Origin: Helicobacteraceae bacterium
GTDB taxonomy: Bacteria > Campylobacterota > Campylobacteria > Campylobacterales > Sulfurimonadaceae
DNA: 64,000 nucleotides
Reading direction: 5' to 3'
NCBI GenBank assembly: GCA_027038835.1
Contig: JALWGC010000003.1
Location: forward strand, 62,001-126,000
Part shown: positions 1 through 64,000 of the stretch, piece after piece
How positions within the stretch are numbered: the first letter of the stretch is position 1
Layout: each line of letters begins with the position of its first letter
Program-made: the position numbers and the translations under genes
The notes under the pieces: model-generated
What the model was told of the DNA's origin: nothing
Seen by the model: the letters and a program-made list of their open reading frames with translations, nothing else
Database searches by the model: none

Positions 1-215
1 AGTACTTGCGAGGGGAGTTTATTCCTATAAGCGAAGAGGATTATCTCGAGGTACTGCTTCAAGCACTTTTGCTAAAACCCAAAAACGTCAGTGTCCAGCG
101 AGTAACTGCGGGTATAAACGACGATTCACTTCTCGCTCCGCAGTGGTGCAAAGATAAAAACACCCAAATCCGCCATATCAACCAAGCGCTCAAAAAAGCG
201 GGGCTGAAGTATTGA
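1..215 (+). CDS. Radical SAM protein, TIGR01212/YhcC-like, C-terminal fragment
   Basis: Open from the left edge, so only about the last 70 residues are visible; the reading frame continues upstream with no start in the window. The tail has the pattern of the TIGR01212 (YhcC-like) radical SAM family C-terminus: a helix with LLQALLLKPKNVSVQRVTAG, a 'LLAPQWCKDK' segment and a terminal basic helix. The radical SAM cysteine cluster would lie outside the window, so family assignment rests on the tail alone. The stop overlaps the next gene's TTG start by 4 bp (ATTGA), which suggests translational coupling. Confidence 0.6.
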   Translation, partial: YLRGEFIPISEEDYLEVLLQALLLKPKNVSVQRVTAGINDDSLLAPQWCKDKNTQIRHINQALKKAGLKY

Positions 216-649
216 AAGCGATAGTGAGTGCATGTTTGCTTGGAGAGTATTGCCGCTATGACGGTAAAACGAAAAAAGACGACAGCGTAACAGAAGCGCT
301 CAAAGGGTATGAGATAATCCCGTTTTGTCCGGAAGCTCCGGTTTTTGGTACGCCAAGGGAGCGTATAAACGTGATGGAGTGCGAAGGGGAAAAAACAATC
401 TTTCGCGATAGCGGCGAAGATGTGACCCAAAAACTTCAAAACGAAATAGAGCGTTTTGTCGCCAAGTATCCCGAAGCGGATTTGGTGGTGCTCAAATCGA
501 AAAGCCCTTCATGTGGTATCGGTACGACGCCGATATTTGACTGCAAAAAGCGGCAAATCGGCGTTGGAAACGGCTTGGCTGCGGATATTTTCTTGAATCA
601 CTACAAAGAAGCGACTATCAGCGACGAGAGACGATTCCATTCTCTTTGA
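212..649 (+). CDS. DUF523 family protein
   Basis: A 145-residue cytosolic protein of the DUF523 family. The N-terminus has the family signature ACLLGEYCRYDGKTK, and a second conserved segment LKSKSPSCG sits near residue 95. Cysteines at both places suggest metal or substrate binding, but the function of the family is not established. I use the TTG at 212 because the conserved N-terminus begins at once and the codon overlaps the previous stop. The 3' end overlaps the convergent gene at 618-649 by 32 bp, so the two transcripts are complementary at their ends. Confidence 0.75.
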   Translation: MKAIVSACLLGEYCRYDGKTKKDDSVTEALKGYEIIPFCPEAPVFGTPRERINVMECEGEKTIFRDSGEDVTQKLQNEIERFVAKYPEADLVVLKSKSPSCGIGTTPIFDCKKRQIGVGNGLAADIFLNHYKEATISDERRFHSL

Positions 650-1466
650 GCTCTATCACCCCTTTTTCTTGCAAAATGACAAGTGTTCTTTTGAACTCTT
701 TTTTGCTCATTTGAAAAAACTCGACAATCGAGTCGGCATCGCTTTTGGAGGTAAAAGGGAGTCGCCCTTTGTGCTTTTTTAGAAGCGAGACGATTTTTTC
801 TTGGGAGTTTTTAGCCCCTTTTGAGCCGAGTTTTTTTAGACTCAAATCGAGCTTCCCGTCGCTTCGTCTTTTTTTCAGATAAACTTTTTTCACCTCACCG
901 AGTGTAAGTTCTTCAAAAATTTCGTTGTGGTACAGCAACCCTTCGTACCTGTCATCGACGATACATTTCCATCCAAGGTCGGTTTCTTTGACAAGAAGCG
1001 CTTTTAGTTCTTGGTTTGGCTTCAGCCCTTTTGGATTTTGCTCGAGGTATTTCGAATATTTCTCTGTTGCCACGAGTCGATGGGTCTTTTCGTCGTAGAT
1101 GATGCGTAAAAACCGTTTCTCGCCTACTTTGAAAGGCTCTTTTTGCATTTTCGAAGGGACAAGTAGATGTTTTGGCAGTCCCCAATCGACAAACGCTCCA
1201 AAAGGTGCGACATCGACCACTTCGAAAAATCCGAACTCACCGAGCGCGGCTATCGGTTTTTCGGTCGTTGCGGTGAGTCTGTCTTCACTGTCATGGTACA
1301 AAAATACCGTGATTGTATCGCCGATGTTCATCGACTCGCTAACATAGGCGTTTGGAAGCAGTACTTCGCTACCTCGAGCGTCCTGAAGAAAAAAACCGAA
1401 ATCGCTTTTACGTGCGATTTGGAGATTGTTGTATTTTCCAAGTTGGAGGATGGGGGTAATTTTCAT
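618..1466 (-). CDS. cvfB: S1-like RNA-binding protein, CvfB/YitL family
   Basis: A 282-residue protein with the CvfB layout: an S1-like domain at about residues 1-65, a second beta-barrel S1 domain at about 75-140 (GEFGFFEVVDVAPFGAFVDW is typical S1), a third at about 145-215, and a C-terminal winged helix at about 225-282. Family members bind RNA and affect post-transcriptional control of virulence or stress genes in Gram-positive bacteria; the role here is inferred. It is the last gene of a minus-strand operon, starting 2 nt after the stop of a 32-residue membrane peptide gene. The ribosome-binding site is weak, consistent with coupling. Confidence 0.8.
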   Translation of the reverse strand: MKITPILQLGKYNNLQIARKSDFGFFLQDARGSEVLLPNAYVSESMNIGDTITVFLYHDSEDRLTATTEKPIAALGEFGFFEVVDVAPFGAFVDWGLPKHLLVPSKMQKEPFKVGEKRFLRIIYDEKTHRLVATEKYSKYLEQNPKGLKPNQELKALLVKETDLGWKCIVDDRYEGLLYHNEIFEELTLGEVKKVYLKKRRSDGKLDLSLKKLGSKGAKNSQEKIVSLLKKHKGRLPFTSKSDADSIVEFFQMSKKEFKRTLVILQEKGVIELKENGIVSRR

Positions 1467-1468
1467 AC

Positions 1469-1567
1469 TTAGTGCTTTGAGTGGGTTAAGCTATTTTCTC
1501 TAATGATATAAAAAAAAGCACCTATAAAAAATATTAGTGTAGTTGTTAGTAAGATATCTTGTATCAT
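1469..1567 (-). CDS. Small single-pass membrane peptide, 32 residues
   Basis: A short frame (ATG at 1567, TAA at 1471-1469) encoding one hydrophobic segment: MIQDILLTTTLIFF followed by IGAFFYIIREN and a polar tail ending THSKH. It begins 1 nt after the stop of the 76-residue membrane gene, with AAGGA just before the start, and ends 2 nt before cvfB, so it fits perfectly in the operon. There is one predicted transmembrane helix at about residues 4-22. I do not recognise a family. The support is spacing, Shine-Dalgarno and a sensible membrane-peptide composition, not homology. Confidence 0.5.
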   Translation of the reverse strand: MIQDILLTTTLIFFIGAFFYIIRENSLTHSKH

Positions 1568-1568
1568 C

Positions 1569-1799
1569 TTATTCCTTTTCGATTTCGTCTGTTTTTTGAC
1601 GAATTTTGTTACCTATGTATAAGATCACTACTATAAGTAAGTTGATCGCTATGATTGAGAGATAAAAGCGAATATCAAAAATTTTTCGATCATAAAGGTT
1701 TGACACTCCAGCTCCTAACCCCAAAATCAAACCAACGCTGAGACTCAAAAGCACTCGTAGTGTGTTTAGTTGCTCTTTAATCTTGTCGATCTTTGCCAT
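1569..1799 (-). CDS. Small two-helix membrane protein, unknown
   Basis: A 76-residue protein with a charged N-terminal helix, then two hydrophobic segments at about residues 15-33 (VLLSLSVGLILGLGAGV) and 45-63 (YLSIIAINLLIVVILYI), and a charged tail. Both termini are probably cytosolic. It starts 6 nt after the stop of the radical SAM gene and is followed after 1 nt by another short membrane gene. I do not recognise a function; the placement between a radical SAM enzyme and an RNA-binding protein gives no clear hint. Confidence 0.7.
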   Translation of the reverse strand: MAKIDKIKEQLNTLRVLLSLSVGLILGLGAGVSNLYDRKIFDIRFYLSIIAINLLIVVILYIGNKIRQKTDEIEKE

Positions 1800-1805
1800 A
1801 GCTAA

Positions 1806-3053
1806 TTATACCAAAAACTCTAACCCGAGTTTTTTGGAGTAGTTGTAGAGCATATCTTTTTCGAAATCGTTGTTGGTGGCGTACTCGTACCCAAAACATT
1901 CTCTCCAGAGTTCATGTGGTTCCATACAGAGGTAGAAAAACACCTTTTTGTGCCAAGGTGCAAAGCTTTTATAAGCGTGGGAGAACATTTCCACTTTCGT
2001 CCGAGTCGGATAGGAAAATTTCCCCGAAGCGTCATCGAAAGGCATCTGGGTTATTTTGGTCTTGAAGTTGCGCTCGCGCAGTTGCTTGATAACGGGCTTG
2101 ATGAATGTCAGCGTACCGAAACTCACAAGTGCCACTTCATCGGGAGAAAACATCTTCAAAAGGGTGTCGTAAACCTCTTTGTACTCTTGTAGATACCCCT
2201 CATACTCGACGATAGGGTGAAAGTGGAAGCCGACTTTGACGCCTTTGTCGGCAACCTTTCTCGCCGCATCGAGTCGTTTTTGCAAAGATGCGGTGAGATG
2301 CTCTTCGTTTTCTACGATTGTTTGAGTATTGAGACTCCAAGTGCATAAAATATTCTTGGGTACTTCGTTTTCAAGCAAGTAGGCGATGTTGTCCGATTTT
2401 GTCTTGAACTCCAAAATGACGTTGGGGTAACGTCTGGCAAACGCAAAGAGTGCATCGAGTACCCCTTCACGATTCCCCCACATGAGAGAATCGCTGCTTT
2501 GTCCGGTACCTATATGGTAGGTTTTGTTCGGATCGAGTCGGAGTTTTGCGAGTTTGTCGGCAAAGTTTTTATCGAATGTGATGGTGTTTTGGTTGTAGAA
2601 ACTCTGAATCGAGCAGTAGGAGCAGTCAAAACCGCAACTCTCTACCGCATCGAGCGTCAAAAGGTTGCAGCATCTCGTTTTTTCGCTCGCAACCGGACAA
2701 AGACCTAGCCCAAAACCCTCTTTTTCTTCGATTTGGAAGTTGAACTTCTGTTCATCGCGCTTGATTTGGGGGCGAAAGTTTACATAAGAGTTTTGTTTGT
2801 TACGAAGAGTTTCGTAGTTTTGGGTCGTTTTTTGGAGTGCGATTTTTTTGTTCGGGTGCTCTATGTAAAAATCTTCAAGCAACCCCTCGTCCCACAACTC
2901 CAAATCGCGTGCGATGGTGATGAGAGTTCTGATTTGGCTAAAAGAGAGGTTTTTCTCATATGCCAAACGCTCGATAAACGCTTTGTTTTCCTTGGAGAGT
3001 TTGTCGTAAAAACTGTTTTGTATAGCTTGGTTGAATTTTTCTTGATAGCTCAT
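1806..3053 (-). CDS. Spore photoproduct lyase-like radical SAM protein
   Basis: About 415 residues. The radical SAM cluster motif is the C-x3-C-x2-C set in SCGFDCSYCSI, the spacing of the spore photoproduct lyase (SPL) superfamily. Upstream is a GLCPVASEKTRCCN segment, and downstream KTYHIGTGQSSDSL, both typical of SPL-like proteins. Real SPL repairs a UV thymine dimer in spores; non-spore-formers carry homologues of unknown substrate. I use ATG 3053, not the longer frame from 3119, because the extension would lie inside the toxin gene and AGGA sits 5 nt before 3053. The gap to yoeB is 7 nt, so it is probably translated from the toxin-antitoxin transcript. Confidence 0.8.
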   Translation of the reverse strand: MSYQEKFNQAIQNSFYDKLSKENKAFIERLAYEKNLSFSQIRTLITIARDLELWDEGLLEDFYIEHPNKKIALQKTTQNYETLRNKQNSYVNFRPQIKRDEQKFNFQIEEKEGFGLGLCPVASEKTRCCNLLTLDAVESCGFDCSYCSIQSFYNQNTITFDKNFADKLAKLRLDPNKTYHIGTGQSSDSLMWGNREGVLDALFAFARRYPNVILEFKTKSDNIAYLLENEVPKNILCTWSLNTQTIVENEEHLTASLQKRLDAARKVADKGVKVGFHFHPIVEYEGYLQEYKEVYDTLLKMFSPDEVALVSFGTLTFIKPVIKQLRERNFKTKITQMPFDDASGKFSYPTRTKVEMFSHAYKSFAPWHKKVFFYLCMEPHELWRECFGYEYATNNDFEKDMLYNYSKKLGLEFLV

Positions 3054-3060
3054 TTTTATC

Positions 3061-3321
3061 CTAATAATGGTATCGACATTGTGCGACGACGATGAGATCG
3101 TCGATAATTTTATAAACAAGACGGTGCTCTGCGGTTATGCGCCTTGAAAGATACCCTTGAAAGTTTCCTTTGAGCCGCTCCGGTTTTCCAAGACCGTTGT
3201 CGTCGTTTGGATTGCGTTTGATGTCTGCGAGGAGGAGATTGATCCGTTTGAGTATCTTTTTGTCGTTTTTTATCCAGTACTGGTAATCTTCCCAAGCGTT
3301 ATCGGCAAAACCGATTATCAT
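3061..3321 (-). CDS. yoeB: YoeB/Txe family mRNA interferase toxin
   Basis: An 86-residue toxin of the RelE superfamily, Txe/YoeB branch. It has the family's opening AWEDYQYW, the ERLKGNFQGYLSRRI core (glutamate/arginine catalytic positions), EHRLVYKI, and the terminal CRYHY, where the last His-Tyr pair is the known catalytic end of YoeB. The enzyme cuts mRNA on the ribosome A site. Its ATG overlaps the antitoxin stop (ATGA, 4 bp), the classic coupling of these modules. The toxin looks intact. Confidence 0.93.
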   Translation of the reverse strand: MIIGFADNAWEDYQYWIKNDKKILKRINLLLADIKRNPNDDNGLGKPERLKGNFQGYLSRRITAEHRLVYKIIDDLIVVAQCRYHY

Positions 3322-3569
3322 TGGTCGATCTTTTGTTTTGTGAATTGCATGTTCTCTATTTGATCGATCGCTTCGTTAAGACGTTCTCTATTTGTTTTGG
3401 AAGAGAGCAGATAGAGTGTCTCTTGCATAGCGTTATATTCGTCGTATGAAAGTAAAACTGCTTGTTTATCGTCTTTGGTCGTTATGATATACTCGTCAAA
3501 ATCGTCACACACATTGTTGATAAGCTCTCTAAGATTGTTTCTGGCTTGTGAGTAAAATACAGCTTGCAT
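3318..3569 (-). CDS. yefM: YefM/Phd family antitoxin
   Basis: An 83-residue antitoxin with the Phd/YefM N-terminal DNA-binding fold (YSQARNNLRELINNV, then EYIITTKDDKQAVLLSYDEY) and a C-terminal toxin-neutralising tail. I choose ATG 3569 rather than the upstream TTG 3587 because an AAGGT ribosome-binding site lies about 8 nt before it and the TTG would fall inside the operator palindrome. The protein is expected to bind that palindrome and repress its own promoter, with YoeB as co-repressor. Confidence 0.92.
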   Translation of the reverse strand: MQAVFYSQARNNLRELINNVCDDFDEYIITTKDDKQAVLLSYDEYNAMQETLYLLSSKTNRERLNEAIDQIENMQFTKQKIDQ

Positions 3570-3581
3570 AAAATTACCTTT

Positions 3582-3625
3582 TGACAATATATTGTCATTT
3601 TATCGAAAGTGGAGAAAAAAGTCAA
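3582..3625 (-). promoter_or_regulatory. yefM-yoeB promoter and operator palindrome
   Basis: Seen directly: a perfect 16-bp palindrome TGACAATATATTGTCA at 3582-3597, 12 bp before the yefM start. On the minus strand a -35 box TTGACT (3625-3620) and a -10 box TAAAAT (3602-3597) are separated by exactly 17 bp, and the -10 box touches the palindrome. This is the usual arrangement for a self-repressed toxin-antitoxin promoter. That YefM binds here is inferred. Confidence 0.75.
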
Positions 3626-3690
3626 ATTGACAACTTTTTATTGATCGTTTGAGGGATTTGGTAAAATTTGCGCAAAAACGAGGTTTGCAG

Positions 3691-4041
3691 ATGGTTTTGG
3701 GAGCATGTCCGTATTGCGATGACGGTATGGTGGAAGTACGGGAAAAAAACGTTTGTGGAAAAAAAGTCAAACTCTACGCTTGTAGCAACGCTCATTGGAA
3801 AAGTGAAGATGATGAGTTGTGGGAACTAAGAGAGGATGCGACATGCGACTTTCGCATTTGGCAAAACGCACTTGGGCGTTACGGCAAGTGGCTTGGCTAC
3901 AAAGAGATTCGAGAACTTTTGCATACAGGGGGGATAGAGGTGGAGCTAGTGAGCAAAAAATACGGCAAGAAGATACACTATACGAAAACCGTAATACTCG
4001 ACAGGGAGTATGGTGTGAGTGTAGTTTGGGAAGATTACTAG
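3691..4041 (+). CDS. Zinc-ribbon protein, unknown function
   Basis: A 116-residue protein that starts with a zinc-ribbon-like element: C-x2-C (CPYC) at about residue 6, then CGKK and YACSN, giving four cysteines as in topoisomerase-type C4 fingers. The remainder is a mixed alpha/beta segment with aromatic residues (RIWQNALGRYGKWLGYKEI). I use ATG 3691, preceded by CGAGG at 3679-3683, rather than the earlier GTG-type frame start, which has no ribosome-binding site. A -10-like TAAAAT lies at 3662-3667. No specific family is recognised. Confidence 0.6.
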   Translation: MVLGACPYCDDGMVEVREKNVCGKKVKLYACSNAHWKSEDDELWELREDATCDFRIWQNALGRYGKWLGYKEIRELLHTGGIEVELVSKKYGKKIHYTKTVILDREYGVSVVWEDY

Positions 4042-4072
4042 CGATTTAATAAATATTTAAGCGATTTTTAAG

Positions 4073-4210
4073 TATTATTCGCTTCCACTTTGGTGTTTTA
4101 GCTCGAAAGTCAGAGTGTTTTTAGTGGTGCATTCGTTGCATAACTAAAAATATTGGTTGTAAGCAATCAACCTAAAAACGCCGAAGATGAGGAAAAACAA
4201 GGGAGCTTAG
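4073..4210 (+). promoter_or_regulatory. rpmJ/alpha operon promoter and structured leader
   Basis: A -10-like TATTAT is at 4073-4078, giving a leader of about 125 nt before rpmJ. The leader contains a strong hairpin at 4118-4150 (arms TTTTTAGT and ACTAAAAA plus inner TGCA/TGCA around a UUCGU loop, one mismatch and one G-U) and a second at 4155-4172 (GGTTG/CAACC). Neither is followed by a T-run, so they are not simple terminators. Ribosomal protein operons are often controlled by leader binding of one product, S4 for the alpha operon in E. coli; that role here is inference. Confidence 0.45.
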
Positions 4211-4324
4211 ATGAAAGTTCGCGCTTCAGTGAAGAAGATGTGTGATGACTGTAAAGTTATCAAGAGAAAAGGTATTGTCAGAGTTATCTGCAAGAACAAA
4301 AAACATAAACAAAGACAAGGATAA
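4211..4324 (+). CDS. rpmJ: 50S ribosomal protein L36
   Basis: A 37-residue basic protein, [17 protein letters not shown] onward, with the zinc-binding C-x2-C ... C ... H set of the cysteine-containing L36 type (CDDC, then [11 protein letters not shown]). It is a complete, normal-length L36. GGGAG at 4201-4205 is its ribosome-binding site. It opens the block rpmJ-rpsM-rpsK-rpsD-rpoA-rplQ and ends 2 nt before rpsM. Confidence 0.97.
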
Positions 4325-4326
4325 TC

Positions 4327-4689
4327 ATGGCACGTATCGCTGGTGTTGATTTACCTAAGAAAAAAAGAATCGAGTACGGTTTGACGTACATTTACGGTAT
4401 CGGGCTTCATACGTCAAGAAAGATTCTCGATGCTACGGGTATCTCTTACGACAAGAGAGTATATGAGTTGACGGAAGAGGATGTAGCGGCTATCACGAAA
4501 GAGATTCGTGACAACTACATCGTCGAGGGTGATCTAAGAAAACAAGTCGCTATGGATATCAAAGCGCTTATGGATCTTGGAAACTACAGAGGTCTTAGAC
4601 ACAGACGCGGTCTTCCGGTTCGCGGACAAAAAACGAAAACGAACGCTCGTACTCGCAAGGGTAAGAGAAAAACCGTCGGTTCAGCGTAA
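4327..4689 (+). CDS. rpsM: 30S ribosomal protein S13
   Basis: A 120-residue S13 with the normal start [14 protein letters not shown], the helix-hairpin region [15 protein letters not shown], and the basic tail [20 protein letters not shown] ending in [10 protein letters not shown]. It sits at the head of the 30S subunit, contacting S19, tRNA and the 50S bridge. It lies 2 nt after rpmJ and 19 nt before rpsK, all in one operon. Confidence 0.98.
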
Positions 4690-4708
4690 GTAAGAGAGGA
4701 AAGTAAAA

Positions 4709-5101
4709 ATGGCAAAAAGAAAAGCTGTTAGAAAAAAAATAGTCAAGAAAAATATCGCTCGCGGTATCGTTCACATCGCGGCATCTTTCAACAACACTCT
4801 CGTTACGATCACTGACGAGATGGGAAATATGATCGCTTGGAGTTCTGCCGGAAGTCTTGGTTTCAAAGGGAGCAAAAAATCGACTCCTTTCGCGGCGCAA
4901 GCAGCGGTTGAAGCGGCAGTGGAAAAAGCGAAAATTCACGGTATCAAAGAACTTGGTATCAAAGTACAAGGTCCGGGAAGCGGTAGAGAAACAGCTGTAA
5001 AAACAGTCGGTGCTATCGAAGGGATCAGAGTTACATTTATGAAAGACGTTACACCTCTACCACACAACGGTTGTAGAGCGCCGAAGCGTCGTAGAGTATA
5101 A
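4709..5101 (+). CDS. rpsK: 30S ribosomal protein S11
   Basis: A 130-residue S11. Conserved blocks are [18 protein letters not shown], the [19 protein letters not shown] segment, GPGSGRE and the C-terminal [11 protein letters not shown]. It forms part of the 30S platform next to the mRNA exit. AGAGAGGAAAG upstream gives a good ribosome-binding site. Normal length, no oddity. Confidence 0.98.
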
Positions 5102-5114
5102 GGGAGGTTGAGAT

Positions 5115-5741
5115 ATGGCAAGATATAGAGGTCCAGTAGAGAAGATCGAGAGAAGATTCGGAGTCAGCCTCAACCTCAAAGGGGAGAGAAGACTCGCAGG
5201 TAAAAGTGCGTTAGACAAAAGACCATACGGTCCGGGTCAGCATGGTCAAAGAAGAAAAAAAGTTTCCGAGTACGGTTTGCAACTTGCTGAAAAGCAAAAA
5301 GCGAAATTCATGTACGGAGTTGCAGAGAAACAATTTAGAAACCTTTTCAAAGAGGCGAAAAGAAGACAAGGAAATGCAGGTAACAACCTCATTACACTTC
5401 TCGAGCAACGTCTTGACAACGTCGTTTACAGAATGGGATTCGCTACTACAAGAAGATTCGCAAGACAACTTGTAACACACGGTCACATTCTCGTTGACGG
5501 TAAAAGAGTCGATATCCCGTCTTACAGAGTGAAACCGGGACAAAAAATCGAGATTAGAGAAAAATCGAAAAACAATCCTCAAATTCAAAGAGCGATCGAA
5601 TTGACGAAGCAAACAGGTATCGCTCCATGGGTCGATGTTGACCAAGATAAAGTGTTTGGAATCTTTACAAGACTTCCAGAGCGCGAAGAGGTTGTGATCC
5701 CAGTCGAAGAGAGACTTATCGTCGAGCTTTACTCTAAATAA
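5115..5741 (+). CDS. rpsD: 30S ribosomal protein S4
   Basis: A 208-residue S4 starting [16 protein letters not shown], with an S4 RNA-binding domain at about residues 98-160 ([20 protein letters not shown], then [16 protein letters not shown]) and the terminal LIVELYSK. S4 starts assembly of the 30S body and in some bacteria represses its own operon by binding the leader RNA. Only one zinc-free type N-terminus is seen (no cysteine knuckle). Confidence 0.98.
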
Positions 5742-5765
5742 TAAGAAAAATTAAAAGGCGGACAA

Positions 5766-6758
5766 ATGAAAAAGATCAAGACAACTCCTTTGGCTCCGAG
5801 TGAGTTCGAGGTAGAGCAAATCAGCGACAATGAAGCGAACATCATCGCTTATCCGTTCGAGACGGGTTATGCGGTGTCGCTTGCTCATCCGCTTCGCCGT
5901 TTTCTTTTAAGCTCTTCGGTAGGGTATGCGCCCTATGCGATCAAAATCGAAGGTGCAAAGCACGAATTCGACTCCGTTCGCGGGATGCTCGAGGATATTT
6001 CCGATTTTATCCTCAATCTCAAAGAGATTCGTTTCAAACTTTTAGGTGATGCGAGTGAAGCGGAAGTGGAGTACAACTTCGCCGGACCGGCTGAGATCAA
6101 AGGGAAAGACCTTAGCAACGATCAAGTTGAAGTGGTAACTCCGGATGCGCACCTTGCAACACTCAACGAAGAGGCGACATTGAGCTTCACGCTCAAGATA
6201 GCACAAGGGATCGGATATGTCCCAAGTGAAGAGATTATCGACGAGATTCCGGAAGATTATATCGCACTGGATGCATATTTCACACCGGTCAAAAGCGCTA
6301 CATACAAAATCGAGAACGTGCTTGTCGAAGACAACCCGAACTTCGAAAAAGTGGTGCTCAACATAAAAACCGACGGTCAGATCACTCCTGTGGATGCGTT
6401 TAGAAACTCTTTAGAAGTGATGTATGCGCAACTTGGTGTTTTCAATTCCGAAATCAGCATCAAGTCCGCGAACACTATCGAGAGAATCGACGAATCACCC
6501 GAGTTGAAAAAATTGACTCAGTCGATCGACACGTTGGGTCTTAGTGCGAGAAGTTACAACTGTTTGGACAGATCAGACATTAAGTACATAGGTGAAATCG
6601 TTCTTATGAGTCCAAACGATCTCAAAAACGTGAAAAATCTCGGTAAAAAATCGTACGACGAGATCGTCGAAAAACTTTCCGAGTACGGGTTTGAAGTGGG
6701 AAGCAAACTTCCGGCAGAAGTCGAAAGTGCGCTCAAGAAAAAAATAGAAGCAAAATAA
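5766..6758 (+). CDS. rpoA: DNA-directed RNA polymerase alpha subunit
   Basis: A 330-residue alpha subunit: N-terminal dimerisation and assembly domain (residues about 1-230; [16 protein letters not shown] region), linker, and the C-terminal domain at about 245-320 with the helix-hairpin-helix [21 protein letters not shown] that contacts UP elements and activators. Placement between rpsD and rplQ is conserved in bacteria. Confidence 0.98.
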
Positions 6759-6768
6759 GGAAGAGAAG

Positions 6769-7119
6769 ATGAGACATCGTCACGGATATAGAAAACTCGG
6801 TCGAACGAGTGCTCACAGAAAAGCGCTTTTGATGAACCTTAGCATCGCGCTTATCGAGCATGGTAAAATCGAAACGACTGTAGAAAAAGCGAAAGAGCTT
6901 AGAGGTTTCGTAGAAAAACTTATCACTAAAGCGAAAAAAGGTGACAGCAACGCTCACAGAGCCGTTTTCGCCGTTTTGAGAGATAAAGAAGCTACGAAAA
7001 AACTTATGAACGAAGTTGCACCTCAGTACAGCGAGCGAAACGGTGGTTACACCCGTATCGTAAAAACAAGACAACGCCGCGGTGATGCTGCCGATATGGC
7101 GTTTATCGAACTCGTATAA
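6769..7119 (+). CDS. rplQ: 50S ribosomal protein L17
   Basis: A 116-residue L17 with the expected start [20 protein letters not shown] and core [23 protein letters not shown]. Normal length and the usual end gene of the alpha operon; it begins 10 nt after rpoA with a GGAAGAG ribosome-binding site. A hairpin terminator follows. Confidence 0.98.
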
Positions 7120-7127
7120 GTTCGAAA

Positions 7128-7155
7128 TTTGGGCTTTGCCCAAACCTTTCTTTTA
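7128..7155 (+). terminator. Alpha operon terminator
   Basis: The hairpin TTTGGGC-TTT-GCCCAAA at 7128-7144 follows rplQ by 8 nt and is followed by a pyrimidine-rich CCTTTCTTTTA. It fits a Rho-independent terminator, although the T-run is interrupted. Confidence 0.6.
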
Positions 7156-7193
7156 CACCCTTTCTCCCATACACCTGACACACAAGGACAATC

Positions 7194-8441
7194 ATGCCTA
7201 AAATCGGATTTGGTACATACAGAATCAGCGATCATAACCAAGCGCACCTCGATGCACTTGCCGAAGCGATAAGAAACGGTATAAACTTGATCGATACATC
7301 GACGAACTATTTCGACGGGGGTGCGGAGCGTGCCATCGGCAAGGTTATGGAAAAGTTCGATGAGAGTGTTAGAGAAAATGTCGAGATAGTGAGTAAATTC
7401 GGCTATATTCAAGGCTCGCTGCTCAAAGAATACACCAATCTTTCAAGCGATTTGAGAAAACTCGAATGCAGTGTCGTGGAGTATTCGAAAGATTGTTACC
7501 ACTCTATCTCCAAAGAGTTCGTCCATCATCAATTAGACAGAACGCTCGAGCGGCTTCGAAGCGAAAAAGTCGATTGCTATTTGGTGCACAATCCCGAATA
7601 TTTTATGCTTGACGCTATCAACAAGGGTGTAAGTAAAGATGAATATCTTCCACAGATGATGGAGCGGATATTCGAAGCGTTTTGCGCACTTGAAGAGGAA
7701 GTTGAGGCAGGGCGCATCGGCTCTTACGGCGTGAGCTCGAACAGTTTTGCAAAGCCAAAAGACGCACCCGACTTTTTACCGTATGAACAGTTGCTACCTT
7801 TGGCACAAAAAGCGGCTAAAAGCGTAGGGAAGAAGCAGCACTCTTTCACGACGGTGGAACTACCGATCAATATCGCGGAGAAAGAGGGGCTTTTTTGCTC
7901 TTTTTGGGCGCAGGAACAAGGTCTGAGAGTTTTGTCAAACAGACCGCTTAATGCTTATTACAGAGGGAAGATGTACCGCCTTGCAGAGTATGACGAGAGT
8001 AGGGACTACTACATGTACCTCAACGAACTTTTGGAGTTTTGCGACAATGATCTTTTGCGACCGGTTTATAACTTGATAGAACAATTAGATGAAACAAAAC
8101 ACCGCTTCGAGTTCGTCGGCAATTACGACACGTTCGTGCACACTCAGGTACTGCCCCACCTGCAACGCTCACTCAAAGAGATTCAAGGCGATACCAGAGA
8201 AAAGCTCATAACCTATCTCGAGCTGTTTTTGACCGAGTACAGGGAGATGGTAGCGTATGAGAGCGGACGTAAAGCCAAAGAGGAGTTGCAGCCGCTTTTT
8301 AGAAACTGTAGTGAAAAGATGCAAAAATGTGCATTGGCGTACCTTTTTGAGCAAGAGAGCATCGATTATGTATTGGTGGGAGCGCGCAGAGTGAAATATG
8401 TTTATGAGCTTCTCTCTTTAAAAGAGGAGTTGATAAAATAA
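7194..8441 (+). CDS. Aldo/keto reductase family protein
   Basis: A 415-residue protein. The N-terminal half has the aldo/keto reductase barrel: GFGTYRISD, the NLIDTSTNYFDGGAERAIGK segment with the catalytic Asp and Tyr, then KVDCYLVHNPEYF and the GRIGSYGVSSN strand. Near the end, IDYVLVGARRVKYVYE is the usual AKR cofactor-pocket region. It is longer than a typical AKR (about 330) because of an inserted helical section at about residues 265-380. The substrate is unknown. It has a separate start after the ribosomal terminator. Confidence 0.8.
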   Translation: MPKIGFGTYRISDHNQAHLDALAEAIRNGINLIDTSTNYFDGGAERAIGKVMEKFDESVRENVEIVSKFGYIQGSLLKEYTNLSSDLRKLECSVVEYSKDCYHSISKEFVHHQLDRTLERLRSEKVDCYLVHNPEYFMLDAINKGVSKDEYLPQMMERIFEAFCALEEEVEAGRIGSYGVSSNSFAKPKDAPDFLPYEQLLPLAQKAAKSVGKKQHSFTTVELPINIAEKEGLFCSFWAQEQGLRVLSNRPLNAYYRGKMYRLAEYDESRDYYMYLNELLEFCDNDLLRPVYNLIEQLDETKHRFEFVGNYDTFVHTQVLPHLQRSLKEIQGDTREKLITYLELFLTEYREMVAYESGRKAKEELQPLFRNCSEKMQKCALAYLFEQESIDYVLVGARRVKYVYELLSLKEELIK

Positions 8442-8509
8442 TTTATAGACAATTAAGCGAATTTGCTATATTTTATGTTCGATAAAAGTAGATTACGCAA
8501 GGTGAGATT

Positions 8510-8785
8510 ATGATACCATTTAGCGACGAAGAGCTGATAGAACCCGTCAAGAAAGTGATAGACAAAGTACGCCCCTCTTTGGCTCTTGACGGTGGCGATA
8601 TCGACTTCATAACCGTCAAGGAAGGAAAAGTTTACGTACAGCTAAAGGGTGCGTGTATAGGATGCAGCAGCAGCGGGACGACACTCAAATACGGAGTGGA
8701 GCGTCAGTTACGTATGGACATCCATCCCGAGCTTGTCGTCGTGAATGTTCCTTTCGGTATGGAAAACGATATTGACAAATTATAA
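8510..8785 (+). CDS. nfu: NifU-like C-terminal domain (Nfu) Fe-S protein
   Basis: A 91-residue single-domain Nfu protein. It has the family's LALDGGDIDFITVKEGKVYVQLKGAC pattern and the C-x2-C (CIGCSSS) that holds a [4Fe-4S] cluster on a dimer for transfer to client proteins. There is no NifU N-terminal scaffold domain. A -10-like TATATT lies at 8467-8472 and AAGGTGAG precedes the ATG. Clients could include the many Fe-S proteins in this window, but that is inference. Confidence 0.9.
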   Translation: MIPFSDEELIEPVKKVIDKVRPSLALDGGDIDFITVKEGKVYVQLKGACIGCSSSGTTLKYGVERQLRMDIHPELVVVNVPFGMENDIDKL

Positions 8786-8804
8786 AAAACGACTGGAGGC
8801 GAAA

Positions 8805-9401
8805 GTGGGTTCGATGAACAAACAAAAGATATTATCGGAAGCTAAAAAGTATTTTTCGGAGTCGAACTACAAAAAAGCGCTGGAAAAATTCGCGGTCGCT
8901 TTGCAAAAAGACCCCTCTTCGAAAGAAGCGTACAACGGCGTTATCCTCTCGGAAATGGCGCTGAGTGGGGAGGGTGGAGCTGAAGCGTTGTTCGATTATT
9001 ACGAAATCCTTCAGAGTGAAGATAAAGAAAACGCCGATGAGATAATGAGCGATATTTTGGAAAATATGGACGGAACGCTCGAAGAACTGAGCGAGATTCT
9101 CACCCAACCGCTTCGTGATAGACTCGAAGAGGAAGACGGGATATTGTATGAGGATTTTATTTCCATTCTTGCACAAAACGGAGACGATTTCAAAAAAGTT
9201 TTCGACAGCGTTATGTTTTCAAGCAAAGTTATCATAACGAAAAAAGAGGATTTCCTTACCTTTTTGGATATGCTCATAGACAACGGCTACAACGAAATGG
9301 CACTAAATTACCTTGAAAACGCCATTACGATCTATCCTACCGATTTACAATTAAGAGAATTGATGAAGAAGTTGGCACAAAGGCTTGATATTGAAGATTG
9401 A
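8805..9401 (+). CDS. TPR-like cytosolic protein
   Basis: About 198 residues. The N-terminus has a tetratricopeptide-type pair (KYFSESNYKKALEKFAVAL, then DPSSKEAYNGVIL), and near the C-terminus another (GYNEMALNYLENAITIYP). No enzyme motif. I choose GTG 8805, which has GGAGG at 8795-8799 at ideal spacing; the in-frame ATG 8814 is too far from it. It lies between nfu and murE and its stop overlaps the murE start, so it is probably co-transcribed with both. Confidence 0.7.
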   Translation: MGSMNKQKILSEAKKYFSESNYKKALEKFAVALQKDPSSKEAYNGVILSEMALSGEGGAEALFDYYEILQSEDKENADEIMSDILENMDGTLEELSEILTQPLRDRLEEEDGILYEDFISILAQNGDDFKKVFDSVMFSSKVIITKKEDFLTFLDMLIDNGYNEMALNYLENAITIYPTDLQLRELMKKLAQRLDIED

Positions 9402-10683
9402 AGTTTACGACAAGCCTTACCGCTACATCACCGAAAATTCGAAATTGTGCGACGAGCAGACCGCGTTCGTTCTCACTCACCAAAACGAAAAATACCTTGA
9501 CGACGCCAAACAAAAAGCGCACAGCATCATCGATATCAAAGAGGTTGCCGAGCTTTTTGGCATCGATACAATCAAAATCGTCGGCATTACGGGTACAAAC
9601 GGCAAGACAACGACCGCAAGCGCGATATATTCTTATCTACTTGACCTTGGTTACAAAGTCGCACTGCAAGGAACGCGCGGTTTTTTTATGAACGATGCGC
9701 TTGTAGAGGGGAAAAGTCTCACGACACCGTCTGTTTTGCATACCTATATGCATATCTATCAAGCGGTAGAAGCAGGGTGTGAGTTTTTCATCATGGAAGT
9801 AAGCTCCCATGCGATTGTGCAAAAGCGCACACAAGGGCTTGATTTCGCTTTGAAAATCTTGACCAACATCACCCAAGACCATCTCGACTACCATAAAACG
9901 CTCGAAGAATACACGGCGGTCAAAAACAGTTTCTTTCAAGACGAAAGTGTCAAGCTCATCAACAAAGACGAACCAAAAGCGCAGTTCAATATAAAAAATA
10001 CATTCACCTACGGCATAGAAAATCCGGCAACCTACAAACTTATGGCTTATACGCTCAACGAAGGGGCAAGCGGTTTGTTGCAACATTTTGGAAAAATCGT
10101 ACCTTTCGTTTCTTCGCTTTATGGTTTTTTCAATCTTTACAATACCGTTGCGGCCATCGCGGCGGTGCACATACTGACCAAAAGGGAGTTGGAGGAGATT
10201 GCCGAGGTGGTTCCAAACTTCGCAGGTGTGAGTGGAAGGATGGAGCAAGTAAGCGAAGAACCGCTCGTGCTTGTCGATTTCGCTCATACGCCTGACGGTA
10301 TGGCGCAAGTGCTCAACGCACTCAAAGAAAAAGAGATTGTCGTCGTTTTTGGTGCAGGTGGGGACAGAGACAAGCTAAAGCGCCCACTTATGGGTCAAGT
10401 TGCATCGAATTTAGCGAAAAAAGTTATCGTTACAAGCGACAACCCCCGTTTTGAAGACCCCGATGCGATTATAGAGGATATACTAGCAGGTATCGAAGAT
10501 AAAAGCTCCGTAATCGTCGAGCCGAATCGAAAAGAGGCTATCAAAAAAGCGCTTAAGATACGTCAAGAGGGGGAAGTGGTAGTGATTTTGGGCAAAGGCG
10601 ATGAAGAATACCAAATAATCTACGACCAAAAACTCCCTTTTGATGACAGAAAGGTCGCAAAGGAGCTTTTGGCTATCGTTTGA
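9391..10683 (+). CDS. murE: UDP-MurNAc-tripeptide synthetase (meso-DAP-adding)
   Basis: About 430 residues; adds meso-diaminopimelate to UDP-MurNAc-Ala-Glu in peptidoglycan synthesis. The Mur ligase ATP site is GITGTNGKTTTAS; the central domain has MEVSSHA and TNITQDHLDYH; the DNPR motif that selects meso-DAP is present (SDNPRFEDPD). The start is taken as TTG 9391 with AAAGG 7 nt upstream, overlapping the previous stop by 11 bp; the TTG at 9385 is too close to that site. The protein is shorter than E. coli MurE at the N-terminus, common in this phylum. Confidence 0.93.
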   Translation: MKIEVYDKPYRYITENSKLCDEQTAFVLTHQNEKYLDDAKQKAHSIIDIKEVAELFGIDTIKIVGITGTNGKTTTASAIYSYLLDLGYKVALQGTRGFFMNDALVEGKSLTTPSVLHTYMHIYQAVEAGCEFFIMEVSSHAIVQKRTQGLDFALKILTNITQDHLDYHKTLEEYTAVKNSFFQDESVKLINKDEPKAQFNIKNTFTYGIENPATYKLMAYTLNEGASGLLQHFGKIVPFVSSLYGFFNLYNTVAAIAAVHILTKRELEEIAEVVPNFAGVSGRMEQVSEEPLVLVDFAHTPDGMAQVLNALKEKEIVVVFGAGGDRDKLKRPLMGQVASNLAKKVIVTSDNPRFEDPDAIIEDILAGIEDKSSVIVEPNRKEAIKKALKIRQEGEVVVILGKGDEEYQIIYDQKLPFDDRKVAKELLAIV

Positions 10684-10694
10684 ATCTTTCTTTT

Positions 10695-10787
10695 AAGTGG
10701 ATTGAAACAACGATCCACTTCTTAACGATTTTATAAAAAGTTCATAAAATCGATAGCTATAAGCTTTCTAAAAGTTACACTTTTTTT
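10695..10787 (+). terminator. Tandem hairpins after murE
   Basis: Two inverted repeats follow murE: AAGTGGAT/ATCCACTT with a 10-nt loop (10695-10720), and AAAAGT-TAC-ACTTTT running into seven Ts (10770-10787). The second with its T-run looks like a real Rho-independent terminator; the first may help or may be bidirectional. Confidence 0.55.
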
Positions 10788-10801
10788 GCTTCAACAAATG
10801 A

Positions 10802-10861
10802 ATGAATAACCATTCATAATCCTTTAAGTTATTATTTCGTATCATATGAATGAGTATTCAT
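10802..10861 (+). promoter_or_regulatory. Two ATGAAT-N4-ATTCAT operators and promoter of hydA
   Basis: The intergenic stretch 10684-11002 (319 bp) holds, after the terminators, two copies of the dyad ATGAAT-N4-ATTCAT: 10802-10817 (spacer AACC) and 10846-10861 (spacer GAGT). Their centres are 44 bp apart, about four helical turns. Between and over them are -10-like boxes TATTAT (10830-10835) and TATCAT (10840-10845). The same dyad occurs upstream of the nickel transporter at 24562. The geometry suits a TetR-type dimer; the binding protein is inferred. Positions 10863-11002 form a leader of about 140 nt ending in the strong ribosome-binding site AGGAGGAGAG. Confidence 0.7.
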
Positions 10862-11002
10862 AAGTAGTTTCATATTCGATGAGATGAGTTTCGTTCAGAT
10901 TTGTAGGAAAATCACCGCAGTGGTAGTTATTCTACTTCAAAGTGATACTTAATTGTGAGCGATGCCGCAAAGTGAATTATTTAGAGCATAGGAGGAGAGA
11001 AG

Positions 11003-12244
11003 ATGGGTATAGACAGAATCGAGTCGGTAAAAAAACTTTTTACTGCCCAAAGTGCCAAAGTAGATACAAATAGAGGCGACGCATATTACGCAGAGTTGTA
11101 CGATAGATGTCAAGCAAGGCTTGATGAATTGAAAAAGCTTAAGCCATTAAACAATAGAAGAGATTTTTTGGCTACTATCGAAGACGAGGGGTTGGAGAGA
11201 AGAGACTTTTTAAAATGGGCAAGTGCTACAACGGCGATGCTTATGCTTCCAGCATCATTTACACCGCTTGTTGCAGAAGCGGCGACACTGATGAACAGAG
11301 TTCCGGTTGTTTGGATAGAGCTAAGTGACTGTGCCGGAAACTCCGAGGCATTGCTTCGCTCAGATGGACCAAAAATCGATGAGATTATCCTCGATATTAT
11401 CTCGCTCGAGTTTCACGAAACACTTCAAGCGGCATCGGGGCATCAGGCTGAAAAGCAGATGGAAGAGGCTATAGAACACTTTAAAGACAAATATCTTCTT
11501 TTTGTAGAGGGTGCGATTCCACTTGGTATGGATGGGCAGTATGGAACTATCGGTGCTAAGGGTGAAACTTTTGTTGACCATCTCAAAAGAGTCTCCAAAC
11601 ATGCAGCGGCGATCGTAGCGGTTGGTACGTGTGCAACATACGGCGGTATCCCAGCAGCTGCTCCAAACCCTACAGACGCGGTAGGTGTTATGGATGTCAT
11701 AAAAGGAAAGCCACTTATCAACATCCCTGCATGTCCCGCTAACCCGTCAAATATGGTTGGGGTGATTTTACACTATGTTCTTACAGGACAAGTTCCAGAG
11801 CTTGACTCACTCCTTCGACCTAAATTTGCATTTGGGTATAGAATCCACGACAACTGTGAAAGGCGCGCACACTTCGATGCCGGTGAGTTTGTCGAAGAGT
11901 GGGGTGATGAGGGTGCGAAGAACAACTTCTGTTTGTACAAAGTTGGTTGTAAAGGTCCTATGACGTTCAACAACTGTTCGATTATCCGCTACAACGAAGG
12001 TGTAAACTGGCCTGTTGGTGTTGGGCGAGGGTGTATCGGTTGTAGTGAACCAGACTTTTGGGACAAATACGCCTATGAGCGACCAATGGCAAATGCACAC
12101 ATCAAAGCTCCAACTGGTGGAGTGGAAAAAACGGTCGATGAGTTTGGTCTTGGACTACTTACGGCTGCGGGTATCGGTATAGGTATTCATGCAGCAGCAA
12201 GTGCGGTAGCGGGTAAAAAAGAGAGTGAAAAAGAGGAGGCGTAG
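11003..12244 (+). CDS. hydA: Uptake [NiFe]-hydrogenase small subunit
   Basis: A 413-residue precursor. A long N-terminal extension precedes the Tat signal (ERRDFLKWAS, RR at 66-67, hydrophobic stretch to AEAA about 93), so the folded enzyme is exported. Cluster ligands: C110 with N113 in place of the usual second cysteine (SDCAGNSE), C210 (GTCATYGG), C244 (PACPANP) for the proximal cluster; H282, C285, C310, C316 distal; C325, C344, C347 medial. The C-terminus has a hydrophobic anchor (about 381-404). No supernumerary cysteines of the oxygen-tolerant [4Fe-3S] type are at the expected sites. First gene of hydABCD, 3 nt before hydB. Confidence 0.95.
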   Translation: MGIDRIESVKKLFTAQSAKVDTNRGDAYYAELYDRCQARLDELKKLKPLNNRRDFLATIEDEGLERRDFLKWASATTAMLMLPASFTPLVAEAATLMNRVPVVWIELSDCAGNSEALLRSDGPKIDEIILDIISLEFHETLQAASGHQAEKQMEEAIEHFKDKYLLFVEGAIPLGMDGQYGTIGAKGETFVDHLKRVSKHAAAIVAVGTCATYGGIPAAAPNPTDAVGVMDVIKGKPLINIPACPANPSNMVGVILHYVLTGQVPELDSLLRPKFAFGYRIHDNCERRAHFDAGEFVEEWGDEGAKNNFCLYKVGCKGPMTFNNCSIIRYNEGVNWPVGVGRGCIGCSEPDFWDKYAYERPMANAHIKAPTGGVEKTVDEFGLGLLTAAGIGIGIHAAASAVAGKKESEKEEA

Positions 12245-12247
12245 GTA

Positions 12248-14041
12248 ATGAGTAAAAAGCATATTATAGTTGATCCAATCACGAGAATCGAGGGACACTT
12301 AAGAATAGAAGCGGTAATCGATGAAAACAACACTATCGTAGATGCATGGAGTTCATCGACAATGTTTAGAGGGATCGAGACGATCCTCAAAGGAAGAGAC
12401 CCAAGAGACTGCGGTTTGATGGCGATGCGTATATGTGGTGTGTGTACGGGAACACACTACCAAAGAAGTATCGAAGCGGTTGAAGATGCGTTTGATATAA
12501 CCATACCAAAAAATGCAAGGTTGGTGCGGAACCTTATTCAAGGTGCATTGTATGTGCATGACCATTTGGTGCATTTCTATCATCTCCATGCTCTTGATTT
12601 TGTCGATGTTGTCGCAGCGACTAAGGCAGACCCGGAAAAAACTGCCAAAGAGGCGAAAAAATGGGCAAATGTCGCTGGAGTTGAGCCATATATCGGTAGT
12701 GCGAGTGATTTTAAGATGGTGCAAGATCGCATTGTCAAATTTGTCAAAGAGGGGCGACTTGGGATTTTTGGTAACGGTTACTGGGGTAACCCTCACTACA
12801 AACTCACCCCTGAACAAAACCTTATAGGTGTGGCACACTACCTCAAAGCACTCGATGTGCAAAGAGACTTAGCGAAGATGCAAGCGATTTTCGGTGGTAA
12901 GAACCCACACCCACAAAGTATCGTCGTTGGTGGAGTAACTTGTGTGCAAGATATCCAAAACCCTGCAAGAATAGCACTTTTTAAATCACTCCTTAAAGAT
13001 GGAACAGACTTTGTCAAACGCGCATATTTGCCAGATGTTTATATGGCTGGTACGATGTATGCCGATGAAGCGACAGATGGAAGTGCTGCATTTCATGCAA
13101 CAAACCATAAAGGTGCCATGGGGAAAAAAGTTGGAGGAACCGGTGGCGGTATTCTTAGCTATATGAGTTATGGTGACTTCAGACTTGATGATACCGGTTT
13201 TTACCACTCTGAGCTTCTTTTCCCAAGCGGATTGGTGCTTGATGGAGATATCTCTAAAGTGCATGAGTTCGATCCAAGTAAAGTAAGTGAAGATGTAACC
13301 CACTCATGGTACAAAGGCAGCGGTGCGCCGGAGCATCCATATGAGGGGACAACCATTCCAGAATATACAGGGTTAGAGAAAAAAGAGGATGGTTTTGCAT
13401 ACCTAAAAACCGATGAAAAATATTCATGGATCAAATCTCCACTTTATGATGGGAAAAAAGTTGAAGTTGGTCCACTTGCAAGAATGGTTGTTGGGTATGT
13501 CAAGGGTGATAAACGGATCAAAAAATATGTCGATAACTTCCTTAAACGCTCCAAACTTCCTATAACGGTTCTTTTCTCAACCGTTGGTAGAACTGCGGCA
13601 CGTGCGATTGAAACGGAGTTGATGGCAGATGTGATGTTTGAGTGGGTCGATGAACTGGCAAAAAATGTCGCTGCTGGAGATTTGAGTACTTGGACGGAGT
13701 TTGACTTTGACAAAGTTTCAGCAAACTCCAAAGGTGTCGGACTTGCCGAAGCTCCTCGAGGTGCGCTTGGACACTGGGTAAAAGTTAAAGATGGTAAAGT
13801 GGAGAACTATCAAGCGGTCGTTCCATCAACTTGGAACGCCGGTCCTAGAGGACCAAATGGTGAAGTGGGTGCTTATGAAGCGGCAGTTATCGGAACGAAA
13901 GTCGCCAACCCGGAGGAGCCACTTGAGATCATTAGAACGATCCACAGTTTTGACCCGTGTATCGCGTGTGCAGTGCATGTGGTCGATACAAAAGGTAAGG
14001 AGTTGGCTGTTTACAAAGTCGATCCTGCTTGTGCCTTCTAA
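12248..14041 (+). CDS. hydB: Uptake [NiFe]-hydrogenase large subunit
   Basis: A 597-residue catalytic subunit. The L1 motif RICGVCTGTH gives nickel ligands C63 and C66, and the L2 motif DPCIACAVH gives C571 and C574, followed by H577. A 20-residue C-terminal peptide (VVDTKGKELAVYKVDPACAF) follows the histidine and must be cut off by a maturation protease after nickel insertion. N-terminal DPITRIEGHLRIEA holds the proton-transfer glutamate. It travels with HydA through the Tat pathway. It is normal for membrane-bound group 1 enzymes. Confidence 0.97.
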   Translation: MSKKHIIVDPITRIEGHLRIEAVIDENNTIVDAWSSSTMFRGIETILKGRDPRDCGLMAMRICGVCTGTHYQRSIEAVEDAFDITIPKNARLVRNLIQGALYVHDHLVHFYHLHALDFVDVVAATKADPEKTAKEAKKWANVAGVEPYIGSASDFKMVQDRIVKFVKEGRLGIFGNGYWGNPHYKLTPEQNLIGVAHYLKALDVQRDLAKMQAIFGGKNPHPQSIVVGGVTCVQDIQNPARIALFKSLLKDGTDFVKRAYLPDVYMAGTMYADEATDGSAAFHATNHKGAMGKKVGGTGGGILSYMSYGDFRLDDTGFYHSELLFPSGLVLDGDISKVHEFDPSKVSEDVTHSWYKGSGAPEHPYEGTTIPEYTGLEKKEDGFAYLKTDEKYSWIKSPLYDGKKVEVGPLARMVVGYVKGDKRIKKYVDNFLKRSKLPITVLFSTVGRTAARAIETELMADVMFEWVDELAKNVAAGDLSTWTEFDFDKVSANSKGVGLAEAPRGALGHWVKVKDGKVENYQAVVPSTWNAGPRGPNGEVGAYEAAVIGTKVANPEEPLEIIRTIHSFDPCIACAVHVVDTKGKELAVYKVDPACAF

Positions 14042-14052
14042 AGGGGGATACA

Positions 14053-14778
14053 ATGGTAAAGCAAGGGTATAGAAAAGTCAAACGGATGACAACGGCGATG
14101 CGCATTATCCACTGGGTAAATGCGTTGTCGATGATCGTTGCTATCGCTACTGGGTTGTATATCGCAGCGCCGTATTATCAGTCGTTTATCGCCGATGCTG
14201 CGGTTGATAAATATGTAATGGCGTGGAATAGATGGGGGCATTTTATCGTTGCAATTATTTTCGATGTTACGTCGATCGTTATTGCGTATCTCTACTTCTT
14301 TTCGAGATTTGAAAAACCGTACAAGAAAGTGTTGCCAACTGGGAAAAATATCAAAGAGTTTTTTGAGGTGTTTATAAACCTCGTAACGCTCAACAGAAGA
14401 AAAAATTTCGACTCAAGCCATGCAGATAGTTTCAATACGGTGTATTTTACGATCTTTCACCTTTTATTGGCGTGGATGCTTTTGACCGGATTACAACTTT
14501 ATGTGCATGGTCTTGCCTCTGGTGAGAGCAGTATCGGTACTTGGTGGCCGGCGATGTTGCACCTTTTTACCGATTGGACCATTCCGGTAAGTCATGCACT
14601 CGTTGGAAGCAGCTCTATGGCAAACCTTATGGATGTTCGCATCTCCCATCATATAACGATGTGGTTGATCATCACTTGGATAGTGTTTCATATCTACTAT
14701 CAAGTATGGAGAACTATCTATTGGGAAGAGGGAGATATCGCTATTGCGTTTGGTGGTAGCAAATATGCCAAAGAGTAA
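14053..14778 (+). CDS. hydC: Hydrogenase cytochrome b subunit
   Basis: A 241-residue membrane protein with about four transmembrane helices, matching the Ni/Fe-hydrogenase b-type cytochrome family that passes electrons from HydAB to quinone. Candidate haem-ligand histidines are in MRIIHWVNALSM (helix 1), WGHFIVAI (helix 2), FTIFHLLLAWM (helix 3) and RISHHITMWLIITWIVFH (helix 4). I use ATG 14053, with GGGGG 5 nt upstream. It follows hydB by 11 nt. Confidence 0.93.
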   Translation: MVKQGYRKVKRMTTAMRIIHWVNALSMIVAIATGLYIAAPYYQSFIADAAVDKYVMAWNRWGHFIVAIIFDVTSIVIAYLYFFSRFEKPYKKVLPTGKNIKEFFEVFINLVTLNRRKNFDSSHADSFNTVYFTIFHLLLAWMLLTGLQLYVHGLASGESSIGTWWPAMLHLFTDWTIPVSHALVGSSSMANLMDVRISHHITMWLIITWIVFHIYYQVWRTIYWEEGDIAIAFGGSKYAKE

Positions 14779-14790
14779 GAGTAGGGTGCA

Positions 14791-15360
14791 TTGAGTAGTA
14801 AAAAAGTAGCTCTTATAGGGGTTGGAAATATTATGTTTTGTGACGAAGGGATAGGCGCTTACGCCCTTCGTTATATAGAAAAAAATTATATAATCCCAGA
14901 GAACTTGACTCTGATCGAGGGGAGTTCACTTGGGTTTAGGATGATGACTTATTATCAAGAATATGACAAGATCATTATCTTAGGCACTGGCTCTCATAAC
15001 GATAAACCAGGAAGTGTTCGCTCTGAAAATGCAGATGAGATTTTAGCAAAAGGTCCCACTCGCAAAACTGCAAATGAAGTCGAGATCACAATGATGATCG
15101 AGATATGCTCGTTTCATGAAAATATGGCCGATGTAGAGCTTGTAACGATGGTACCAGAAGATATCGTATCGGTTAGAAACGGCTTGACGCAAGGTACACT
15201 TGAGAAGATGCCGATTTTTGTGCGAAATGTGTTGGAGGTGTTGAAAAAAGAGGGGATTGAGTTAAGAGAAAAAGATAAACATCACTCCTTTGAAGAGATC
15301 ATAGAGGAGTTTGCCAATCCAAAGCAAGAGATCGATCCTCAAAGTTTTTTAAAGAGTTAG
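14791..15360 (+). CDS. hydD: HyaD-type hydrogenase maturation protease, degenerate
   Basis: A 189-residue member of the M52 endopeptidase family: the N-terminal GVGNIMFCDEGIG is normal and gives the first metal-binding residue E19. The second ligand, normally the Asp in 'VVDA', is G65 here (IIILGTGSH), and the third, normally the His in 'HE', is N95 (TANEVE). So two of the three nickel-sensing ligands are missing. The start is TTG 14791 with AGGG 4 nt before. It is in the hydABC operon, so a role in HydB processing is expected, but the active-site changes cast doubt; the second protease at 31193 keeps the set. Confidence 0.8.
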   Translation: MSSKKVALIGVGNIMFCDEGIGAYALRYIEKNYIIPENLTLIEGSSLGFRMMTYYQEYDKIIILGTGSHNDKPGSVRSENADEILAKGPTRKTANEVEITMMIEICSFHENMADVELVTMVPEDIVSVRNGLTQGTLEKMPIFVRNVLEVLKKEGIELREKDKHHSFEEIIEEFANPKQEIDPQSFLKS

Positions 15361-15485
15361 TTTTCAGCCGGAGAGAAAGGTTGTAACAAGTCCCTTTCCC
15401 CCTTTAAGTGAGCGATATTGAAGTATAGCCTTCTTCATAATTACCTTTTGATCCGGTTGAAAAGTAACTCTTTGTTAGGAAAATC

Positions 15486-17411
15486 ATGTATTTTATATTG
15501 GAAATCGAATTTCATTCACAAAAACACTATATAGCCGATCTAATCCGCTCTTTTGGCGAGATATATAAAGTTGCACTCGATGTTGTTCAGCGTAAAGATG
15601 CAATCGTGATCGTTGCAAACAAAGAGCAAGAAAACTTAGAATCGTTCTTACATGCACTTGAGGGTGGATTACCCGCTTCACTTTTTTTAGGTAAAAGTTC
15701 TCACTCATTTAGCGACAAAAAGCCGGAGTTCGATATAGAGGAGAAGCCAAAACTACCGCTAAACATAGCTTTGTGTCCCACTTGTCAAAAAGAGATGTTC
15801 GATGTTAGTTCAAGGCGTTATTACTACCCTTTTACTTCGTGTAGTGCTTGTGGTTCACAACATCCATTAGTTGAGCGTTACCCGTTTGTACGAGAAAACA
15901 CTTTGATGAAATTTTTTGCTCCATGCCAATCGTGTCAAGAGGAGATGCAAAGAAACCCTTTTAGAAAAAACCACCCCCTTGTTTCGTGCATAGAGTGTGG
16001 GATCGCTCTAAAGATGACAGACAAAAAAAGTGAGCGAATAGCCAATGACAAAGGGGCATACAGACGCCTTTTTGAAGTAAGCGCACAAGCTATCAAAAAG
16101 GGTAAGAGTGTATTGGTTAAAACGATGCATGGGTTTAGAAAGTTTTATCTGCCAACACAAGAGAATGTAACGCCAAAAACTCTGCTTATGATGACAGATG
16201 CGAACAAACTCAACACCCATCTAATGATGGTTCCTCAAGAGTTCAATGCTCTACTGAGCATAGAACGCCCCCTTTTGCTTGTAGCGACAAAAAGTGAAGC
16301 GTTGAAAAACCTTTTTGGTTCTAGCGTTTATGTAAAATATGCCGATGATGGTATGAGTATGCTTTTGGCAAAAGAGTTGGTAAACTGCGGAGTGGAGTAT
16401 GTTGGGTATGAGATATGTGATGAAAGTGAGAGTGCAGATTACAAAGTCGATTTTGATTTGCCGATAATGCCACAAAAAGACACAACGCTTTTTATCAACC
16501 AAGATGTAAAGTTTTTTGTCGGTGGTGAGCGTATAGTGTTCCCATCTTATGCACACAACCCTCAAGATGTTGTAACGATTGCACATGATCTTGCAGCCAC
16601 CAATGTCGATGGAAGAACGATTATCGATACGATGGAGCGTTTTAGCTCTTTTAAAACACCGCAAGTACGCATACTCGAGAGTGAGCCCATAGAGAGTAGC
16701 CACACCAATGAGGTGCGTTTTAAGCAGTACGAAGCTTCGATGGTAAGCGTTTTGGCAGAGCATGGAAAGCTTGGAGAAAAAGCGGTAGGGGTGCATTTTG
16801 ATACGGCGCTTTATTTTCTTTACTATAACGGGAGTAAGGTTATCAATGCCGTTCCGCCGGTTGCTTTTGAACCAAAAAATCTATGGAGCAAAATCGCTTC
16901 GCTTCGTGAGGGTTCTAGTAGGCTTGTGGAAAACTACAAAGAACATTTTCCAGACAGATACAAGCGTCTTGCCAACTTAGATGGTGATGAGGATATTTTC
17001 AAAGTGACTGCAATCGTTTTGGGGATAGAAGATGAGAGTTTAGGTGGTATCTCCGCTGAGGCTCTTAGCTTCCTTGGTAAAGGGGGGCTACAGATAGACA
17101 CCCGCATAAACGACAACCGCTTTGATAACTACGCTTTTTTGGCAAGTATTATGAGTTATCAGATAGCGGGAGTTGAGACAAACTACCTTTGTTATAGTAT
17201 CTACGAATCGTTTGGGGACTACATAGGGGAGATAGTACCGCAACTGGTCGATAAAGGGAAAACCCGCACCGTAGTTTTAAGCGGAGAGACCTTTGCCAAT
17301 CAGGCGCTTTATGCTAGAATAGTGCGAACATTAGGGGTTTTTGGGCCACTGATGAACAAAAACTTCCCCATAGGCAAGGAGAATGCGGTTTATGGAGCGC
17401 TCTACCTATAA
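15486..17411 (+). CDS. hydE: HypF-like accessory protein HydE
   Basis: A 641-residue paralogue of HypF of the type called HydE in Helicobacter and Wolinella hydrogenase operons. It keeps the four C-x2-C zinc knuckles (about residues 97-167: CPTC, CSAC, CQSC, CIEC), then a YrdC-like region and a Kae1-like C-terminal half ending LSGETFANQALY. It lacks the acylphosphatase domain and the Kae1 metal-binding HHYAH pattern (KQYEAS here). Carbamoyl chemistry is therefore unlikely; a scaffold or chaperone role is inferred. AGGAAAA precedes the ATG; it overlaps hypF by 20 bp. Confidence 0.85.
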   Translation: MYFILEIEFHSQKHYIADLIRSFGEIYKVALDVVQRKDAIVIVANKEQENLESFLHALEGGLPASLFLGKSSHSFSDKKPEFDIEEKPKLPLNIALCPTCQKEMFDVSSRRYYYPFTSCSACGSQHPLVERYPFVRENTLMKFFAPCQSCQEEMQRNPFRKNHPLVSCIECGIALKMTDKKSERIANDKGAYRRLFEVSAQAIKKGKSVLVKTMHGFRKFYLPTQENVTPKTLLMMTDANKLNTHLMMVPQEFNALLSIERPLLLVATKSEALKNLFGSSVYVKYADDGMSMLLAKELVNCGVEYVGYEICDESESADYKVDFDLPIMPQKDTTLFINQDVKFFVGGERIVFPSYAHNPQDVVTIAHDLAATNVDGRTIIDTMERFSSFKTPQVRILESEPIESSHTNEVRFKQYEASMVSVLAEHGKLGEKAVGVHFDTALYFLYYNGSKVINAVPPVAFEPKNLWSKIASLREGSSRLVENYKEHFPDRYKRLANLDGDEDIFKVTAIVLGIEDESLGGISAEALSFLGKGGLQIDTRINDNRFDNYAFLASIMSYQIAGVETNYLCYSIYESFGDYIGEIVPQLVDKGKTRTVVLSGETFANQALYARIVRTLGVFGPLMNKNFPIGKENAVYGALYL

Positions 17412-19611
17412 GATCACCGTTTACGGTACGGTACAAGGGGTTGGTTTTCGCCCTTTTGTTTACACACTTGCCAATCATTTCGAACTCAAAGGGAGTGTTT
17501 GCAACACCGGTGAGGGTGTGGAGATTGTGCTGTATGCTTCCAAAGAGGAGCTAAAGCGGTTTTTAGAAGCGTTGCAAAACGAGCTTCCCCCTCTTGCCTC
17601 GATCGATGGTGTGGATGTAGAGCAGGTTGCTCTTCAGGCTTTTGATGATTTTTGCATCGTCCAAACCAAGGCAGATGCAAAAAAAAGTGTGCGCATTCCG
17701 CCCGATGTCAGCATCTGCAAAGCGTGTGAAACAGAGCTTTTCGATCCGACAAACCGTCGATACCGCTACCCCTTTATCACCTGCACCCACTGTGGGGTGC
17801 GCTACTGTATTATAGAGAGACTCCCATACGACAGAAAAAACACCTCCATGCGTTTTTTTACGATGTGTAAAAAGTGCGAGGCAGAATACAACAACCCACT
17901 TGATAGACGCTACCACGCCCAGCCCATTGGGTGTTTTGAGTGTGGACCGAAGTTGGAACTGATAATCAGCCCCAAGCGGTTGCAAAAAAGTAGCGATGAG
18001 GTAATCGATCATGCGCTCAAACTGCTTTTAGAGGGGAAGATCATCGCTCTAAAAGGAGTCGGCGGCTATCATCTGATGTGTGATGCCACCAACGAAGCAG
18101 CGGTTATGCGACTAAGAGAGCGAAAAAACCGCCCCACAAAACCTTTTGCGGTGATGGTGCGAGATCTGGCAATGGCAAAAGAGTTAGCCGAGATTTCTCA
18201 AAAAGAAAAAGAACTACTTACCTCCAAAGAACGCCCCGTTGTTATAGTGAAGATGAAAAAAAAGCTCTCTGGGATCGCTCCAGATATCTCCTATATAGGG
18301 CTGTTTCTTCCATACACCCCTTTGCATCTGCTACTACTTGATGCCATCAAACGCCCCCTAGTTGCCACTTCGGCAAATATCTCCAACGAGCCGATCTGTA
18401 CTAACATAGAAGAGCTTGAAAAACTTCAAGATGTCTATGATGCCGTGGTGGATCACGACAGAGTGATAGTAAATGGATGTGATGACTCGGTCGCGATGGT
18501 GGTACAAGAGCAAACTATTATGCTTCGTCGAGCAAGAGGGTATGCTCCAGCAAGTGTAGAACTCCCCTTTAAGGTGAAAAAAAACACCCTTGCCATGGGA
18601 GCGAACCAAAAAAACACTATCGCCATAGCGTTTGAAGACCAAGCGATCCTCTCTCCACATATAGGGGATCTAAACACTATCGATTCTCTTGCTTACTACC
18701 AAAACAACATCGACACACTCAGGCGAATCTACGATTTTAGCCCACAAATTATCGCACATGACAAACACCCAAATTACGAAAGCACAAAAGTAGCAAAAGA
18801 GTTTGTAGCAACTAGTGAAGAACTCAAAACAAAAACGGTCCAACACCACTACGCCCATATACTCGGTGTCATGGCGGAGAAAAAGATACAAGGCAAGGTG
18901 TTTGGCGTCGCGTTTGATGGGACGGGGTATGGAGATGATGGTAGGCTCTGGGGTGGGGAGTTTATGGTGTGTGATTATAGTGGCTATGAGCGGGTGGCAC
19001 ACTTGAAGTACTTTAAACTCCTTGGAGGTGAAAAGGCGATCAAAGAGCCTCGCCGCGCGGCTCTTTCGCTCCTTTTTGACCTCTTTGGAGAGGAGACCCT
19101 CTCTTTGCAAACACCAACAACAGCATCCTTTACACAAACAGAGCTTCGCACCCACTATCTCGCATGGCAAAAAAATCTAAACGCCCCACAAAGCTCCTCT
19201 ATGGGGCGACTTTTCGATGCGGTTAGCTCACTTCTTGGAGTCTTGCAAGTGATGAGTTTTGAAGGGGAGAGCGGTATGCTGCTTGAGGAGCTGTACGATA
19301 AGAGCGTTAAAGAGCATTACCTGTTTGAAGTGGAAGAAGAAGCGATAAACACTCTCCCTATGATAGAAGCACTCTTAAAAGAGAAAAACACAAAAACCGC
19401 AGTTTCGAAGTTTTTCAACACGATCGTAGAGATGGTAGCAAACATCTATGCACCCTATGACGACTTACCGTTGGTATTTAGCGGAGGTGTTTTTCAAAAC
19501 AGAGTGCTTCTAAACCTACTGCTTTCTCGTTTCCCAAAAGCCCTCATTGCAAACACCATCCCACCAAACGACGGAGGGATCGCACTTGGGCAGGTGGTGG
19601 CTTGCATATAA
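17392..19611 (+). CDS. hypF: Carbamoyltransferase HypF
   Basis: About 739 residues. It turns carbamoyl phosphate into carbamoyl-adenylate and loads HypE for cyanide-ligand synthesis. Domains in order: acylphosphatase (GTVQGVGFRPFVY, residues 12-26), four C-x2-C zinc knuckles (about 109-184), YrdC-like (about 200-380; KGVGGYHLMCDAT), and Kae1-like (about 390-735; VQHHYAHILGVMAE metal-binding histidines, GVAFDGTGYG, LVFSGGVFQN). All sites intact, unlike HydE. ATG 17392 is preferred over 17383 by ribosome-binding-site spacing. After its stop the hydrogenase gene order breaks at the defence island. Confidence 0.96.
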   Translation: MERSTYKITVYGTVQGVGFRPFVYTLANHFELKGSVCNTGEGVEIVLYASKEELKRFLEALQNELPPLASIDGVDVEQVALQAFDDFCIVQTKADAKKSVRIPPDVSICKACETELFDPTNRRYRYPFITCTHCGVRYCIIERLPYDRKNTSMRFFTMCKKCEAEYNNPLDRRYHAQPIGCFECGPKLELIISPKRLQKSSDEVIDHALKLLLEGKIIALKGVGGYHLMCDATNEAAVMRLRERKNRPTKPFAVMVRDLAMAKELAEISQKEKELLTSKERPVVIVKMKKKLSGIAPDISYIGLFLPYTPLHLLLLDAIKRPLVATSANISNEPICTNIEELEKLQDVYDAVVDHDRVIVNGCDDSVAMVVQEQTIMLRRARGYAPASVELPFKVKKNTLAMGANQKNTIAIAFEDQAILSPHIGDLNTIDSLAYYQNNIDTLRRIYDFSPQIIAHDKHPNYESTKVAKEFVATSEELKTKTVQHHYAHILGVMAEKKIQGKVFGVAFDGTGYGDDGRLWGGEFMVCDYSGYERVAHLKYFKLLGGEKAIKEPRRAALSLLFDLFGEETLSLQTPTTASFTQTELRTHYLAWQKNLNAPQSSSMGRLFDAVSSLLGVLQVMSFEGESGMLLEELYDKSVKEHYLFEVEEEAINTLPMIEALLKEKNTKTAVSKFFNTIVEMVANIYAPYDDLPLVFSGGVFQNRVLLNLLLSRFPKALIANTIPPNDGGIALGQVVACI

Positions 19612-19998
19612 AGAAATACTGTTCCTTTAGGAATAAAATTGACATGCTTCACACGGATATTCTTGCGAGTCACATTGAGCAGTTTTTTTTCTTTTGTTGC
19701 TACATAACTTCACTTTCAGATTCATCCGTTCGCTTAAGAGACATTTCGTGTGTTACTGCCAAAATCTTTAAGGATTATAAACAATTTCAAGCAAAATGAT
19801 CAAAAATATTGCAAAATGACATTTCTTAATAATTAACATAAAAAAAGCTGTATTATTAGTATTGACTTTCGGAGCTCTTTTATATAAAATGTGTGTTGAT
19901 AAATAATACATGAAGCACATGAAACATTCTGTTTAATTAAGTAAAAAAGCAATATAAAAATATAAATATAATAACAAATAAGAATAGAAGGTATATTT
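19612..19998. other. AT-rich spacer between hypF and defence island
   Basis: A 387-bp stretch without a convincing gene. After hypF comes a short palindrome TTCCT-TT-AGGAA (near 19622). A 65-codon frame at 19602-19799 is low-complexity and looks accidental. From about 19800 base composition drops to that of the island. The island promoter lies at 19862-19890. I looked for a direct repeat shared with the other edge (24383-24590) and saw only short matches such as AACATTCTG, not enough for a duplication. Confidence 0.5.
19862..19890 (+). promoter_or_regulatory. Promoter of the NACHT-restriction-modification operon
   Basis: TTGACT at 19862-19867 and TAAAAT at 19885-19890 with exactly 17 bp between. 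This is one of the best -35/-10 pairs in the window, unlike most native promoters here, which lack a clear -35. The leader to the ATG at 19999 would be about 100 nt. Confidence 0.6.
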
Positions 19999-22431
19999 AT
20001 GTTAAAAGATTTTCAATTAAAAGCAAAAGATTTACCATATAGTACAAAAAGAGATATAATAAAATCATATATAGGCAAAGAGAATGAATTTCATTATGAA
20101 TTAAAAAAATTATTAGAAAAAATATATCCTGATTCATATATTGAAGTTTTGCAAGGCACAGAAGAAAAAGGGAAAGATATTGTTGTTAGAACTAAAAATA
20201 ATTTTGGGAGTTATGAACATATAGCTTTTGTAGTTAAAGCAGTTGAAAAACTATCAGGTTCAGCAACTGGAAAGACCGCGGAATTGGTTTTGCAAATTCA
20301 ACAGTCTTTTAAAACAACAGCTCAATTACAAGATATTTATGAAGAAGTTTCCATATCAAAAGTATATGTAGTGAACACGGGAACAATAACAGATGGAGCA
20401 AAAAGAAAAATTTTAAGTTTAATTGATGAACCTTCTTATAAAAATAATATACATTATTTCGCAATTGAAGATTTAATAAAATTATATGAAGAACATTATC
20501 CAGAATTTTACTTTAATGAAGATTTACAACTATTTTTTAAAAGTAGGGTTGAAAAGATTGAAAAATTTTTAATTGAAGATAAAAAGTTAAAATATTTTAT
20601 AGAGCCTTATATAAAAAGATTTAATAAAACTAAAAAAGAATTACTTGTTCAGCAAAATTCAGAAAACGACTTAAAATTAATAAGTGAACAGTTATTTGGT
20701 CATAGAGAAAACTTTCAATCATTTTTACAATTAATTACTGAAAAAAAATCTCAAAAAATTATTTTGACTGGTGAAGCTGGTTCTGGTAAATCTGTATTGT
20801 TATTTAAAATAATATTAGAATATATAAATAAATTTTTAAAACAAAATAATATAAATTCAATTACTGAGCAAAATGATTTTTCTTTTCCTGTATGTTTAAG
20901 AGCAATTGATATTCAAGATGACATTGAAAATATTGAAAATATAATAGAGGAATTTTATTCATCATCTAAAGATAATGCAATTAAAACAATTATCGTTGAT
21001 GGCATTGATGAAGTTGATAAAAATAGTAGATTATTAATTAAAGAAAAAATTGAGTCTTATGTAGCATTAAAAAATAAAAATATCACAATTGTTTTTTCTT
21101 CAAGAACTAATTTTACTATATTAGATGAGTTTGAAGAATATATACACTATGAGCTAATGCCTTATGAGACTAAACAAGCAATAGATTTTATCAAAAAAAT
21201 AGCTGAAAAACAAAGCATCTTAGTAAATAATTTAGAAAAAAGTATTTCAGAGCTAGAGGGACAAATACCTTTCTATCCTTTGGCTTTAAGATTACTTATT
21301 GAAGTGGTCGAAAAACATAATGAAATACCTGCATCAATAACAGAACTTTATAATAAATATATTGGAATTATGTTTGGTGAATTTGAAATTAGTGCAGAAA
21401 TAGATAAATTATTTGAGCCAAGAATTAAAAAAGATTTTTTTACAACTCTATCATACGAAGTTTTTTTTATAAATAATCAAGTAAAAATTACTTATGATGA
21501 ATTTATAAATTTTGTAGATATATTTTCCAAAAAACACTCATCAGTAATAACAAATCAAAAAGATTTTATTGAAAATATAAAAAGGATAAGTATTTTAAAA
21601 ATAGAAAATAGTGAAGTTTATTTTTCACATAAATCATTTTTAGACTTTTTTATTGCCAATTATTTTAAAGAGAATAAAGAAGAACTTTTAGAAGAAGATA
21701 AATTTGATGAATTATTTTCATTGTATAGTATTATTGAGCAATGGGAAGAAGTAGTATTTTTTTATTTTGGTTTAAAAGGAAAGATTATAAAAAGTGAATA
21801 TAGAAAACTGATAGAAAGTATTAATAGTCTTGAAAATCAGTTTGATAAAAATTTAAATATGTTTTATTTAGGTAGATTAGTTCAATATGCTTGGATGACA
21901 GATAGCGAATATAAAAAAGATATTATTGAAAATGCAATGTTAATATCACTTGATCTAAAAGAAAATTTTCATAAAATTTTTAAAGAGAGTTTAAATATGG
22001 AGGTTCCACATATATTAAGTAGTATAAGTATGTTTAATATGATTGATTTATGCTATTCTAGTACCTTTTTAAAAAGTGAGACAAAAGAACTAATAAGCAT
22101 TATTGATAGCAATGAGAGTAAACTTTATTTTTCTACAATTTATATATTAAAGAATTCAGCATTGTTAGGTAATGAATTTATAAATCAAAGTTTAAAAAAG
22201 ATGCTTCCATTAATTCAAAATATAAAAGAATTAGAAAATAAAGTACTTTTGACAATGTTAATAGATTTTTTTGATAAAAAAGGTCGTATTGAATTAGATG
22301 ATGAACTAGATAAAAGTATTAAAAAATTAATCAATAAATATAAAAAAAGTTTTCCAGATGTATTTAAGAGTATATTAGCAATAAAAAAGAATTCATTTAA
22401 AAATTTAAAACGAGAGTTATCTAAACATTAA
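19999..22431 (+). CDS. NACHT NTPase with N-terminal nuclease-like domain (putative defence protein)
   Basis: An 810-residue STAND-type protein. Residues about 20-150 resemble an Mrr-like PD-(D/E)XK fold: FHYELKKLLEKIYP, EEKGKDIVVRT, then HIAFVVKAVEK, with the Asp and Lys in place but Val where E/Q normally precedes the Lys. A NACHT module follows: Walker A GEAGSGKS (about 257), Walker B IIVDGIDEVD (about 335), sensor SSRTNF, and FYPLALRLLIEVV. The C-terminal half is helical without clear repeats. This is the plan of bacterial NLR-like anti-phage proteins (sensor C-terminus, nuclease effector). Base composition is far more AT-rich than the hyp genes. 8 nt before the restriction gene. Confidence 0.8.
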   Translation: MLKDFQLKAKDLPYSTKRDIIKSYIGKENEFHYELKKLLEKIYPDSYIEVLQGTEEKGKDIVVRTKNNFGSYEHIAFVVKAVEKLSGSATGKTAELVLQIQQSFKTTAQLQDIYEEVSISKVYVVNTGTITDGAKRKILSLIDEPSYKNNIHYFAIEDLIKLYEEHYPEFYFNEDLQLFFKSRVEKIEKFLIEDKKLKYFIEPYIKRFNKTKKELLVQQNSENDLKLISEQLFGHRENFQSFLQLITEKKSQKIILTGEAGSGKSVLLFKIILEYINKFLKQNNINSITEQNDFSFPVCLRAIDIQDDIENIENIIEEFYSSSKDNAIKTIIVDGIDEVDKNSRLLIKEKIESYVALKNKNITIVFSSRTNFTILDEFEEYIHYELMPYETKQAIDFIKKIAEKQSILVNNLEKSISELEGQIPFYPLALRLLIEVVEKHNEIPASITELYNKYIGIMFGEFEISAEIDKLFEPRIKKDFFTTLSYEVFFINNQVKITYDEFINFVDIFSKKHSSVITNQKDFIENIKRISILKIENSEVYFSHKSFLDFFIANYFKENKEELLEEDKFDELFSLYSIIEQWEEVVFFYFGLKGKIIKSEYRKLIESINSLENQFDKNLNMFYLGRLVQYAWMTDSEYKKDIIENAMLISLDLKENFHKIFKESLNMEVPHILSSISMFNMIDLCYSSTFLKSETKELISIIDSNESKLYFSTIYILKNSALLGNEFINQSLKKMLPLIQNIKELENKVLLTMLIDFFDKKGRIELDDELDKSIKKLINKYKKSFPDVFKSILAIKKNSFKNLKRELSKH

Positions 22432-22439
22432 GGAAATTT

Positions 22440-23282
22440 ATGTCTAATATATTAAAAGCCATTATAAATATAGTACAAAATCCCATTATTGACTTGGTTG
22501 ATTATTATCAAGGAAGAAATAGAATAAACAATAGCGGTAAAGCTTTAGAAGATTACATACAAGATATATTTGCAGGAACTTTAAATGAAGATGATGAAAA
22601 TAAAAGACTTCAAAGATTAGAAGAAATCTTTTCATATCAAGGCAATCAAAATAACCCACCTGATTTGATTTTAAAAGATTCTGATGCAATAGAGGTTAAA
22701 AAATTACAATCAAAAAATTCTGCTATTGCTTTAAATAGCTCTTATCCAAAAGCAAAGTTATATGCTTCTAGTCCTATGATAACAAATGCTTGTCGAACTT
22801 GTGAAGAGTGGGAGGAAAAAGATATTATTTATACTATTGGCTATACAGATGACAACTCTTTAAAATCTTTATGGCTTATTTACGGAGATTGTTTTTGTGC
22901 AGATAAAGAGATTTATGAAAGAATTAAAAATACTATTTCAGATGGTATAAATTCAATTCCTGATGTAGAATTTGCACAAACAAATGAGCTTGGAAAAGTT
23001 AAAAAAGTTGACCCGCTTGGTATTACAGATTTAAGAATTAGAGGTATGTGGCATATAAAAAACCCAAATAAAATTTTTGATTATATTTATGAGTTTGATG
23101 AAGAGGCTAAATTCCAGTTAATTTCTTTGATGAAGCTAGAAAAATATAGCTCAATGCCTACAGAAGATAGAGAAATTTTAGAGCAACTTGAAAATATAAA
23201 TATTCAAGATATAAAAATAAAAAATCCTAATAATCCAATCCAGTTAGTAGATGTAAAACTAATAACTTTTAAGGTGCTATAA
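22440..23282 (+). CDS. Type II restriction endonuclease, NgoPII family (likely GGCC)
   Basis: A 280-residue enzyme closely resembling R.NgoPII over its whole length: [37 protein letters not shown] (catalytic D...E-x-K), [29 protein letters not shown], and [20 protein letters not shown]. NgoPII cuts GG^CC, so that specificity is expected. AAGGAAATTT before the ATG is the ribosome-binding site. The gene overlaps the methyltransferase by one base (TAATG). Very AT-rich, as the rest of the island. Confidence 0.9.
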
Positions 23283-24382
23283 TGGAAATAATTTCGCTAT
23301 TTTCAGGTGCTGGAGGACTTGATTTAGGCTTTGAAAAAGCTGGATTTAAAACTATTTGGGCAAATGAGTATGATAAAGAGATATGGGAAACTTATGAAAA
23401 AAATTTTCCAAATACTTTTTTAGATAAAAGAAGTATAAAAGATGTTCCATCAAGTGAAATTCCTGAAGCTATTGGGCTTATTGGCGGACCACCTTGTCAA
23501 AGTTGGAGTGAAGCCGGAAAATTAAAGGGGATAGATGACCATAGAGGACAACTATTTTTTGAATTTATAAGAGTTTTAAGAGATAAAAAGCCACTATTTT
23601 TTTTGGCTGAAAATGTATCTGGAATGTTAGCTTCAAGACACAATGAAGCACTTAAAAATATCAAAAAACATTTTACAGATAGTGGGTATGATTTATATTT
23701 CAAATTATTAGATGCCGTAGATTTTAAAGTTGCACAAAATAGAAAACGGGTTTTTTTTATAGGATTTAGAAAGGATTTAAATATCAAATTTGAATTTCCT
23801 AAGCCATTCAAGAAAAAAAGAGTTTTAAAAGATGTTATTTGGGATTTAAAAGATAATGTATTACCTGCAAAAGATAAAAATTATACAAATGGTGATGCTT
23901 GTAAGATTCCAAATCATGAGTATTTACTTGGGAGTTTTTCATCTATTTTTATGTCAAGAAATCGTGTAAGAAGTTGGGATGAACCATCTTTTACTATTCA
24001 AGCTGGTGGTAGACATGCACCACTTCATCCGCAAGCTCCTAAAATGCAATTTGTAGAGCAAAACAAAAGAATATTTGTTCCAAATTATGAACATTTATAT
24101 AGAAGATTAAGTATTAGAGAATGCGCTAGAATTCAATCTTTTCCTGATGAACATATATTTTACTATAAAAATTTAACAGCAGGATATAAAATGGTAGGTA
24201 ATGCTGTTCCACCATATTTGGCTTATTATTTAGCAAAAGAGATACAAAAACAGTTAGCAAGTATTTATCCTAACAAATCCTTGGAACTAACAAGCGAACC
24301 TATCGCTGAGAAATCAAATATTAACGATATATCGTATATTTCTTATCAAAAATTTGAGCATATTTTAAGTGACGGATTATAA
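23282..24382 (+). CDS. DNA (cytosine-5) methyltransferase, NgoPII-type
   Basis: A 366-residue C5 methyltransferase. Motifs in order: [29 protein letters not shown] with the catalytic Cys at about residue 74; [28 protein letters not shown] near [34 protein letters not shown]. The target-recognition region lies between about 200 and 290. It should protect GGCC from the neighbouring endonuclease. Complete, with a short charged tail. It is the last island gene. Confidence 0.95.
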
Positions 24383-24555
24383 TGCTAACAAAGCAGAGTA
24401 GCCTCTGACGCTTCACTTACCGAGGCTAGAAGTCTATTGCTCCCCCCTAAAAAAATAAACCCTTAGGTTTGTAAGCTTTATTGGTTGTTGTAACATTCTG
24501 GTACCAAAATTAGAGAATAGCTTCGCTTTTTAACCGTTCCTTAATCGAAAAATAG
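24383..24555. other. Right edge of defence island
   Basis: Non-coding. A perfect inverted repeat TAGCCTC/GAGGCTA with a 16-nt loop lies at 24399-24428, close after the methyltransferase stop, but no T-run follows. Composition returns toward chromosomal values around 24480. No integrase, transposase or clear attachment site is visible. Confidence 0.4.
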
Positions 24556-24577
24556 TATTATATGAATGATTATTCAT
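24556..24577 (+). promoter_or_regulatory. ATGAAT-N4-ATTCAT operator at the nickel transporter promoter
   Basis: TATTAT at 24556-24561 is a good -10 box. It is followed at once by ATGAAT-GATT-ATTCAT (24562-24577), the same dyad seen twice before hydA. A protein bound here would cover the transcription start, so repression is expected. The first codon of the transporter is 15-18 bp downstream. Confidence 0.7.
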
Positions 24578-24594
24578 TTTTTTAAGGCTCTATG

Positions 24595-25236
24595 ATGGAA
24601 CTTTCACTGCTGCTTATTTTTTGGTATGGCATTTTACACGCGTTTGGACCTGATCATCTCACGGCTATCGCGGACTTTTCGATTGGGAAGGAGAAATCAA
24701 AAACGCTCCTTATAACCGTTTTGTTTGCCATAGGGCATGGGTTGAGTCTGTTTGTTTTTGCAAAAGTGCTTGAAGCGTTTCCACTCTCTCAATCGATTTT
24801 GGAATGGGGAGATGTGATTTCGGCTACGGTTATCCTTGGGATGGGTGTGTATCTACTCTATATGGTGTTTGCCGGGCGTATCCATCTGAGTAAGCATATG
24901 CATGAAGGCAAAGAGCATGTGCATATCTGGTTTGGTAAATCGCATCAACACGAAGACAAAATCGTTGAGAGTTCATCATTTACCATGGGGCTTTTGATGG
25001 GGGCCGGTGGTGTTAGAGGGATGCTCATAACCCTAGGTGCAGTTGGTAGTGGGCATGTTGATCTTAGCCTTGTTGCCGCGTTTACTGCGGGTGTTATGCT
25101 GATTTTTGTCGGGTTTGGATTTGTCATCTTGTACATAAACGAGCATCTACTCGATTCGGAAAAAAATGTCAGACGTGTTTTTGCGACGGCTGGAGCGGTT
25201 TCGCTTGTCGTTGGAACAAATATACTTTTAGGATAG
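24595..25236 (+). CDS. NicO/NiCoT-like nickel transporter
   Basis: About 213 residues with six or so hydrophobic helices. Helix 1 has HAFGPDHLTAI, the H-x4-D-H type metal signature of nickel/cobalt permeases, and helix 2 has FAIGHGLSLFVFA, the second family signature. A histidine-rich loop (LSKHMHEGKEHVHIWFG, HQHED) is in the middle. It likely imports nickel for HypA/HypB and the hydrogenases. Two ATGs in a row (24592, 24595); AAGG fits 24595 better. It heads the hypBCDE operon. Confidence 0.8.
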   Translation: MELSLLLIFWYGILHAFGPDHLTAIADFSIGKEKSKTLLITVLFAIGHGLSLFVFAKVLEAFPLSQSILEWGDVISATVILGMGVYLLYMVFAGRIHLSKHMHEGKEHVHIWFGKSHQHEDKIVESSSFTMGLLMGAGGVRGMLITLGAVGSGHVDLSLVAAFTAGVMLIFVGFGFVILYINEHLLDSEKNVRRVFATAGAVSLVVGTNILLG

Positions 25237-25246
25237 GAGAAAAGAT

Positions 25247-26017
25247 ATGTGTGCAGATTGCGGTTGTAGTATAACAGGAACAAGCCATGAGCATCATCAC
25301 GAACACGATCATAGCCATGAGCATCAAAAAGCGCATGAGCATTTGCATCATAACCCACAGCTAAACGATGCAAAAACGATCTCGGTAATTCAAAAGATTC
25401 TTGATAAAAACGATCATGAAGCCGAGCATAACAGAGTCCACCTTGAAAAAGCAGGCGTGCTTGGGATCAACCTTATGAGCAGTCCCGGTAGTGGAAAAAC
25501 AACCCTTTTGGAGTATCTTGCCGATGTTGCGGAGTTTAAGTTCGGTGTAGTCGAGGGAGATCTGGAGACAAACCGTGATGCCGATAGACTCAAAGCCAAA
25601 GGGATCCCAGCTGTGCAGATACAAACAGGAAGTGCGTGTCATTTAGATGCGTTTATGGTGCATAAGGGGCTGCATGATATGCCGCTTGAGGAGATAGATG
25701 TCTGTTTTGTCGAAAATGTCGGCAACTTGGTATGTCCTGCAAGTTACGATGTGGGAACACATCTAAATATCGTTTTGGTTTCCGTGCCTGAGGGGGAGGA
25801 CAAGATTGCCAAATACCCCGTGATGTTCCGTCAGGCTGATTTGGTGCTTATAACCAAGACCGATCTTTTGCCATACTTCAAGTATGACATCGAAGCGGAG
25901 AAAAAAGAAGCTAGACGGATAAAACCCAATGTCGATATACTCGAAGTCAACATCAACGATATCGACTCCATCAAAGCGGTAGCGGAGTGGATAGAGTTCA
26001 AAAGAAGGATGCGCTGA
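25247..26017 (+). CDS. hypB: Hydrogenase nickel incorporation GTPase HypB
   Basis: A 256-residue GTPase. It has an N-terminal metal-binding tail MCADCGC followed by a histidine-rich stretch (residues about 14-36, more than ten His) that can store nickel. The G domain has the P-loop SSPGSGKTTLL, GDLETNRDADR, the metal-site region GSACHLDA, and the TKTDLLPY specificity strand. It supplies nickel to the large subunits together with HypA. It ends by overlapping hypC by one base (TGATG). Confidence 0.97.
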   Translation: MCADCGCSITGTSHEHHHEHDHSHEHQKAHEHLHHNPQLNDAKTISVIQKILDKNDHEAEHNRVHLEKAGVLGINLMSSPGSGKTTLLEYLADVAEFKFGVVEGDLETNRDADRLKAKGIPAVQIQTGSACHLDAFMVHKGLHDMPLEEIDVCFVENVGNLVCPASYDVGTHLNIVLVSVPEGEDKIAKYPVMFRQADLVLITKTDLLPYFKYDIEAEKKEARRIKPNVDILEVNINDIDSIKAVAEWIEFKRRMR

Positions 26018-26310
26018 TGTGTTTGTCGATCCCAAGCAAAGTGGTAGAGATCTCTGAAGATAAAACGACATGTACCGTCGATACGATGGGGGTAAAAAGG
26101 GAAGCCAACCTTATGATGATGGCTGATGGCGATGTGCAAGTGGGGGATTATGTTTTGTTGCATATCGGGTTTGTGATGAACAAGATCGATGAGAAAGAGG
26201 CACTTGCTTCCATAGAGACTTACAAAGAGATTTTGGAGCTAATGGACGAGGAGGAACGCCAAAAGGCGATCCTTGAGGATGATGAGTGTCCAAACAGAGG
26301 CGCTCCATGA
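26017..26310 (+). CDS. hypC: Hydrogenase maturation chaperone HypC
   Basis: A 97-residue HypC/HupF protein. The N-terminal MCLSIPSKVVEI holds the essential Cys2 that carries the Fe(CN)2CO unit with HypD and contacts the large subunit. It has a beta-barrel core and an acidic tail. The start is fixed by the Cys2 motif and by the one-base overlap with hypB. It overlaps hypD by 4 bp. Confidence 0.96.
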   Translation: MCLSIPSKVVEISEDKTTCTVDTMGVKREANLMMMADGDVQVGDYVLLHIGFVMNKIDEKEALASIETYKEILELMDEEERQKAILEDDECPNRGAP

Positions 26311-27449
26311 GTTTGGAGCTAAGAAATCTCTATGATGATTTTCGCGATCCTCAAACGATCAAGGCGTATGCGAAGCTTATAGAGGAAGAGGCAAAAAAGC
26401 TTGATCGAAGCATCAACATCATGGAGGTGTGTGGCGGACATACCCACACCATTATGAAATACGGTCTGCCGCAACTTATGCCAAAAAATGTCAAGTTTAT
26501 CCATGGTCCCGGATGCCCCGTGTGCATCATGCCAAAACACCGCATTGACCATGCCTACACTTTGGCGATGCAAAAAGATGTGATCCTTGTTACTTTGGGA
26601 GATATGATAAAGGTGCCAGGAAGCAAGGGAAGTTTGCAAGATGCCAGAAGCAAGGGTGCGGATGTGCGTTTTGTGTATTCTCCGATGGAGTGTGTGAAGA
26701 TAGCTAATGAAAATCCGGATAAAAGGGTAGTCTTTTTTGCCATCGGGTTTGAGACCACAACGCCGATGAGTGCAACCCTTATCGATGTGGTGCAAAAACA
26801 GGGTATAAAAAACATCCTTTTTCATATCAACCATGTAACGGTTCCTGAGGTGATGGAGGAGCTTATCAACAGTCGTGATGAGCATATCGACAGCTATAAC
26901 AACCAAATAAACGCCTTTTTGGGACCAAGCCATGTGAGTGTGATAGCCGGGGCGAAGATCTATGAGAAGTTTCCAAAAGAGTACAACCGTCCAGTCGTAG
27001 TGAGCGGTTTTGAGCCAGTCGATGTGATGGAAGGGGTACTGATGGTGCTTCGCCAGTTCAACGAAAATAGATGCGAAAACGAGATACAGTACAAACGGGT
27101 AGTAAGCTACGAGGGCAACCTCAATGCACAGCGTATCATCAAGCACTATTTCGAAAAAGCGAGTCTTTTTAAGTGGCGAGGACTTGGCAATGTTCCAAAC
27201 AGCGGCTGGAGACTCAAAAGCGAATACAGCGAACTCGATGCCGAAAAAGTGTTTGAAGATGTGCTGCCGATAGAGGAGATAGAGGATCACAAGCTCTGCA
27301 TTTGTGGCGATATCTTGCGAGGGATGGCACATCCTACGGAGTGTACGATCTTTGGCACTGCATGCAAGCCAAACAACCCGGTTGGCAGTTGTATGGTAAG
27401 CAGTGAGGGGGCGTGTGCGGCGTATTATAAGTATGGGAATCTTCTTTGA
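26307..27449 (+). CDS. hypD: Hydrogenase maturation protein HypD
   Basis: A 380-residue Fe-S protein, the scaffold on which Fe(CN)2CO is built. Conserved blocks: MEVCGGHTHTIMKYGL, the GPGCPVCIMP motif, FFAIGFETTTP, and the C-terminal cysteines CICGDILRG, PTECTIFGTACKP that bind the [4Fe-4S] cluster. Start at ATG 26307 by the 4-bp overlap with hypC. Confidence 0.97.
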   Translation: MSLELRNLYDDFRDPQTIKAYAKLIEEEAKKLDRSINIMEVCGGHTHTIMKYGLPQLMPKNVKFIHGPGCPVCIMPKHRIDHAYTLAMQKDVILVTLGDMIKVPGSKGSLQDARSKGADVRFVYSPMECVKIANENPDKRVVFFAIGFETTTPMSATLIDVVQKQGIKNILFHINHVTVPEVMEELINSRDEHIDSYNNQINAFLGPSHVSVIAGAKIYEKFPKEYNRPVVVSGFEPVDVMEGVLMVLRQFNENRCENEIQYKRVVSYEGNLNAQRIIKHYFEKASLFKWRGLGNVPNSGWRLKSEYSELDAEKVFEDVLPIEEIEDHKLCICGDILRGMAHPTECTIFGTACKPNNPVGSCMVSSEGACAAYYKYGNLL

Positions 27450-27476
27450 GGATTTAGGTTTTAGGATGGGGGTTAG

Positions 27477-28472
27477 ATGAGAAAGAGTGTTGCTTTGGCT
27501 GCCGGGAATGGCGGTGAGGAAAATAGTGAACTGATATCGGGAGTTTTTTATAAGTATTTTAAAAACGACATCCTGCTAAAAAGTGAAGATGCGGCGGTTT
27601 TGGAGGTTGGCTCCAAAGTGGCGATGAGTACCGATAGCTTTACCGTCTCGCCACTCTTTTTTCCCGGTGGCAATATCGGGAAGTTGGCTATTTGTGGGAC
27701 ATGTAACGATCTAGCGATGATGGGAGCAAAACCAAAATATATAACGGTTGGTTTTATCATCGAAGAGGGGTTTGACTACAGAGAGCTTGAGAAGATCGTG
27801 CGCTCGATGAAAAAAGAGCTTGAGATTAACGATGCATTGGTCGTTAGTGGCGATACAAAGGTGATGCCAAAAGGGACGATCGATAAGCTCATTATCAACA
27901 CAACCGGAATCGGCGAGATAGAAAAAGAGGGGATAAGCTCCAACAATATAAGTGAAGATGATGCCATCCTAGTTAGCCGCGACATCGGTGCGCATGGTGC
28001 GACCATCTTTACCGCAAGAGAGGGGATAGAACTAAGCAGTGAATTGCAGTCTGATTGTGCATCGCTTTATCCAACAGTAAAAGCGTTGATAGAAGCAGGA
28101 GTTGAGATAACCGCGATGCGTGATGCCACACGGGGTGGTGTTGCTGCAGTGCTTAACGAGTGGGCAAAACAAAGCGATGTGTGTATAGAGGTAGCAGAAG
28201 ATGCCATTCCTGTTTCACCTGAAGTGTTTGGCGTGTGTGAGATGCTTGGGTTTGAGCCGACAATGTTGGCAAACGAGGGGACATTTTGTTTGGCTATCAA
28301 ACAAAAAGATGCCCAAAAAGCACTCGAAATTCTTCAAAAGTTCAACAACAACGCACAGATCATCGGTAAAGTAAGCGATGAACATAAACAAAGAGTGGTA
28401 CTTCAAAGCAGTTATGGCACCAAACGGTTTTTAGATACCCCAACGGGGGAGCTACTGCCGCGGATTTGTTGA
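27477..28472 (+). CDS. hypE: Hydrogenase maturation protein HypE
   Basis: A 331-residue PurM-like ATPase that dehydrates the S-carbamoyl group to a thiocyanate and gives cyanide to iron. ATP-binding segments GNGGEENSELI, MSTDSFTVSP, GTCNDLAMMGAKP and MRDATRGGVAAVLNEWA are present. The essential C-terminal cysteine is the very last residue, in the terminal PRIC. GGGGG precedes the ATG. 1 nt separates it from hypX. Confidence 0.97.
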   Translation: MRKSVALAAGNGGEENSELISGVFYKYFKNDILLKSEDAAVLEVGSKVAMSTDSFTVSPLFFPGGNIGKLAICGTCNDLAMMGAKPKYITVGFIIEEGFDYRELEKIVRSMKKELEINDALVVSGDTKVMPKGTIDKLIINTTGIGEIEKEGISSNNISEDDAILVSRDIGAHGATIFTAREGIELSSELQSDCASLYPTVKALIEAGVEITAMRDATRGGVAAVLNEWAKQSDVCIEVAEDAIPVSPEVFGVCEMLGFEPTMLANEGTFCLAIKQKDAQKALEILQKFNNNAQIIGKVSDEHKQRVVLQSSYGTKRFLDTPTGELLPRIC

Positions 28473-28473
28473 A

Positions 28474-30117
28474 ATGAAAATCACCCTCCTTGTAACCACC
28501 TTTAACTCCCTTTCACAAATGGCTTATACAAAACTAAAAGATATGGGGCATATAGTAGATGTGGTGTATGCCATTGGTGATATGCAGATGATACAAGAGG
28601 TTGCAGCGTTTATGCCAGATATAATCATCTGCCCTTTTTTGAAGAAGTTCGTTCCAAAAGAGATTTTTACCGCTTATTCCACCTTTATTATCCATCCGGG
28701 GATCATCGGCGATAAGGGGGCTTTTGCACTTGATAATGCCATACGGGAAGAGAAGCAAGAATGGGGCGTTACGATACTAAGAGCCGACGAAGAGTTTGAT
28801 GGTGGAGATGTGTATGTGGAAGAGCGCTTTGATATGCGTCCAAGCTACAAAGCGAGTCTTTACCGCCGGGAGGTGTTTTTTGCCGCTTCAAAGGCACTAG
28901 ATAAACTCTTAGAGCGTATAAAAGATCCCAACTTCACACCATCGCCACAACCATCAACCCCTATGCACCCATACCTTACTCAAAAAGAGCGGCAAATCGT
29001 CTGGGAGAGCGATACCACGGATGAAATAATCAAAAAGATCTATATGAGCGATAGCCACCCGGGAGTGCTTGATGAGATACTCGGTACAGAGTGCTACCTT
29101 TTTGGTGCGCATAAAGAGGAGCGGTTTCACGGTAAGCCAAAAGAGATACTTGCCAAACGAGATGGAGCTATATGCCTTGGAACGGTCGATGGTGCGGTGT
29201 GGATAAGCCATCTAAAACCATTAGGTGGTTTCAAGCTTCCTGCCACCTATGTGCTAAAAAGCAAACTCAAAGGGATCAAAGAGCAAAGACTACCTCTTAT
29301 CTTCGATAGAAGCTATGCGACCTTTTATGAGATAAGTTGCGATGTAAAAGATGAGGTTGCGTACCTACGCTTTAACTTTCATAACGGTGCGTTTAGAGCG
29401 GAGCAGTGTATGCGGCTCAAGTACGCTTTTGAGTATATCAAAGAGCAGGTTAAAGTGGTGGTGCTGATGGGTGGAGAGGATTTTTTCAGTAACGGCATCA
29501 ACCTCAACATCCTTGAAGATAGCAAAAAAAACGGAGAGGATGGTTGGAGCAACATCAACGCCATCAACGATCTTGTGCATTCTGTCATTTTTGCACACGA
29601 TGTGATGACGGTAGCGAGTCTGCACAAAAACGCAGGTGCCGGTGGGGTGTTTTTGGCTGCGGCGTGTGATTATGTGGTGGGTAAAAAAGAGATCGTGTTA
29701 AACCCTCACTACAAAACTTTGGGATTAAGTGGAAGCGAATACCACACCTATACCTTGCCAAAACGGGTTGGCAAAGAGATGGCACAAGAGCTTTTAGATA
29801 GATGTCTGCCAATAAGTGTAAACAAAGCTCACAAGTTAGGTTTGGTCGATGTGGTGCTTGAGGGGGAGTATATGCAAAGTTTGGAGCGTTTTTGCAATGA
29901 GCTTGTAGAGGATGAAGAGAAGTATGAGGATTTTCTTTGGGAAAAAGAGGAGTATCTTTTAGAAAACGAAACGCTGATAGAGCGGCACAAAGAGGATGAG
30001 CTTCGTGTGATGCACCCTGAATTTTGGGAAGAAGATAGCCCTTTTCACAAACTCCGATATGAGTTCGTCTATAAAATCTGCCCAACACAAACACCAAAAA
30101 GGTTAAAACATGCATGA
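28474..30117 (+). CDS. hypX: HypX, CO-ligand synthesis enzyme
   Basis: A 547-residue two-domain protein. The N-terminal half is a formyltransferase-like domain (TFIIHPGIIGDKGAFALD, EEFDGGDVYVEERF); the C-terminal half, from about residue 285, is a crotonase/enoyl-CoA hydratase-like domain (VVLMGGEDFFSNGINLNIL, HKNAGAGGVFLAAACDYV). HypX proteins make the CO ligand of the NiFe site from formyl-tetrahydrofolate via formyl-CoA, needed mainly under air. Its presence suggests hydrogen use with oxygen. It overlaps hypA by 8 bp. Confidence 0.93.
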   Translation: MKITLLVTTFNSLSQMAYTKLKDMGHIVDVVYAIGDMQMIQEVAAFMPDIIICPFLKKFVPKEIFTAYSTFIIHPGIIGDKGAFALDNAIREEKQEWGVTILRADEEFDGGDVYVEERFDMRPSYKASLYRREVFFAASKALDKLLERIKDPNFTPSPQPSTPMHPYLTQKERQIVWESDTTDEIIKKIYMSDSHPGVLDEILGTECYLFGAHKEERFHGKPKEILAKRDGAICLGTVDGAVWISHLKPLGGFKLPATYVLKSKLKGIKEQRLPLIFDRSYATFYEISCDVKDEVAYLRFNFHNGAFRAEQCMRLKYAFEYIKEQVKVVVLMGGEDFFSNGINLNILEDSKKNGEDGWSNINAINDLVHSVIFAHDVMTVASLHKNAGAGGVFLAAACDYVVGKKEIVLNPHYKTLGLSGSEYHTYTLPKRVGKEMAQELLDRCLPISVNKAHKLGLVDVVLEGEYMQSLERFCNELVEDEEKYEDFLWEKEEYLLENETLIERHKEDELRVMHPEFWEEDSPFHKLRYEFVYKICPTQTPKRLKHA

Positions 30118-30451
30118 ATACAGCGTAGTACAAGCACTGCTAAATCAGTGTGAGGCGGTAGCAAAAGAGAATGACGCCCAGAAGATAACCAAAGTGGTCT
30201 GCAAGATAGGGGTGATGAGCGGCATAGAGATCCACTTGCTTCAAGTTGCCTTTGACACCTTCAAAGAGGGGACGATGTGTGCGGACGCGGAGTTTGTCAT
30301 AAACGAGCAAAAACTCAAGCTAGAGTGCAAGGAGTGTGGGCATATTTTTGAAACCGATGAGGTGCGCTACTACTGCGTCAAATGTGAGAGCCTCAAAGTC
30401 AAAGTGCTTGATGGGGAAGATATGTATCTTATGAGTTTGGAGATGGAGTGA
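30110..30451 (+). CDS. hypA: Hydrogenase nickel incorporation protein HypA
   Basis: A 113-residue zinc/nickel metallochaperone. It begins MHEYSVV, giving the His2 nickel ligand, and has the two C-x2-C zinc pairs (CKECGH at about 77 and CVKCES at about 93). Partner of HypB. It starts within the end of hypX and shares one base (TGATG) with the next gene. Confidence 0.96.
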   Translation: MHEYSVVQALLNQCEAVAKENDAQKITKVVCKIGVMSGIEIHLLQVAFDTFKEGTMCADAEFVINEQKLKLECKECGHIFETDEVRYYCVKCESLKVKVLDGEDMYLMSLEME

Positions 30452-31203
30452 TGCAAGAGTACTGGGAAATTTATATGAAACTAATCGATGGCAAAATAGC
30501 TTCGGTGCTTTTTAATGCCGGGATTTCGATCGATATCGAAGAAAACAAATACATCTTTCCAACCATCGCGTTTGTAAAAGTGAAGCTCAAAGAGCCAAAC
30601 GAGCGAGGGTTGTTAAGTCAGAGTGAAGAGGCGGAGATCTCCTTTTTGGAAGACAAGCTCGAAGCTTCGATGCTGAAGTTTCGCATCGGGAAATATGTCG
30701 GGCGGATTATAAGCGATGGGCATGTTACCTTTTTGTACTATTTGCAGTTTACCTACAACTGGCAAGATTTTTTGGAGTTTGCCTTAAAAGAGTTCCAAAA
30801 CTACGAGATAACGAGTGGATATCAAGAGGATGGGGAGTGGAACTATTATAAAAAGCTACTCTACCCCACACCAAAAGAGTGGCAGATTATCCAAAACCAT
30901 AAAGCATGTGATGCATTAAAAGCAAAAGGGGACAACCTTCACCTTCCAAGAGCTATAGAACATAAACTTTTTTTTACGCAAGGGGAGGAGCAAAAAGAGG
31001 CACTTATAGCTAAGCTAAAATCCAAAGGGTTTAGAGTACAAGGTGAGATAACGAACAAAGAGGGTGTAAAAGGGCTTGGTTTTTACCGTATAGACAAACC
31101 TTTTTACCAAGATATCGACGATTTGACACTCCAACTTATCGATTTGGTCGAGGAGTATGGGGCAAGTTATGACGGCTGGGAAACGAGTGTTGTCAAATCA
31201 TAA
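30451..31203 (+). CDS. DUF695/RraB-like two-domain protein at the end of the hyp operon
   Basis: About 250 residues. The first half (WEIYMKLIDGKIASVLFN, ERGLLSQSEEAEISFLEDKLE) matches the DUF695 pattern; the C-terminal quarter (EEQKEALIAKLKSKGFRV, then EEYGASYDGWETSVV) resembles RraB, a regulator that inhibits RNase E in E. coli. Campylobacterota often lack RNase E, so the RraB part may act on another partner. It overlaps hypA by one base, so it belongs to the hyp transcript; its function there is unknown. Confidence 0.65.
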   Translation: MQEYWEIYMKLIDGKIASVLFNAGISIDIEENKYIFPTIAFVKVKLKEPNERGLLSQSEEAEISFLEDKLEASMLKFRIGKYVGRIISDGHVTFLYYLQFTYNWQDFLEFALKEFQNYEITSGYQEDGEWNYYKKLLYPTPKEWQIIQNHKACDALKAKGDNLHLPRAIEHKLFFTQGEEQKEALIAKLKSKGFRVQGEITNKEGVKGLGFYRIDKPFYQDIDDLTLQLIDLVEEYGASYDGWETSVVKS

Positions 31204-31726
31204 CCCCACTAGGGTCGTTGGCACGACTTATGATCTCTTCCAAAGAGATCGAGTTTGAATTTTTGGTCGTTTCGATCCCTTGGCTTTTTAGATATTGCAA
31301 AATAACACGGATATAGTCTTCAAAGGCGTCTTTTAGCGTTTCGCTTAGGTTTATCTCAAAAGTTATGTGCTTTGGAACGATCCCAAGAAGCATCGTTTTT
31401 GGTATCTCATACCCTTGAAGCTCGAGCATATCCAAACATTGTATAACCCCAATCTCATGCGCTCCACCGCTGTTTAGTCCATAGCCGCTCAACTCCTTGG
31501 CAGGTATGGCATAGATGGAAGCGGGGGTATCTTCTACTTCTATAGAATCAAGTATCACGATCTCGTCGTTTTCTAAAAAGTGGTTAAAAAGGTTGATCCC
31601 CTCCACTCCGCCGTTTACAATCTTTACATCGGGGTCAAAATTGTAGTTTTGTGCCAAATAGCTCGAGGCATACACCCCGATCCCATCATCTTTTTGCAAC
31701 ACATTGCCTATCCCTATAATCACCAT
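31193..31726 (-). CDS. HyaD/HupD-type hydrogenase maturation protease (second)
   Basis: A 177-residue M52 endopeptidase with GIGNVLQKDDGIG, D14 in place of the usual Glu ligand, D60 (VILDSIE) and H90 (GGAHEIG) retained. So all three metal positions hold acidic or His residues, unlike HydD. HupV has no C-terminal peptide, so this enzyme is the better candidate for cutting HydB. It is divergent from tetR and overlaps the previous gene's end by 11 bp. Confidence 0.85.
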   Translation of the reverse strand: MVIIGIGNVLQKDDGIGVYASSYLAQNYNFDPDVKIVNGGVEGINLFNHFLENDEIVILDSIEVEDTPASIYAIPAKELSGYGLNSGGAHEIGVIQCLDMLELQGYEIPKTMLLGIVPKHITFEINLSETLKDAFEDYIRVILQYLKSQGIETTKNSNSISLEEIISRANDPSGVMI

Positions 31727-31779
31727 GTCTCATACTTTTTTTTGAAAAACATTTTATCTGCAATATATTAAATTATGGT

Positions 31780-31797
31780 AAAATCTCGGAAGATTTT
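31780..31797 (+). promoter_or_regulatory. Inverted repeat over the tetR -10 box
   Basis: A perfect 18-bp inverted repeat AAAATCT-CGGA-AGATTTT overlaps the likely -10 box TAAAAT (31779-31784), 15 bp before the tetR start. It could be an autoregulatory operator, or an RNA hairpin at the very 5' end of the message. It differs from the ATGAAT-N4-ATTCAT dyads. Confidence 0.4.
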
Positions 31798-31812
31798 TGC
31801 GATGGATGGTAG

Positions 31813-32403
31813 ATGAGAAAAGAGAAAAAACTACTTAAAAAAGAGACCATAATGCAAGCGGCTTTGGAGCTTTTTGCAATAAATGGCTTTCACAGAACGA
31901 CTATACCCGATATAGCCACGAAAATAGGGATGAGCGTTGGCAATCTTTATAACTATTTTTCTTCAAAAGATATCTTGGCTCAAGAGATCATCAAATACAC
32001 CTCCGAAGTTCTCGGAGAGAAGATCAAAGAGGTAAATCAACTCGATATAGGTGCTAAAGAGAAGATTCACAAAATCGTTACCATCTACTTTGAAACCGCA
32101 AAAGAGCAGCCTGAGATGATAGAGTATTTTTTGCGTGTTTACCTTTCAAACAGAGAGGTATTTGCCGATGGATGTGAGGGGATGGTGTGTGTATCTGGGT
32201 TTATAACGGAGATTATGATCTTTTTCGATGATGGTGTAAGCAAGGGGGAATTGAGAAATCAAGATTTTTTCTCCGCTTTTGGACTTTTTATGGGGTATCT
32301 TGGTGGAATGGTGTTTTTAAAAGGTGAGGGTGTTTTACCAAAAGATATTTCAGAATATATCGATGATATTGCAAGAAATATCTATTATGCACTGAAAGTA
32401 TAG
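31813..32403 (+). CDS. TetR family transcriptional regulator, co-transcribed with sensor hydrogenase
   Basis: A 196-residue TetR protein. The helix-turn-helix (residues about 12-58: IMQAALELFAINGFHRTTI, IGMSVGNLYNYFSSKDIL) is canonical; the rest is the ligand-binding/dimer domain. It is the first gene of tetR-hupU-hupV, with 2 nt to hupU. No histidine kinase or NtrC-type regulator, the usual partners of HupUV, is in the window. It is the natural candidate for binding ATGAAT-N4-ATTCAT at hydA and the nickel/hyp operon. Confidence 0.85.
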   Translation: MRKEKKLLKKETIMQAALELFAINGFHRTTIPDIATKIGMSVGNLYNYFSSKDILAQEIIKYTSEVLGEKIKEVNQLDIGAKEKIHKIVTIYFETAKEQPEMIEYFLRVYLSNREVFADGCEGMVCVSGFITEIMIFFDDGVSKGELRNQDFFSAFGLFMGYLGGMVFLKGEGVLPKDISEYIDDIARNIYYALKV

Positions 32404-32405
32404 TT

Positions 32406-33296
32406 ATGGGGAAAAAGCCTAAGATTATTTGGCTTCAGTCGATCACTTGCAACGCAAATGCACACTCTTTTTTAAACCATCCAAACCTTTTTTCGATCCT
32501 TTCACATTTTTCATTACAGTACCATCCTGTACTTGAAACATCTTATGGTTTAAAAGACTTGAGTGAGCTTAAAGTGCCTTGCGATATTTTGATAATAGAG
32601 GGTGCAATAAGAGAAGAGGGGTGGAAAAAAAACGACATAGAGGTTGCACAGATGATCCGCCATTATGCCACAAGGGCATCTTACATCATAACCGTTGGGA
32701 CTTGTGCAACTTTTGGTGGGATATTCAAGCAAAAAGATCCAAAAAAGATAAGCGGTTTTTGTTTCGATAACGACAAAAAAACTTTCCGATACGATCTGTA
32801 TAAGGAGAAACTTATCTCACTTCCGGGATGCCCCATACACCCGGAGTGGTTGTCGTATCTTCTTTTGATGATACAATCGAAGAAAAAGATCCCCCTTGAT
32901 GGTATGCACCGTCCACGGGAACTTTACGGTTATACCGTTCATAACGGGTGTACCCGAAATGAGTATTTCGAGTGGAAGGTAGATACCCCAGGATTTGGAC
33001 ACAAAGAGGGGTGTCTGTTTTATGAGCAAGGGTGTCAAGCACCCTATACACATGGGAGTTGCAATAAAATTTTATGGAATGATGTAAGCTCCAAAACGCG
33101 CATCGGTACCCCATGTTTTGGGTGTACTGAGCCAAACTTTCCAAAGCAGAACTTTTTTCAGACAGAAACGAACATGGGGATCCCTGCGCAAATGCCCCTT
33201 GGTGTACCAAAAAGGGCGTATCTGATGTTAGCGGGTGTAGCGAAAAGTTTTAAAATAAAGCGTTTTAGTCAGACACTTTTGGAGTATGATGAGTGA
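32406..33296 (+). CDS. hupU: Cytoplasmic sensor-type [NiFe]-hydrogenase small subunit
   Basis: A 296-residue small subunit without a Tat signal or C-terminal anchor, so cytoplasmic, as in HupU/HoxB. Cluster residues: C15 with N18 where the second proximal cysteine is expected (SITCNANAH), C100 (GTCATFGG), C142 (LPGCPIHP); H179, C182, C203, C210; C219, C237, C240. So all ligands are present except the C-x2-C partner, replaced by Asn as in HydA. Overlaps hupV by 4 bp. Group 2-like; sensor role inferred from the lack of export signal and from HupV. Confidence 0.85.
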   Translation: MGKKPKIIWLQSITCNANAHSFLNHPNLFSILSHFSLQYHPVLETSYGLKDLSELKVPCDILIIEGAIREEGWKKNDIEVAQMIRHYATRASYIITVGTCATFGGIFKQKDPKKISGFCFDNDKKTFRYDLYKEKLISLPGCPIHPEWLSYLLLMIQSKKKIPLDGMHRPRELYGYTVHNGCTRNEYFEWKVDTPGFGHKEGCLFYEQGCQAPYTHGSCNKILWNDVSSKTRIGTPCFGCTEPNFPKQNFFQTETNMGIPAQMPLGVPKRAYLMLAGVAKSFKIKRFSQTLLEYDE

Positions 33297-34594
33297 AAAA
33301 GGTTCGCATAAAAGAGCTTGTGGAAAAAATAGAAGGGGAAGCGGAGCTTGAATTTGATTTTGTAGATGGGGTTATCGATAATGTAGAGATAAACTTTGGG
33401 TTTTATCGTGGGATCGAGGAGATACTACAAGGGCGTGATCCTATGGATGCTCTTGTTATCACTCCAAGGGTATGCGGCATATGCAACCATGCTCATCTTA
33501 TAGCGGCGGTAACTGCCATAGAGGATGGCTATAAAAACGGTGGTTTGGAGTTTGAACTTAGTAACAAAGCGAAATATATACGGGAGTTCACTCTTTCGTG
33601 TGAGCTTATCCAAAACCATGCAAAATGGTTTTATATCACTATAATTCCTCAGTTAGAGGCACTTTTGGGGGTTGCGAGTGGGCAGAACCATCCATTAAAA
33701 GCGAACTATATCTCAACCACCATCACCAAAGCACTTGCTATCTTTGCAGGACAGTGGCCCCACTCTTCATATGTGGTTCCCGGTGGAGTGACTTGCGATC
33801 CGACATATTTGGAGGTTGTTCAAGCCGACTCTTTGATCGATGAGGTGATACGGTTTTTTGAACAAGTCGTTGTCGGGATCGATATGCAAACCTATCTTGG
33901 TATCGACACATACAACCAATTAAATACACTTGAAGGTGATTTTGGACGTGTTTTGCATCTACTGCGAAGTAGCGCTTTGGCGACATTGGGACAAAGTCAC
34001 GATCGTTTCATCGTTTTGGGCGAATCGAGCCTCGCTCCAAGAGGAAAAGCGGTTGCAACGACAGTTTCGAATGTAGATCTTCGTTATGTAGCAGAGAGTG
34101 AGCAAAAAGGAAGTAAAGCAAAAGCTGCGCATTACAAGGGGAAATTCTACGAAGTTGGACCTTTGTCTCGTGCTATGTTGGCAAAAAGAGGTTTGATCAA
34201 GAGTTTACATAAACGCCATAAAGATAGCATCTTTAGTCGGATATTTGCACGGATCGATGAGATCGCTCTTTTGCTCCAAAGAGCGAAGCAGATTTTGCAT
34301 CTACTGAGTTTGGATGAACCATCATGTGTGTTAGATATGAAAAAAAAGCCACAAAATTTTAGCGGAAGCGGTGCTGTTGAAGCGGCAAGAGGATCTTTGT
34401 TGCATCGTTTGGTCGTTGAGGATTCGAAGATAAAAAATTACGATATCATCACACCGACACAATGGAATCTCTCTTGCAACTCCAAAGAGGAAACAGGGAT
34501 CGCCATCAAGGCGATGCAAGGGTTAAAAGGTACAGACGAAGCGAAGTTTGTTTTTAGAACTTTCGATGTATGTTCGGTGTGTACGACACAGTGA
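33293..34594 (+). CDS. hupV: Cytoplasmic sensor-type [NiFe]-hydrogenase large subunit
   Basis: A 433-residue large subunit. L1 motif RVCGICNHAH gives C61, C64; the C-terminus is DVCSVCTTQ with C427 and C430, then stop. There is no cleavable C-terminal peptide, and Gln replaces the terminal His, features of hydrogen-sensing hydrogenases that mature without a protease. It is shorter than HydB. It uses GTG/ATG overlap with hupU. It needs HypA-F for its NiFe centre, so its state would report both hydrogen and maturation capacity. Confidence 0.85.
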   Translation: MKKVRIKELVEKIEGEAELEFDFVDGVIDNVEINFGFYRGIEEILQGRDPMDALVITPRVCGICNHAHLIAAVTAIEDGYKNGGLEFELSNKAKYIREFTLSCELIQNHAKWFYITIIPQLEALLGVASGQNHPLKANYISTTITKALAIFAGQWPHSSYVVPGGVTCDPTYLEVVQADSLIDEVIRFFEQVVVGIDMQTYLGIDTYNQLNTLEGDFGRVLHLLRSSALATLGQSHDRFIVLGESSLAPRGKAVATTVSNVDLRYVAESEQKGSKAKAAHYKGKFYEVGPLSRAMLAKRGLIKSLHKRHKDSIFSRIFARIDEIALLLQRAKQILHLLSLDEPSCVLDMKKKPQNFSGSGAVEAARGSLLHRLVVEDSKIKNYDIITPTQWNLSCNSKEETGIAIKAMQGLKGTDEAKFVFRTFDVCSVCTTQ

Positions 34595-34605
34595 CCTTGT
34601 GTCGT
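34583..34605. terminator. Bidirectional hairpin between hupV and lipoprotein gene
   Basis: A perfect 8-bp inverted repeat ACGACACA / TGTGTCGT with a 7-nt loop spans the hupV stop codon and fills the 11-bp gap to the convergent gene. It can act in both directions; the following T-run is weak. Confidence 0.55.
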
Positions 34606-35271
34606 TTAGTTACTGTTTGAGGTGTCGGCATCGGTGATATCGATAGTGAAAGTTTGGTTGATATCACCAAAGGCGCTCACGGTTATATTGCTCTCACCCG
34701 TTCCAAATACAACTTTTAAAACACCATCTTCAACAACTACTGAGATTGCATTACCATCTACAACCCATTTTATATTCTCGGAGTTGTTTTCATCTATAGG
34801 TAATGTTTTATTGTCTTCGTATGTAGCGATTGCACTGAAAGTATATACAGTATCGGTATAACCGCTATGGTTGGTGTCGTTGGTATCGACGATTGTGAGC
34901 TGTTTTAGGGGAACGAGTTCAACGGTTGTGGAGTCGGAGAGCCCTTTGTAGTGCGCGCTTATCAAGACAAAAGCGCTGCTGCCGTTGTCGTCACCGTTGG
35001 CTTTTGGGATGATTTTTCCATAAGAGATGGAGAGTTTCGTGTAGTCGTCGCTTTCCCATCCGCATGCCTGTGTGACATCTTCGCTGCTGCCGTCGTCGTA
35101 GTTGACTTTCGCATGCAGTTCAAGCTTGTTCGTCGTGGCGTAAAGCGAAGCGTTGGTTTCGCTTATTTGGATATCTTCAACCTCTTTGACAAGGGGCGTT
35201 TCGGTGGTGTCGCCGCATCCTCCAAGGAGAGCGGCAAAGGTCAGTAAAAGTGATATAGCCGTTTTTTTCAT
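34606..35271 (-). CDS. Lipoprotein with Ig-like (Big_2-type) repeats
   Basis: A 221-residue lipoprotein: signal with lipobox LLGGC. The mature part has two similar stretches beginning VEDIQISETNASLYATTNKL and LKQLTIVDTNDTNHSGYTDT, each with the 'h.h....ht.s..YsDgs' look of bacterial Ig-like group 2 domains (NYDDGSSEDVTQACGWES; ATYEDNKTLPIDENNSENIKW). It is probably anchored to the outer membrane. ATG 35271 is chosen over a TTG 6 nt upstream. It overlaps the upstream barrel gene by a few bases, so the two are probably co-expressed. Confidence 0.75.
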   Translation of the reverse strand: MKKTAISLLLTFAALLGGCGDTTETPLVKEVEDIQISETNASLYATTNKLELHAKVNYDDGSSEDVTQACGWESDDYTKLSISYGKIIPKANGDDNGSSAFVLISAHYKGLSDSTTVELVPLKQLTIVDTNDTNHSGYTDTVYTFSAIATYEDNKTLPIDENNSENIKWVVDGNAISVVVEDGVLKVVFGTGESNITVSAFGDINQTFTIDITDADTSNSN

Positions 35272-35273
35272 AG

Positions 35274-35831
35274 TCAAAACCTGTAATTCGCACCAAAATA
35301 AAATTGGTTGATGTGGGATTGTAGTCGAAGTTTCTCCGAAACGAGGTCGATACTTTCGTAGGAGGTGTAGCGGTATTCGTAAGCCGCTTCGAGGTCGATA
35401 TGCTCGCTAAGGGGGAAAAACACGCCGCCGCCGAGATTGTACGAACTGTACGCCACCTTGTTTTCAAGCTCTCTTTCTGTTTTCATCTCCCCGGCACCAA
35501 ATCCCGCTTGCAGATACGGGTAGAGGAGTTTGGTGAAGTTGAACGATTTTAGGAACATGATGTCCGCGCCGTATCTTGCGCCGTCGTTTTTGGAAAAAAG
35601 GTTCGATTTGTTATCGATGTAGTTGAGTACGAACTCTATCGCATACGCTCTGATATCGCCGTAACCGAATTTCAGCGAAGCGTAAGACGGGCTGTTGGAG
35701 AAATCTTCGTACCCTTTGTTGGTGATACTTTCGTTTTGCGCTCCTCCTCCAGCACCGACGTAGAACTTCGCATCGTAATCGAAACCGTAAAGGGAGGACA
35801 GAAGTAAAAGAAACGGTAGTAGTTTTTTCAA
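35274..35831 (-). CDS. Outer membrane beta-barrel protein
   Basis: A 185-residue protein with signal peptide MKKLLPFLLLLSSLYGF, then alternating amphipathic strands (KFYVGAGGGAQNESI, YASLKFGYGD, YPYLQAGFGAGEMK, YNLGGGVFFPL) and a C-terminal aromatic residue in NYRF. This matches small eight-stranded OmpA-like/OMP_b-brl barrels. Function unknown; adjacent to a co-transcribed lipoprotein. Confidence 0.8.
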   Translation of the reverse strand: MKKLLPFLLLLSSLYGFDYDAKFYVGAGGGAQNESITNKGYEDFSNSPSYASLKFGYGDIRAYAIEFVLNYIDNKSNLFSKNDGARYGADIMFLKSFNFTKLLYPYLQAGFGAGEMKTERELENKVAYSSYNLGGGVFFPLSEHIDLEAAYEYRYTSYESIDLVSEKLRLQSHINQFYFGANYRF

Positions 35832-35925
35832 GAAAATCCCTCTTTTTTACACGAAGTATAGCTAAAAACCTTAAACTTTGAAAACTTCGATGGACTCTAA
35901 AGAAAATATGATTCATTTCTTTGGT

Positions 35926-35931
35926 ATAATT
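35926..35931 (+). promoter_or_regulatory. -10 box before the ferredoxin-like/panD operon
   Basis: TATAAT at 35926-35931 with a leader of about 20 nt and AAAGGAAAAA before ATG 35960. No clear -35, which is usual in this phylum. Confidence 0.55.
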
Positions 35932-35959
35932 GCGAAAAAATAAAGTCAAAGGAAAAAAG

Positions 35960-36343
35960 ATGGGAATACCTCAACCCGCTTATTATATATTCAAATGTGA
36001 GCAAAGTGCACCTCCGGGGATGCCAAAGCCTTCATGTGTTTCCCAAAACAACCCCGAAAGTCAGCAATTGTTTCAATATTTGGCACAGAAGTTGATGCAA
36101 GAGGGTGTCATGGGGACGGTTCAGCCTATTAGAACCGCATGTTTGAACCGCTGCCAGATGGGTCCGGTAATGCTTGTCGAACCGGGACATACGATGTACA
36201 CGGGTCTTACGAAAGAAAAAATAGACAGAATCGTCGAGGAGCATATCATCGGCGGAAACGTCGTAACCGAGTACCTCATAGACCCGGAATTTTGGGATGA
36301 GCCTATCAGCCCGAGCGATATGAAAAAACAGATGGGAATGTAG
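35960..36343 (+). CDS. Thioredoxin-like [2Fe-2S] ferredoxin
   Basis: A 127-residue protein with four cysteines at the spacing of the thioredoxin-fold [2Fe-2S] family: FKCEQSAPPGMPKPSC near the start, then TACLNRCQMGPVMLVEPG. Downstream is the 'Y.g...ekidrIv.eHi.gg' tail common to the family. Electron carrier role inferred. I use ATG 35960 because AAGG is correctly spaced and homologues begin here. Confidence 0.85.
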   Translation: MGIPQPAYYIFKCEQSAPPGMPKPSCVSQNNPESQQLFQYLAQKLMQEGVMGTVQPIRTACLNRCQMGPVMLVEPGHTMYTGLTKEKIDRIVEEHIIGGNVVTEYLIDPEFWDEPISPSDMKKQMGM

Positions 36344-36352
36344 GAAAAATCT

Positions 36353-36718
36353 ATGCAAATAGAGATGCTATATAGCAAAATCCACCGCGCCACGGTAACC
36401 GATGCGAACTTAAACTATGTCGGAAGCATCACCATAGACGAGGAGCTTTTGGAAGCTTCGAAAATGCGCGTGGGGCAAAAAGTGGAGATACTCAACATCA
36501 ACAACGGCGAGAGATTTTCCACATATATCATTCTCGGTGAGCGGGGAAAACGCGACATCTGCCTAAACGGTGCCGCCGCGCGTAAAGTGCATAAAGGGGA
36601 CAAAGTGATCATCGTCGCGTATGCGAGCTATGACGAGAAAGAACTTGACTCCTATAAGCCGACGGTTGTGCTTGTAGATGATGAGAACAACATCACCGAA
36701 GTGATAGAGAATATCTGA
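36353..36718 (+). CDS. panD: Aspartate 1-decarboxylase
   Basis: A 121-residue pro-enzyme that makes beta-alanine for pantothenate. The [20 protein letters not shown] region and the self-cleavage site GS in YVGSITID (giving the pyruvoyl group on Ser) are intact, as is [15 protein letters not shown]. Its last base is shared with the ATG of ebfC. Confidence 0.96.
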
Positions 36719-37032
36719 TGTTCGATTTTGGCAACCTTGGCGATATGGGAAAAATGCTCTCGCAGATGCAAGAGCAAGCACAGAAGCTTCAAGCAGAACT
36801 CGAGTCGAAAACCTTTAGCGTCAAAAGCGGTGGCGGTATGGTCGAAGTGACGCTAAACGGGAAAGGGGAAGTGGTTGACATCTCCTTTGACGATTCTCTG
36901 CTCGAAGATAAAGAATCGCTACAAATCCTCCTTATGGGCGCGCTCAACGATGCGTACAAAATGGTGGAGCAAAACCGCCAGCAAAGCGCGCTTGGAGCTC
37001 TTGGCGGTATGAATCCCTTTGGAGAGAAGTAG
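36718..37032 (+). CDS. ebfC: YbaB/EbfC nucleoid-associated protein
   Basis: A 104-residue DNA-binding protein of the YbaB/EbfC family: an N-terminal [19 protein letters not shown] coil, a [21 protein letters not shown] sheet, and a C-terminal helix. Dimers bind DNA like tweezers. It is immediately followed by the PDZ protein gene. Confidence 0.93.
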
Positions 37033-38004
37033 ATGAGGTTCGCAGCCGTCGTGTTCTGGCTGCTTGGTATCTCCCTGTTTGCATGCGATCCGTCGTTTGA
37101 AAGCTGCGCGAAGAAAGTTCTTGAGGTAGCTGAGGTTACAAATACACGAATCGACCTGCCTCTTGAGGGTTCCAAAGTACTTGTTTATTCTACGACAGAG
37201 CTTCGAGGTGCGTCACAGAGCGACCCCTTTTTGCATCTGTACCTTTTTGACTCCAAACATCCTCCAAAATACCCGTTCAAACTCAACAAAAACCTACCCG
37301 CTAAAGAGCTTGCAAGCATAAACGAAAAGATAGTTTGCGGAAAGATAGTGCAAAAACAACGTACATTGGAACATCTGGGGAAATTCTCCTCACCCATTAC
37401 CGCTCCTTCGGTCATACTCAACGGCTGCTGTTTTGTAGTAGCCATAGGGACGCCAAAAGGGGTGATTACGAGGAGATTTTTGCGCCATTTCATGCGCGAA
37501 GGGGGTGTGTATGGAGATTTGGGTGTTCGAATCAAACGGTGTGAAAACCGTCTCGTGGTGGAATACCGCAACCCGTTCGTGCGAACTCCGCTGGAAGTGG
37601 GAGATCGCATCCTTTCTATCGATGGGAAAAAAGTAAGCGACAAAGCGAGTTTCGAAGAAGCCGTGTTGTTCGCCAAACCCGGAAAAAAGCTCGATTTGCG
37701 CGTGGAGCGGTGTGGGAAACGGCTTGAATTGCATCCTTTGGTGTACAAAAGAGCCGGGGGAGGATACTTGAGTGATTCTTTTTTCGAAACGCTCGGGGTG
37801 TTTTTAGATGAAAAACTTCGTGTCGTTCGCTCCTCCTATCCACAGATAAAAAAAGGGGATTCTATAGTCGCGCTCAACTCGATTACCGTCAAAACTATCG
37901 ACGATGTGAAGTACGCTCTTAGCAAAGTGACGACAAAAAAATTTTTGGTTGCGTTAAATAGAGACGGACTTGTGTTTTTTATCAAAATGAAAAGTAAAAT
38001 TTAA
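37033..38004 (+). CDS. Periplasmic PDZ-domain protein
   Basis: A 323-residue protein with an N-terminal signal (VVFWLLGISLFA), several Cys (CDPSFESCAKK, NGCC), and a PDZ-like segment at about residues 160-235 (GVRIKR, PFVRTPLEVGDRILSIDGKKV, KPGKKLDLRVER) with a second PDZ-like segment at the end (YPQIKKGDSIVALNSITV). Likely lipid- or periplasm-located scaffold; no protease triad seen. Epsilon-type protein of unknown function. Confidence 0.7.
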   Translation: MRFAAVVFWLLGISLFACDPSFESCAKKVLEVAEVTNTRIDLPLEGSKVLVYSTTELRGASQSDPFLHLYLFDSKHPPKYPFKLNKNLPAKELASINEKIVCGKIVQKQRTLEHLGKFSSPITAPSVILNGCCFVVAIGTPKGVITRRFLRHFMREGGVYGDLGVRIKRCENRLVVEYRNPFVRTPLEVGDRILSIDGKKVSDKASFEEAVLFAKPGKKLDLRVERCGKRLELHPLVYKRAGGGYLSDSFFETLGVFLDEKLRVVRSSYPQIKKGDSIVALNSITVKTIDDVKYALSKVTTKKFLVALNRDGLVFFIKMKSKI

Positions 38005-38015
38005 TACAATTCGCT

Positions 38016-38864
38016 ATGGAAAAATTTGAACGGTTTTTAGAAGCGAATCTCCCAAGTTCGCCAAGTTTTCATCCCCATTACGAAGAGGCGCTTCGCGTGA
38101 TGCTTCAAGCAGGAGGCAAACGGTTTCGTCCCGCACTGTTGCTGGGTGTAGTCGAAGCGTACAATCCGTTGCTTGTGGAGAGTGCGTATCATGCGGCATT
38201 GGCGGTGGAAGTGCTGCATACCTATTCGCTCATTCATGACGATTTGCCGGCGATGGACAACTCGCCGCTTCGCCGCGGCAAACCGACATTGCATGTACTG
38301 TACGACGAGGTGACGGCGATTTTAGTCGGCGATGCGCTCAACACCTATGCGTTTGAGATCCTCTCTCAAGCTCCTTTTGGTGCAAAGACAAAAGTGGAGC
38401 TTGTACGCCTTTTAGCAACCAATGGTGGAGTCAATGGGATGGTGCTTGGTCAAGCGATCGATTGCCATTTTGAAAACACTCCTCTACAGATAGAGCAGAT
38501 CCGGATCTTACATACCAACAAAACCGCAAAACTCATAGCCGCTTCTCTTGCGATGGGAGCGGAGATCGTTGGCAAAAAAGGGTTGAAAGAGGAGCTTTAT
38601 AGCTTTGGGATCGATCTTGGGGTGTTGTTTCAGATTCAAGACGATCTACTCGATGTCACCCAAAGTAGCGAAGAGGCTGGAAAGCTCACCAACAACGATG
38701 GAGAGAAAAACAGTTTCGTTACCATCTTAGGGTATGACAAAGCGTACGAAGAAGCGGAAGTTCTAGCAAAAAAACTCACTAAACAGATGGAGGAGGTTGC
38801 ACCAAATCTACAACAAAAACTCAATCCACTACTACACAAATATATCAATCGACATAAAGGATAA
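38016..38864 (+). CDS. ispA: Farnesyl/geranyl diphosphate synthase family
   Basis: A 282-residue short-chain polyprenyl synthase. First aspartate-rich motif HDDLPAMD, GKPTLH, second motif FQIQDDLLD, and the KPFRPALL-type start (GGKRFRPALLLG). It makes farnesyl diphosphate for quinone and undecaprenyl synthesis. TACAAT at 38005-38010 is only 5 nt from the ATG, so the message may be leaderless. Confidence 0.92.
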   Translation: MEKFERFLEANLPSSPSFHPHYEEALRVMLQAGGKRFRPALLLGVVEAYNPLLVESAYHAALAVEVLHTYSLIHDDLPAMDNSPLRRGKPTLHVLYDEVTAILVGDALNTYAFEILSQAPFGAKTKVELVRLLATNGGVNGMVLGQAIDCHFENTPLQIEQIRILHTNKTAKLIAASLAMGAEIVGKKGLKEELYSFGIDLGVLFQIQDDLLDVTQSSEEAGKLTNNDGEKNSFVTILGYDKAYEEAEVLAKKLTKQMEEVAPNLQQKLNPLLHKYINRHKG

Positions 38865-38866
38865 AG

Positions 38867-40786
38867 ATGGAAAACAATATACGAAAAAAAATGGCAGATA
38901 CGATCCGTTTTTTGGCAGCGGACATGGTTCAAAAGGCAAACAGTGGGCATCCCGGAGCACCGATGGGACTTGCGGATATCGCCGTGGTTTTGAGTGAGCA
39001 TCTGCGCCACAACCCAAAAAACCCTAAATGGCTCAACCGAGACAGACTTGTTTTCTCCGGCGGTCATGCGACGGGGCTTATCTATTCGCTTTACTACCTT
39101 TGGGGGTATGGACTTGAGATAGAGGATCTAAAAAACTTCCGACAGTTAGACTCTAAAACCCCAGGACATCCGGAGTATGGTCATACAGCAGGGGTGGAGA
39201 TAACCACAGGACCGCTTGGACAAGGGGTGGCAAACGCAGTCGGTTTTGCGATGGCGAGTAAATTCGTAGGGGAGCAAGTAAACAGCGAAACGGCGAAAGT
39301 GATCGACCATAACGTGTACTGCCTATGTGGTGATGGCGACTTGGAAGAGGGGATAAGCTACGAAGCGTGTTCGATAGCGGGACACTACAACCTTGACAAC
39401 CTCATTATGATTTACGACTCCAACCGCATTACCATCGAAGGAAGCACCGAGCTTTCTATCAGCGAAAACATCCAAGAGCGTTTCGAAGCGCAAGGGTGGA
39501 ACGTACTTGAGTGCGACGGGCATGACTACGAAGATATCGACAAAGCGATAAACGCAGCCAAAGAAGCGACAAAACCGACTCTAATCATCGCTCATACCAT
39601 CATCGCCAAGGGTGCTGGAGAGCTTGAGGGAAGCCACCACTCCCACGGTGCGCCTTTAGGGGAAGATGTTATCAAAGCGGCGAAGAAAGCCGCAGGGTTC
39701 GATCCTGAAAAAACGTTCTTCGTCGATGAAGATGTTTTGGCGCGTTTTCGTTGTGCGGTGGAAAAAGGGGAGTTGTACGAAAAAGAGTGGATACACTCGC
39801 TAAACACCCTTCCGCTCAAAGAGCAAAACGACGCACTCGAAGCGCTTATGAATCCCGATTTTAGCAAAATTGAGTGGCCAAGTTTCGACAAAGCCGAAGC
39901 GACAAGAAGCACGAACGGAAAGGTGATGAACGCCATCGCCAAAGCGATTCCAAGCTTCATCGGAGGTAGTGCCGATCTTAGTCCATCGAACAAAACGGAG
40001 CTAAAGAACATGGGAGTGTTCCCAAAAGGGAGAAATATCTACTTCGGTATTCGTGAACACGCGATGGCAGCTATCACCAACGCGATGGCGCTTTATGGTG
40101 GGCTTTTGCCTTTTAGTGCGACGTTCTTCGTCTTTAGCGACTACCTAAAACCAGCAGCTAGAATAGCAGCACTTAGTGGCATACAGCACTTTTTCATCTG
40201 GACACACGATAGCATCGGTGTAGGGGAAGATGGGCCGACCCATCAGCCTATCGAGCATCTAAGTCAGTTCAGAGCGCTTCCGAATTTCTACGTTTGGAGA
40301 CCAGCTGATGGTGCAGAAAATGTAGTAGCATGGCAAGTGGCACTGAGTATGAACTCCTCTCCAAGCGCGTTTGTCTGTTCGCGCCAAAACCTCTCGGTTC
40401 TTCCGGGGTGTGTCGAAGGTGAAGTGAGAAAAGGGGGGTATCTCGTAGCTAAAGAGTCCGATGCCGTATTGACTTTGATGGCAAGCGGTAGCGAAGTGCA
40501 GCTCGCACTCGATGTGCAAGCGGCTCTTAAAGAAAAAGGTGTGCTTGCAAATGTCGCATCGATTCCGTGTTTCGATTTGTTCATAGAACAAGATAAAAGC
40601 TACATCGACTCCATCATCGAGCCGAGTACGAAAAAAGTCGCCATCGAAGCCGCACGGGGGATGGAGTGGTATCGATTGGCGGACGAAGTGGTCGCAATGG
40701 AGAGCTTTGGAGCGAGTGCGCCTGCTGGAGAGCTTTTTGAAAAATTCGGATTCGACGTAGCGCATATTTTGGATATAATTAGATAA
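38867..40786 (+). CDS. tkt: Transketolase
   Basis: A 639-residue transketolase, 2 nt after ispA. Thiamine-diphosphate motif GDGDLEEGISYE to NRITIEG, N-terminal KANSGHPGAPMG, the DLSPSNKT region, and the middle-domain glutamate in FGIREHAM are all present. Serves the Calvin/pentose pathways. Confidence 0.96.
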   Translation: MENNIRKKMADTIRFLAADMVQKANSGHPGAPMGLADIAVVLSEHLRHNPKNPKWLNRDRLVFSGGHATGLIYSLYYLWGYGLEIEDLKNFRQLDSKTPGHPEYGHTAGVEITTGPLGQGVANAVGFAMASKFVGEQVNSETAKVIDHNVYCLCGDGDLEEGISYEACSIAGHYNLDNLIMIYDSNRITIEGSTELSISENIQERFEAQGWNVLECDGHDYEDIDKAINAAKEATKPTLIIAHTIIAKGAGELEGSHHSHGAPLGEDVIKAAKKAAGFDPEKTFFVDEDVLARFRCAVEKGELYEKEWIHSLNTLPLKEQNDALEALMNPDFSKIEWPSFDKAEATRSTNGKVMNAIAKAIPSFIGGSADLSPSNKTELKNMGVFPKGRNIYFGIREHAMAAITNAMALYGGLLPFSATFFVFSDYLKPAARIAALSGIQHFFIWTHDSIGVGEDGPTHQPIEHLSQFRALPNFYVWRPADGAENVVAWQVALSMNSSPSAFVCSRQNLSVLPGCVEGEVRKGGYLVAKESDAVLTLMASGSEVQLALDVQAALKEKGVLANVASIPCFDLFIEQDKSYIDSIIEPSTKKVAIEAARGMEWYRLADEVVAMESFGASAPAGELFEKFGFDVAHILDIIR

Positions 40787-40805
40787 AACTTTCCCTTTGT
40801 GGGAG

Positions 40806-42401
40806 ATGAACAGGTACGTTTTGGAAGCACAAGACAAGAAATTTTTCTCATACAAATATGTTCTCGAATCCGCTACCGATATCCCTTCGGTAGTGGAAAA
40901 GATAGAAAAAAGCGACCATAAACGGTGTGTCGCGCAGATAACCTCTTTCATGCACAACACCGTTTTGGTCCATAATCTCAAAAAAGAGCTCGAGCGCCTT
41001 GGAGTCGATATCACTCTTTTGACCCATGAGGACAAAAAAAGAACTCTTTTGACTCTTTTTTGTAGCGACGAAGCGTTTGAAAACACCAAAGAGTTCACCG
41101 CGGCGGTGCTTTTGGAAACCTACCAGACGAACTGTGAGCTTGCCAAGCGTGTCATGCATACGAAAAAGGCGTTGTTTCAAAAATACTTCACCGACAATCT
41201 CACCAATTTGCCAAACGTGTACCAGCTACGAAAAGAGCTTGAAAACGAAGAGAAAAAAAGAATTGTCAGCATCGTCGTGGACGATTTCGAGACGATAAAC
41301 AGTTTTTACGGCTACCTTGTAGGGGATTTCGTGCTTGAGCAAGTGGCGCTGTTTTTGGATGAACAGATAGATACGACCGTTTATCGGATTTCAGGAAGCG
41401 AATTTGCGATAATAGTGGAGCATTTGGATTTTTACGCTCTAAAAGAGTTTTTGCAAGAACTTTATGAAAAAATCAACGGTTTTACCGTTTTGTACCAAAA
41501 CACCAAAATCACCATAACCTTCACGCTTGCTTCCTCGGCGAGCAACTCCATGAAAAACAACCTTTCCAAAGTTGCGATGGCGCTGCACTACGCGAAGAAA
41601 AACCGCCTTCCGTTTTGGATTTACGAAGACAGTATGCGGCTTGAGAACAGGTACGAACAGAACCTTTTGTACGCGACGAAAGTGAGAAAAGCGGTAGAGG
41701 ATGGGAAAATCGTTCCTTATTTCCAAGCGATTTTGGAGAACAAAACGGATAAAATCGTCAAGTACGAAGTTTTCGCACGCCTTTTGGATGAGAACGACAA
41801 CGTCATCCCCGCAGAGCTTTTCTTGCCTGTTGCGAAAAACATCAAAGTTTACAGTTTGGTGACCCGTACCATCATAGACAAAGCGTTCGAGCTTTTTGCG
41901 AACAAAGAGGTCGAATTCAGTATAAACCTCTCCATAGACGATGTCATGGACGGCGATATCTATCGCCATATCATCCAAAAGCTCAAAGCCTACTCGAAGC
42001 TCGCTCATCTTGTAACGTTCGAACTTTTGGAGTCGGAAGCGGTGGAGGATTTCGGCAAAGTCAAAGAGTTCATAAAAGAGATAAAACGTTACGGTGCCAA
42101 AGTCGCCATAGACGATTTTGGAAGCGGATATTCGAACTTCTCCTACTTGATTTCGATGGATGCCGATATGCTCAAAATCGATGGTTCGCTCATCAAAGAT
42201 ATCGACACTAACAACGAAAGTTATTTCGTCGTCGAAACGATAGTGCGTTTTGCGAAAAAACTCGGTATCGAAGTGGTTGCCGAGCAAGTTCACTCCAGTA
42301 CGGTGCATGCAAAAGTCAAAGAGCTTGGTATAGAATACTCCCAAGGGTTCTACATCGATAAGCCCGATATCGAATCGAATACGAACTTCCTGCAAATTTA
42401 G
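40806..42401 (+). CDS. Degenerate GGDEF - EAL c-di-GMP phosphodiesterase
   Basis: About 531 residues. N-terminal region about 1-120 without a known motif; a GGDEF-fold domain at about 125-265 in which the signature is SGSEF, so no cyclase activity is expected; an EAL domain at about 285-525 that keeps the catalytic glutamate (KYEVFARL in place of EAL), NLS, ELLESEAV, DDFGSGYSNF, KIDGSLI and the AEQV glutamate. It should cut c-di-GMP. The start is uncertain: GGGAG is directly adjacent to ATG 40806; a TTG at 40818 is possible. Confidence 0.8.
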   Translation: MNRYVLEAQDKKFFSYKYVLESATDIPSVVEKIEKSDHKRCVAQITSFMHNTVLVHNLKKELERLGVDITLLTHEDKKRTLLTLFCSDEAFENTKEFTAAVLLETYQTNCELAKRVMHTKKALFQKYFTDNLTNLPNVYQLRKELENEEKKRIVSIVVDDFETINSFYGYLVGDFVLEQVALFLDEQIDTTVYRISGSEFAIIVEHLDFYALKEFLQELYEKINGFTVLYQNTKITITFTLASSASNSMKNNLSKVAMALHYAKKNRLPFWIYEDSMRLENRYEQNLLYATKVRKAVEDGKIVPYFQAILENKTDKIVKYEVFARLLDENDNVIPAELFLPVAKNIKVYSLVTRTIIDKAFELFANKEVEFSINLSIDDVMDGDIYRHIIQKLKAYSKLAHLVTFELLESEAVEDFGKVKEFIKEIKRYGAKVAIDDFGSGYSNFSYLISMDADMLKIDGSLIKDIDTNNESYFVVETIVRFAKKLGIEVVAEQVHSSTVHAKVKELGIEYSQGFYIDKPDIESNTNFLQI

Positions 42402-42513
42402 CAATATACACAAACAAAAATAAACATTTAGATACAACCGTAATTTAAGCTGATGTTTACATAGTTGGCAGTAGAATATAAGTAACGAGCGACTATATTT
42501 GGCAGGTAACGGT

Positions 42514-43653
42514 ATGAAAACGGTTCGATACATTTATAAAGAGGGAAAGTGGAATGAGCCATTCGATGGCTCTATGGATTCGGAGAATACCCTTGTTTTG
42601 GTTTTCTCCTCTTTGGAGGAGGAAGAGGTACGAAACGAAGTCGAAAAACTGGCACAAAGCTTTCCTACCTCCGTTATGCTTGGGAACTCCACAAGTGGAG
42701 AGATACTCGATGAATGCGAGTACGACGACACGATAGTCGTCGCCGTTACGAAATTCGAATCGACAAAACTCAAACAGCGTACCTGTAAAAAGATAGACAC
42801 CAAAACCTCCTACACTGACGGGGTCGATATCGCCAACGAGCTTTTGGATGAAGGGTTACGGGGTATTTTGGTTTTTGCCGACGGTTTGAGAACGAACGGT
42901 TCGAAATTGACCGAAGGGATGGCGTCGGTTTTGCCAAGAGAGGTGGTTGTCGGCGGAGGGCTCGCCGGCGATAAAGCGAAATTCGAAAAAACGTGGATAG
43001 TCGAAAACGGCATTGTCAAAGAGGGGATTGTGTGTGCGGTTGGGTTCTATGGACGAAACGTTCATTTTCAAGCCGCTTCGAAAGGGGGATGGGACTCGCT
43101 TGGGCTCAAGCGTCTCGTTACCAAAAGCCATGAGAACGTTTTGTACGAACTTGACGGAAAGCCTGCGTTGGATATCTACAAACGCTATTTGGGTGAGAAA
43201 TCGGACGAACTACCTGCGAGCGGGCTTTTGTTTCCATTGGAAATCGAACAGGAAGATACCGACGAAAAGGTGGTTCGAACCGTTTTGGCGGTGAATGAAG
43301 AGGAAAAGTCGATCACCTTCGCAGGGGATATACCGCAAAACAGATACGTTACGTTTATGAAAGCGAATTTCAACCGCCTTATCGGAGGTGCGGAAGAATC
43401 GGCACAGAAGATACGTTTTGAAAACTACGACGACCAAGAGGTGTTGTGTGTCGCTATTAGCTGTGTCGGGCGGAAACTGGTGCTAAAAAGCAGAATTTAC
43501 GAAGAGATAGAAGTGGTCAAAGAGGCTTTGCCTCCAAAAACCCATATAATAGGGTTTTATTCGTACGGGGAGATATCGCCGCTATCTACGGGTGTATGCT
43601 CGCTCCACAACCAAACGATGACATTGACGGTGATTTGGGAAGACGATGCATAA
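42514..43653 (+). CDS. FIST domain sensor protein
   Basis: A 379-residue protein with FIST N (SLEEEEVRNEVEKLAQSFPT, MLGNSTSGEI, VVGGGLAGDKAKF) and FIST C (GFYGRNVHFQAASKGGWDSL, FYSYGEISPLSTG, LHNQTMTLTVIWE) domains. FIST proteins are small-ligand sensors, often for amino acids, linked to signal enzymes. I use ATG 42514, 7 nt after AGGT. Its stop overlaps the next GGDEF gene by 8 bp. Confidence 0.88.
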   Translation: MKTVRYIYKEGKWNEPFDGSMDSENTLVLVFSSLEEEEVRNEVEKLAQSFPTSVMLGNSTSGEILDECEYDDTIVVAVTKFESTKLKQRTCKKIDTKTSYTDGVDIANELLDEGLRGILVFADGLRTNGSKLTEGMASVLPREVVVGGGLAGDKAKFEKTWIVENGIVKEGIVCAVGFYGRNVHFQAASKGGWDSLGLKRLVTKSHENVLYELDGKPALDIYKRYLGEKSDELPASGLLFPLEIEQEDTDEKVVRTVLAVNEEEKSITFAGDIPQNRYVTFMKANFNRLIGGAEESAQKIRFENYDDQEVLCVAISCVGRKLVLKSRIYEEIEVVKEALPPKTHIIGFYSYGEISPLSTGVCSLHNQTMTLTVIWEDDA

Positions 43654-44395
43654 GCTTTTGCAAAGACAACTGAAAAAACTCGGCTTTGAAAACGGTGAAC
43701 TTCCAAAAGGGAGGTTGGAGGAGTTCATAGAGCTTGTCGATACCGCTTACAAAGAAGCGGATGAGGAGCGGGAGTTTTTGGAGCATACACTCCAGACCAA
43801 CTCGCAAGAGATGGCGGAGCTGTACGAAGAGTTGAAGCTCAAATCCCAAAGTGAACTCGCCAAGAGTGAACAAAGGTACAAAGAGCTCGCGACGAAAGAT
43901 ATGCTAACAGGCGTGCTCAACCGGTTTGCTTTTGAAAACGAACTCAAGTATATCATCTCCTCTTCCAAAAGAGCCAAAACGAAGTTCGCATTACTTTTTT
44001 TGGATTTGGACCATTTCAAAGAGGTCAACGACACGTGCGGTCATACCGTTGGGGATAAACTGTTGCAAGAGGTGGCTAAGCGGGTACGCTCACAGATACG
44101 TATAGAAGATGTTTTCGCAAGGCTTGGCGGGGATGAGTTCATTTTGATATTGACCAATATCGATACCAACAAACTGCACAATCTTGTAGATAAAATAGCC
44201 GCGATTTTCCAAGAACCTTGGAAAATAGAAGGGATGGAACTCAAAGTTACCGCCAGTATAGGGGTGGTGGTTTTTCCTGACGATGCCGATAACGAAACAG
44301 ACTTGCTCCGCTATGCGGACAAAGCGATGTACGAGTCGAAATCGCAAGGGCGCAACCGTGTCAGTAGTTTTAGTGTTTTAAAAGAAATAGCGTGA
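43646..44395 (+). CDS. Diguanylate cyclase with coiled coil
   Basis: A 249-residue protein: helical coil at about 1-80, then a full GGDEF domain at about 85-245 (DMLTGVLNRFAF, FLDLDHFKEVNDTCGH, RLGGDEFILI). The inhibitory I-site RIED lies 5 residues before GGDEF. It makes c-di-GMP and is overlapped by the FIST gene, whose product probably controls it. Together with the EAL protein two genes before, a complete make/sense/break set. Confidence 0.92.
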   Translation: MHKLLQRQLKKLGFENGELPKGRLEEFIELVDTAYKEADEEREFLEHTLQTNSQEMAELYEELKLKSQSELAKSEQRYKELATKDMLTGVLNRFAFENELKYIISSSKRAKTKFALLFLDLDHFKEVNDTCGHTVGDKLLQEVAKRVRSQIRIEDVFARLGGDEFILILTNIDTNKLHNLVDKIAAIFQEPWKIEGMELKVTASIGVVVFPDDADNETDLLRYADKAMYESKSQGRNRVSSFSVLKEIA

Positions 44396-44431
44396 ATTTT
44401 TAGTTTTATCGATTTTTTAAAAAAAATTGGC

Positions 44432-44437
44432 TATAAT
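44432..44437 (+). promoter_or_regulatory. rpmE promoter -10 box
   Basis: TATAAT at 44432-44437, about 80 nt leader before rpmE with a ribosome-binding site GAAGGT. No clear -35. Confidence 0.6.
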
Positions 44438-44523
44438 ACGCCCTCAAAATCATCCGCCCCCATACGGATGTAAAAAATATATCGCTTTTCGCACGTAAAC
44501 GAGAAGCATAGAAGGTAAAACAG

Positions 44524-44727
44524 ATGAAAAAAGATATTCACCCGACTTTGCATGAATGCACGGTAACTTGTGCTTGTGGAAACAGCTTTGTAACTAAAAG
44601 CGTAAAAGAGAGCCTTAGAATCGACATCTGTAACGAATGTCACCCATTCTTTACAGGAAGTGAAAGAATGGTCGATACTGCAGGAAGAATCGACAAGTTC
44701 AAAAAACGTTACAACATCCAAGACTAA
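44524..44727 (+). CDS. rpmE: 50S ribosomal protein L31, zinc type
   Basis: A 67-residue L31 with the zinc ligands C-x-C (TCACGNSF) and C-x2-C ([11 protein letters not shown]). The zinc-free paralogue would lack them. It stands alone with its own promoter and is followed by rsmI. Confidence 0.95.
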
Positions 44728-44736
44728 ATCGACGTC

Positions 44737-45549
44737 TTGCTTCGCTTTGTTCCAACCCCTATCGGGAACATTGCGGATATCACCTTCCGCACACTCGAGG
44801 TACTCCAAGAGGCGGAAGTGTTTCTTTGTGAAGATACCCGCGTAACAAAACAACTCCTTTTCATTCTTCAAGAACGATACGACCTGAATCTAAAATCGGA
44901 TATAGAGTTCATCTCTTTACATTCCCATAATGAAGAGCGTTTTTTGCAAAACGTCGATGTCGAAATGTTTACGAAAAACGTCGTGTACCTTAGCGATGCC
45001 GGTATGCCCGCAGTAAGCGACCCGGGCGCGAAACTTGTCGCATTCGCTCAAGAAAACGGTATCGCTTACGATGTACTTCCCGGAAGCAACGCGGTTTTGT
45101 GCGCCTTTGCGGCAAGCGGTTTCGAAGCGACGCAATTTTCGTTTTTCGGATTTTTGCCTCATAAAGGCAAAGAGCGGGAGAGCAAACTCCAAGAAGTGTT
45201 GCAAAGCCCCTATGTGAGCGTTCTTTACGAGTCCCCACACCGTTTGGAAAAACTTTTGGGCGAGATAGCGAAAAAAGACCCAAACAGGACGGTTTTTTTA
45301 GCTAAAGAGCTAACAAAGAAGTACCAAAATTACTTCAAAGGGTATGCCGCGGAATTGCTGGAACAAGTAAGAGGAAAAGTCAAAGGGGAGTGGGTTGTCG
45401 TCATCGAGCCCGCAGCTACTTTGAGCGTTGTCGGTAGCATAGGGGTAGAAGAGATTTTAGAGCTTGATATTCCGAAAAAGCAAAAAGCGAAACTTCTTGC
45501 GAAAATCACACAAAAAAGCGTAAAAGAATGGTATAACGAACTTTTATAG
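44737..45549 (+). CDS. rsmI: 16S rRNA (cytidine1402-2'-O)-methyltransferase
   Basis: A 270-residue SPOUT-unrelated tetrapyrrole-methylase-fold enzyme: starts LRFVPTPIGNIADITFRTL, CEDTRVTKQLL, YLSDAGMPAVSDPGAKLV and YESPHRLEKLL are typical of RsmI. The start is TTG 44737, the first codon matching homologues. Confidence 0.93.
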   Translation: MLRFVPTPIGNIADITFRTLEVLQEAEVFLCEDTRVTKQLLFILQERYDLNLKSDIEFISLHSHNEERFLQNVDVEMFTKNVVYLSDAGMPAVSDPGAKLVAFAQENGIAYDVLPGSNAVLCAFAASGFEATQFSFFGFLPHKGKERESKLQEVLQSPYVSVLYESPHRLEKLLGEIAKKDPNRTVFLAKELTKKYQNYFKGYAAELLEQVRGKVKGEWVVVIEPAATLSVVGSIGVEEILELDIPKKQKAKLLAKITQKSVKEWYNELL

Positions 45550-45592
45550 CCGCTTTACCCTCCGTTTAAAAACTTTTCGATAAAATACACCG

Positions 45593-46276
45593 ATGTTACT
45601 ATATGCCAAACAACCGATTTACTATTTGATAGAGCACCATCCGCACAAAATCAAAACGCTCTATCTCGCCAAAGAGATAGAGAAAAAAGAGTACGCACGC
45701 TTGATGCGACTTGGTTTTGAGATAAAACGTATCCCTAACGAGGCGGCTGTGAAAATGGCCAAGGGAGCGCAGCATCAAGGGTTTTTGGCCGATGTCGAAG
45801 ATGTGCGACTGCATGATTATAGGGAGTTTTTGAAAAAAGACTTCGTTGTCGTGCTTGCCGGTGTTACCGACGTGGGAAATATCGGTTCGCTCGTTCGAAG
45901 CGGTTTCGCACTCGGAGTCGATGCGATGGTGGCGTGCTCGGTGTCGAGTTTGCCGCTGGAGGCGATAGCGCGAGTGAGTACGGGCGCGCTGTTTGACATG
46001 CCTTTTGGTTTGCATAAAAATATCTACGACGTTCTAAACGACCTTAAAACATCCGGATTTACCCTGTTTGGGGCGGAGATGGGCGGAGAAGATATTCGAA
46101 AGATTTCGCCTGCGAAGAAAAAAGCGCTTGTACTCGGTAGCGAGGGTGCAGGACTTTCGAAAAAAGTTACAAGCAGGCTCGATAAAACGGTTTCGATACA
46201 AATGCAACACGATTTCGACTCGCTCAACGTAGCGGTTGCCGGAGCGATTTTGATAGATAGGATGAGAGATGAGTGA
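45593..46276 (+). CDS. rlmB: TrmH family 23S rRNA 2'-O-methyltransferase (RlmB)
   Basis: A 227-residue SpoU/TrmH enzyme: short substrate-binding N-terminus LLYAKQPIYYLIEHH, then the three SPOUT motifs VLAGVTDVGNIGSLVR, ALVLGSEGAGLS and DSLNVAVAGAIL. It matches RlmB (Gm2251). TAAAAT at 45581-45586 ends 6 nt before the ATG, so the message may be leaderless. It overlaps the next gene by 8 bp. Confidence 0.9.
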   Translation: MLLYAKQPIYYLIEHHPHKIKTLYLAKEIEKKEYARLMRLGFEIKRIPNEAAVKMAKGAQHQGFLADVEDVRLHDYREFLKKDFVVVLAGVTDVGNIGSLVRSGFALGVDAMVACSVSSLPLEAIARVSTGALFDMPFGLHKNIYDVLNDLKTSGFTLFGAEMGGEDIRKISPAKKKALVLGSEGAGLSKKVTSRLDKTVSIQMQHDFDSLNVAVAGAILIDRMRDE

Positions 46277-47156
46277 AGAAGCGGACAAAGAGATAAGCCA
46301 AGATTTGGAAAAGTTGCGCTCCATCGGTGCGCAGAAGATTCATCAAAGAACCCATATAGCGCTTAAGAATGTGCAAGCGATTTTACACTTGAGTTTCGAA
46401 GATATCCAAAAAGTGCAACTGATGGGGTTCGTTTCGATTTTGGAGCGGGAATACGGTGTAAATTTGGATGAGGTGCGTCAAAGTGCCTTGGCGTATTATA
46501 AAGAACAAGAGGAAAAAGCATCCTCCCAAGAGGAACCGGAATACAAAAAAGAGCTACTAACAAGCGGTACGAAAGGGAAAAAACCGTTACTTGCTCTTGT
46601 TGGGGTTTTGGTGCTGCTTGTGCTTGCATTTGCGTTGTTCTTTTTTCTCAAAGACTCTTCCTCCGACGATGCTAACGCACAAAAGGGGCAAATCTCAACT
46701 CAATCTACAGTTGAACAAAACTTGAAACCTGATGAAGAATCGTCAGAAAACTCCGAAGCTATCCAAAAGGGGAGCATTGCTCAAGAGGAGAATGCTACAC
46801 TCAAGGGCGCGGACGATGAAAATTTGAGTAAGAACGACGAAAATCTTTCCGTCAATCTCGATGAAACGGCTGTAACACCGACGCTTCGCATCATCCCTAA
46901 AACGAAAGTTTGGGTGGGCTATATCGACCTTGCAAACGGAAAGAAAAAACAAACTGTTACGAAAAACGAACTCGACCTAAACGGTAGCAAGGATTATTTA
47001 TTGACTTTTGGGCATGGGTTTATCGATATCGATACATCCGGAAAACTTCACAGTTTCGAAAAGTCCAAAGGGTTGAAATTTTTGTACAAAGACGGCAATC
47101 TTGAAGAGATAGACGCGCAGGAGTTCAAACGCTACAACAAAGGAAAACTATGGTAA
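46269..47156 (+). CDS. RodZ-like bitopic membrane protein
   Basis: A 295-residue protein: N-terminal helical helix-turn-helix-like part (QRTHIALKNVQAILHLSFEDI), a single transmembrane helix at about 102-122, a low-complexity acidic linker, and a periplasmic beta domain with KVWVGYIDLANGKKKQTVTKN, as in the DUF4115 end of RodZ. Possible cell-shape role; the match is moderate. Confidence 0.6.
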   Translation: MSEEADKEISQDLEKLRSIGAQKIHQRTHIALKNVQAILHLSFEDIQKVQLMGFVSILEREYGVNLDEVRQSALAYYKEQEEKASSQEEPEYKKELLTSGTKGKKPLLALVGVLVLLVLAFALFFFLKDSSSDDANAQKGQISTQSTVEQNLKPDEESSENSEAIQKGSIAQEENATLKGADDENLSKNDENLSVNLDETAVTPTLRIIPKTKVWVGYIDLANGKKKQTVTKNELDLNGSKDYLLTFGHGFIDIDTSGKLHSFEKSKGLKFLYKDGNLEEIDAQEFKRYNKGKLW

Positions 47157-47983
47157 AAGCGGCTTTGCTGGCTGCACTGCTTTGGGTGTTCGCGCTGGGA
47201 GCTTCGAACGAAGAGGAGATGGTGCTTGAGAAAGTGCATTCGATTTTGGAGGAGAACAACTACAAAAGAAACGAAGCGTTTATAAAGATCATTTTTTCTC
47301 CGTATGAAGATTTCGTTACACAAGAGAGAGTCGATTCGCTCAAAGTGGTCGAGACGTTGAAAAAAAACGGCTTGCTCGATCTTTTCTTCGATAAACCGAC
47401 ACGTATCGTTTTGGAGTTCAAAACCAACGGCACACCGCTGTTTTTCGTAAAAATCGTCGGAGATACTCTGCGTAAAATCGGCTATTACCGCTACGTTACC
47501 GATTCGTCGCTGTACGATAACAGCGAATTTGTATGGAGGGTTGCCGTCGTTTCGGAATACGCCGTCGATCCGACGATTTTGCAAACCGAGCTGGAAAAAA
47601 ACGGTTGTAGTATCGTCGATATCTCCAGAAGTTCCAAAAAAGAGTGGAGTTACGTTGTCGATATGCAAAACGCTCATCTCGATGTCGAAGCGCTTCAAAG
47701 CGGTTTCGAAAAAGAGCTTAAACGCTCTTTGTATCCGTATTGGTTCGATGTTTCGAGTATTCGAAAACTGCGGATTGTAAGCAAAGGGAGAAACAGATGG
47801 TATCCCGATATTTCGTTCTACGATCGAAAGCTCCATCTAGTCAAAGTGATTCAGCGAAATAGGCGGATGTTCGATGTGAGTGTAGTTATACCCAAAAATG
47901 CGACATATATCAAGATTTCCGATATCTACACGATGAAAAACATAAAAGATAAAATGGTGCTTCGACCAAGTGGGTATAGATAG
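47150..47983 (+). CDS. Periplasmic protein, unknown, epsilon-type
   Basis: A 277-residue protein with signal peptide MVKAALLAALLWVFALGAS. No catalytic motif recognised. The frame is well kept and overlaps the RodZ-like gene by 7 bp. Sequence is mixed alpha/beta with aromatic-rich strands near the end (VRGRNRWYPDISFYDRKL-like). Confidence 0.65.
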   Translation: MVKAALLAALLWVFALGASNEEEMVLEKVHSILEENNYKRNEAFIKIIFSPYEDFVTQERVDSLKVVETLKKNGLLDLFFDKPTRIVLEFKTNGTPLFFVKIVGDTLRKIGYYRYVTDSSLYDNSEFVWRVAVVSEYAVDPTILQTELEKNGCSIVDISRSSKKEWSYVVDMQNAHLDVEALQSGFEKELKRSLYPYWFDVSSIRKLRIVSKGRNRWYPDISFYDRKLHLVKVIQRNRRMFDVSVVIPKNATYIKISDIYTMKNIKDKMVLRPSGYR

Positions 47984-48049
47984 AGGCTTAAAGCCCATCG
48001 TAAATCTTTTTACGCTAAAATTGCGCAATTTCAATGAGGATAGTGGGAT

Positions 48050-49276
48050 ATGTTTGACGAGATAGTTTTTGACAGAATGGAGAGGCTTCCGAAGTACGTT
48101 TTTGCCGAAATAAACGACATCAAGATGCAGCGCCGAAGAGAAGGGCGTGATGTTATCGATTTTTCGATGGGAAATCCCGATGGTGACACCCCCGAGCATA
48201 TTAGAGCCAAACTCGTCGAGTCCGCTCAAAAAACGAAAACGCACGGTTACTCGAGCTCCAAAGGGATACCGAAACTTCGCCAAGCGATAGCCGATTGGTA
48301 CAAAAGACGCTATGGGGTGGAGCTCGACCCTGAGAGTGAATGTGTCGCGACGATGGGAAGTAAAGAAGGGTACAGCCATCTGGCGTATGCCATCACCAAC
48401 CCGGGCGATGTAGCGGTCGTACCCGACCCGACATATCCTATCCACTCCTATGCGTTCATTTTAGCCGGTGGCAACGTCGTGAAATTCGGTTTGGAGTACG
48501 ATGACGAATACAAACTCGATGAAGACAAATTTTTCGAAAGTCTGGAGCGTGTATTCAAAGAAAACTCCCCTCGCCCAAAATACGTTCTTGTCAACTTCCC
48601 CCACAATCCTACGACGGTAACGGTCGAGCCGGAATTTTATGTCAGACTCGTGGAGATGGCGAAGCGGGAGCGTTTTTACATCATCTCCGACATCGCATAC
48701 GGCGATATCACGTTCGAGGGGTACAAAACCCCTTCCATTATGAGTGTCGAGGGAGCGAAAGATGTCGCCGTGGAGAGTTTCACCCTTTCGAAAAGCTACA
48801 ACATGGCAGGGTGGCGTGTCGGCTTTTTTGTCGGAAACAAAAAGCTTATCGGCGCATTGCAGAAGATAAAATCTTGGCTTGATTACGGAATGTTCACCCC
48901 GATTCAAGTTGCCGCTACCGTAGCGCTTAATGGCGATCAAACTTGCGTACATGAAATAACGCAGAAGTATTACCATAGAGAACAAGTACTTATCGAAGCG
49001 TTTGGCAGAGCCGGCTGGGAGATAAAGAAAAACAGAGCGACGATGTTCGTTTGGGCGAAGATTCCAAAATGTGTCGAGCATCTTGGAAGTTTGGAGTTTT
49101 CCAAGCGCTTACTCATAGAAGCGGATGTCGCGGTGGCTCCGGGGATCGGTTTTGGAGAGTACGGCGAGGGGTATGTGCGAATAGCGTTGATAGAAAACGA
49201 CAAGCGTATTCGCCAAGCGGCGAAAAACATCAAGCGGTTTTTAAAACAATTCGATTGCGAGAACAACAATGGTTAA
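48050..49276 (+). CDS. alaC: Alanine/aspartate aminotransferase (AlaC-like)
   Basis: A 408-residue fold-type I PLP enzyme. Motifs: DFSMGNPDGDTP, YSSSKGIPKLRQAI, NFPHNPTT, SDIAYGDITFEG, and the lysine in SFTLSKSYNMAGWRVGF that forms the Schiff base. This last block is typical of AlaC. Overlaps hom by 8 bp. Confidence 0.85.
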   Translation: MFDEIVFDRMERLPKYVFAEINDIKMQRRREGRDVIDFSMGNPDGDTPEHIRAKLVESAQKTKTHGYSSSKGIPKLRQAIADWYKRRYGVELDPESECVATMGSKEGYSHLAYAITNPGDVAVVPDPTYPIHSYAFILAGGNVVKFGLEYDDEYKLDEDKFFESLERVFKENSPRPKYVLVNFPHNPTTVTVEPEFYVRLVEMAKRERFYIISDIAYGDITFEGYKTPSIMSVEGAKDVAVESFTLSKSYNMAGWRVGFFVGNKKLIGALQKIKSWLDYGMFTPIQVAATVALNGDQTCVHEITQKYYHREQVLIEAFGRAGWEIKKNRATMFVWAKIPKCVEHLGSLEFSKRLLIEADVAVAPGIGFGEYGEGYVRIALIENDKRIRQAAKNIKRFLKQFDCENNNG

Positions 49277-50531
49277 AGTAGGAATTATCGGTGTAGGAAC
49301 GGTTGGAGAGAGTGTCGCCAACATCTTGAAAGAGAACCAAGATGTCATCTCCGCGCGCGCGGGAGCGATGATCGAGGTGAAAAAAGGGGTCGTAAGAAGC
49401 CTCGATAAAAAACGAAATGTCGAAATAGCGCTCACGACTGACGTGAACGAAGTGCTTGAAGATGAAGAGATAGATATCGTCGTCGAGCTCATGGGGGGTG
49501 TCGAAGAGGCGTACGAAGTGGTCAAAAAAGCGCTAAAAAACGGTAAAGCGGTCGTAACGGCGAACAAGGCGCTTTTGGCGTACCATCGCTACGAGCTTGC
49601 CGAGCTCGCCAAAGATATAGCGTTCGAGTACGAAGCGAGCGTGGCAGGAGGGATTCCAATCATCAACGCACTTCGCGAAGGGCTTTCGGCAAACCACATC
49701 GAATCTATCATGGGGATTATGAACGGGACGTGTAACTACATGCTAACGAAGATGCGCGACGAGGGTGCCGCGTATGACGAGATACTCAAAGAAGCGCAAG
49801 AGCTTGGTTACGCCGAAGCGGATCCGACGTTCGATGTGGGTGGATTCGATGCCGCGCACAAGCTGCTCATCCTCGCTTCTATCGCTTACGGTATAGATGC
49901 CAAGCCGGAGGATATCCTCATAGAGGGGATCGAGAATATCACTCAAGAGGATATCGCATTTGCCAAAGAGTTCGGATACGAAATCAAACTGCTGGGAATA
50001 GCGAAAAAAGAGCGTAGCGAAGTGGAACTTCGTGTTCATGCCGCACTTATCAAAAAAGAGGAGATGATAGCCAAGATAGACGGCGTCATGAACGGTATAA
50101 GCGTCGTTGGCGACAAAGTGGGCGAGACGCTTTATTACGGTCCGGGTGCCGGCGGTGATGCGACTGCGAGTGCCGTCATAGCCAATATCGTCGATATAGC
50201 AAGAAGCGGAAAAAGCGCTCCTATGTTAGGGTTCGATCGTCCAATGGAAGGGAAGTTGACACTCAAAGAGAGTGCCGATGTCCATTCCAAATACTATTTG
50301 CGTATCAATGTCAATGACAAAACGGGGGTTTTGGCAAAACTCACAAAACTGTTCGAGCATTACAGCATCTCCATAGAAACCATGCTGCAACGCCCGACAC
50401 AAAACGAAAGCGCGAACCTCCTTATCTCCACCCACTTGGCAAAAGAGAGCGATATTCAGGAGCTGATGGATAAAATAGCCTCGCTCGAATTCGTCAACTC
50501 CAAACCGGTGATGATCCGCATCGTATCGTAA
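49269..50531 (+). CDS. hom: Homoserine dehydrogenase
   Basis: A 420-residue enzyme: NAD(P) motif GIIGVGTVGESVAN, active-site EYEASVAGGIPIINALREG and AEADPTFDVGGFDAAHKL, and a C-terminal ACT domain (about 350-420) for feedback by threonine. Makes homoserine for Met/Thr. Confidence 0.96.
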   Translation: MVKVGIIGVGTVGESVANILKENQDVISARAGAMIEVKKGVVRSLDKKRNVEIALTTDVNEVLEDEEIDIVVELMGGVEEAYEVVKKALKNGKAVVTANKALLAYHRYELAELAKDIAFEYEASVAGGIPIINALREGLSANHIESIMGIMNGTCNYMLTKMRDEGAAYDEILKEAQELGYAEADPTFDVGGFDAAHKLLILASIAYGIDAKPEDILIEGIENITQEDIAFAKEFGYEIKLLGIAKKERSEVELRVHAALIKKEEMIAKIDGVMNGISVVGDKVGETLYYGPGAGGDATASAVIANIVDIARSGKSAPMLGFDRPMEGKLTLKESADVHSKYYLRINVNDKTGVLAKLTKLFEHYSISIETMLQRPTQNESANLLISTHLAKESDIQELMDKIASLEFVNSKPVMIRIVS

Positions 50532-50546
50532 ACAATCTGCAAAATT

Positions 50547-50576
50547 CTATGCACAATATTTTTTTGTTGTGCATAG
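50547..50576. terminator. Terminator after hom
   Basis: A perfect 10-bp inverted repeat CTATGCACAA/TTGTGCATAG with a T-rich loop, 16 bp after hom, then TATATAAAAAA. Strong hairpin, probably a terminator. Confidence 0.65.
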
Positions 50577-50733
50577 TATATAAAAAATTCACTTCACGGA
50601 TGAATTTCATTTTTCATTTTTTCTGTTACTTTTTGCAACATAGATTTGAAAAATAGAAAATATTTGATTCTACTCTGTTATGTTAAAATATGATAATGTA
50701 TAATAAGCAAGAGTATTTTTTTAAAGGAATGAT

Positions 50734-53700
50734 ATGAATATGGTGAAAATCTTTTTTAGTATGGTATTTTTCGGTGTTGGGCTTTACTCTTACGACGTTT
50801 TTTATGGTGCTTTGGAGCAAAACGCTACGGATGTGACATATACAAAAAGAGGAAGTTATACTGGAGTATATACTTCATCCGATTTGGTTAACAAAATATT
50901 AACAGGAGATAGTGCCAACACAACTACCTATCACTATGTTTACGACAACAACGGCCTTATTGAAAAGATCGTTCAATATGATGGTGATAGCAATACAACG
51001 AGTGATTTTGCAACTTTCAAAAAAGATGAGAATGGGAAATACGAATCGATAAACGGCTTGATGGTCGAATATTACAATAAATTTTACTGCGATATAAATT
51101 TTGTCTATAACGACAGCGGTGCATTGTCTGAAGAGATTGTCGAATATAAAAGTGTAGATGACAACACGACAAAAAAAATAATAGTTTTAAAACATGAAGG
51201 TGATGATATTACGGCTATGATCGATAAACAAGATATGGGCTATCCAAATATGTTTGTCCATGAATATAAGTTTCATAAAAATATATCTTGTAAGACGGAG
51301 CCTTGTTTGTTGGAGCTTTTCGCTAAAGAAAAGATTAACAATGCTCTTGGTTTGTTGGCTGGATTGAAGGCTAGAACCCAGTCGGTGAATTTTCTTTATC
51401 AATTGAAAAGCTCTACAGGTACTCCGGAGCAATGGGATTATGAAAGAATCAATTCCGGAAGCGACGATAATACGACTTGGAATCTAAAATATACTTTTCA
51501 AAACGATTCGTTAAGTGATGTCAAAATTTATAAAAACGATTCCAATTCTTACGTACAGGAAAATAAAGTAATATATGATGAGAACGGTAGCTTTTCTAAA
51601 TATGCTTTCTATGATGAAAACGGTACGCTTACTGAAGTGCGATATAAGCTTGACCATGCATATGAAAGTGGAAAGAAGACATCTACTTCTTTGGAGATAG
51701 ATGGAGATGCTTTTTTTACAGCTACTTATAAAGATGGAAGAGTCGATGGATACGAGATAAGTGATTTGATTAAAAATGCAAATGATTCGCAGTTGAGTAA
51801 TTATGCCGATAAGCTTGTTTCTTTTTATAGGTTTATCGCTTCGAATAATATCCAAGGGATCGATGAGCTTAAAAAATTCCTCTCTCTTTCACCCGATTTT
51901 TTAGCTTATTTGAAAGAGAATAGTATCGACATTGGAAAAGAGGGTATAGCCGTACATAGTTTTATTGATTATTATGTTTCCAAAGAAGAACAAATAGTTT
52001 ATAGTTTTTATGATGGAATGAAAGTTTATGTTGAGCATATGCCTTCTGGTGCTTTTAGGGTTATGGCATCTCATTGTGCATACAACTTTTTTCAAAACGA
52101 TCCGATTTTGAAAACGTGTTTGGGTGATAAAACGCAATATAGCGTTGAACAAACTAAAAACGATAAAGTCTCTTTTATAAAGTCACTGCATTATGATGAA
52201 AATGAAACTTTGGATCATGTGACTACAAGTTTGTTTAGTTACAACGCAAATGGATTGCTTCAAGATTCGTTGGTTGATTCTATTGAAACTTACCATACAT
52301 ACAATTCGAATGGAAAGATCGTCAAACAAACAAACTCACAATTGGTTACAATCTACAAGTATAACGATTCAGGGAAAAAAGAGTACGAAAAAATAGTCGA
52401 TTTCATAAACGGTACAATTCAAGAAGTGTATCTTACATACGATGATAATGGACGAATTGAAAAAGAGGATACGAATGTGTCGTTTACACCTACTTACTCA
52501 GGTGGTGATGTTGCGCACAGTGAAAAGCGTACTTACTCCTATGAGTCGAATGGTGTGATACATATCGATGTCGATGCCGATTTCAATGGAACTGCCAAGT
52601 CTTGGAAAGAGTTGATAATGGACCTTCATTTAGAAGACGGTAGAACCGCAAAAACGAAAATCAAGTTGACTGATAGTGGTATTATTGATCAAATGTATGC
52701 TTTGGATGGGAAAATCTACGATGCTTCTAACAGATTGAGCGCTTCAGGTACTGTAGTATTCGATATTCCGGCTAATTGCCGTGATGATGACTATGATATC
52801 AATTGTACTGTTGAAGAAGCGGGTATCAAAGATAGAAACAATACAATAGTTGTATTGAGCTCTTTTGGATATGTCGGTGATACCGACTTGTTAAGTTGGG
52901 AAGAAAGTATATTTTTAAACACGAGGTATAGAACGGAGTATATTTACGACGATAACAACGAAAAAGTACTCAAAAGGGTACATAGAATTATAGATGGAGA
53001 CAATAATACAGACAAGCTAAGTGCGATAGACTATTATTATTACAATAAGGTGAATCTGCCAAAAGATTATAATGGAAATAAAATTGTAATCGATACTGAC
53101 GGAGCAATTTCATTTTTGCGTGACGGCGAATATGTGAAAGTCGATATAGACGAATATGTTGCAAAGAAAACTACGGAAAATAACGATAATACTGCCGATA
53201 CCAATACTTCAGAAGACGACAATGCAACCGATGCAAACGGGAACGGCAATGAAGAAAATAACGATACAGGAGTGACCGATACGCAAGCCGGAGAAGACAA
53301 CAATGCAACCGATGCAAACGGGAACGGCAATGAAGAAAATAACGATACAGGAGTGACCGATACGCAAGCCGGAGAAGACAACAATGCAACCGATGCAAAC
53401 GGGAACGGCAATGAAGAAAATAACGATACAGGAGTGACCGATACGCAAGCCGGAGAAGACAACAATGCAACCGATGCAAACGGGAACGGCGATGGAACAA
53501 CTGATTTGGAAGATAACAATGAAACGGTTATCGAGATTGAAACTACCGATAATACCGATGCGAATACATCGAATCAACCAACTGTTTATGATAAGGATAT
53601 CGACGGAGTGAAAATTCATTCCGAAATAACCGATGAAAAACATTTAGTTTATTCGATTACGGATGATACTAACGCTTCTACAAATGTAGAAATATCGATT

Positions 53701-53919
53701 CCCGGGGCGAAATTGCAAATTTCCAACGATTATAAAGCTACAATAACCTTGCCGATGATAACTGCATCTAGTATTGTCATAGATAAACAAGGGAATGTAA
53801 GTGTAAAAATTCAAGGTGTTGTATTGCCTAAAGAGAAATTACCAAAAGGTACGAAAGTGCAAGTTGGAGAATCAACAATAAAATTGACTATACCAATGCC
53901 GGAAAGATTGGTATTTTAG
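50734..53919 (+). CDS. Large secreted YD-repeat-like protein with in-frame minisatellite
   Basis: A 1061-residue protein with a signal peptide (KIFFSMVFFGVGLYSYD). Much of it is made of imperfect units with the pattern 'Y..NG.i' (YDNNGLIEK, YNSNGKIVK, YDDNGRIEK, YDENGSFSK), like YD/RHS-type beta-wrap repeats. A low-complexity acidic region at about 815-930 holds an 81-bp tandem repeat (see repeat entry). The C-terminal 100 residues form another beta domain. Probably on or outside the outer membrane; no toxin or enzyme motif recognised. Confidence 0.7.
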   Translation: MNMVKIFFSMVFFGVGLYSYDVFYGALEQNATDVTYTKRGSYTGVYTSSDLVNKILTGDSANTTTYHYVYDNNGLIEKIVQYDGDSNTTSDFATFKKDENGKYESINGLMVEYYNKFYCDINFVYNDSGALSEEIVEYKSVDDNTTKKIIVLKHEGDDITAMIDKQDMGYPNMFVHEYKFHKNISCKTEPCLLELFAKEKINNALGLLAGLKARTQSVNFLYQLKSSTGTPEQWDYERINSGSDDNTTWNLKYTFQNDSLSDVKIYKNDSNSYVQENKVIYDENGSFSKYAFYDENGTLTEVRYKLDHAYESGKKTSTSLEIDGDAFFTATYKDGRVDGYEISDLIKNANDSQLSNYADKLVSFYRFIASNNIQGIDELKKFLSLSPDFLAYLKENSIDIGKEGIAVHSFIDYYVSKEEQIVYSFYDGMKVYVEHMPSGAFRVMASHCAYNFFQNDPILKTCLGDKTQYSVEQTKNDKVSFIKSLHYDENETLDHVTTSLFSYNANGLLQDSLVDSIETYHTYNSNGKIVKQTNSQLVTIYKYNDSGKKEYEKIVDFINGTIQEVYLTYDDNGRIEKEDTNVSFTPTYSGGDVAHSEKRTYSYESNGVIHIDVDADFNGTAKSWKELIMDLHLEDGRTAKTKIKLTDSGIIDQMYALDGKIYDASNRLSASGTVVFDIPANCRDDDYDINCTVEEAGIKDRNNTIVVLSSFGYVGDTDLLSWEESIFLNTRYRTEYIYDDNNEKVLKRVHRIIDGDNNTDKLSAIDYYYYNKVNLPKDYNGNKIVIDTDGAISFLRDGEYVKVDIDEYVAKKTTENNDNTADTNTSEDDNATDANGNGNEENNDTGVTDTQAGEDNNATDANGNGNEENNDTGVTDTQAGEDNNATDANGNGNEENNDTGVTDTQAGEDNNATDANGNGDGTTDLEDNNETVIEIETTDNTDANTSNQPTVYDKDIDGVKIHSEITDEKHLVYSITDDTNASTNVEISIPGAKLQISNDYKATITLPMITASSIVIDKQGNVSVKIQGVVLPKEKLPKGTKVQVGESTIKLTIPMPERLVF
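53221..53489 (+). repeat. 81-bp tandem repeat, three full copies plus part
   Basis: Units begin at 53221, 53302, 53383 and 53464, exactly 81 bp apart; the fourth breaks off after about 26 bp. Each encodes 27 residues starting NATDANGNGNEENNDTGVTD. Copies are identical or nearly so, so recent expansion or gene conversion is likely, and copy number can change without changing frame. Confidence 0.95.
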
Positions 53920-53922
53920 GAG

Positions 53923-54198
53923 ATGAAAATGAGATATTCAAAAAGTTTTTTGTTGCTAACCACGTTTATGTTCGCGGCGTGTGGCGGTGGAGGCGGCGGT
54001 GGCAGTACACAGGATAATATCAAACATACAACTATTCAAATGACACCTCAAAAATCATATCCTTTAGTAAAAGGTGATGTGATCGTTAGAGATCAAGAAG
54101 GGAGCGAAGTTGTTTTGGATACGAACGTAAAAACTAAACGTACCGTCGCTACACTAAAAAAAGGAAGTGCACACATTGAAAGGGTCGTTGCAAAATAA
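53923..54198 (+). CDS. Small glycine-rich lipoprotein
   Basis: A 91-residue lipoprotein: signal ending FAAC, then seven glycines, then a polar domain with KGDVIVRDQEGSEVVLD. It begins 3 nt after the stop of the repeat protein, so the pair is co-transcribed. Confidence 0.7.
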   Translation: MKMRYSKSFLLLTTFMFAACGGGGGGGSTQDNIKHTTIQMTPQKSYPLVKGDVIVRDQEGSEVVLDTNVKTKRTVATLKKGSAHIERVVAK

Positions 54199-54243
54199 TT
54201 GTGTATAATTCACTTATTACTTATTTTGTGACAAAGAAGAAGT

Positions 54244-54720
54244 ATGAATGAATTTACAAACAGTTTGGTGATGCTTTCCCACGCGGTTTTTGGGGTGTTT
54301 GCCAATTTAGCGTTGGTTTGGCTTTATGCCGAAGCTCTCAACGCTTCGAAAAACAACCTCAAAAGAGTGAAACTCGCGACTTATCATGTGGTCGTCTGGA
54401 TTACATTGACATTTGTAGTCGGGGGTTTTTGGTACATCGGTTATTATGGCTACGACAAAGGGATATTGCTAAAAAGCGGTTTGGCGAATATCCATAAATT
54501 CTTCACAGAAACCAAAGAGCATATTTTCTTCATAGTGCTGATTTTGAGCTATTATCTCCCTTTTATCACTTTGCGCCACGATTTAAGCCAAAACGAACAA
54601 GCCAAAAAGGCGGCTTTGGTTCTTACCATGGTTGTCGGATTGCTCGTTTTTTATGTCGAGGGTGCGGGAGCTATCATCGCTCAAGGTGTAAAAGCGGCAC
54701 TTATGTTGGGGGTTAGGTGA
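54244..54720 (+). CDS. Multi-pass membrane protein, unknown
   Basis: A 158-residue protein with about four transmembrane helices (residues about 8-30, 48-68, 90-110, 125-150). Conserved histidines and an aromatic W-Y-I-G-Y-Y region are seen; function unknown. TATAAT-like box near 54203. It overlaps the next small membrane gene by 4 bp. Confidence 0.65.
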   Translation: MNEFTNSLVMLSHAVFGVFANLALVWLYAEALNASKNNLKRVKLATYHVVVWITLTFVVGGFWYIGYYGYDKGILLKSGLANIHKFFTETKEHIFFIVLILSYYLPFITLRHDLSQNEQAKKAALVLTMVVGLLVFYVEGAGAIIAQGVKAALMLGVR

Positions 54721-55010
54721 TGAAGGGACTCGATAAAACGACACTTGCTTTTGGGCTATCTGCAGCGGTTGTGATGTTGCTTAACTCTTTGATGGTGATA
54801 CTCAAAGAAAGCTACCACCCGTTTTTTGAGTTTTTGACCTCCCTTAGCGGAAACCATTGGGCGAGCCAAGGGGTGATAGATGTGGTTTTGTTTTTCGTTT
54901 TGGGTGTCGTTTTTTCGAAATGGCATCTCAAAGCGGGTCTGGGCGTCGTGGTTGGAAGTGCGGTAGTTTCGTTTTGTTTGATAATCGGATATTTTGCACC
55001 GTTTTTTTGA
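54717..55010 (+). CDS. Three-helix membrane protein, unknown
   Basis: A 97-residue protein with about three hydrophobic helices (10-30, 55-75, 78-97), overlapping the previous membrane gene by 4 bp, so both may form one complex. Family not recognised. Confidence 0.65.
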   Translation: MMKGLDKTTLAFGLSAAVVMLLNSLMVILKESYHPFFEFLTSLSGNHWASQGVIDVVLFFVLGVVFSKWHLKAGLGVVVGSAVVSFCLIIGYFAPFF

Positions 55011-55083
55011 ACTACTTCGTAAAGTAAAAAGAGTTATAAGCCAAAAGACTATACCATATCGTTACTTCTATTAAGGCGGTCGG

Positions 55084-57159
55084 ATGAAAAATATAGAAAC
55101 GATAGATAGCGTATGTACCTACTGTGGTGTTGGGTGCGACATCGCCGCAAGCGTCGATGTGGACAAAAACGAAATCGTCAAGATATTCGCTCACAAAGAT
55201 GGAGTCGTGAGTGAGGGGAACTTGTGTATAAAAGGGAAATACGGGTACGATTTCGTGACCTCCCCAAATCGTCTTCGAGCTCCGCGCATCAAAAAAAGCT
55301 TTTTGAAAAAAAATCCTTCCATTTTCGATGCTATCAAAAACGCTCTTACAGAGTACGACGCAGAGTGGTTCGAGTGCGACTTGGAGAGTGCTACGAGTGC
55401 GGCCGCAATGAAACTTCAAGAGATTCAGACCAAATACGGTAAAAAGTCTATCTGTTCCATCGGAGGTGCGAGAACTTCATGTGAGAGCGCGTATTTGTGG
55501 CAAAAATTCACCCGCCATACTTTGCAAAGCCCTCATGTGGACAACTGCGCGAGGGTGTGCCACTCACCCAGCCTCAAAGGGATGCGCGCAACCATCGGCG
55601 AGGGTGCGGCGACCAACCCTTACAACGATATATACGAATGTGAGTTTATGATAGTTATCGGCTCCAATACCACCGAAGCGCACCCTATCATCGCCAACCG
55701 TATCGTCCATCAAGCGCAAAAACACGACAATCTCGCGGTTTTCGATGTACGGGAAATCAAACTCCACCGTTTTGCGAAGTACAAAGCTATTATTCCCCAT
55801 GAAGCCAATTTGCTGGTTTTGAATATGCTTGCATATGTCATCATCACCGAAGAGCTCTACGATGAGAGTTTCATCGCCGATAGAACGGTAGGTTTTAGCG
55901 AATTCAAAGAGAAAATTCTAAACGACCCGTATGCCAACCCCGACTATTTCGCCGATGTGGAAGGGTATGAATACCTGCCGAAAATGATACGCAAAATCGC
56001 GCGTGAGTACGCTTTGAAAAAATCGATGATTTTTTGGGGGCTTGGGATTACCGAGCATATCGACGGTAGTTATGCGGTGATGGCTATAACCCATTTGGCG
56101 CTGATGACCGGGAACATCGGCAAAGAGGGAGCGGGGCTGATGCCGCTTCGTGGACAGAATAACGTTCAAGGTGCTTGCGATATGGGGTGTTTGCCGTACT
56201 ACGACCCAGATTACCAGACGCCAAAAGAGGTCGGTTTGATGACGCCGCAGCTAGTCGATGCGATGCTTGAAGATAAAATCAAAGCGGTACTTAATATGGG
56301 AGAAGACCTCACCCATATCCATCCAAATGTCAACAAAATAGAAAAAGCGCTCGAACATGTAGAGTTTATCATGGTGCAAGAGCTGTTTATGACCGATGTA
56401 GCCAAAAGAGCCGACATTGTCATCGGGGTTAAAAGTGCGTATGAAAAAACGGGTGTGTATGTCAATGCGATGCGTAGAATGCACCTCTCACAGCCCCTTG
56501 TGTACTCCGACTTACCAGATGACTGGGAAGTGATTCAGATGATGGACAACAAGATGGGGGGCGAGTACGACTACCAAGACTCCAGCGAGATTTGGGACGA
56601 GGTGCGGGAAGTGGCACACAGACGCTTTAGTGGCGCGAGTTATATGCGTCTGAAGCGCCACAGAAAAAGGGGACTGCAATGGCCGGTGTACGACGAAGAT
56701 ACCCCAAGACTGCATCAGCTCGATTTTCGAACCAAAGACGGGCTTGGGCGGTTCGTGTATCATCGGTACAAACTTCGGGGTATGGTCGAAGAGTTGAAAA
56801 AAGGTGCGCTTAGCGGTTACCATCTTACAACCGGTAGAACGCTCGCTCACTACAACAACGCCGCGCAAACAAGGCAAACACAGACGTTATGTGAGCGTTA
56901 CAGTGAAGATATTTTGCTTGTAAGCGAAGAGGACGAAGCCGATTTTCCGACCCAAAGAGTGGTTCTTAAAACCCAATACGGACAAACCAAACCTTTACTT
57001 GTAAAATTTACCCACAAAATCAAGCCAAAAACCCTCTTTACGACGTTTCATTATGCCGATTCGGGTATCAACCGTCTTTTTGGGGACAAAAGCGACGAGC
57101 TGATAAAAACCGCGGCGTTCAAGTCGATCAAAGTGGAGGTGCTCCTCGTCGATGAGTAG
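55084..57159 (+). CDS. Formate dehydrogenase-like molybdopterin oxidoreductase
   Basis: A 691-residue catalytic subunit. N-terminal [4Fe-4S] ligands C-x2-C-x3-C (CTYCGVGC) and NLCIKGKYG; active-site segment NCARVCHSPSLKGM, where the Mo/W ligand of formate dehydrogenases is the Cys (Sec in some); GQNNVQGACDMGCLP. No Tat signal, so cytoplasmic. No partner subunit is adjacent. It likely oxidises formate, but related enzymes can differ. Confidence 0.85.
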   Translation: MKNIETIDSVCTYCGVGCDIAASVDVDKNEIVKIFAHKDGVVSEGNLCIKGKYGYDFVTSPNRLRAPRIKKSFLKKNPSIFDAIKNALTEYDAEWFECDLESATSAAAMKLQEIQTKYGKKSICSIGGARTSCESAYLWQKFTRHTLQSPHVDNCARVCHSPSLKGMRATIGEGAATNPYNDIYECEFMIVIGSNTTEAHPIIANRIVHQAQKHDNLAVFDVREIKLHRFAKYKAIIPHEANLLVLNMLAYVIITEELYDESFIADRTVGFSEFKEKILNDPYANPDYFADVEGYEYLPKMIRKIAREYALKKSMIFWGLGITEHIDGSYAVMAITHLALMTGNIGKEGAGLMPLRGQNNVQGACDMGCLPYYDPDYQTPKEVGLMTPQLVDAMLEDKIKAVLNMGEDLTHIHPNVNKIEKALEHVEFIMVQELFMTDVAKRADIVIGVKSAYEKTGVYVNAMRRMHLSQPLVYSDLPDDWEVIQMMDNKMGGEYDYQDSSEIWDEVREVAHRRFSGASYMRLKRHRKRGLQWPVYDEDTPRLHQLDFRTKDGLGRFVYHRYKLRGMVEELKKGALSGYHLTTGRTLAHYNNAAQTRQTQTLCERYSEDILLVSEEDEADFPTQRVVLKTQYGQTKPLLVKFTHKIKPKTLFTTFHYADSGINRLFGDKSDELIKTAAFKSIKVEVLLVDE

Positions 57160-57481
57160 AGCCAAAGGGGACAAAGCCGAAAAGAGTGCGGTGGAGTTTT
57201 TGCAGCGCAACGGTTATGTGGTGGTACAGCGCAATTTCTACTCCCGCTTTGGTGAAATCGACATCATCGCCGCAAAAGAGGGAGTGCTGCATTTCGTGGA
57301 AGTGAAATCGGCTCAAGATTACGAAACCGCTATTTACAACATAACGAAACCAAAACTTCAAAAAGTGGTAAAAACCGCGCAGGTGTATTTGAAAAAAAAC
57401 GGTTTGGATACCGCTTACTCTTTCGATGCTATCATCGTCACACCGGATGGTATAGAGTTTGTGGAAGATATCACTTTGTAA
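57152..57481 (+). CDS. YraN/UPF0102 nuclease-fold protein
   Basis: A 109-residue protein with GDKAEKSAVEFLQRNGY, EIDIIAAKEGVLHFVEVK, matching the UPF0102 family (Holliday-junction-resolvase-like fold). Function not established. It overlaps the dehydrogenase by 8 bp. Confidence 0.88.
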   Translation: MSRAKGDKAEKSAVEFLQRNGYVVVQRNFYSRFGEIDIIAAKEGVLHFVEVKSAQDYETAIYNITKPKLQKVVKTAQVYLKKNGLDTAYSFDAIIVTPDGIEFVEDITL

Positions 57482-57570
57482 TGAATTCCACGTTGAGTTT
57501 TTGCAGTTTTTCGTTGATGGCGTTGTAAAAAGTTGTTACACTCTTTTTGCATGGTATGTGTATCTATCAT
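57471..57570 (-). pseudogene. Possible frameshifted small gene
   Basis: On the minus strand an ATG at 57570 starts MIDTHTMQKECNNF; after a run of five Ts the other frame continues YNAINEKLQKLNVEFITK and stops at 57471-57473. One base lost or gained in the T-run would make a 32-residue coil-like protein. May be decayed or accidental. Confidence 0.25.
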
Positions 57571-57599
57571 TGTGAGATTATGCCATATTTTGCGCTTCG

Positions 57600-57989
57600 T
57601 TAACGGTGCAGGTCCGCTTCTTCGACCATCATGTAAAAACCGTTCACCCCTTTGATGCCGGCATCGCTGAAGTAGATTTCGCCGTTAGGTTTGAGAAAAT
57701 AGTGTCTTGGAACGCCGAATTTTTCGAAATAATCGGGAATCTTGTGCTTGTCGCGGTTGAGAAAAACTTTGACGAAATGGTCGTTTAGGTACTTTTTTAC
57801 CCCTTCGTTTGCAAGCACTTCGTTCTTGTAGCGCACACAGAAACTACAGCGCTCGGCGCCAAGAAAGACATAGATGTCCTTGTGCTCTTTTTGTGCGACT
57901 CGTTTTGCTTCCTCGATGGAGTGTATCCAAGGAAGATCGACGGACAATAGCGACGATACCGTTACAATCATAAATAGTAATTTTTTCAT
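57600..57989 (-). CDS. Periplasmic thioredoxin-like protein
   Basis: A 129-residue protein with signal peptide KKLLFMIVTVSSLLSVD and a thioredoxin-fold CSFC at about residue 48 (FLGAERCSFCVRYK), plus a cis-Pro-like VPRHYFL. TATAAT on the minus strand (58001-57996) is 6 nt from the ATG, so the message may be leaderless. Confidence 0.82.
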   Translation of the reverse strand: MKKLLFMIVTVSSLLSVDLPWIHSIEEAKRVAQKEHKDIYVFLGAERCSFCVRYKNEVLANEGVKKYLNDHFVKVFLNRDKHKIPDYFEKFGVPRHYFLKPNGEIYFSDAGIKGVNGFYMMVEEADLHR

Positions 57990-58085
57990 ACATGAATTAT
58001 ACCATACCTCAGAGATTGTGGTGTCATGTTCAAAAAAAGGAAGAAGATATGAAACGGTTATTGCTTTTAGTTTAACGTTGGATGT

Positions 58086-58116
58086 TATAATCCTTCAATG
58101 AAACGAAGGAGCGCAA
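58086..58116 (+). promoter_or_regulatory. Promoter and ribosome-binding site of ALDH
   Basis: TATAAT at 58086-58091 and AAGGAG at 58106-58111, 5 nt before ATG 58117. Confidence 0.6.
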
Positions 58117-59538
58117 ATGGAAATGGAAGCGAAGATATTTTTCGGAAGTCTTGAAGAGACAAGAGACGAGGTTGTCAAAAGAGAATCGCCGTATGATGGA
58201 AGAGTCGTCTCGAGTGCCCCGGTATGTGGCGCAAAAGATGCAAAAAAAGCGCTTCAAATAGCCAAAGAGGCGGCGAAAGAAGCCAAAAAAACCTCTTTGT
58301 CGCAGCGGTGCGAATGGGTTTTGGATGTAGCTAAAAAGCTTGAAGAGAACAAAGAAGATATCGCCCGTACCATTACCGACGAAGTCGGCAAGCCCATAGC
58401 GTTTTCACGCGTAGAGGTGGAGCGGTGTATCGAGACTTTGACCTTGAGTGCGGAGTTCGCAAGGACGATGCACGGCGAGACCATCGCTACCGATGCGACA
58501 CGAAGCGGGAAGAAGACGACCGCGTTTTTCGTTCGTGAACCTGTCGGCGTAGTCGTTGCGATAACACCTTTTAATTTCCCGCTCAATCTTGTCGCACACA
58601 AACTCGCCCCCGCACTCGTCAGCGGTAACGCCGTGGTTTTGAAACCGACTCCCGAAGCACCGCTTACGGCATACAAGTTCGCCAAGCTTTTCATCCAAAG
58701 CGAATATGCCATCAAAGATGCGCTGAGCGTGGTGTATGGAGATGCGGAAGTGGGTAGTGCGCTTGTTGCAAGCGACATACCGCGCGTTATCAGTTTTACC
58801 GGTAGCGTTCCTGTCGGCAACATCATCACCAAATCCGCCGGTATCAAAAAAGTGAGTTTGGAGCTTGGCGGCAACGCGGCGACTTTTATAGACGAGAGTG
58901 CCGATTTGGACAAAGCGGCTCAAAGATGCGCCTTTGGAGCGTTTATCAACGCCGGTCAGGTGTGTATCTCTTTGCAGCGAATCTATGTGCACAAAAACGT
59001 TTACGAAGCGTTTGCGCAAAAGTTGGCTATGGAGACGAAAAAGCTCAAAGTGGGCTCTCCGTACGACGAAGATACCTTCATAGGGCCGCTTATCAACGAA
59101 GATGCGGCGCAAAGAGCGTATAACTGGGTACAAAGCGCCATCGACGAGGGAGCAAGAGCGATGCTGGAGCCTAAAAAAGAGGGGAGAGTGTTCTTTCCGG
59201 CGGTTATGGCGGATGTAACCGACGATATGGCGATTGTGTGTGAAGAGGTTTTCGCGCCTATCGTCTCCCTTGTCAAAGTGGAAAGTTTCGATGAAGCGGT
59301 AGAGAAGATGAACGACTCTCCGTATGGATTGCAGTTTTCGATATTTACCGATTCGCTTGAAAACACCAAACGTGCCATCAGCGACTTCGAAGCTGGCGGC
59401 GTGGTGGTCAACGACATCCCGACACTACGTTTCGACATTCAGCCGTATGGGGGCGTGAAATTAAGCGGCGTGGGACGCGAGGGTCCGAAATTCGCCATCG
59501 AAGAGTTTACGGAGATTAAAAGCGTGGTTATCTGCTAA
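58117..59538 (+). CDS. Aldehyde dehydrogenase family enzyme
   Basis: A 473-residue NAD(P)-dependent ALDH. Motifs: PFNFPLNLVAHKLAPAL, SFTGSVPVG, catalytic Glu in LELGGNA, catalytic Cys in NAGQVCISLQRI, and EEVFAPIVSL. Substrate unknown; resembles lactaldehyde or GapN-like branches. Confidence 0.9.
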   Translation: MEMEAKIFFGSLEETRDEVVKRESPYDGRVVSSAPVCGAKDAKKALQIAKEAAKEAKKTSLSQRCEWVLDVAKKLEENKEDIARTITDEVGKPIAFSRVEVERCIETLTLSAEFARTMHGETIATDATRSGKKTTAFFVREPVGVVVAITPFNFPLNLVAHKLAPALVSGNAVVLKPTPEAPLTAYKFAKLFIQSEYAIKDALSVVYGDAEVGSALVASDIPRVISFTGSVPVGNIITKSAGIKKVSLELGGNAATFIDESADLDKAAQRCAFGAFINAGQVCISLQRIYVHKNVYEAFAQKLAMETKKLKVGSPYDEDTFIGPLINEDAAQRAYNWVQSAIDEGARAMLEPKKEGRVFFPAVMADVTDDMAIVCEEVFAPIVSLVKVESFDEAVEKMNDSPYGLQFSIFTDSLENTKRAISDFEAGGVVVNDIPTLRFDIQPYGGVKLSGVGREGPKFAIEEFTEIKSVVIC

Positions 59539-59539
59539 C

Positions 59540-60082
59540 TTAGTGTGCATAGACCTTGACAAAATCGGCGGTATTTCTAAAATACCCCGGATAATCGAAC
59601 GTAACGCGAAAAGGAGCGACCTCTCCGGGTTTGAGGTCTCTTGCTACGACGAACTCTTTTTGAATCGTCGTTGGTTTGTACAGTTTGTTCGCCCCCTTAC
59701 CTAAAAAATCCCAAAAATCGCTTGTTTTGTAAAACGCTCCGGGTTTGACGTTGCCGGTGTTGTGTCCGCCGCTTACGAGCTTGATGGAGATGTAAACCTT
59801 TTTGAGGGGGTATTTACCGACGTTTTTGACAAGACCGTAGTACGATATCTTCTCTTGGGAAAGGTAGCGTCTGTTCTCGATGCGAACGAGTTTGACTTTT
59901 TTCGTGTATTTTTCCGCTGCCGCAAGCGAAATAGCTCCGATAAGTACGCTAATGAGCACCGTCGAGAAAAACATAGGCAAAACGAGCTTTTTGTTCGTTT
60001 GTTTGATTGCGGCTACGGCTCCTAATATCAACAGTAAAAACGATACCGCCAAGATAGCGTAGTGTACCGGCGTGAAACTCAT
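59540..60082 (-). CDS. DUF2393 family membrane protein (second)
   Basis: A 180-residue protein with one or two N-terminal helices (FTPVHYAILAVSFLLLILGAV, FFSTVLISVLIGAI) and a periplasmic beta domain (ISYYGLVKNVGKYPLKKVYISIKLVSGG). ATG 60082 overlaps the previous stop (ATGA). It pairs with the similar gene upstream; both are Campylobacterota-type DUF2393. Confidence 0.75.
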   Translation of the reverse strand: MSFTPVHYAILAVSFLLLILGAVAAIKQTNKKLVLPMFFSTVLISVLIGAISLAAAEKYTKKVKLVRIENRRYLSQEKISYYGLVKNVGKYPLKKVYISIKLVSGGHNTGNVKPGAFYKTSDFWDFLGKGANKLYKPTTIQKEFVVARDLKPGEVAPFRVTFDYPGYFRNTADFVKVYAH

Positions 60083-60591
60083 TTGCAAACCCCTTTGAGC
60101 GAGACATCGATATCTTTTTTGTAACTAAACGGTTCTATCAAGAACTTGAAAGTAGCATCGGCACCTTTTGGAATATCTTTAAGTGTCAGGCTCGCTGTTT
60201 TGAGCGGTTTGAGCTTGAAGATGAGGTTTTTGTACTTGTTGTGTGTATCTTTGTACACGAAAGCGCTCACTTTGCACGATTTGAAATCGAATCGCGAGTC
60301 GTTTTTGAGTTTTCCTTCTATCACGACCGCTTCGACGAAGTGCAGCTTCTTCGCTTTTGTAACGGTGATGGTGTTTTTAAACAGCCAACTATGGAAAAAA
60401 TCGAAACCAAGTGTCGGTGCGAGGGCTATTTCCAATATGGCAAGAAGGAGGATAAAAAGTGCCAAGGTGAGTTTTTTTCGTAAAACGAGCGTGAGGAGGA
60501 TAAGGAGCAAAAAGAGTGCGAAAACCGCTCCCAAATAGATAAGGTCGTAAGTGCTCAGAGAATGTAAAAAAGTGAGAACCTTCTCTTTCAC
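60079..60591 (-). CDS. DUF2393 family membrane protein (first)
   Basis: A 170-residue protein with two hydrophobic N-terminal segments (LIYLGAVFALFLLLILLTLVL, LTLALFILLLAILEIAL) and a soluble domain (VEAVVIEGKLKNDSRFDFKSC). Same layout as the next gene, which it overlaps by 4 bp; a tandem duplication is likely. It follows hisIE closely. Confidence 0.75.
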   Translation of the reverse strand: MKEKVLTFLHSLSTYDLIYLGAVFALFLLLILLTLVLRKKLTLALFILLLAILEIALAPTLGFDFFHSWLFKNTITVTKAKKLHFVEAVVIEGKLKNDSRFDFKSCKVSAFVYKDTHNKYKNLIFKLKPLKTASLTLKDIPKGADATFKFLIEPFSYKKDIDVSLKGVCK

Positions 60592-61281
60592 TTAGTCTTT
60601 CCTGCTGTTTTTCTCTTCTATACCGCTAATGCCGAACCTACGCGCAAGTTCTTGTTTGATTCTATCGGGGGAGATGTTCTTGTTTGCGAGTGCGACAAGC
60701 ATATGGTATGTCAAATCCGCCGCTTCGTAGATGATCTCTTTTTCGTCGTCGTCTTTGTAGGCGAAGGTGAATTCACCCGATTCTTCGATCACCTTTTTCA
60801 AGATGGTGTTTTCCCCTTTGGAGAAAAGCTTCGCCGTCCATGACGAGGAAGGATCGGCGTTCTTTCGCTCTTGGATGGTGTGGTAAAGGGTGTCGATAAC
60901 GCCGTAAGCGGCGGTGGTATCGACCTCTTGTTCGTAAACCTCCTCACCGCTGTCAAGACGTGTGAAAAAGCAGCTTTTGCGCCCTGTATGGCACGCTACA
61001 CCGTTTTGTTCGACTTTGAGAAGCAGGGTGTCGTTGTCGCAATCAAGAAGAAACTCTTCTATCTTTTGGGTATGACCGCTACTTTCCCCTTTTTTCCAGA
61101 TGCGCTGTTTACTGCGTGAAAAGTAGTGTGCGAACTTGGTTCGCAAAGAAAGCTCGAGCGCTTCTTGGTTCATGTACGCCATCATCAGCACTTCGCTTGT
61201 CGATGCGTCTTGGACGATGACCGGCAAAAGCTCTTGTTTTTGCCAGTCTATTTTTTCGATAATCTTTTGTATATTTTCCAT
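60592..61281 (-). CDS. hisI: Bifunctional histidine biosynthesis HisIE
   Basis: A 229-residue fusion: phosphoribosyl-AMP cyclohydrolase (HisI; about 1-120, KGESSGHTQKIEEFLLDCDNDTLL, HTGRKSCF) and phosphoribosyl-ATP pyrophosphohydrolase (HisE; about 130-225, ESGEFTFAYKDDDEKEIIYEAADL). Two steps of His synthesis in one chain. Confidence 0.95.
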   Translation of the reverse strand: MENIQKIIEKIDWQKQELLPVIVQDASTSEVLMMAYMNQEALELSLRTKFAHYFSRSKQRIWKKGESSGHTQKIEEFLLDCDNDTLLLKVEQNGVACHTGRKSCFFTRLDSGEEVYEQEVDTTAAYGVIDTLYHTIQERKNADPSSSWTAKLFSKGENTILKKVIEESGEFTFAYKDDDEKEIIYEAADLTYHMLVALANKNISPDRIKQELARRFGISGIEEKNSRKD

Positions 61282-61283
61282 CG

Positions 61284-62387
61284 TTATCTGTTTATACTGC
61301 TTTGTTTTTTGCCGTCTTTCATATCGACCCAGATATTTGGCGTACTGCCTCCGGGAGTTAGGAAGATTTTGGCGTCTTTGTTGTTTCGAAGCGCTTTGTT
61401 GAACTCGTTTTGCACTTTTATCTGTTCAAGTTGCAAAAGCGGTTTTGTCAGCGATTTGGCAATCACTTCGTTCGCTTTCGCTCTAGCTTTGGCCTCTATG
61501 GTCATAGCGTCCGCTTTCCCTTGCGCTTCGATTCGCGCTTTGTCCGCGACCCCTTTGGCCTCGGCAGCTTTTCTCAGCGCTTCTTGTCTGGCTCTGGCTA
61601 CTTCTTGCTCCGCTTTTTGTACCTCTTGTTTTGCAAGTTGGACACGTTCTATCTGCTCTTTGACTTTCGGTGGGAGAATGATGGAGCGAAGCTGTACGGA
61701 CTGCAAGATAACAGGCTGGTTCTTGAGCTCTTTGATGTTTTGCGCGATGTCACGCTCTATCTCGGTCGCGATGGTGTTTCTTAGTTGTGGAAGTTTCTCC
61801 GCGTCGTATTTCCCTATGACGTTTCGAACGACGTCCCTGACGACGGGGTTGATGATTTTGTCTTCCCAGCTAAAGCCCCAGTTGGAAATCGTCTGTGCGG
61901 CGTATTCGGCGTTGAGGCGGTACTGCACGGTCAGTTCTATACTGACGGGTAGTCCCGTTTTGTCAAGGACGGTGATGGAGGGTTTAGCTATGATCCCCTC
62001 ACGCTCTATGCTACTGCCTGCCTCGAGACGTGAAGCGTAGTTGATGATACGCACGCGGGTATCGACGGTATAGACTTTTTGAATAAGCGGGATGATAAAA
62101 TGCAACCCCGGCAAAAGCGCTTGGTCGGAGTATTTTCCGTTGGTAGAGAGGATTCCCCGCTCCCCCTCTTCGATGATGACGAACGGTTTGGCCACGACGA
62201 GCAAAAGCAAAAGAGCGACTATCGCATAGACGACCCCCGCTTTGGCTCCGCCGAAGTTGAAGTTCATATTGGGCATATTTGGAGTGTTGCCGCCGTTTGC
62301 GCCGTTGTTACCGCCGCCAAAGTTGTTTTGTGAGCGTTTTTTGTTGAAATAATCGTTCATATCCGCTGCCATTTTGATATCTGCCAT
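61284..62387 (-). CDS. SPFH/prohibitin (Band 7) family membrane protein
   Basis: A 367-residue protein: glycine/asparagine-rich N-terminus, a transmembrane helix at about 52-72 (VVYAIVALLLLLVVAKPF), an SPFH domain (IIEEGERGILSTNGKY, RYRLNAEYAA), then a long coiled coil with KAEQEVARARQEALRKAAEA. Works as membrane-domain scaffold near proteases such as FtsH. 2 nt after hisIE start on the same strand. Confidence 0.88.
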   Translation of the reverse strand: MADIKMAADMNDYFNKKRSQNNFGGGNNGANGGNTPNMPNMNFNFGGAKAGVVYAIVALLLLLVVAKPFVIIEEGERGILSTNGKYSDQALLPGLHFIIPLIQKVYTVDTRVRIINYASRLEAGSSIEREGIIAKPSITVLDKTGLPVSIELTVQYRLNAEYAAQTISNWGFSWEDKIINPVVRDVVRNVIGKYDAEKLPQLRNTIATEIERDIAQNIKELKNQPVILQSVQLRSIILPPKVKEQIERVQLAKQEVQKAEQEVARARQEALRKAAEAKGVADKARIEAQGKADAMTIEAKARAKANEVIAKSLTKPLLQLEQIKVQNEFNKALRNNKDAKIFLTPGGSTPNIWVDMKDGKKQSSINR

Positions 62388-62402
62388 AGTTGGTTTTCCT
62401 TT

Positions 62403-63323
62403 TTAATCGACGTAAGTCAGGTAGTGCTCGTACTCTTTGGCTCTACCAAATACCGCATCGAAATATTTGCTTTGAATCTTTTGGGTGATTTCACCACGCT
62501 CCCCTTTACCGATATCGCGTGCATCGACGTTGGCTATCGGGGTTATTTCCGCCGCGGTTCCGGTAAGAAACGCTTCGTCGGCTACGTATATCTCTTCACG
62601 CGTGATGCGTCTGCGTGTTACTTTGTAGCCCAGGTCCTGCGCGATTTCGATCGCCGTTTTTTGGGTGATGGAAGCGAGCGAATTGTCGTTTGGCGGGGTG
62701 ATGATTTCACCGTCTTTGATCATAAAGAAGCACGCACCGCTCGCTTCTGCGACATACCCTTGGTCATCGAGCAGAAGCGCTTCGTCGTAACCGCAGTCGA
62801 TCGCTTCGTATTTCGCCATTTGGCTGTTGAGGTAGTTCGCCGTCGCTTTGGCCTTTCCCATAGTCGAGGTGTTCGCCGGACGGGTCATGGAAGCGATTTT
62901 GAGGCGTATCCCTTTTTTAAGCCCCTCTTCTCCAAGGTACGCACCCCACTCCCAAGCTGCCAGAACCGTTTCGACGGGAGCGTTTTTGTGGTAGAGTCCC
63001 ATCACTCCGTAACCCAAAAACGCGAATGGGCGGATGTAAACGTTATCGCCGGAAAATTCGTTTTTCTTTATAAGTTCGATTTGGGCTTGGTTGAGCTCTT
63101 CTACCGTGTAGGGGATGTCTATGAGGGTCATTTTCGCAGACTCGAGCAACCTTTTTGTGTGGTCGTTAAGACGAAAGATAGCGTACCCTTTGTCGGTTTT
63201 GTACGCTTTGGTTCCTTCGATAACCCCGTTTCCGTAGTGAATAGTGTGTGTTAGAACATGTACTTTGGCATCTTCCCAAGGGAGAAATTCTCCGTTCATC
63301 CAAATATATTTCGCTGCATCCAT
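62403..63323 (-). CDS. ilvE: Branched-chain amino acid aminotransferase
   Basis: A 306-residue fold-type IV PLP enzyme: MNGEFLPWEDAKVHVLTHTIHYGNGVIEGTKAY, the lysine in KATANYLNSQMAKYEA, and GYDEALLLDDQGYVAEASGACFF. Transfers amino groups to make Val, Leu, Ile. TAAAAT at 63364-63359 (minus) is its -10 box. Confidence 0.95.
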   Translation of the reverse strand: MDAAKYIWMNGEFLPWEDAKVHVLTHTIHYGNGVIEGTKAYKTDKGYAIFRLNDHTKRLLESAKMTLIDIPYTVEELNQAQIELIKKNEFSGDNVYIRPFAFLGYGVMGLYHKNAPVETVLAAWEWGAYLGEEGLKKGIRLKIASMTRPANTSTMGKAKATANYLNSQMAKYEAIDCGYDEALLLDDQGYVAEASGACFFMIKDGEIITPPNDNSLASITQKTAIEIAQDLGYKVTRRRITREEIYVADEAFLTGTAAEITPIANVDARDIGKGERGEITQKIQSKYFDAVFGRAKEYEHYLTYVD

Positions 63324-63410
63324 CGTGTAAAAATCTCCAAATGTAAAAAATTGGATGTATTTTATCTAAAAAGTGGTTAAAAAACGATGAGGCGATTTGG
63401 AGGTGTGGGA

Positions 63411-63432
63411 AACCCCCCGCGGAAGAGGGGTT
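63411..63432 (-). terminator. Terminator of the YfdX-like gene
   Basis: Inverted repeat AACCCC/GGGGTT with a 10-nt loop, overlapping the stop codon of the YfdX-like gene by two bases; GC-rich stem, weak T-run. Confidence 0.5.
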
Positions 63433-64000
63433 ATTTCGAAGTGGTTTTTGTGGCGTTGTCTTTGAAAGATTTGAGTTTTTGTATAAGTTCTTCGAAAAGT
63501 TTTTCCGCTTTGTTTTTCCCTTTTATCTCTTTTTCCACTTTTTCTATGGCTTTTTCGAGGGCTTTGTAGGTTACGTCGCTTGAGCTTGTATAACCGAGAA
63601 GTTTCGCTTTTTCAAGCTCCTCTTTTGCAAGTTCGAGATGTTTGAGCGCTTGTTTTTTGTCTTTTTTGGCGATTTTGCTTGCATCATGTACGAGCGCTTC
63701 GGCGGTTACAAGTGGAATAGGGATGACCACTTTGGTCGTTACAAGCGTACCCAGCGCCATTTCGAGCACGTCTTTGGCTTCTTTCATTTTGTCGTCATGC
63801 AAATAAGAAGCAGCGAGTTTGAGCGCTTTTGGGTACGAAGCAAGCGGCAGGTTGAGTGTCGTGATGTCTATTTCGCTTTGGAAGGTGTTAAGAAGCGCTC
63901 TTGCTTCTTGGATTTTCCCATCGTCAAGCAACGCTTTTACCTCTTTTAGCCCTTTTTCGATGGTCGAAGTGTCGGCTTGAAATTCGTAAGCGGTGATCGA
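63431..64000 (-). CDS. YfdX family protein, N-terminus outside the window
   Basis: At least 189 residues; the frame is open to the right edge (ITAYEFQADTSTIEKGLKEV before the first listed start), so the start lies beyond. Pattern KALKLAASYLHDDKMKEAKDVLEMAL, TKVVIPIPLVTAEALVHDA is typical of YfdX, a periplasmic stress-linked family. Helical with a Lys-rich tail. Partial. Confidence 0.75.
   Translation of the reverse strand, partial: SITAYEFQADTSTIEKGLKEVKALLDDGKIQEARALLNTFQSEIDITTLNLPLASYPKALKLAASYLHDDKMKEAKDVLEMALGTLVTTKVVIPIPLVTAEALVHDASKIAKKDKKQALKHLELAKEELEKAKLLGYTSSSDVTYKALEKAIEKVEKEIKGKNKAEKLFEELIQKLKSFKDNATKTTSK

Follow-up and report, generated by a model that had tools for sequence, protein, structure and literature searches.

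We propose that the operon tetR-hupU-hupV constitutes a hydrogen-responsive genetic switch, in which HupUV would sense H2 and relieve TetR repression of both the catalytic hydrogenase (hyd) genes and the hydrogenase maturation (hyp) genes, a reading to which we assign a probability of about 0.72. The whole stretch of DNA analysed here, referred to as the window, is 64 kb long, and the first-pass annotation had described within it a tight operon with a 2-nt gap and a 4-bp overlap, both of which are confirmed by the coordinates of the genes.

31813-32403, + strand: tetR, a TetR-family regulator of 196 aa (TetR_N domain, AF2 model, Foldseek matches), predicted repressor of hyd and nicO-hyp
32173-32190, + strand: codons of the invariant cysteine pair C121-x4-C126 of TetR, in a loop between helices (orthologue alignment)
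32406-33296, + strand: hupU, a cytoplasmic hydrogenase small subunit of 296 aa (NiFe_hyd_SSU_C and Oxidored_q6 domains)
33293-34594, + strand: hupV, a hydrogenase large subunit of 433 aa with a GTG start (NiFeSe_Hases domain)

This arrangement is no local accident. Among 298 Campylobacterota genomes searched, 67 encode HupV (spread over 29 of the 58 genera) and 68 encode TetR, and the two genes occur together in 66, with tetR alone in two genomes and hupV alone in one. The single hupV-only genome (G294) has its locus at a contig edge; of the two tetR-only genomes, one (G203) lacks hupUV and carries only a broken tetR, and the other (G142) has an intact tetR adjoining hydSL and no hupUV anywhere in the genome. 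In the G142 locus (L112) tetR (8263-8871) retains both cysteines, and the hydS1 operator described below is kept, with a site at 10422. The order and common strand of tetR-hupU-hupV are maintained in 65 of the 66 shared loci, in which neighbouring genes either overlap or are separated by only a few bases, and in most of these 65 the catalytic hydSL genes lie directly downstream; at three loci (L079, L088 and L092) tetR-hupUV is present and catalytic hydSL is absent from the fetched stretch. TetR is the better conserved of the two proteins, at 55-83% identity versus 35-61% for HupV.

A second, largely independent set of loci from another collection, consisting of the best 80 of 302 relatives and all from Campylobacterota, has TetR upstream in 70 of the 72 loci with enough upstream sequence; the exceptions are L196, which is near a contig edge and also lacks hupU, and L245, which is either a true exception or a frameshift. 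The comparison of gene order across Campylobacterota, which the first-pass annotation had suggested as a check, is thus strongly positive. Members include Sulfurovum mangrovi and Sulfurimonas paralvinellae, both plasmid-borne, together with Poseidonibacter lekithochrous and metagenome genomes of Nautiliaceae, Sulfurimonas and Sulfuricurvum. HupV relatives on plasmids outside the phylum are at most 29% identical, and there is no TetR neighbour at the three non-phylum loci inspected (Cupriavidus, Thermus and Bradyrhizobium).

Several features of HupU and HupV are of the sensor type. HupV contains both CxxC motifs and ends ...DVCSVCTTQ without a cleavable C-terminal peptide, and in all 67 HupV proteins the four cysteines (C61, C64, C427 and C430) are kept and the protein ends three residues past the last of them. 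Cupriavidus necator HoxC and Bradyrhizobium HupV have the same kind of ending, whereas a C-terminal peptide is present in a Thermus group-2 enzyme and in the window's own catalytic subunit, which with HupV makes up the two NiFe large subunits of the host genome. HupU has no Tat signal, starts 'MGKKPKIIWLQS' and aligns with cytoplasmic HoxB/HupU; it has cysteine ligands for three Fe-S clusters. The RH-type narrowing of the gas channel (HoxC Ile62/Phe110) was also considered as sensor evidence and set aside, the Ile being kept and the Phe position being variable.

The H2 sensors described so far relay their signal by way of a histidine kinase and an NtrC activator, with cyclic di-GMP suspected as an alternative route. 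The proteins encoded here resemble the HupUV/HoxBC sensors of HydDB group 2b, which are linked to histidine kinases (PMC5037454), in having cytoplasmic small and large subunits with CxxC NiFe motifs, a large subunit ending at the last CxxCxxH without a cleavable peptide, a linked regulator gene, and an uptake hydrogenase as the target, which in our case is predicted. They differ in that neither a kinase nor an NtrC regulator accompanies them; relative to the pHG1 order hoxA-hoxB-hoxC-hoxJ, tetR occupies the hoxA position and hoxJ is missing. In addition, HupU is without the C-terminal tail of HoxB/HupU and in most members has CxxN instead of CxxC at the proximal cluster, and HupV is only ∼25% identical to HoxC. 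The best PDB match to HupV, by both sequence and fold, is the group 2a enzyme Huc of M. smegmatis; a Thermus relative (L110), however, has a C-terminal peptide past the last His and an adjoining protease gene, and by the criterion drawn from that relative the group 2a cleavable peptide is absent from 67 of 67 HupV proteins. A second hydrogenase maturation protease is encoded at 31193-31726 (- strand), divergent from tetR, with HupV itself having no cleavable peptide.

The TetR protein matches PF00440 (TetR_N) with 54.8 bits against a cut-off of 24 (E 8e-15) and has no other Pfam domain. Its AF2 model (pLDDT 87.7) is an all-helical fold whose Foldseek matches are TetR folds, including B. subtilis FadR, and it is confident except for loop residues ∼112-128 (pLDDT 53-61). 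C121 and C126 are nonetheless invariant in 66 of 66 HupUV-linked TetRs, and the most conserved stretch of the protein is F-L-R-V-Y-L...R-E-V-F..G-C-E-G-M-x-C-V. A loop that is modelled with low confidence and yet is invariant suggests that the model lacks a partner, a cofactor or a redox change. The C-x4-C motif occurs in none of seven TetR paralogues, from four genomes, that are not paired with HupUV, and these form a separate sister clade (100/98 support). The solo TetR of G142 nests inside the HupUV-linked clade, a position suggesting that HupUV was later lost from that genome. The paralogues are at loci L113 (6891 and 7594), L114, L115, L116, L117 (9541) and L118 (7071); those of L113, L117 and L118 adjoin other hydrogenase operons (group-1-like, or NuoB/Ech-like with hypA) and have TGAATN4ATTCA-type sites near them, and they suggest that TetR regulators of hydrogenases form a broader family.

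At the leader and promoter of hydS1 there is a palindrome, TGAATRNNYATTCA, which we predict to be the TetR operator. Its occurrences and the predicted target operons are as follows.

10803-10816, no strand assigned: operator 1 upstream of hydS1, TGAATAACCATTCA (sequence match)
10847-10860, no strand assigned: operator 2 upstream of hydS1, TGAATGAGTATTCA, immediately 3′ of the -10-like TATCAT (sequence match)
11003-15360, + strand: predicted target 1, a catalytic (group 1-type) hydrogenase operon of four genes, namely small subunit hydS1 (11003-12244), large subunit (12248-14041), cytochrome b (14029-14778) and HyaD protease (14791-15360)
24563-24576, no strand assigned: operator upstream of nicO-hyp, TGAATGATTATTCA, immediately 3′ of the -10-like TATTAT (sequence match)
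24592-30451, + strand: predicted target 2, nicO-hypBCDE-hoxX-hypA, with nicO at 24592, hypB at 25247, hypC at ∼26026, hypD at 26286, hypE at 27477, a hoxX-like gene at 28474 and hypA at 30110-30451

The dyads to which the first-pass annotation had alluded are real: TGAATNNNNATTCA is present at 10803, 10847 and 24563, three occurrences in 64 kb where 0.13 are expected, and none of 100 shuffles reaches three. RNNY-type sites number exactly three in the 1.97-Mb host genome, all of them in this window's hydrogenase region. When the operator is scored on 10 fixed bases, shuffled sequences reach 9 in 4% of cases and 10 in none, and a match of at least 9/10 lies within 400 bp of hydS1 in 58 of 61 tetR-bearing loci, 40 of them perfect. 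By contrast, only two of 30 Campylobacterota hydrogenase operons without tetR-hupUV have the operator (one perfect, one 9/10), a difference with a Fisher p of 8e-18 that overstates independence, as related genomes are counted separately. Apparent decayed remnants are seen at the same place in some tetR-less operons (L147, L148 and L167), and the low scores at three hydS1 loci (L064, L074 and L076) may be due to the assigned start site or to a degenerate operator. In the second locus set the hydS1 operator is found in 71 of 73, and genome-wide at least one RNNY-type site is present in 64 of 68 tetR-bearing genomes (mean 2.2) versus 67 of 229 without tetR. Sites at both hydS1 and nicO-hyp also occur in S. 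mangrovi and S. paralvinellae. One further locus, L169 of genome G164, has a perfect operator 76 bp upstream of hydS1, and neither a TetR orthologue nor HupUV was detected in that genome.

The median distance from the start of the operator to hydS1 is 38 bp, and immediately upstream of the operator there is an enrichment of -10-like hexamers (at least 5/6; 33% versus 11%, p 3e-12; 57 sites, with the window's own locus left out and related genomes counted separately), examples of this juxtaposition being TATTATatgaatgattattcat and TATCATatgaatgagtattcat. Because the operator abuts -10 hexamers, TetR is most likely a repressor. Bacillus FadR (YsiA), which is among the best fold matches, is a TetR-family repressor, and its operator is of the TGAATGA-N-TCATTCA kind, the same kind as that predicted here; the two proteins are only ∼19% identical, however, and FadR binds acyl-CoA, whereas the TetR described here has an invariant cysteine loop and hydrogenase targets.

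The hydrogenase region contains further genes. Between hypF and nicO (19999-24382) are genes for an 810-aa P-loop-type ATPase, a 280-aa restriction-endonuclease-like protein and a 366-aa DNA cytosine methyltransferase, which by eye read as a restriction/defence island within the hydrogenase cluster. A second HypF-like protein of 641 aa (15486-17411), with a zf-HYPF and a weak HypF C-terminal domain, is encoded by a gene that, across the class, sits between the hydrogenase operon and hypF. The hyp operon includes a HoxX-like protein (28474-30117) with formyl-transferase and enoyl-CoA hydratase domains, proteins of this kind being linked to CO-ligand synthesis under O2, and a DUF695-RraB fusion gene (30448-31203) overlaps hypA.

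The proposed switch has several steps, which we hold with different degrees of confidence. From comparison of sequences it is strongly predicted that TetR binds the palindrome abutting the promoters of the catalytic hydrogenase and of the nickel-import and hyp maturation operons, and from the -10 adjacency it would repress both. The first-pass annotation had suggested a direct TetR output for a hydrogen-sensing hydrogenase, and one part of this, the wiring from TetR to hyd, is now well supported by a conserved predicted operator at the hyd promoter that is tied to the presence of tetR. The other part, that HupUV, an unprocessed cytoplasmic [NiFe] hydrogenase, serves as the H2 sensor for TetR, we infer from the near-perfect co-occurrence, the operon structure and the sensor-type sequence. 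In the presence of H2, HupUV would alter TetR, most plausibly by contact with or electron transfer to the C-x4-C loop, and the altered TetR would leave its sites; one repressor would then do the work that in HupUV/HoxBC systems falls to a histidine kinase and an NtrC regulator. More tentatively, and somewhat against the odds in our estimation, electrons from HupUV or its H2-induced state may pass straight to TetR, with a change in the loop, either between dithiol and disulfide or at a metal or Fe-S centre, switching DNA binding; the redox step at C121/C126 is a hypothesis.

Published expression data are mixed in this regard. The enzymes resembling HupUV in Aliarcobacter and Sulfurospirillum, huaSL and hupSL, form a second hydrogenase beside a group 1b enzyme (PMC12286921, PMC5357620), their group 2d class being that given in PMC12286921; HydDB describes group 2d as 'Unresolved role. 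May generate reductant for carbon fixation or have a regulatory role' (PMC5037454). With H2, A. butzleri hynAB is up 2.3-6.2-fold and huaSL is down, the electron donor also having been changed (PMC12286921), which favours the switch. Against it, S. multivorans hydB is constitutive, being expressed alike with and without added H2, and hupL is hardly transcribed (PMC5357620); a tetR co-transcribed with hupL might likewise be silent, a situation consistent with the repressor being absent. G142, which keeps TetR and operator without HupUV, also speaks against the switch, since it raises the possibility of a further signal for TetR, as does the perfect hyd site in G164. In the open-access literature we found no proposal of TetR control of hyd, of HupUV-TetR signalling, or of an operator or regulon for group 2d.

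It seems to us unlikely that HupUV is instead an uptake hydrogenase with a catalytic role in the cytosol (supplying reduced ferredoxin for CO2 fixation, for example), with TetR sensing a metabolite, redox state or nickel, and the genes united only by an island of H2 metabolism. Such a role has been proposed for Nautilia (PMC2628731) and is possible for group 2d (PMC5037454), every active-site cysteine is retained, and G142 does without HupUV; but HupV is without a cleavable tail, as in sensor hydrogenases, the huaSL and hupL data run the other way, and the link between TetR and HupUV holds in 66 genomes, among them the three loci with no catalytic hydSL in the fetched stretch.

Signalling by HupUV through an unlinked histidine kinase, with TetR as an independent layer of control, has in our judgement a slim chance. 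The host genome has 21 HATPase_c matches from which a kinase could be drawn, but the best HoxJ-like matches are confined to the generic kinase core, and the HoxB-type C-terminal tail is missing from HupU. The first-pass annotation had reported neither a HupT/HoxJ kinase nor an NtrC-type regulator in the window, and indeed no ORF of the 64 kb matches HoxJ or HoxA; nor is there evidence for a HupT/HupR pair elsewhere, which it had named as counting against direct wiring, FlgR being the only NtrC-type protein genome-wide and no HupR/HoxA-type regulator being found. HoxJ- or HoxA-like genes are near just three of the 66 loci, HoxJ-like genes near two. Hardly any likelihood attaches to TetR repressing its own tetR-hupUV operon rather than hyd, as was guessed for S. 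multivorans, where a TetR-like gene upstream of hupSL was noted earlier as a possible repressor of hupSL (PMC5357620). A match of at least 9/10 does lie upstream of tetR in 11 of 66 loci, but several of these, in Nautiliales, overlap the start of a divergent hypA, the best match upstream of tetR in the window is 7/10, and the sites are at hydS1 in 58 of 61 loci and in the window also at nicO-hyp; with no general operator upstream of tetR, we rejected autoregulation as a general scheme.

If the tetR-hupU-hupV switch is real, it would be a much shorter H2 circuit, built on a single repressor and spread across Campylobacterota, a phylum that figures prominently in hydrothermal-vent and sulfidic-water habitats. 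The switch gives the group 2d [NiFe] hydrogenases of these bacteria a testable function, with hyd and nicO-hyp as the predicted regulon, and would offer a compact H2-responsive module for biosensors. Should the relay through the cysteine loop also be true, that function would be a direct enzyme-to-repressor redox relay.
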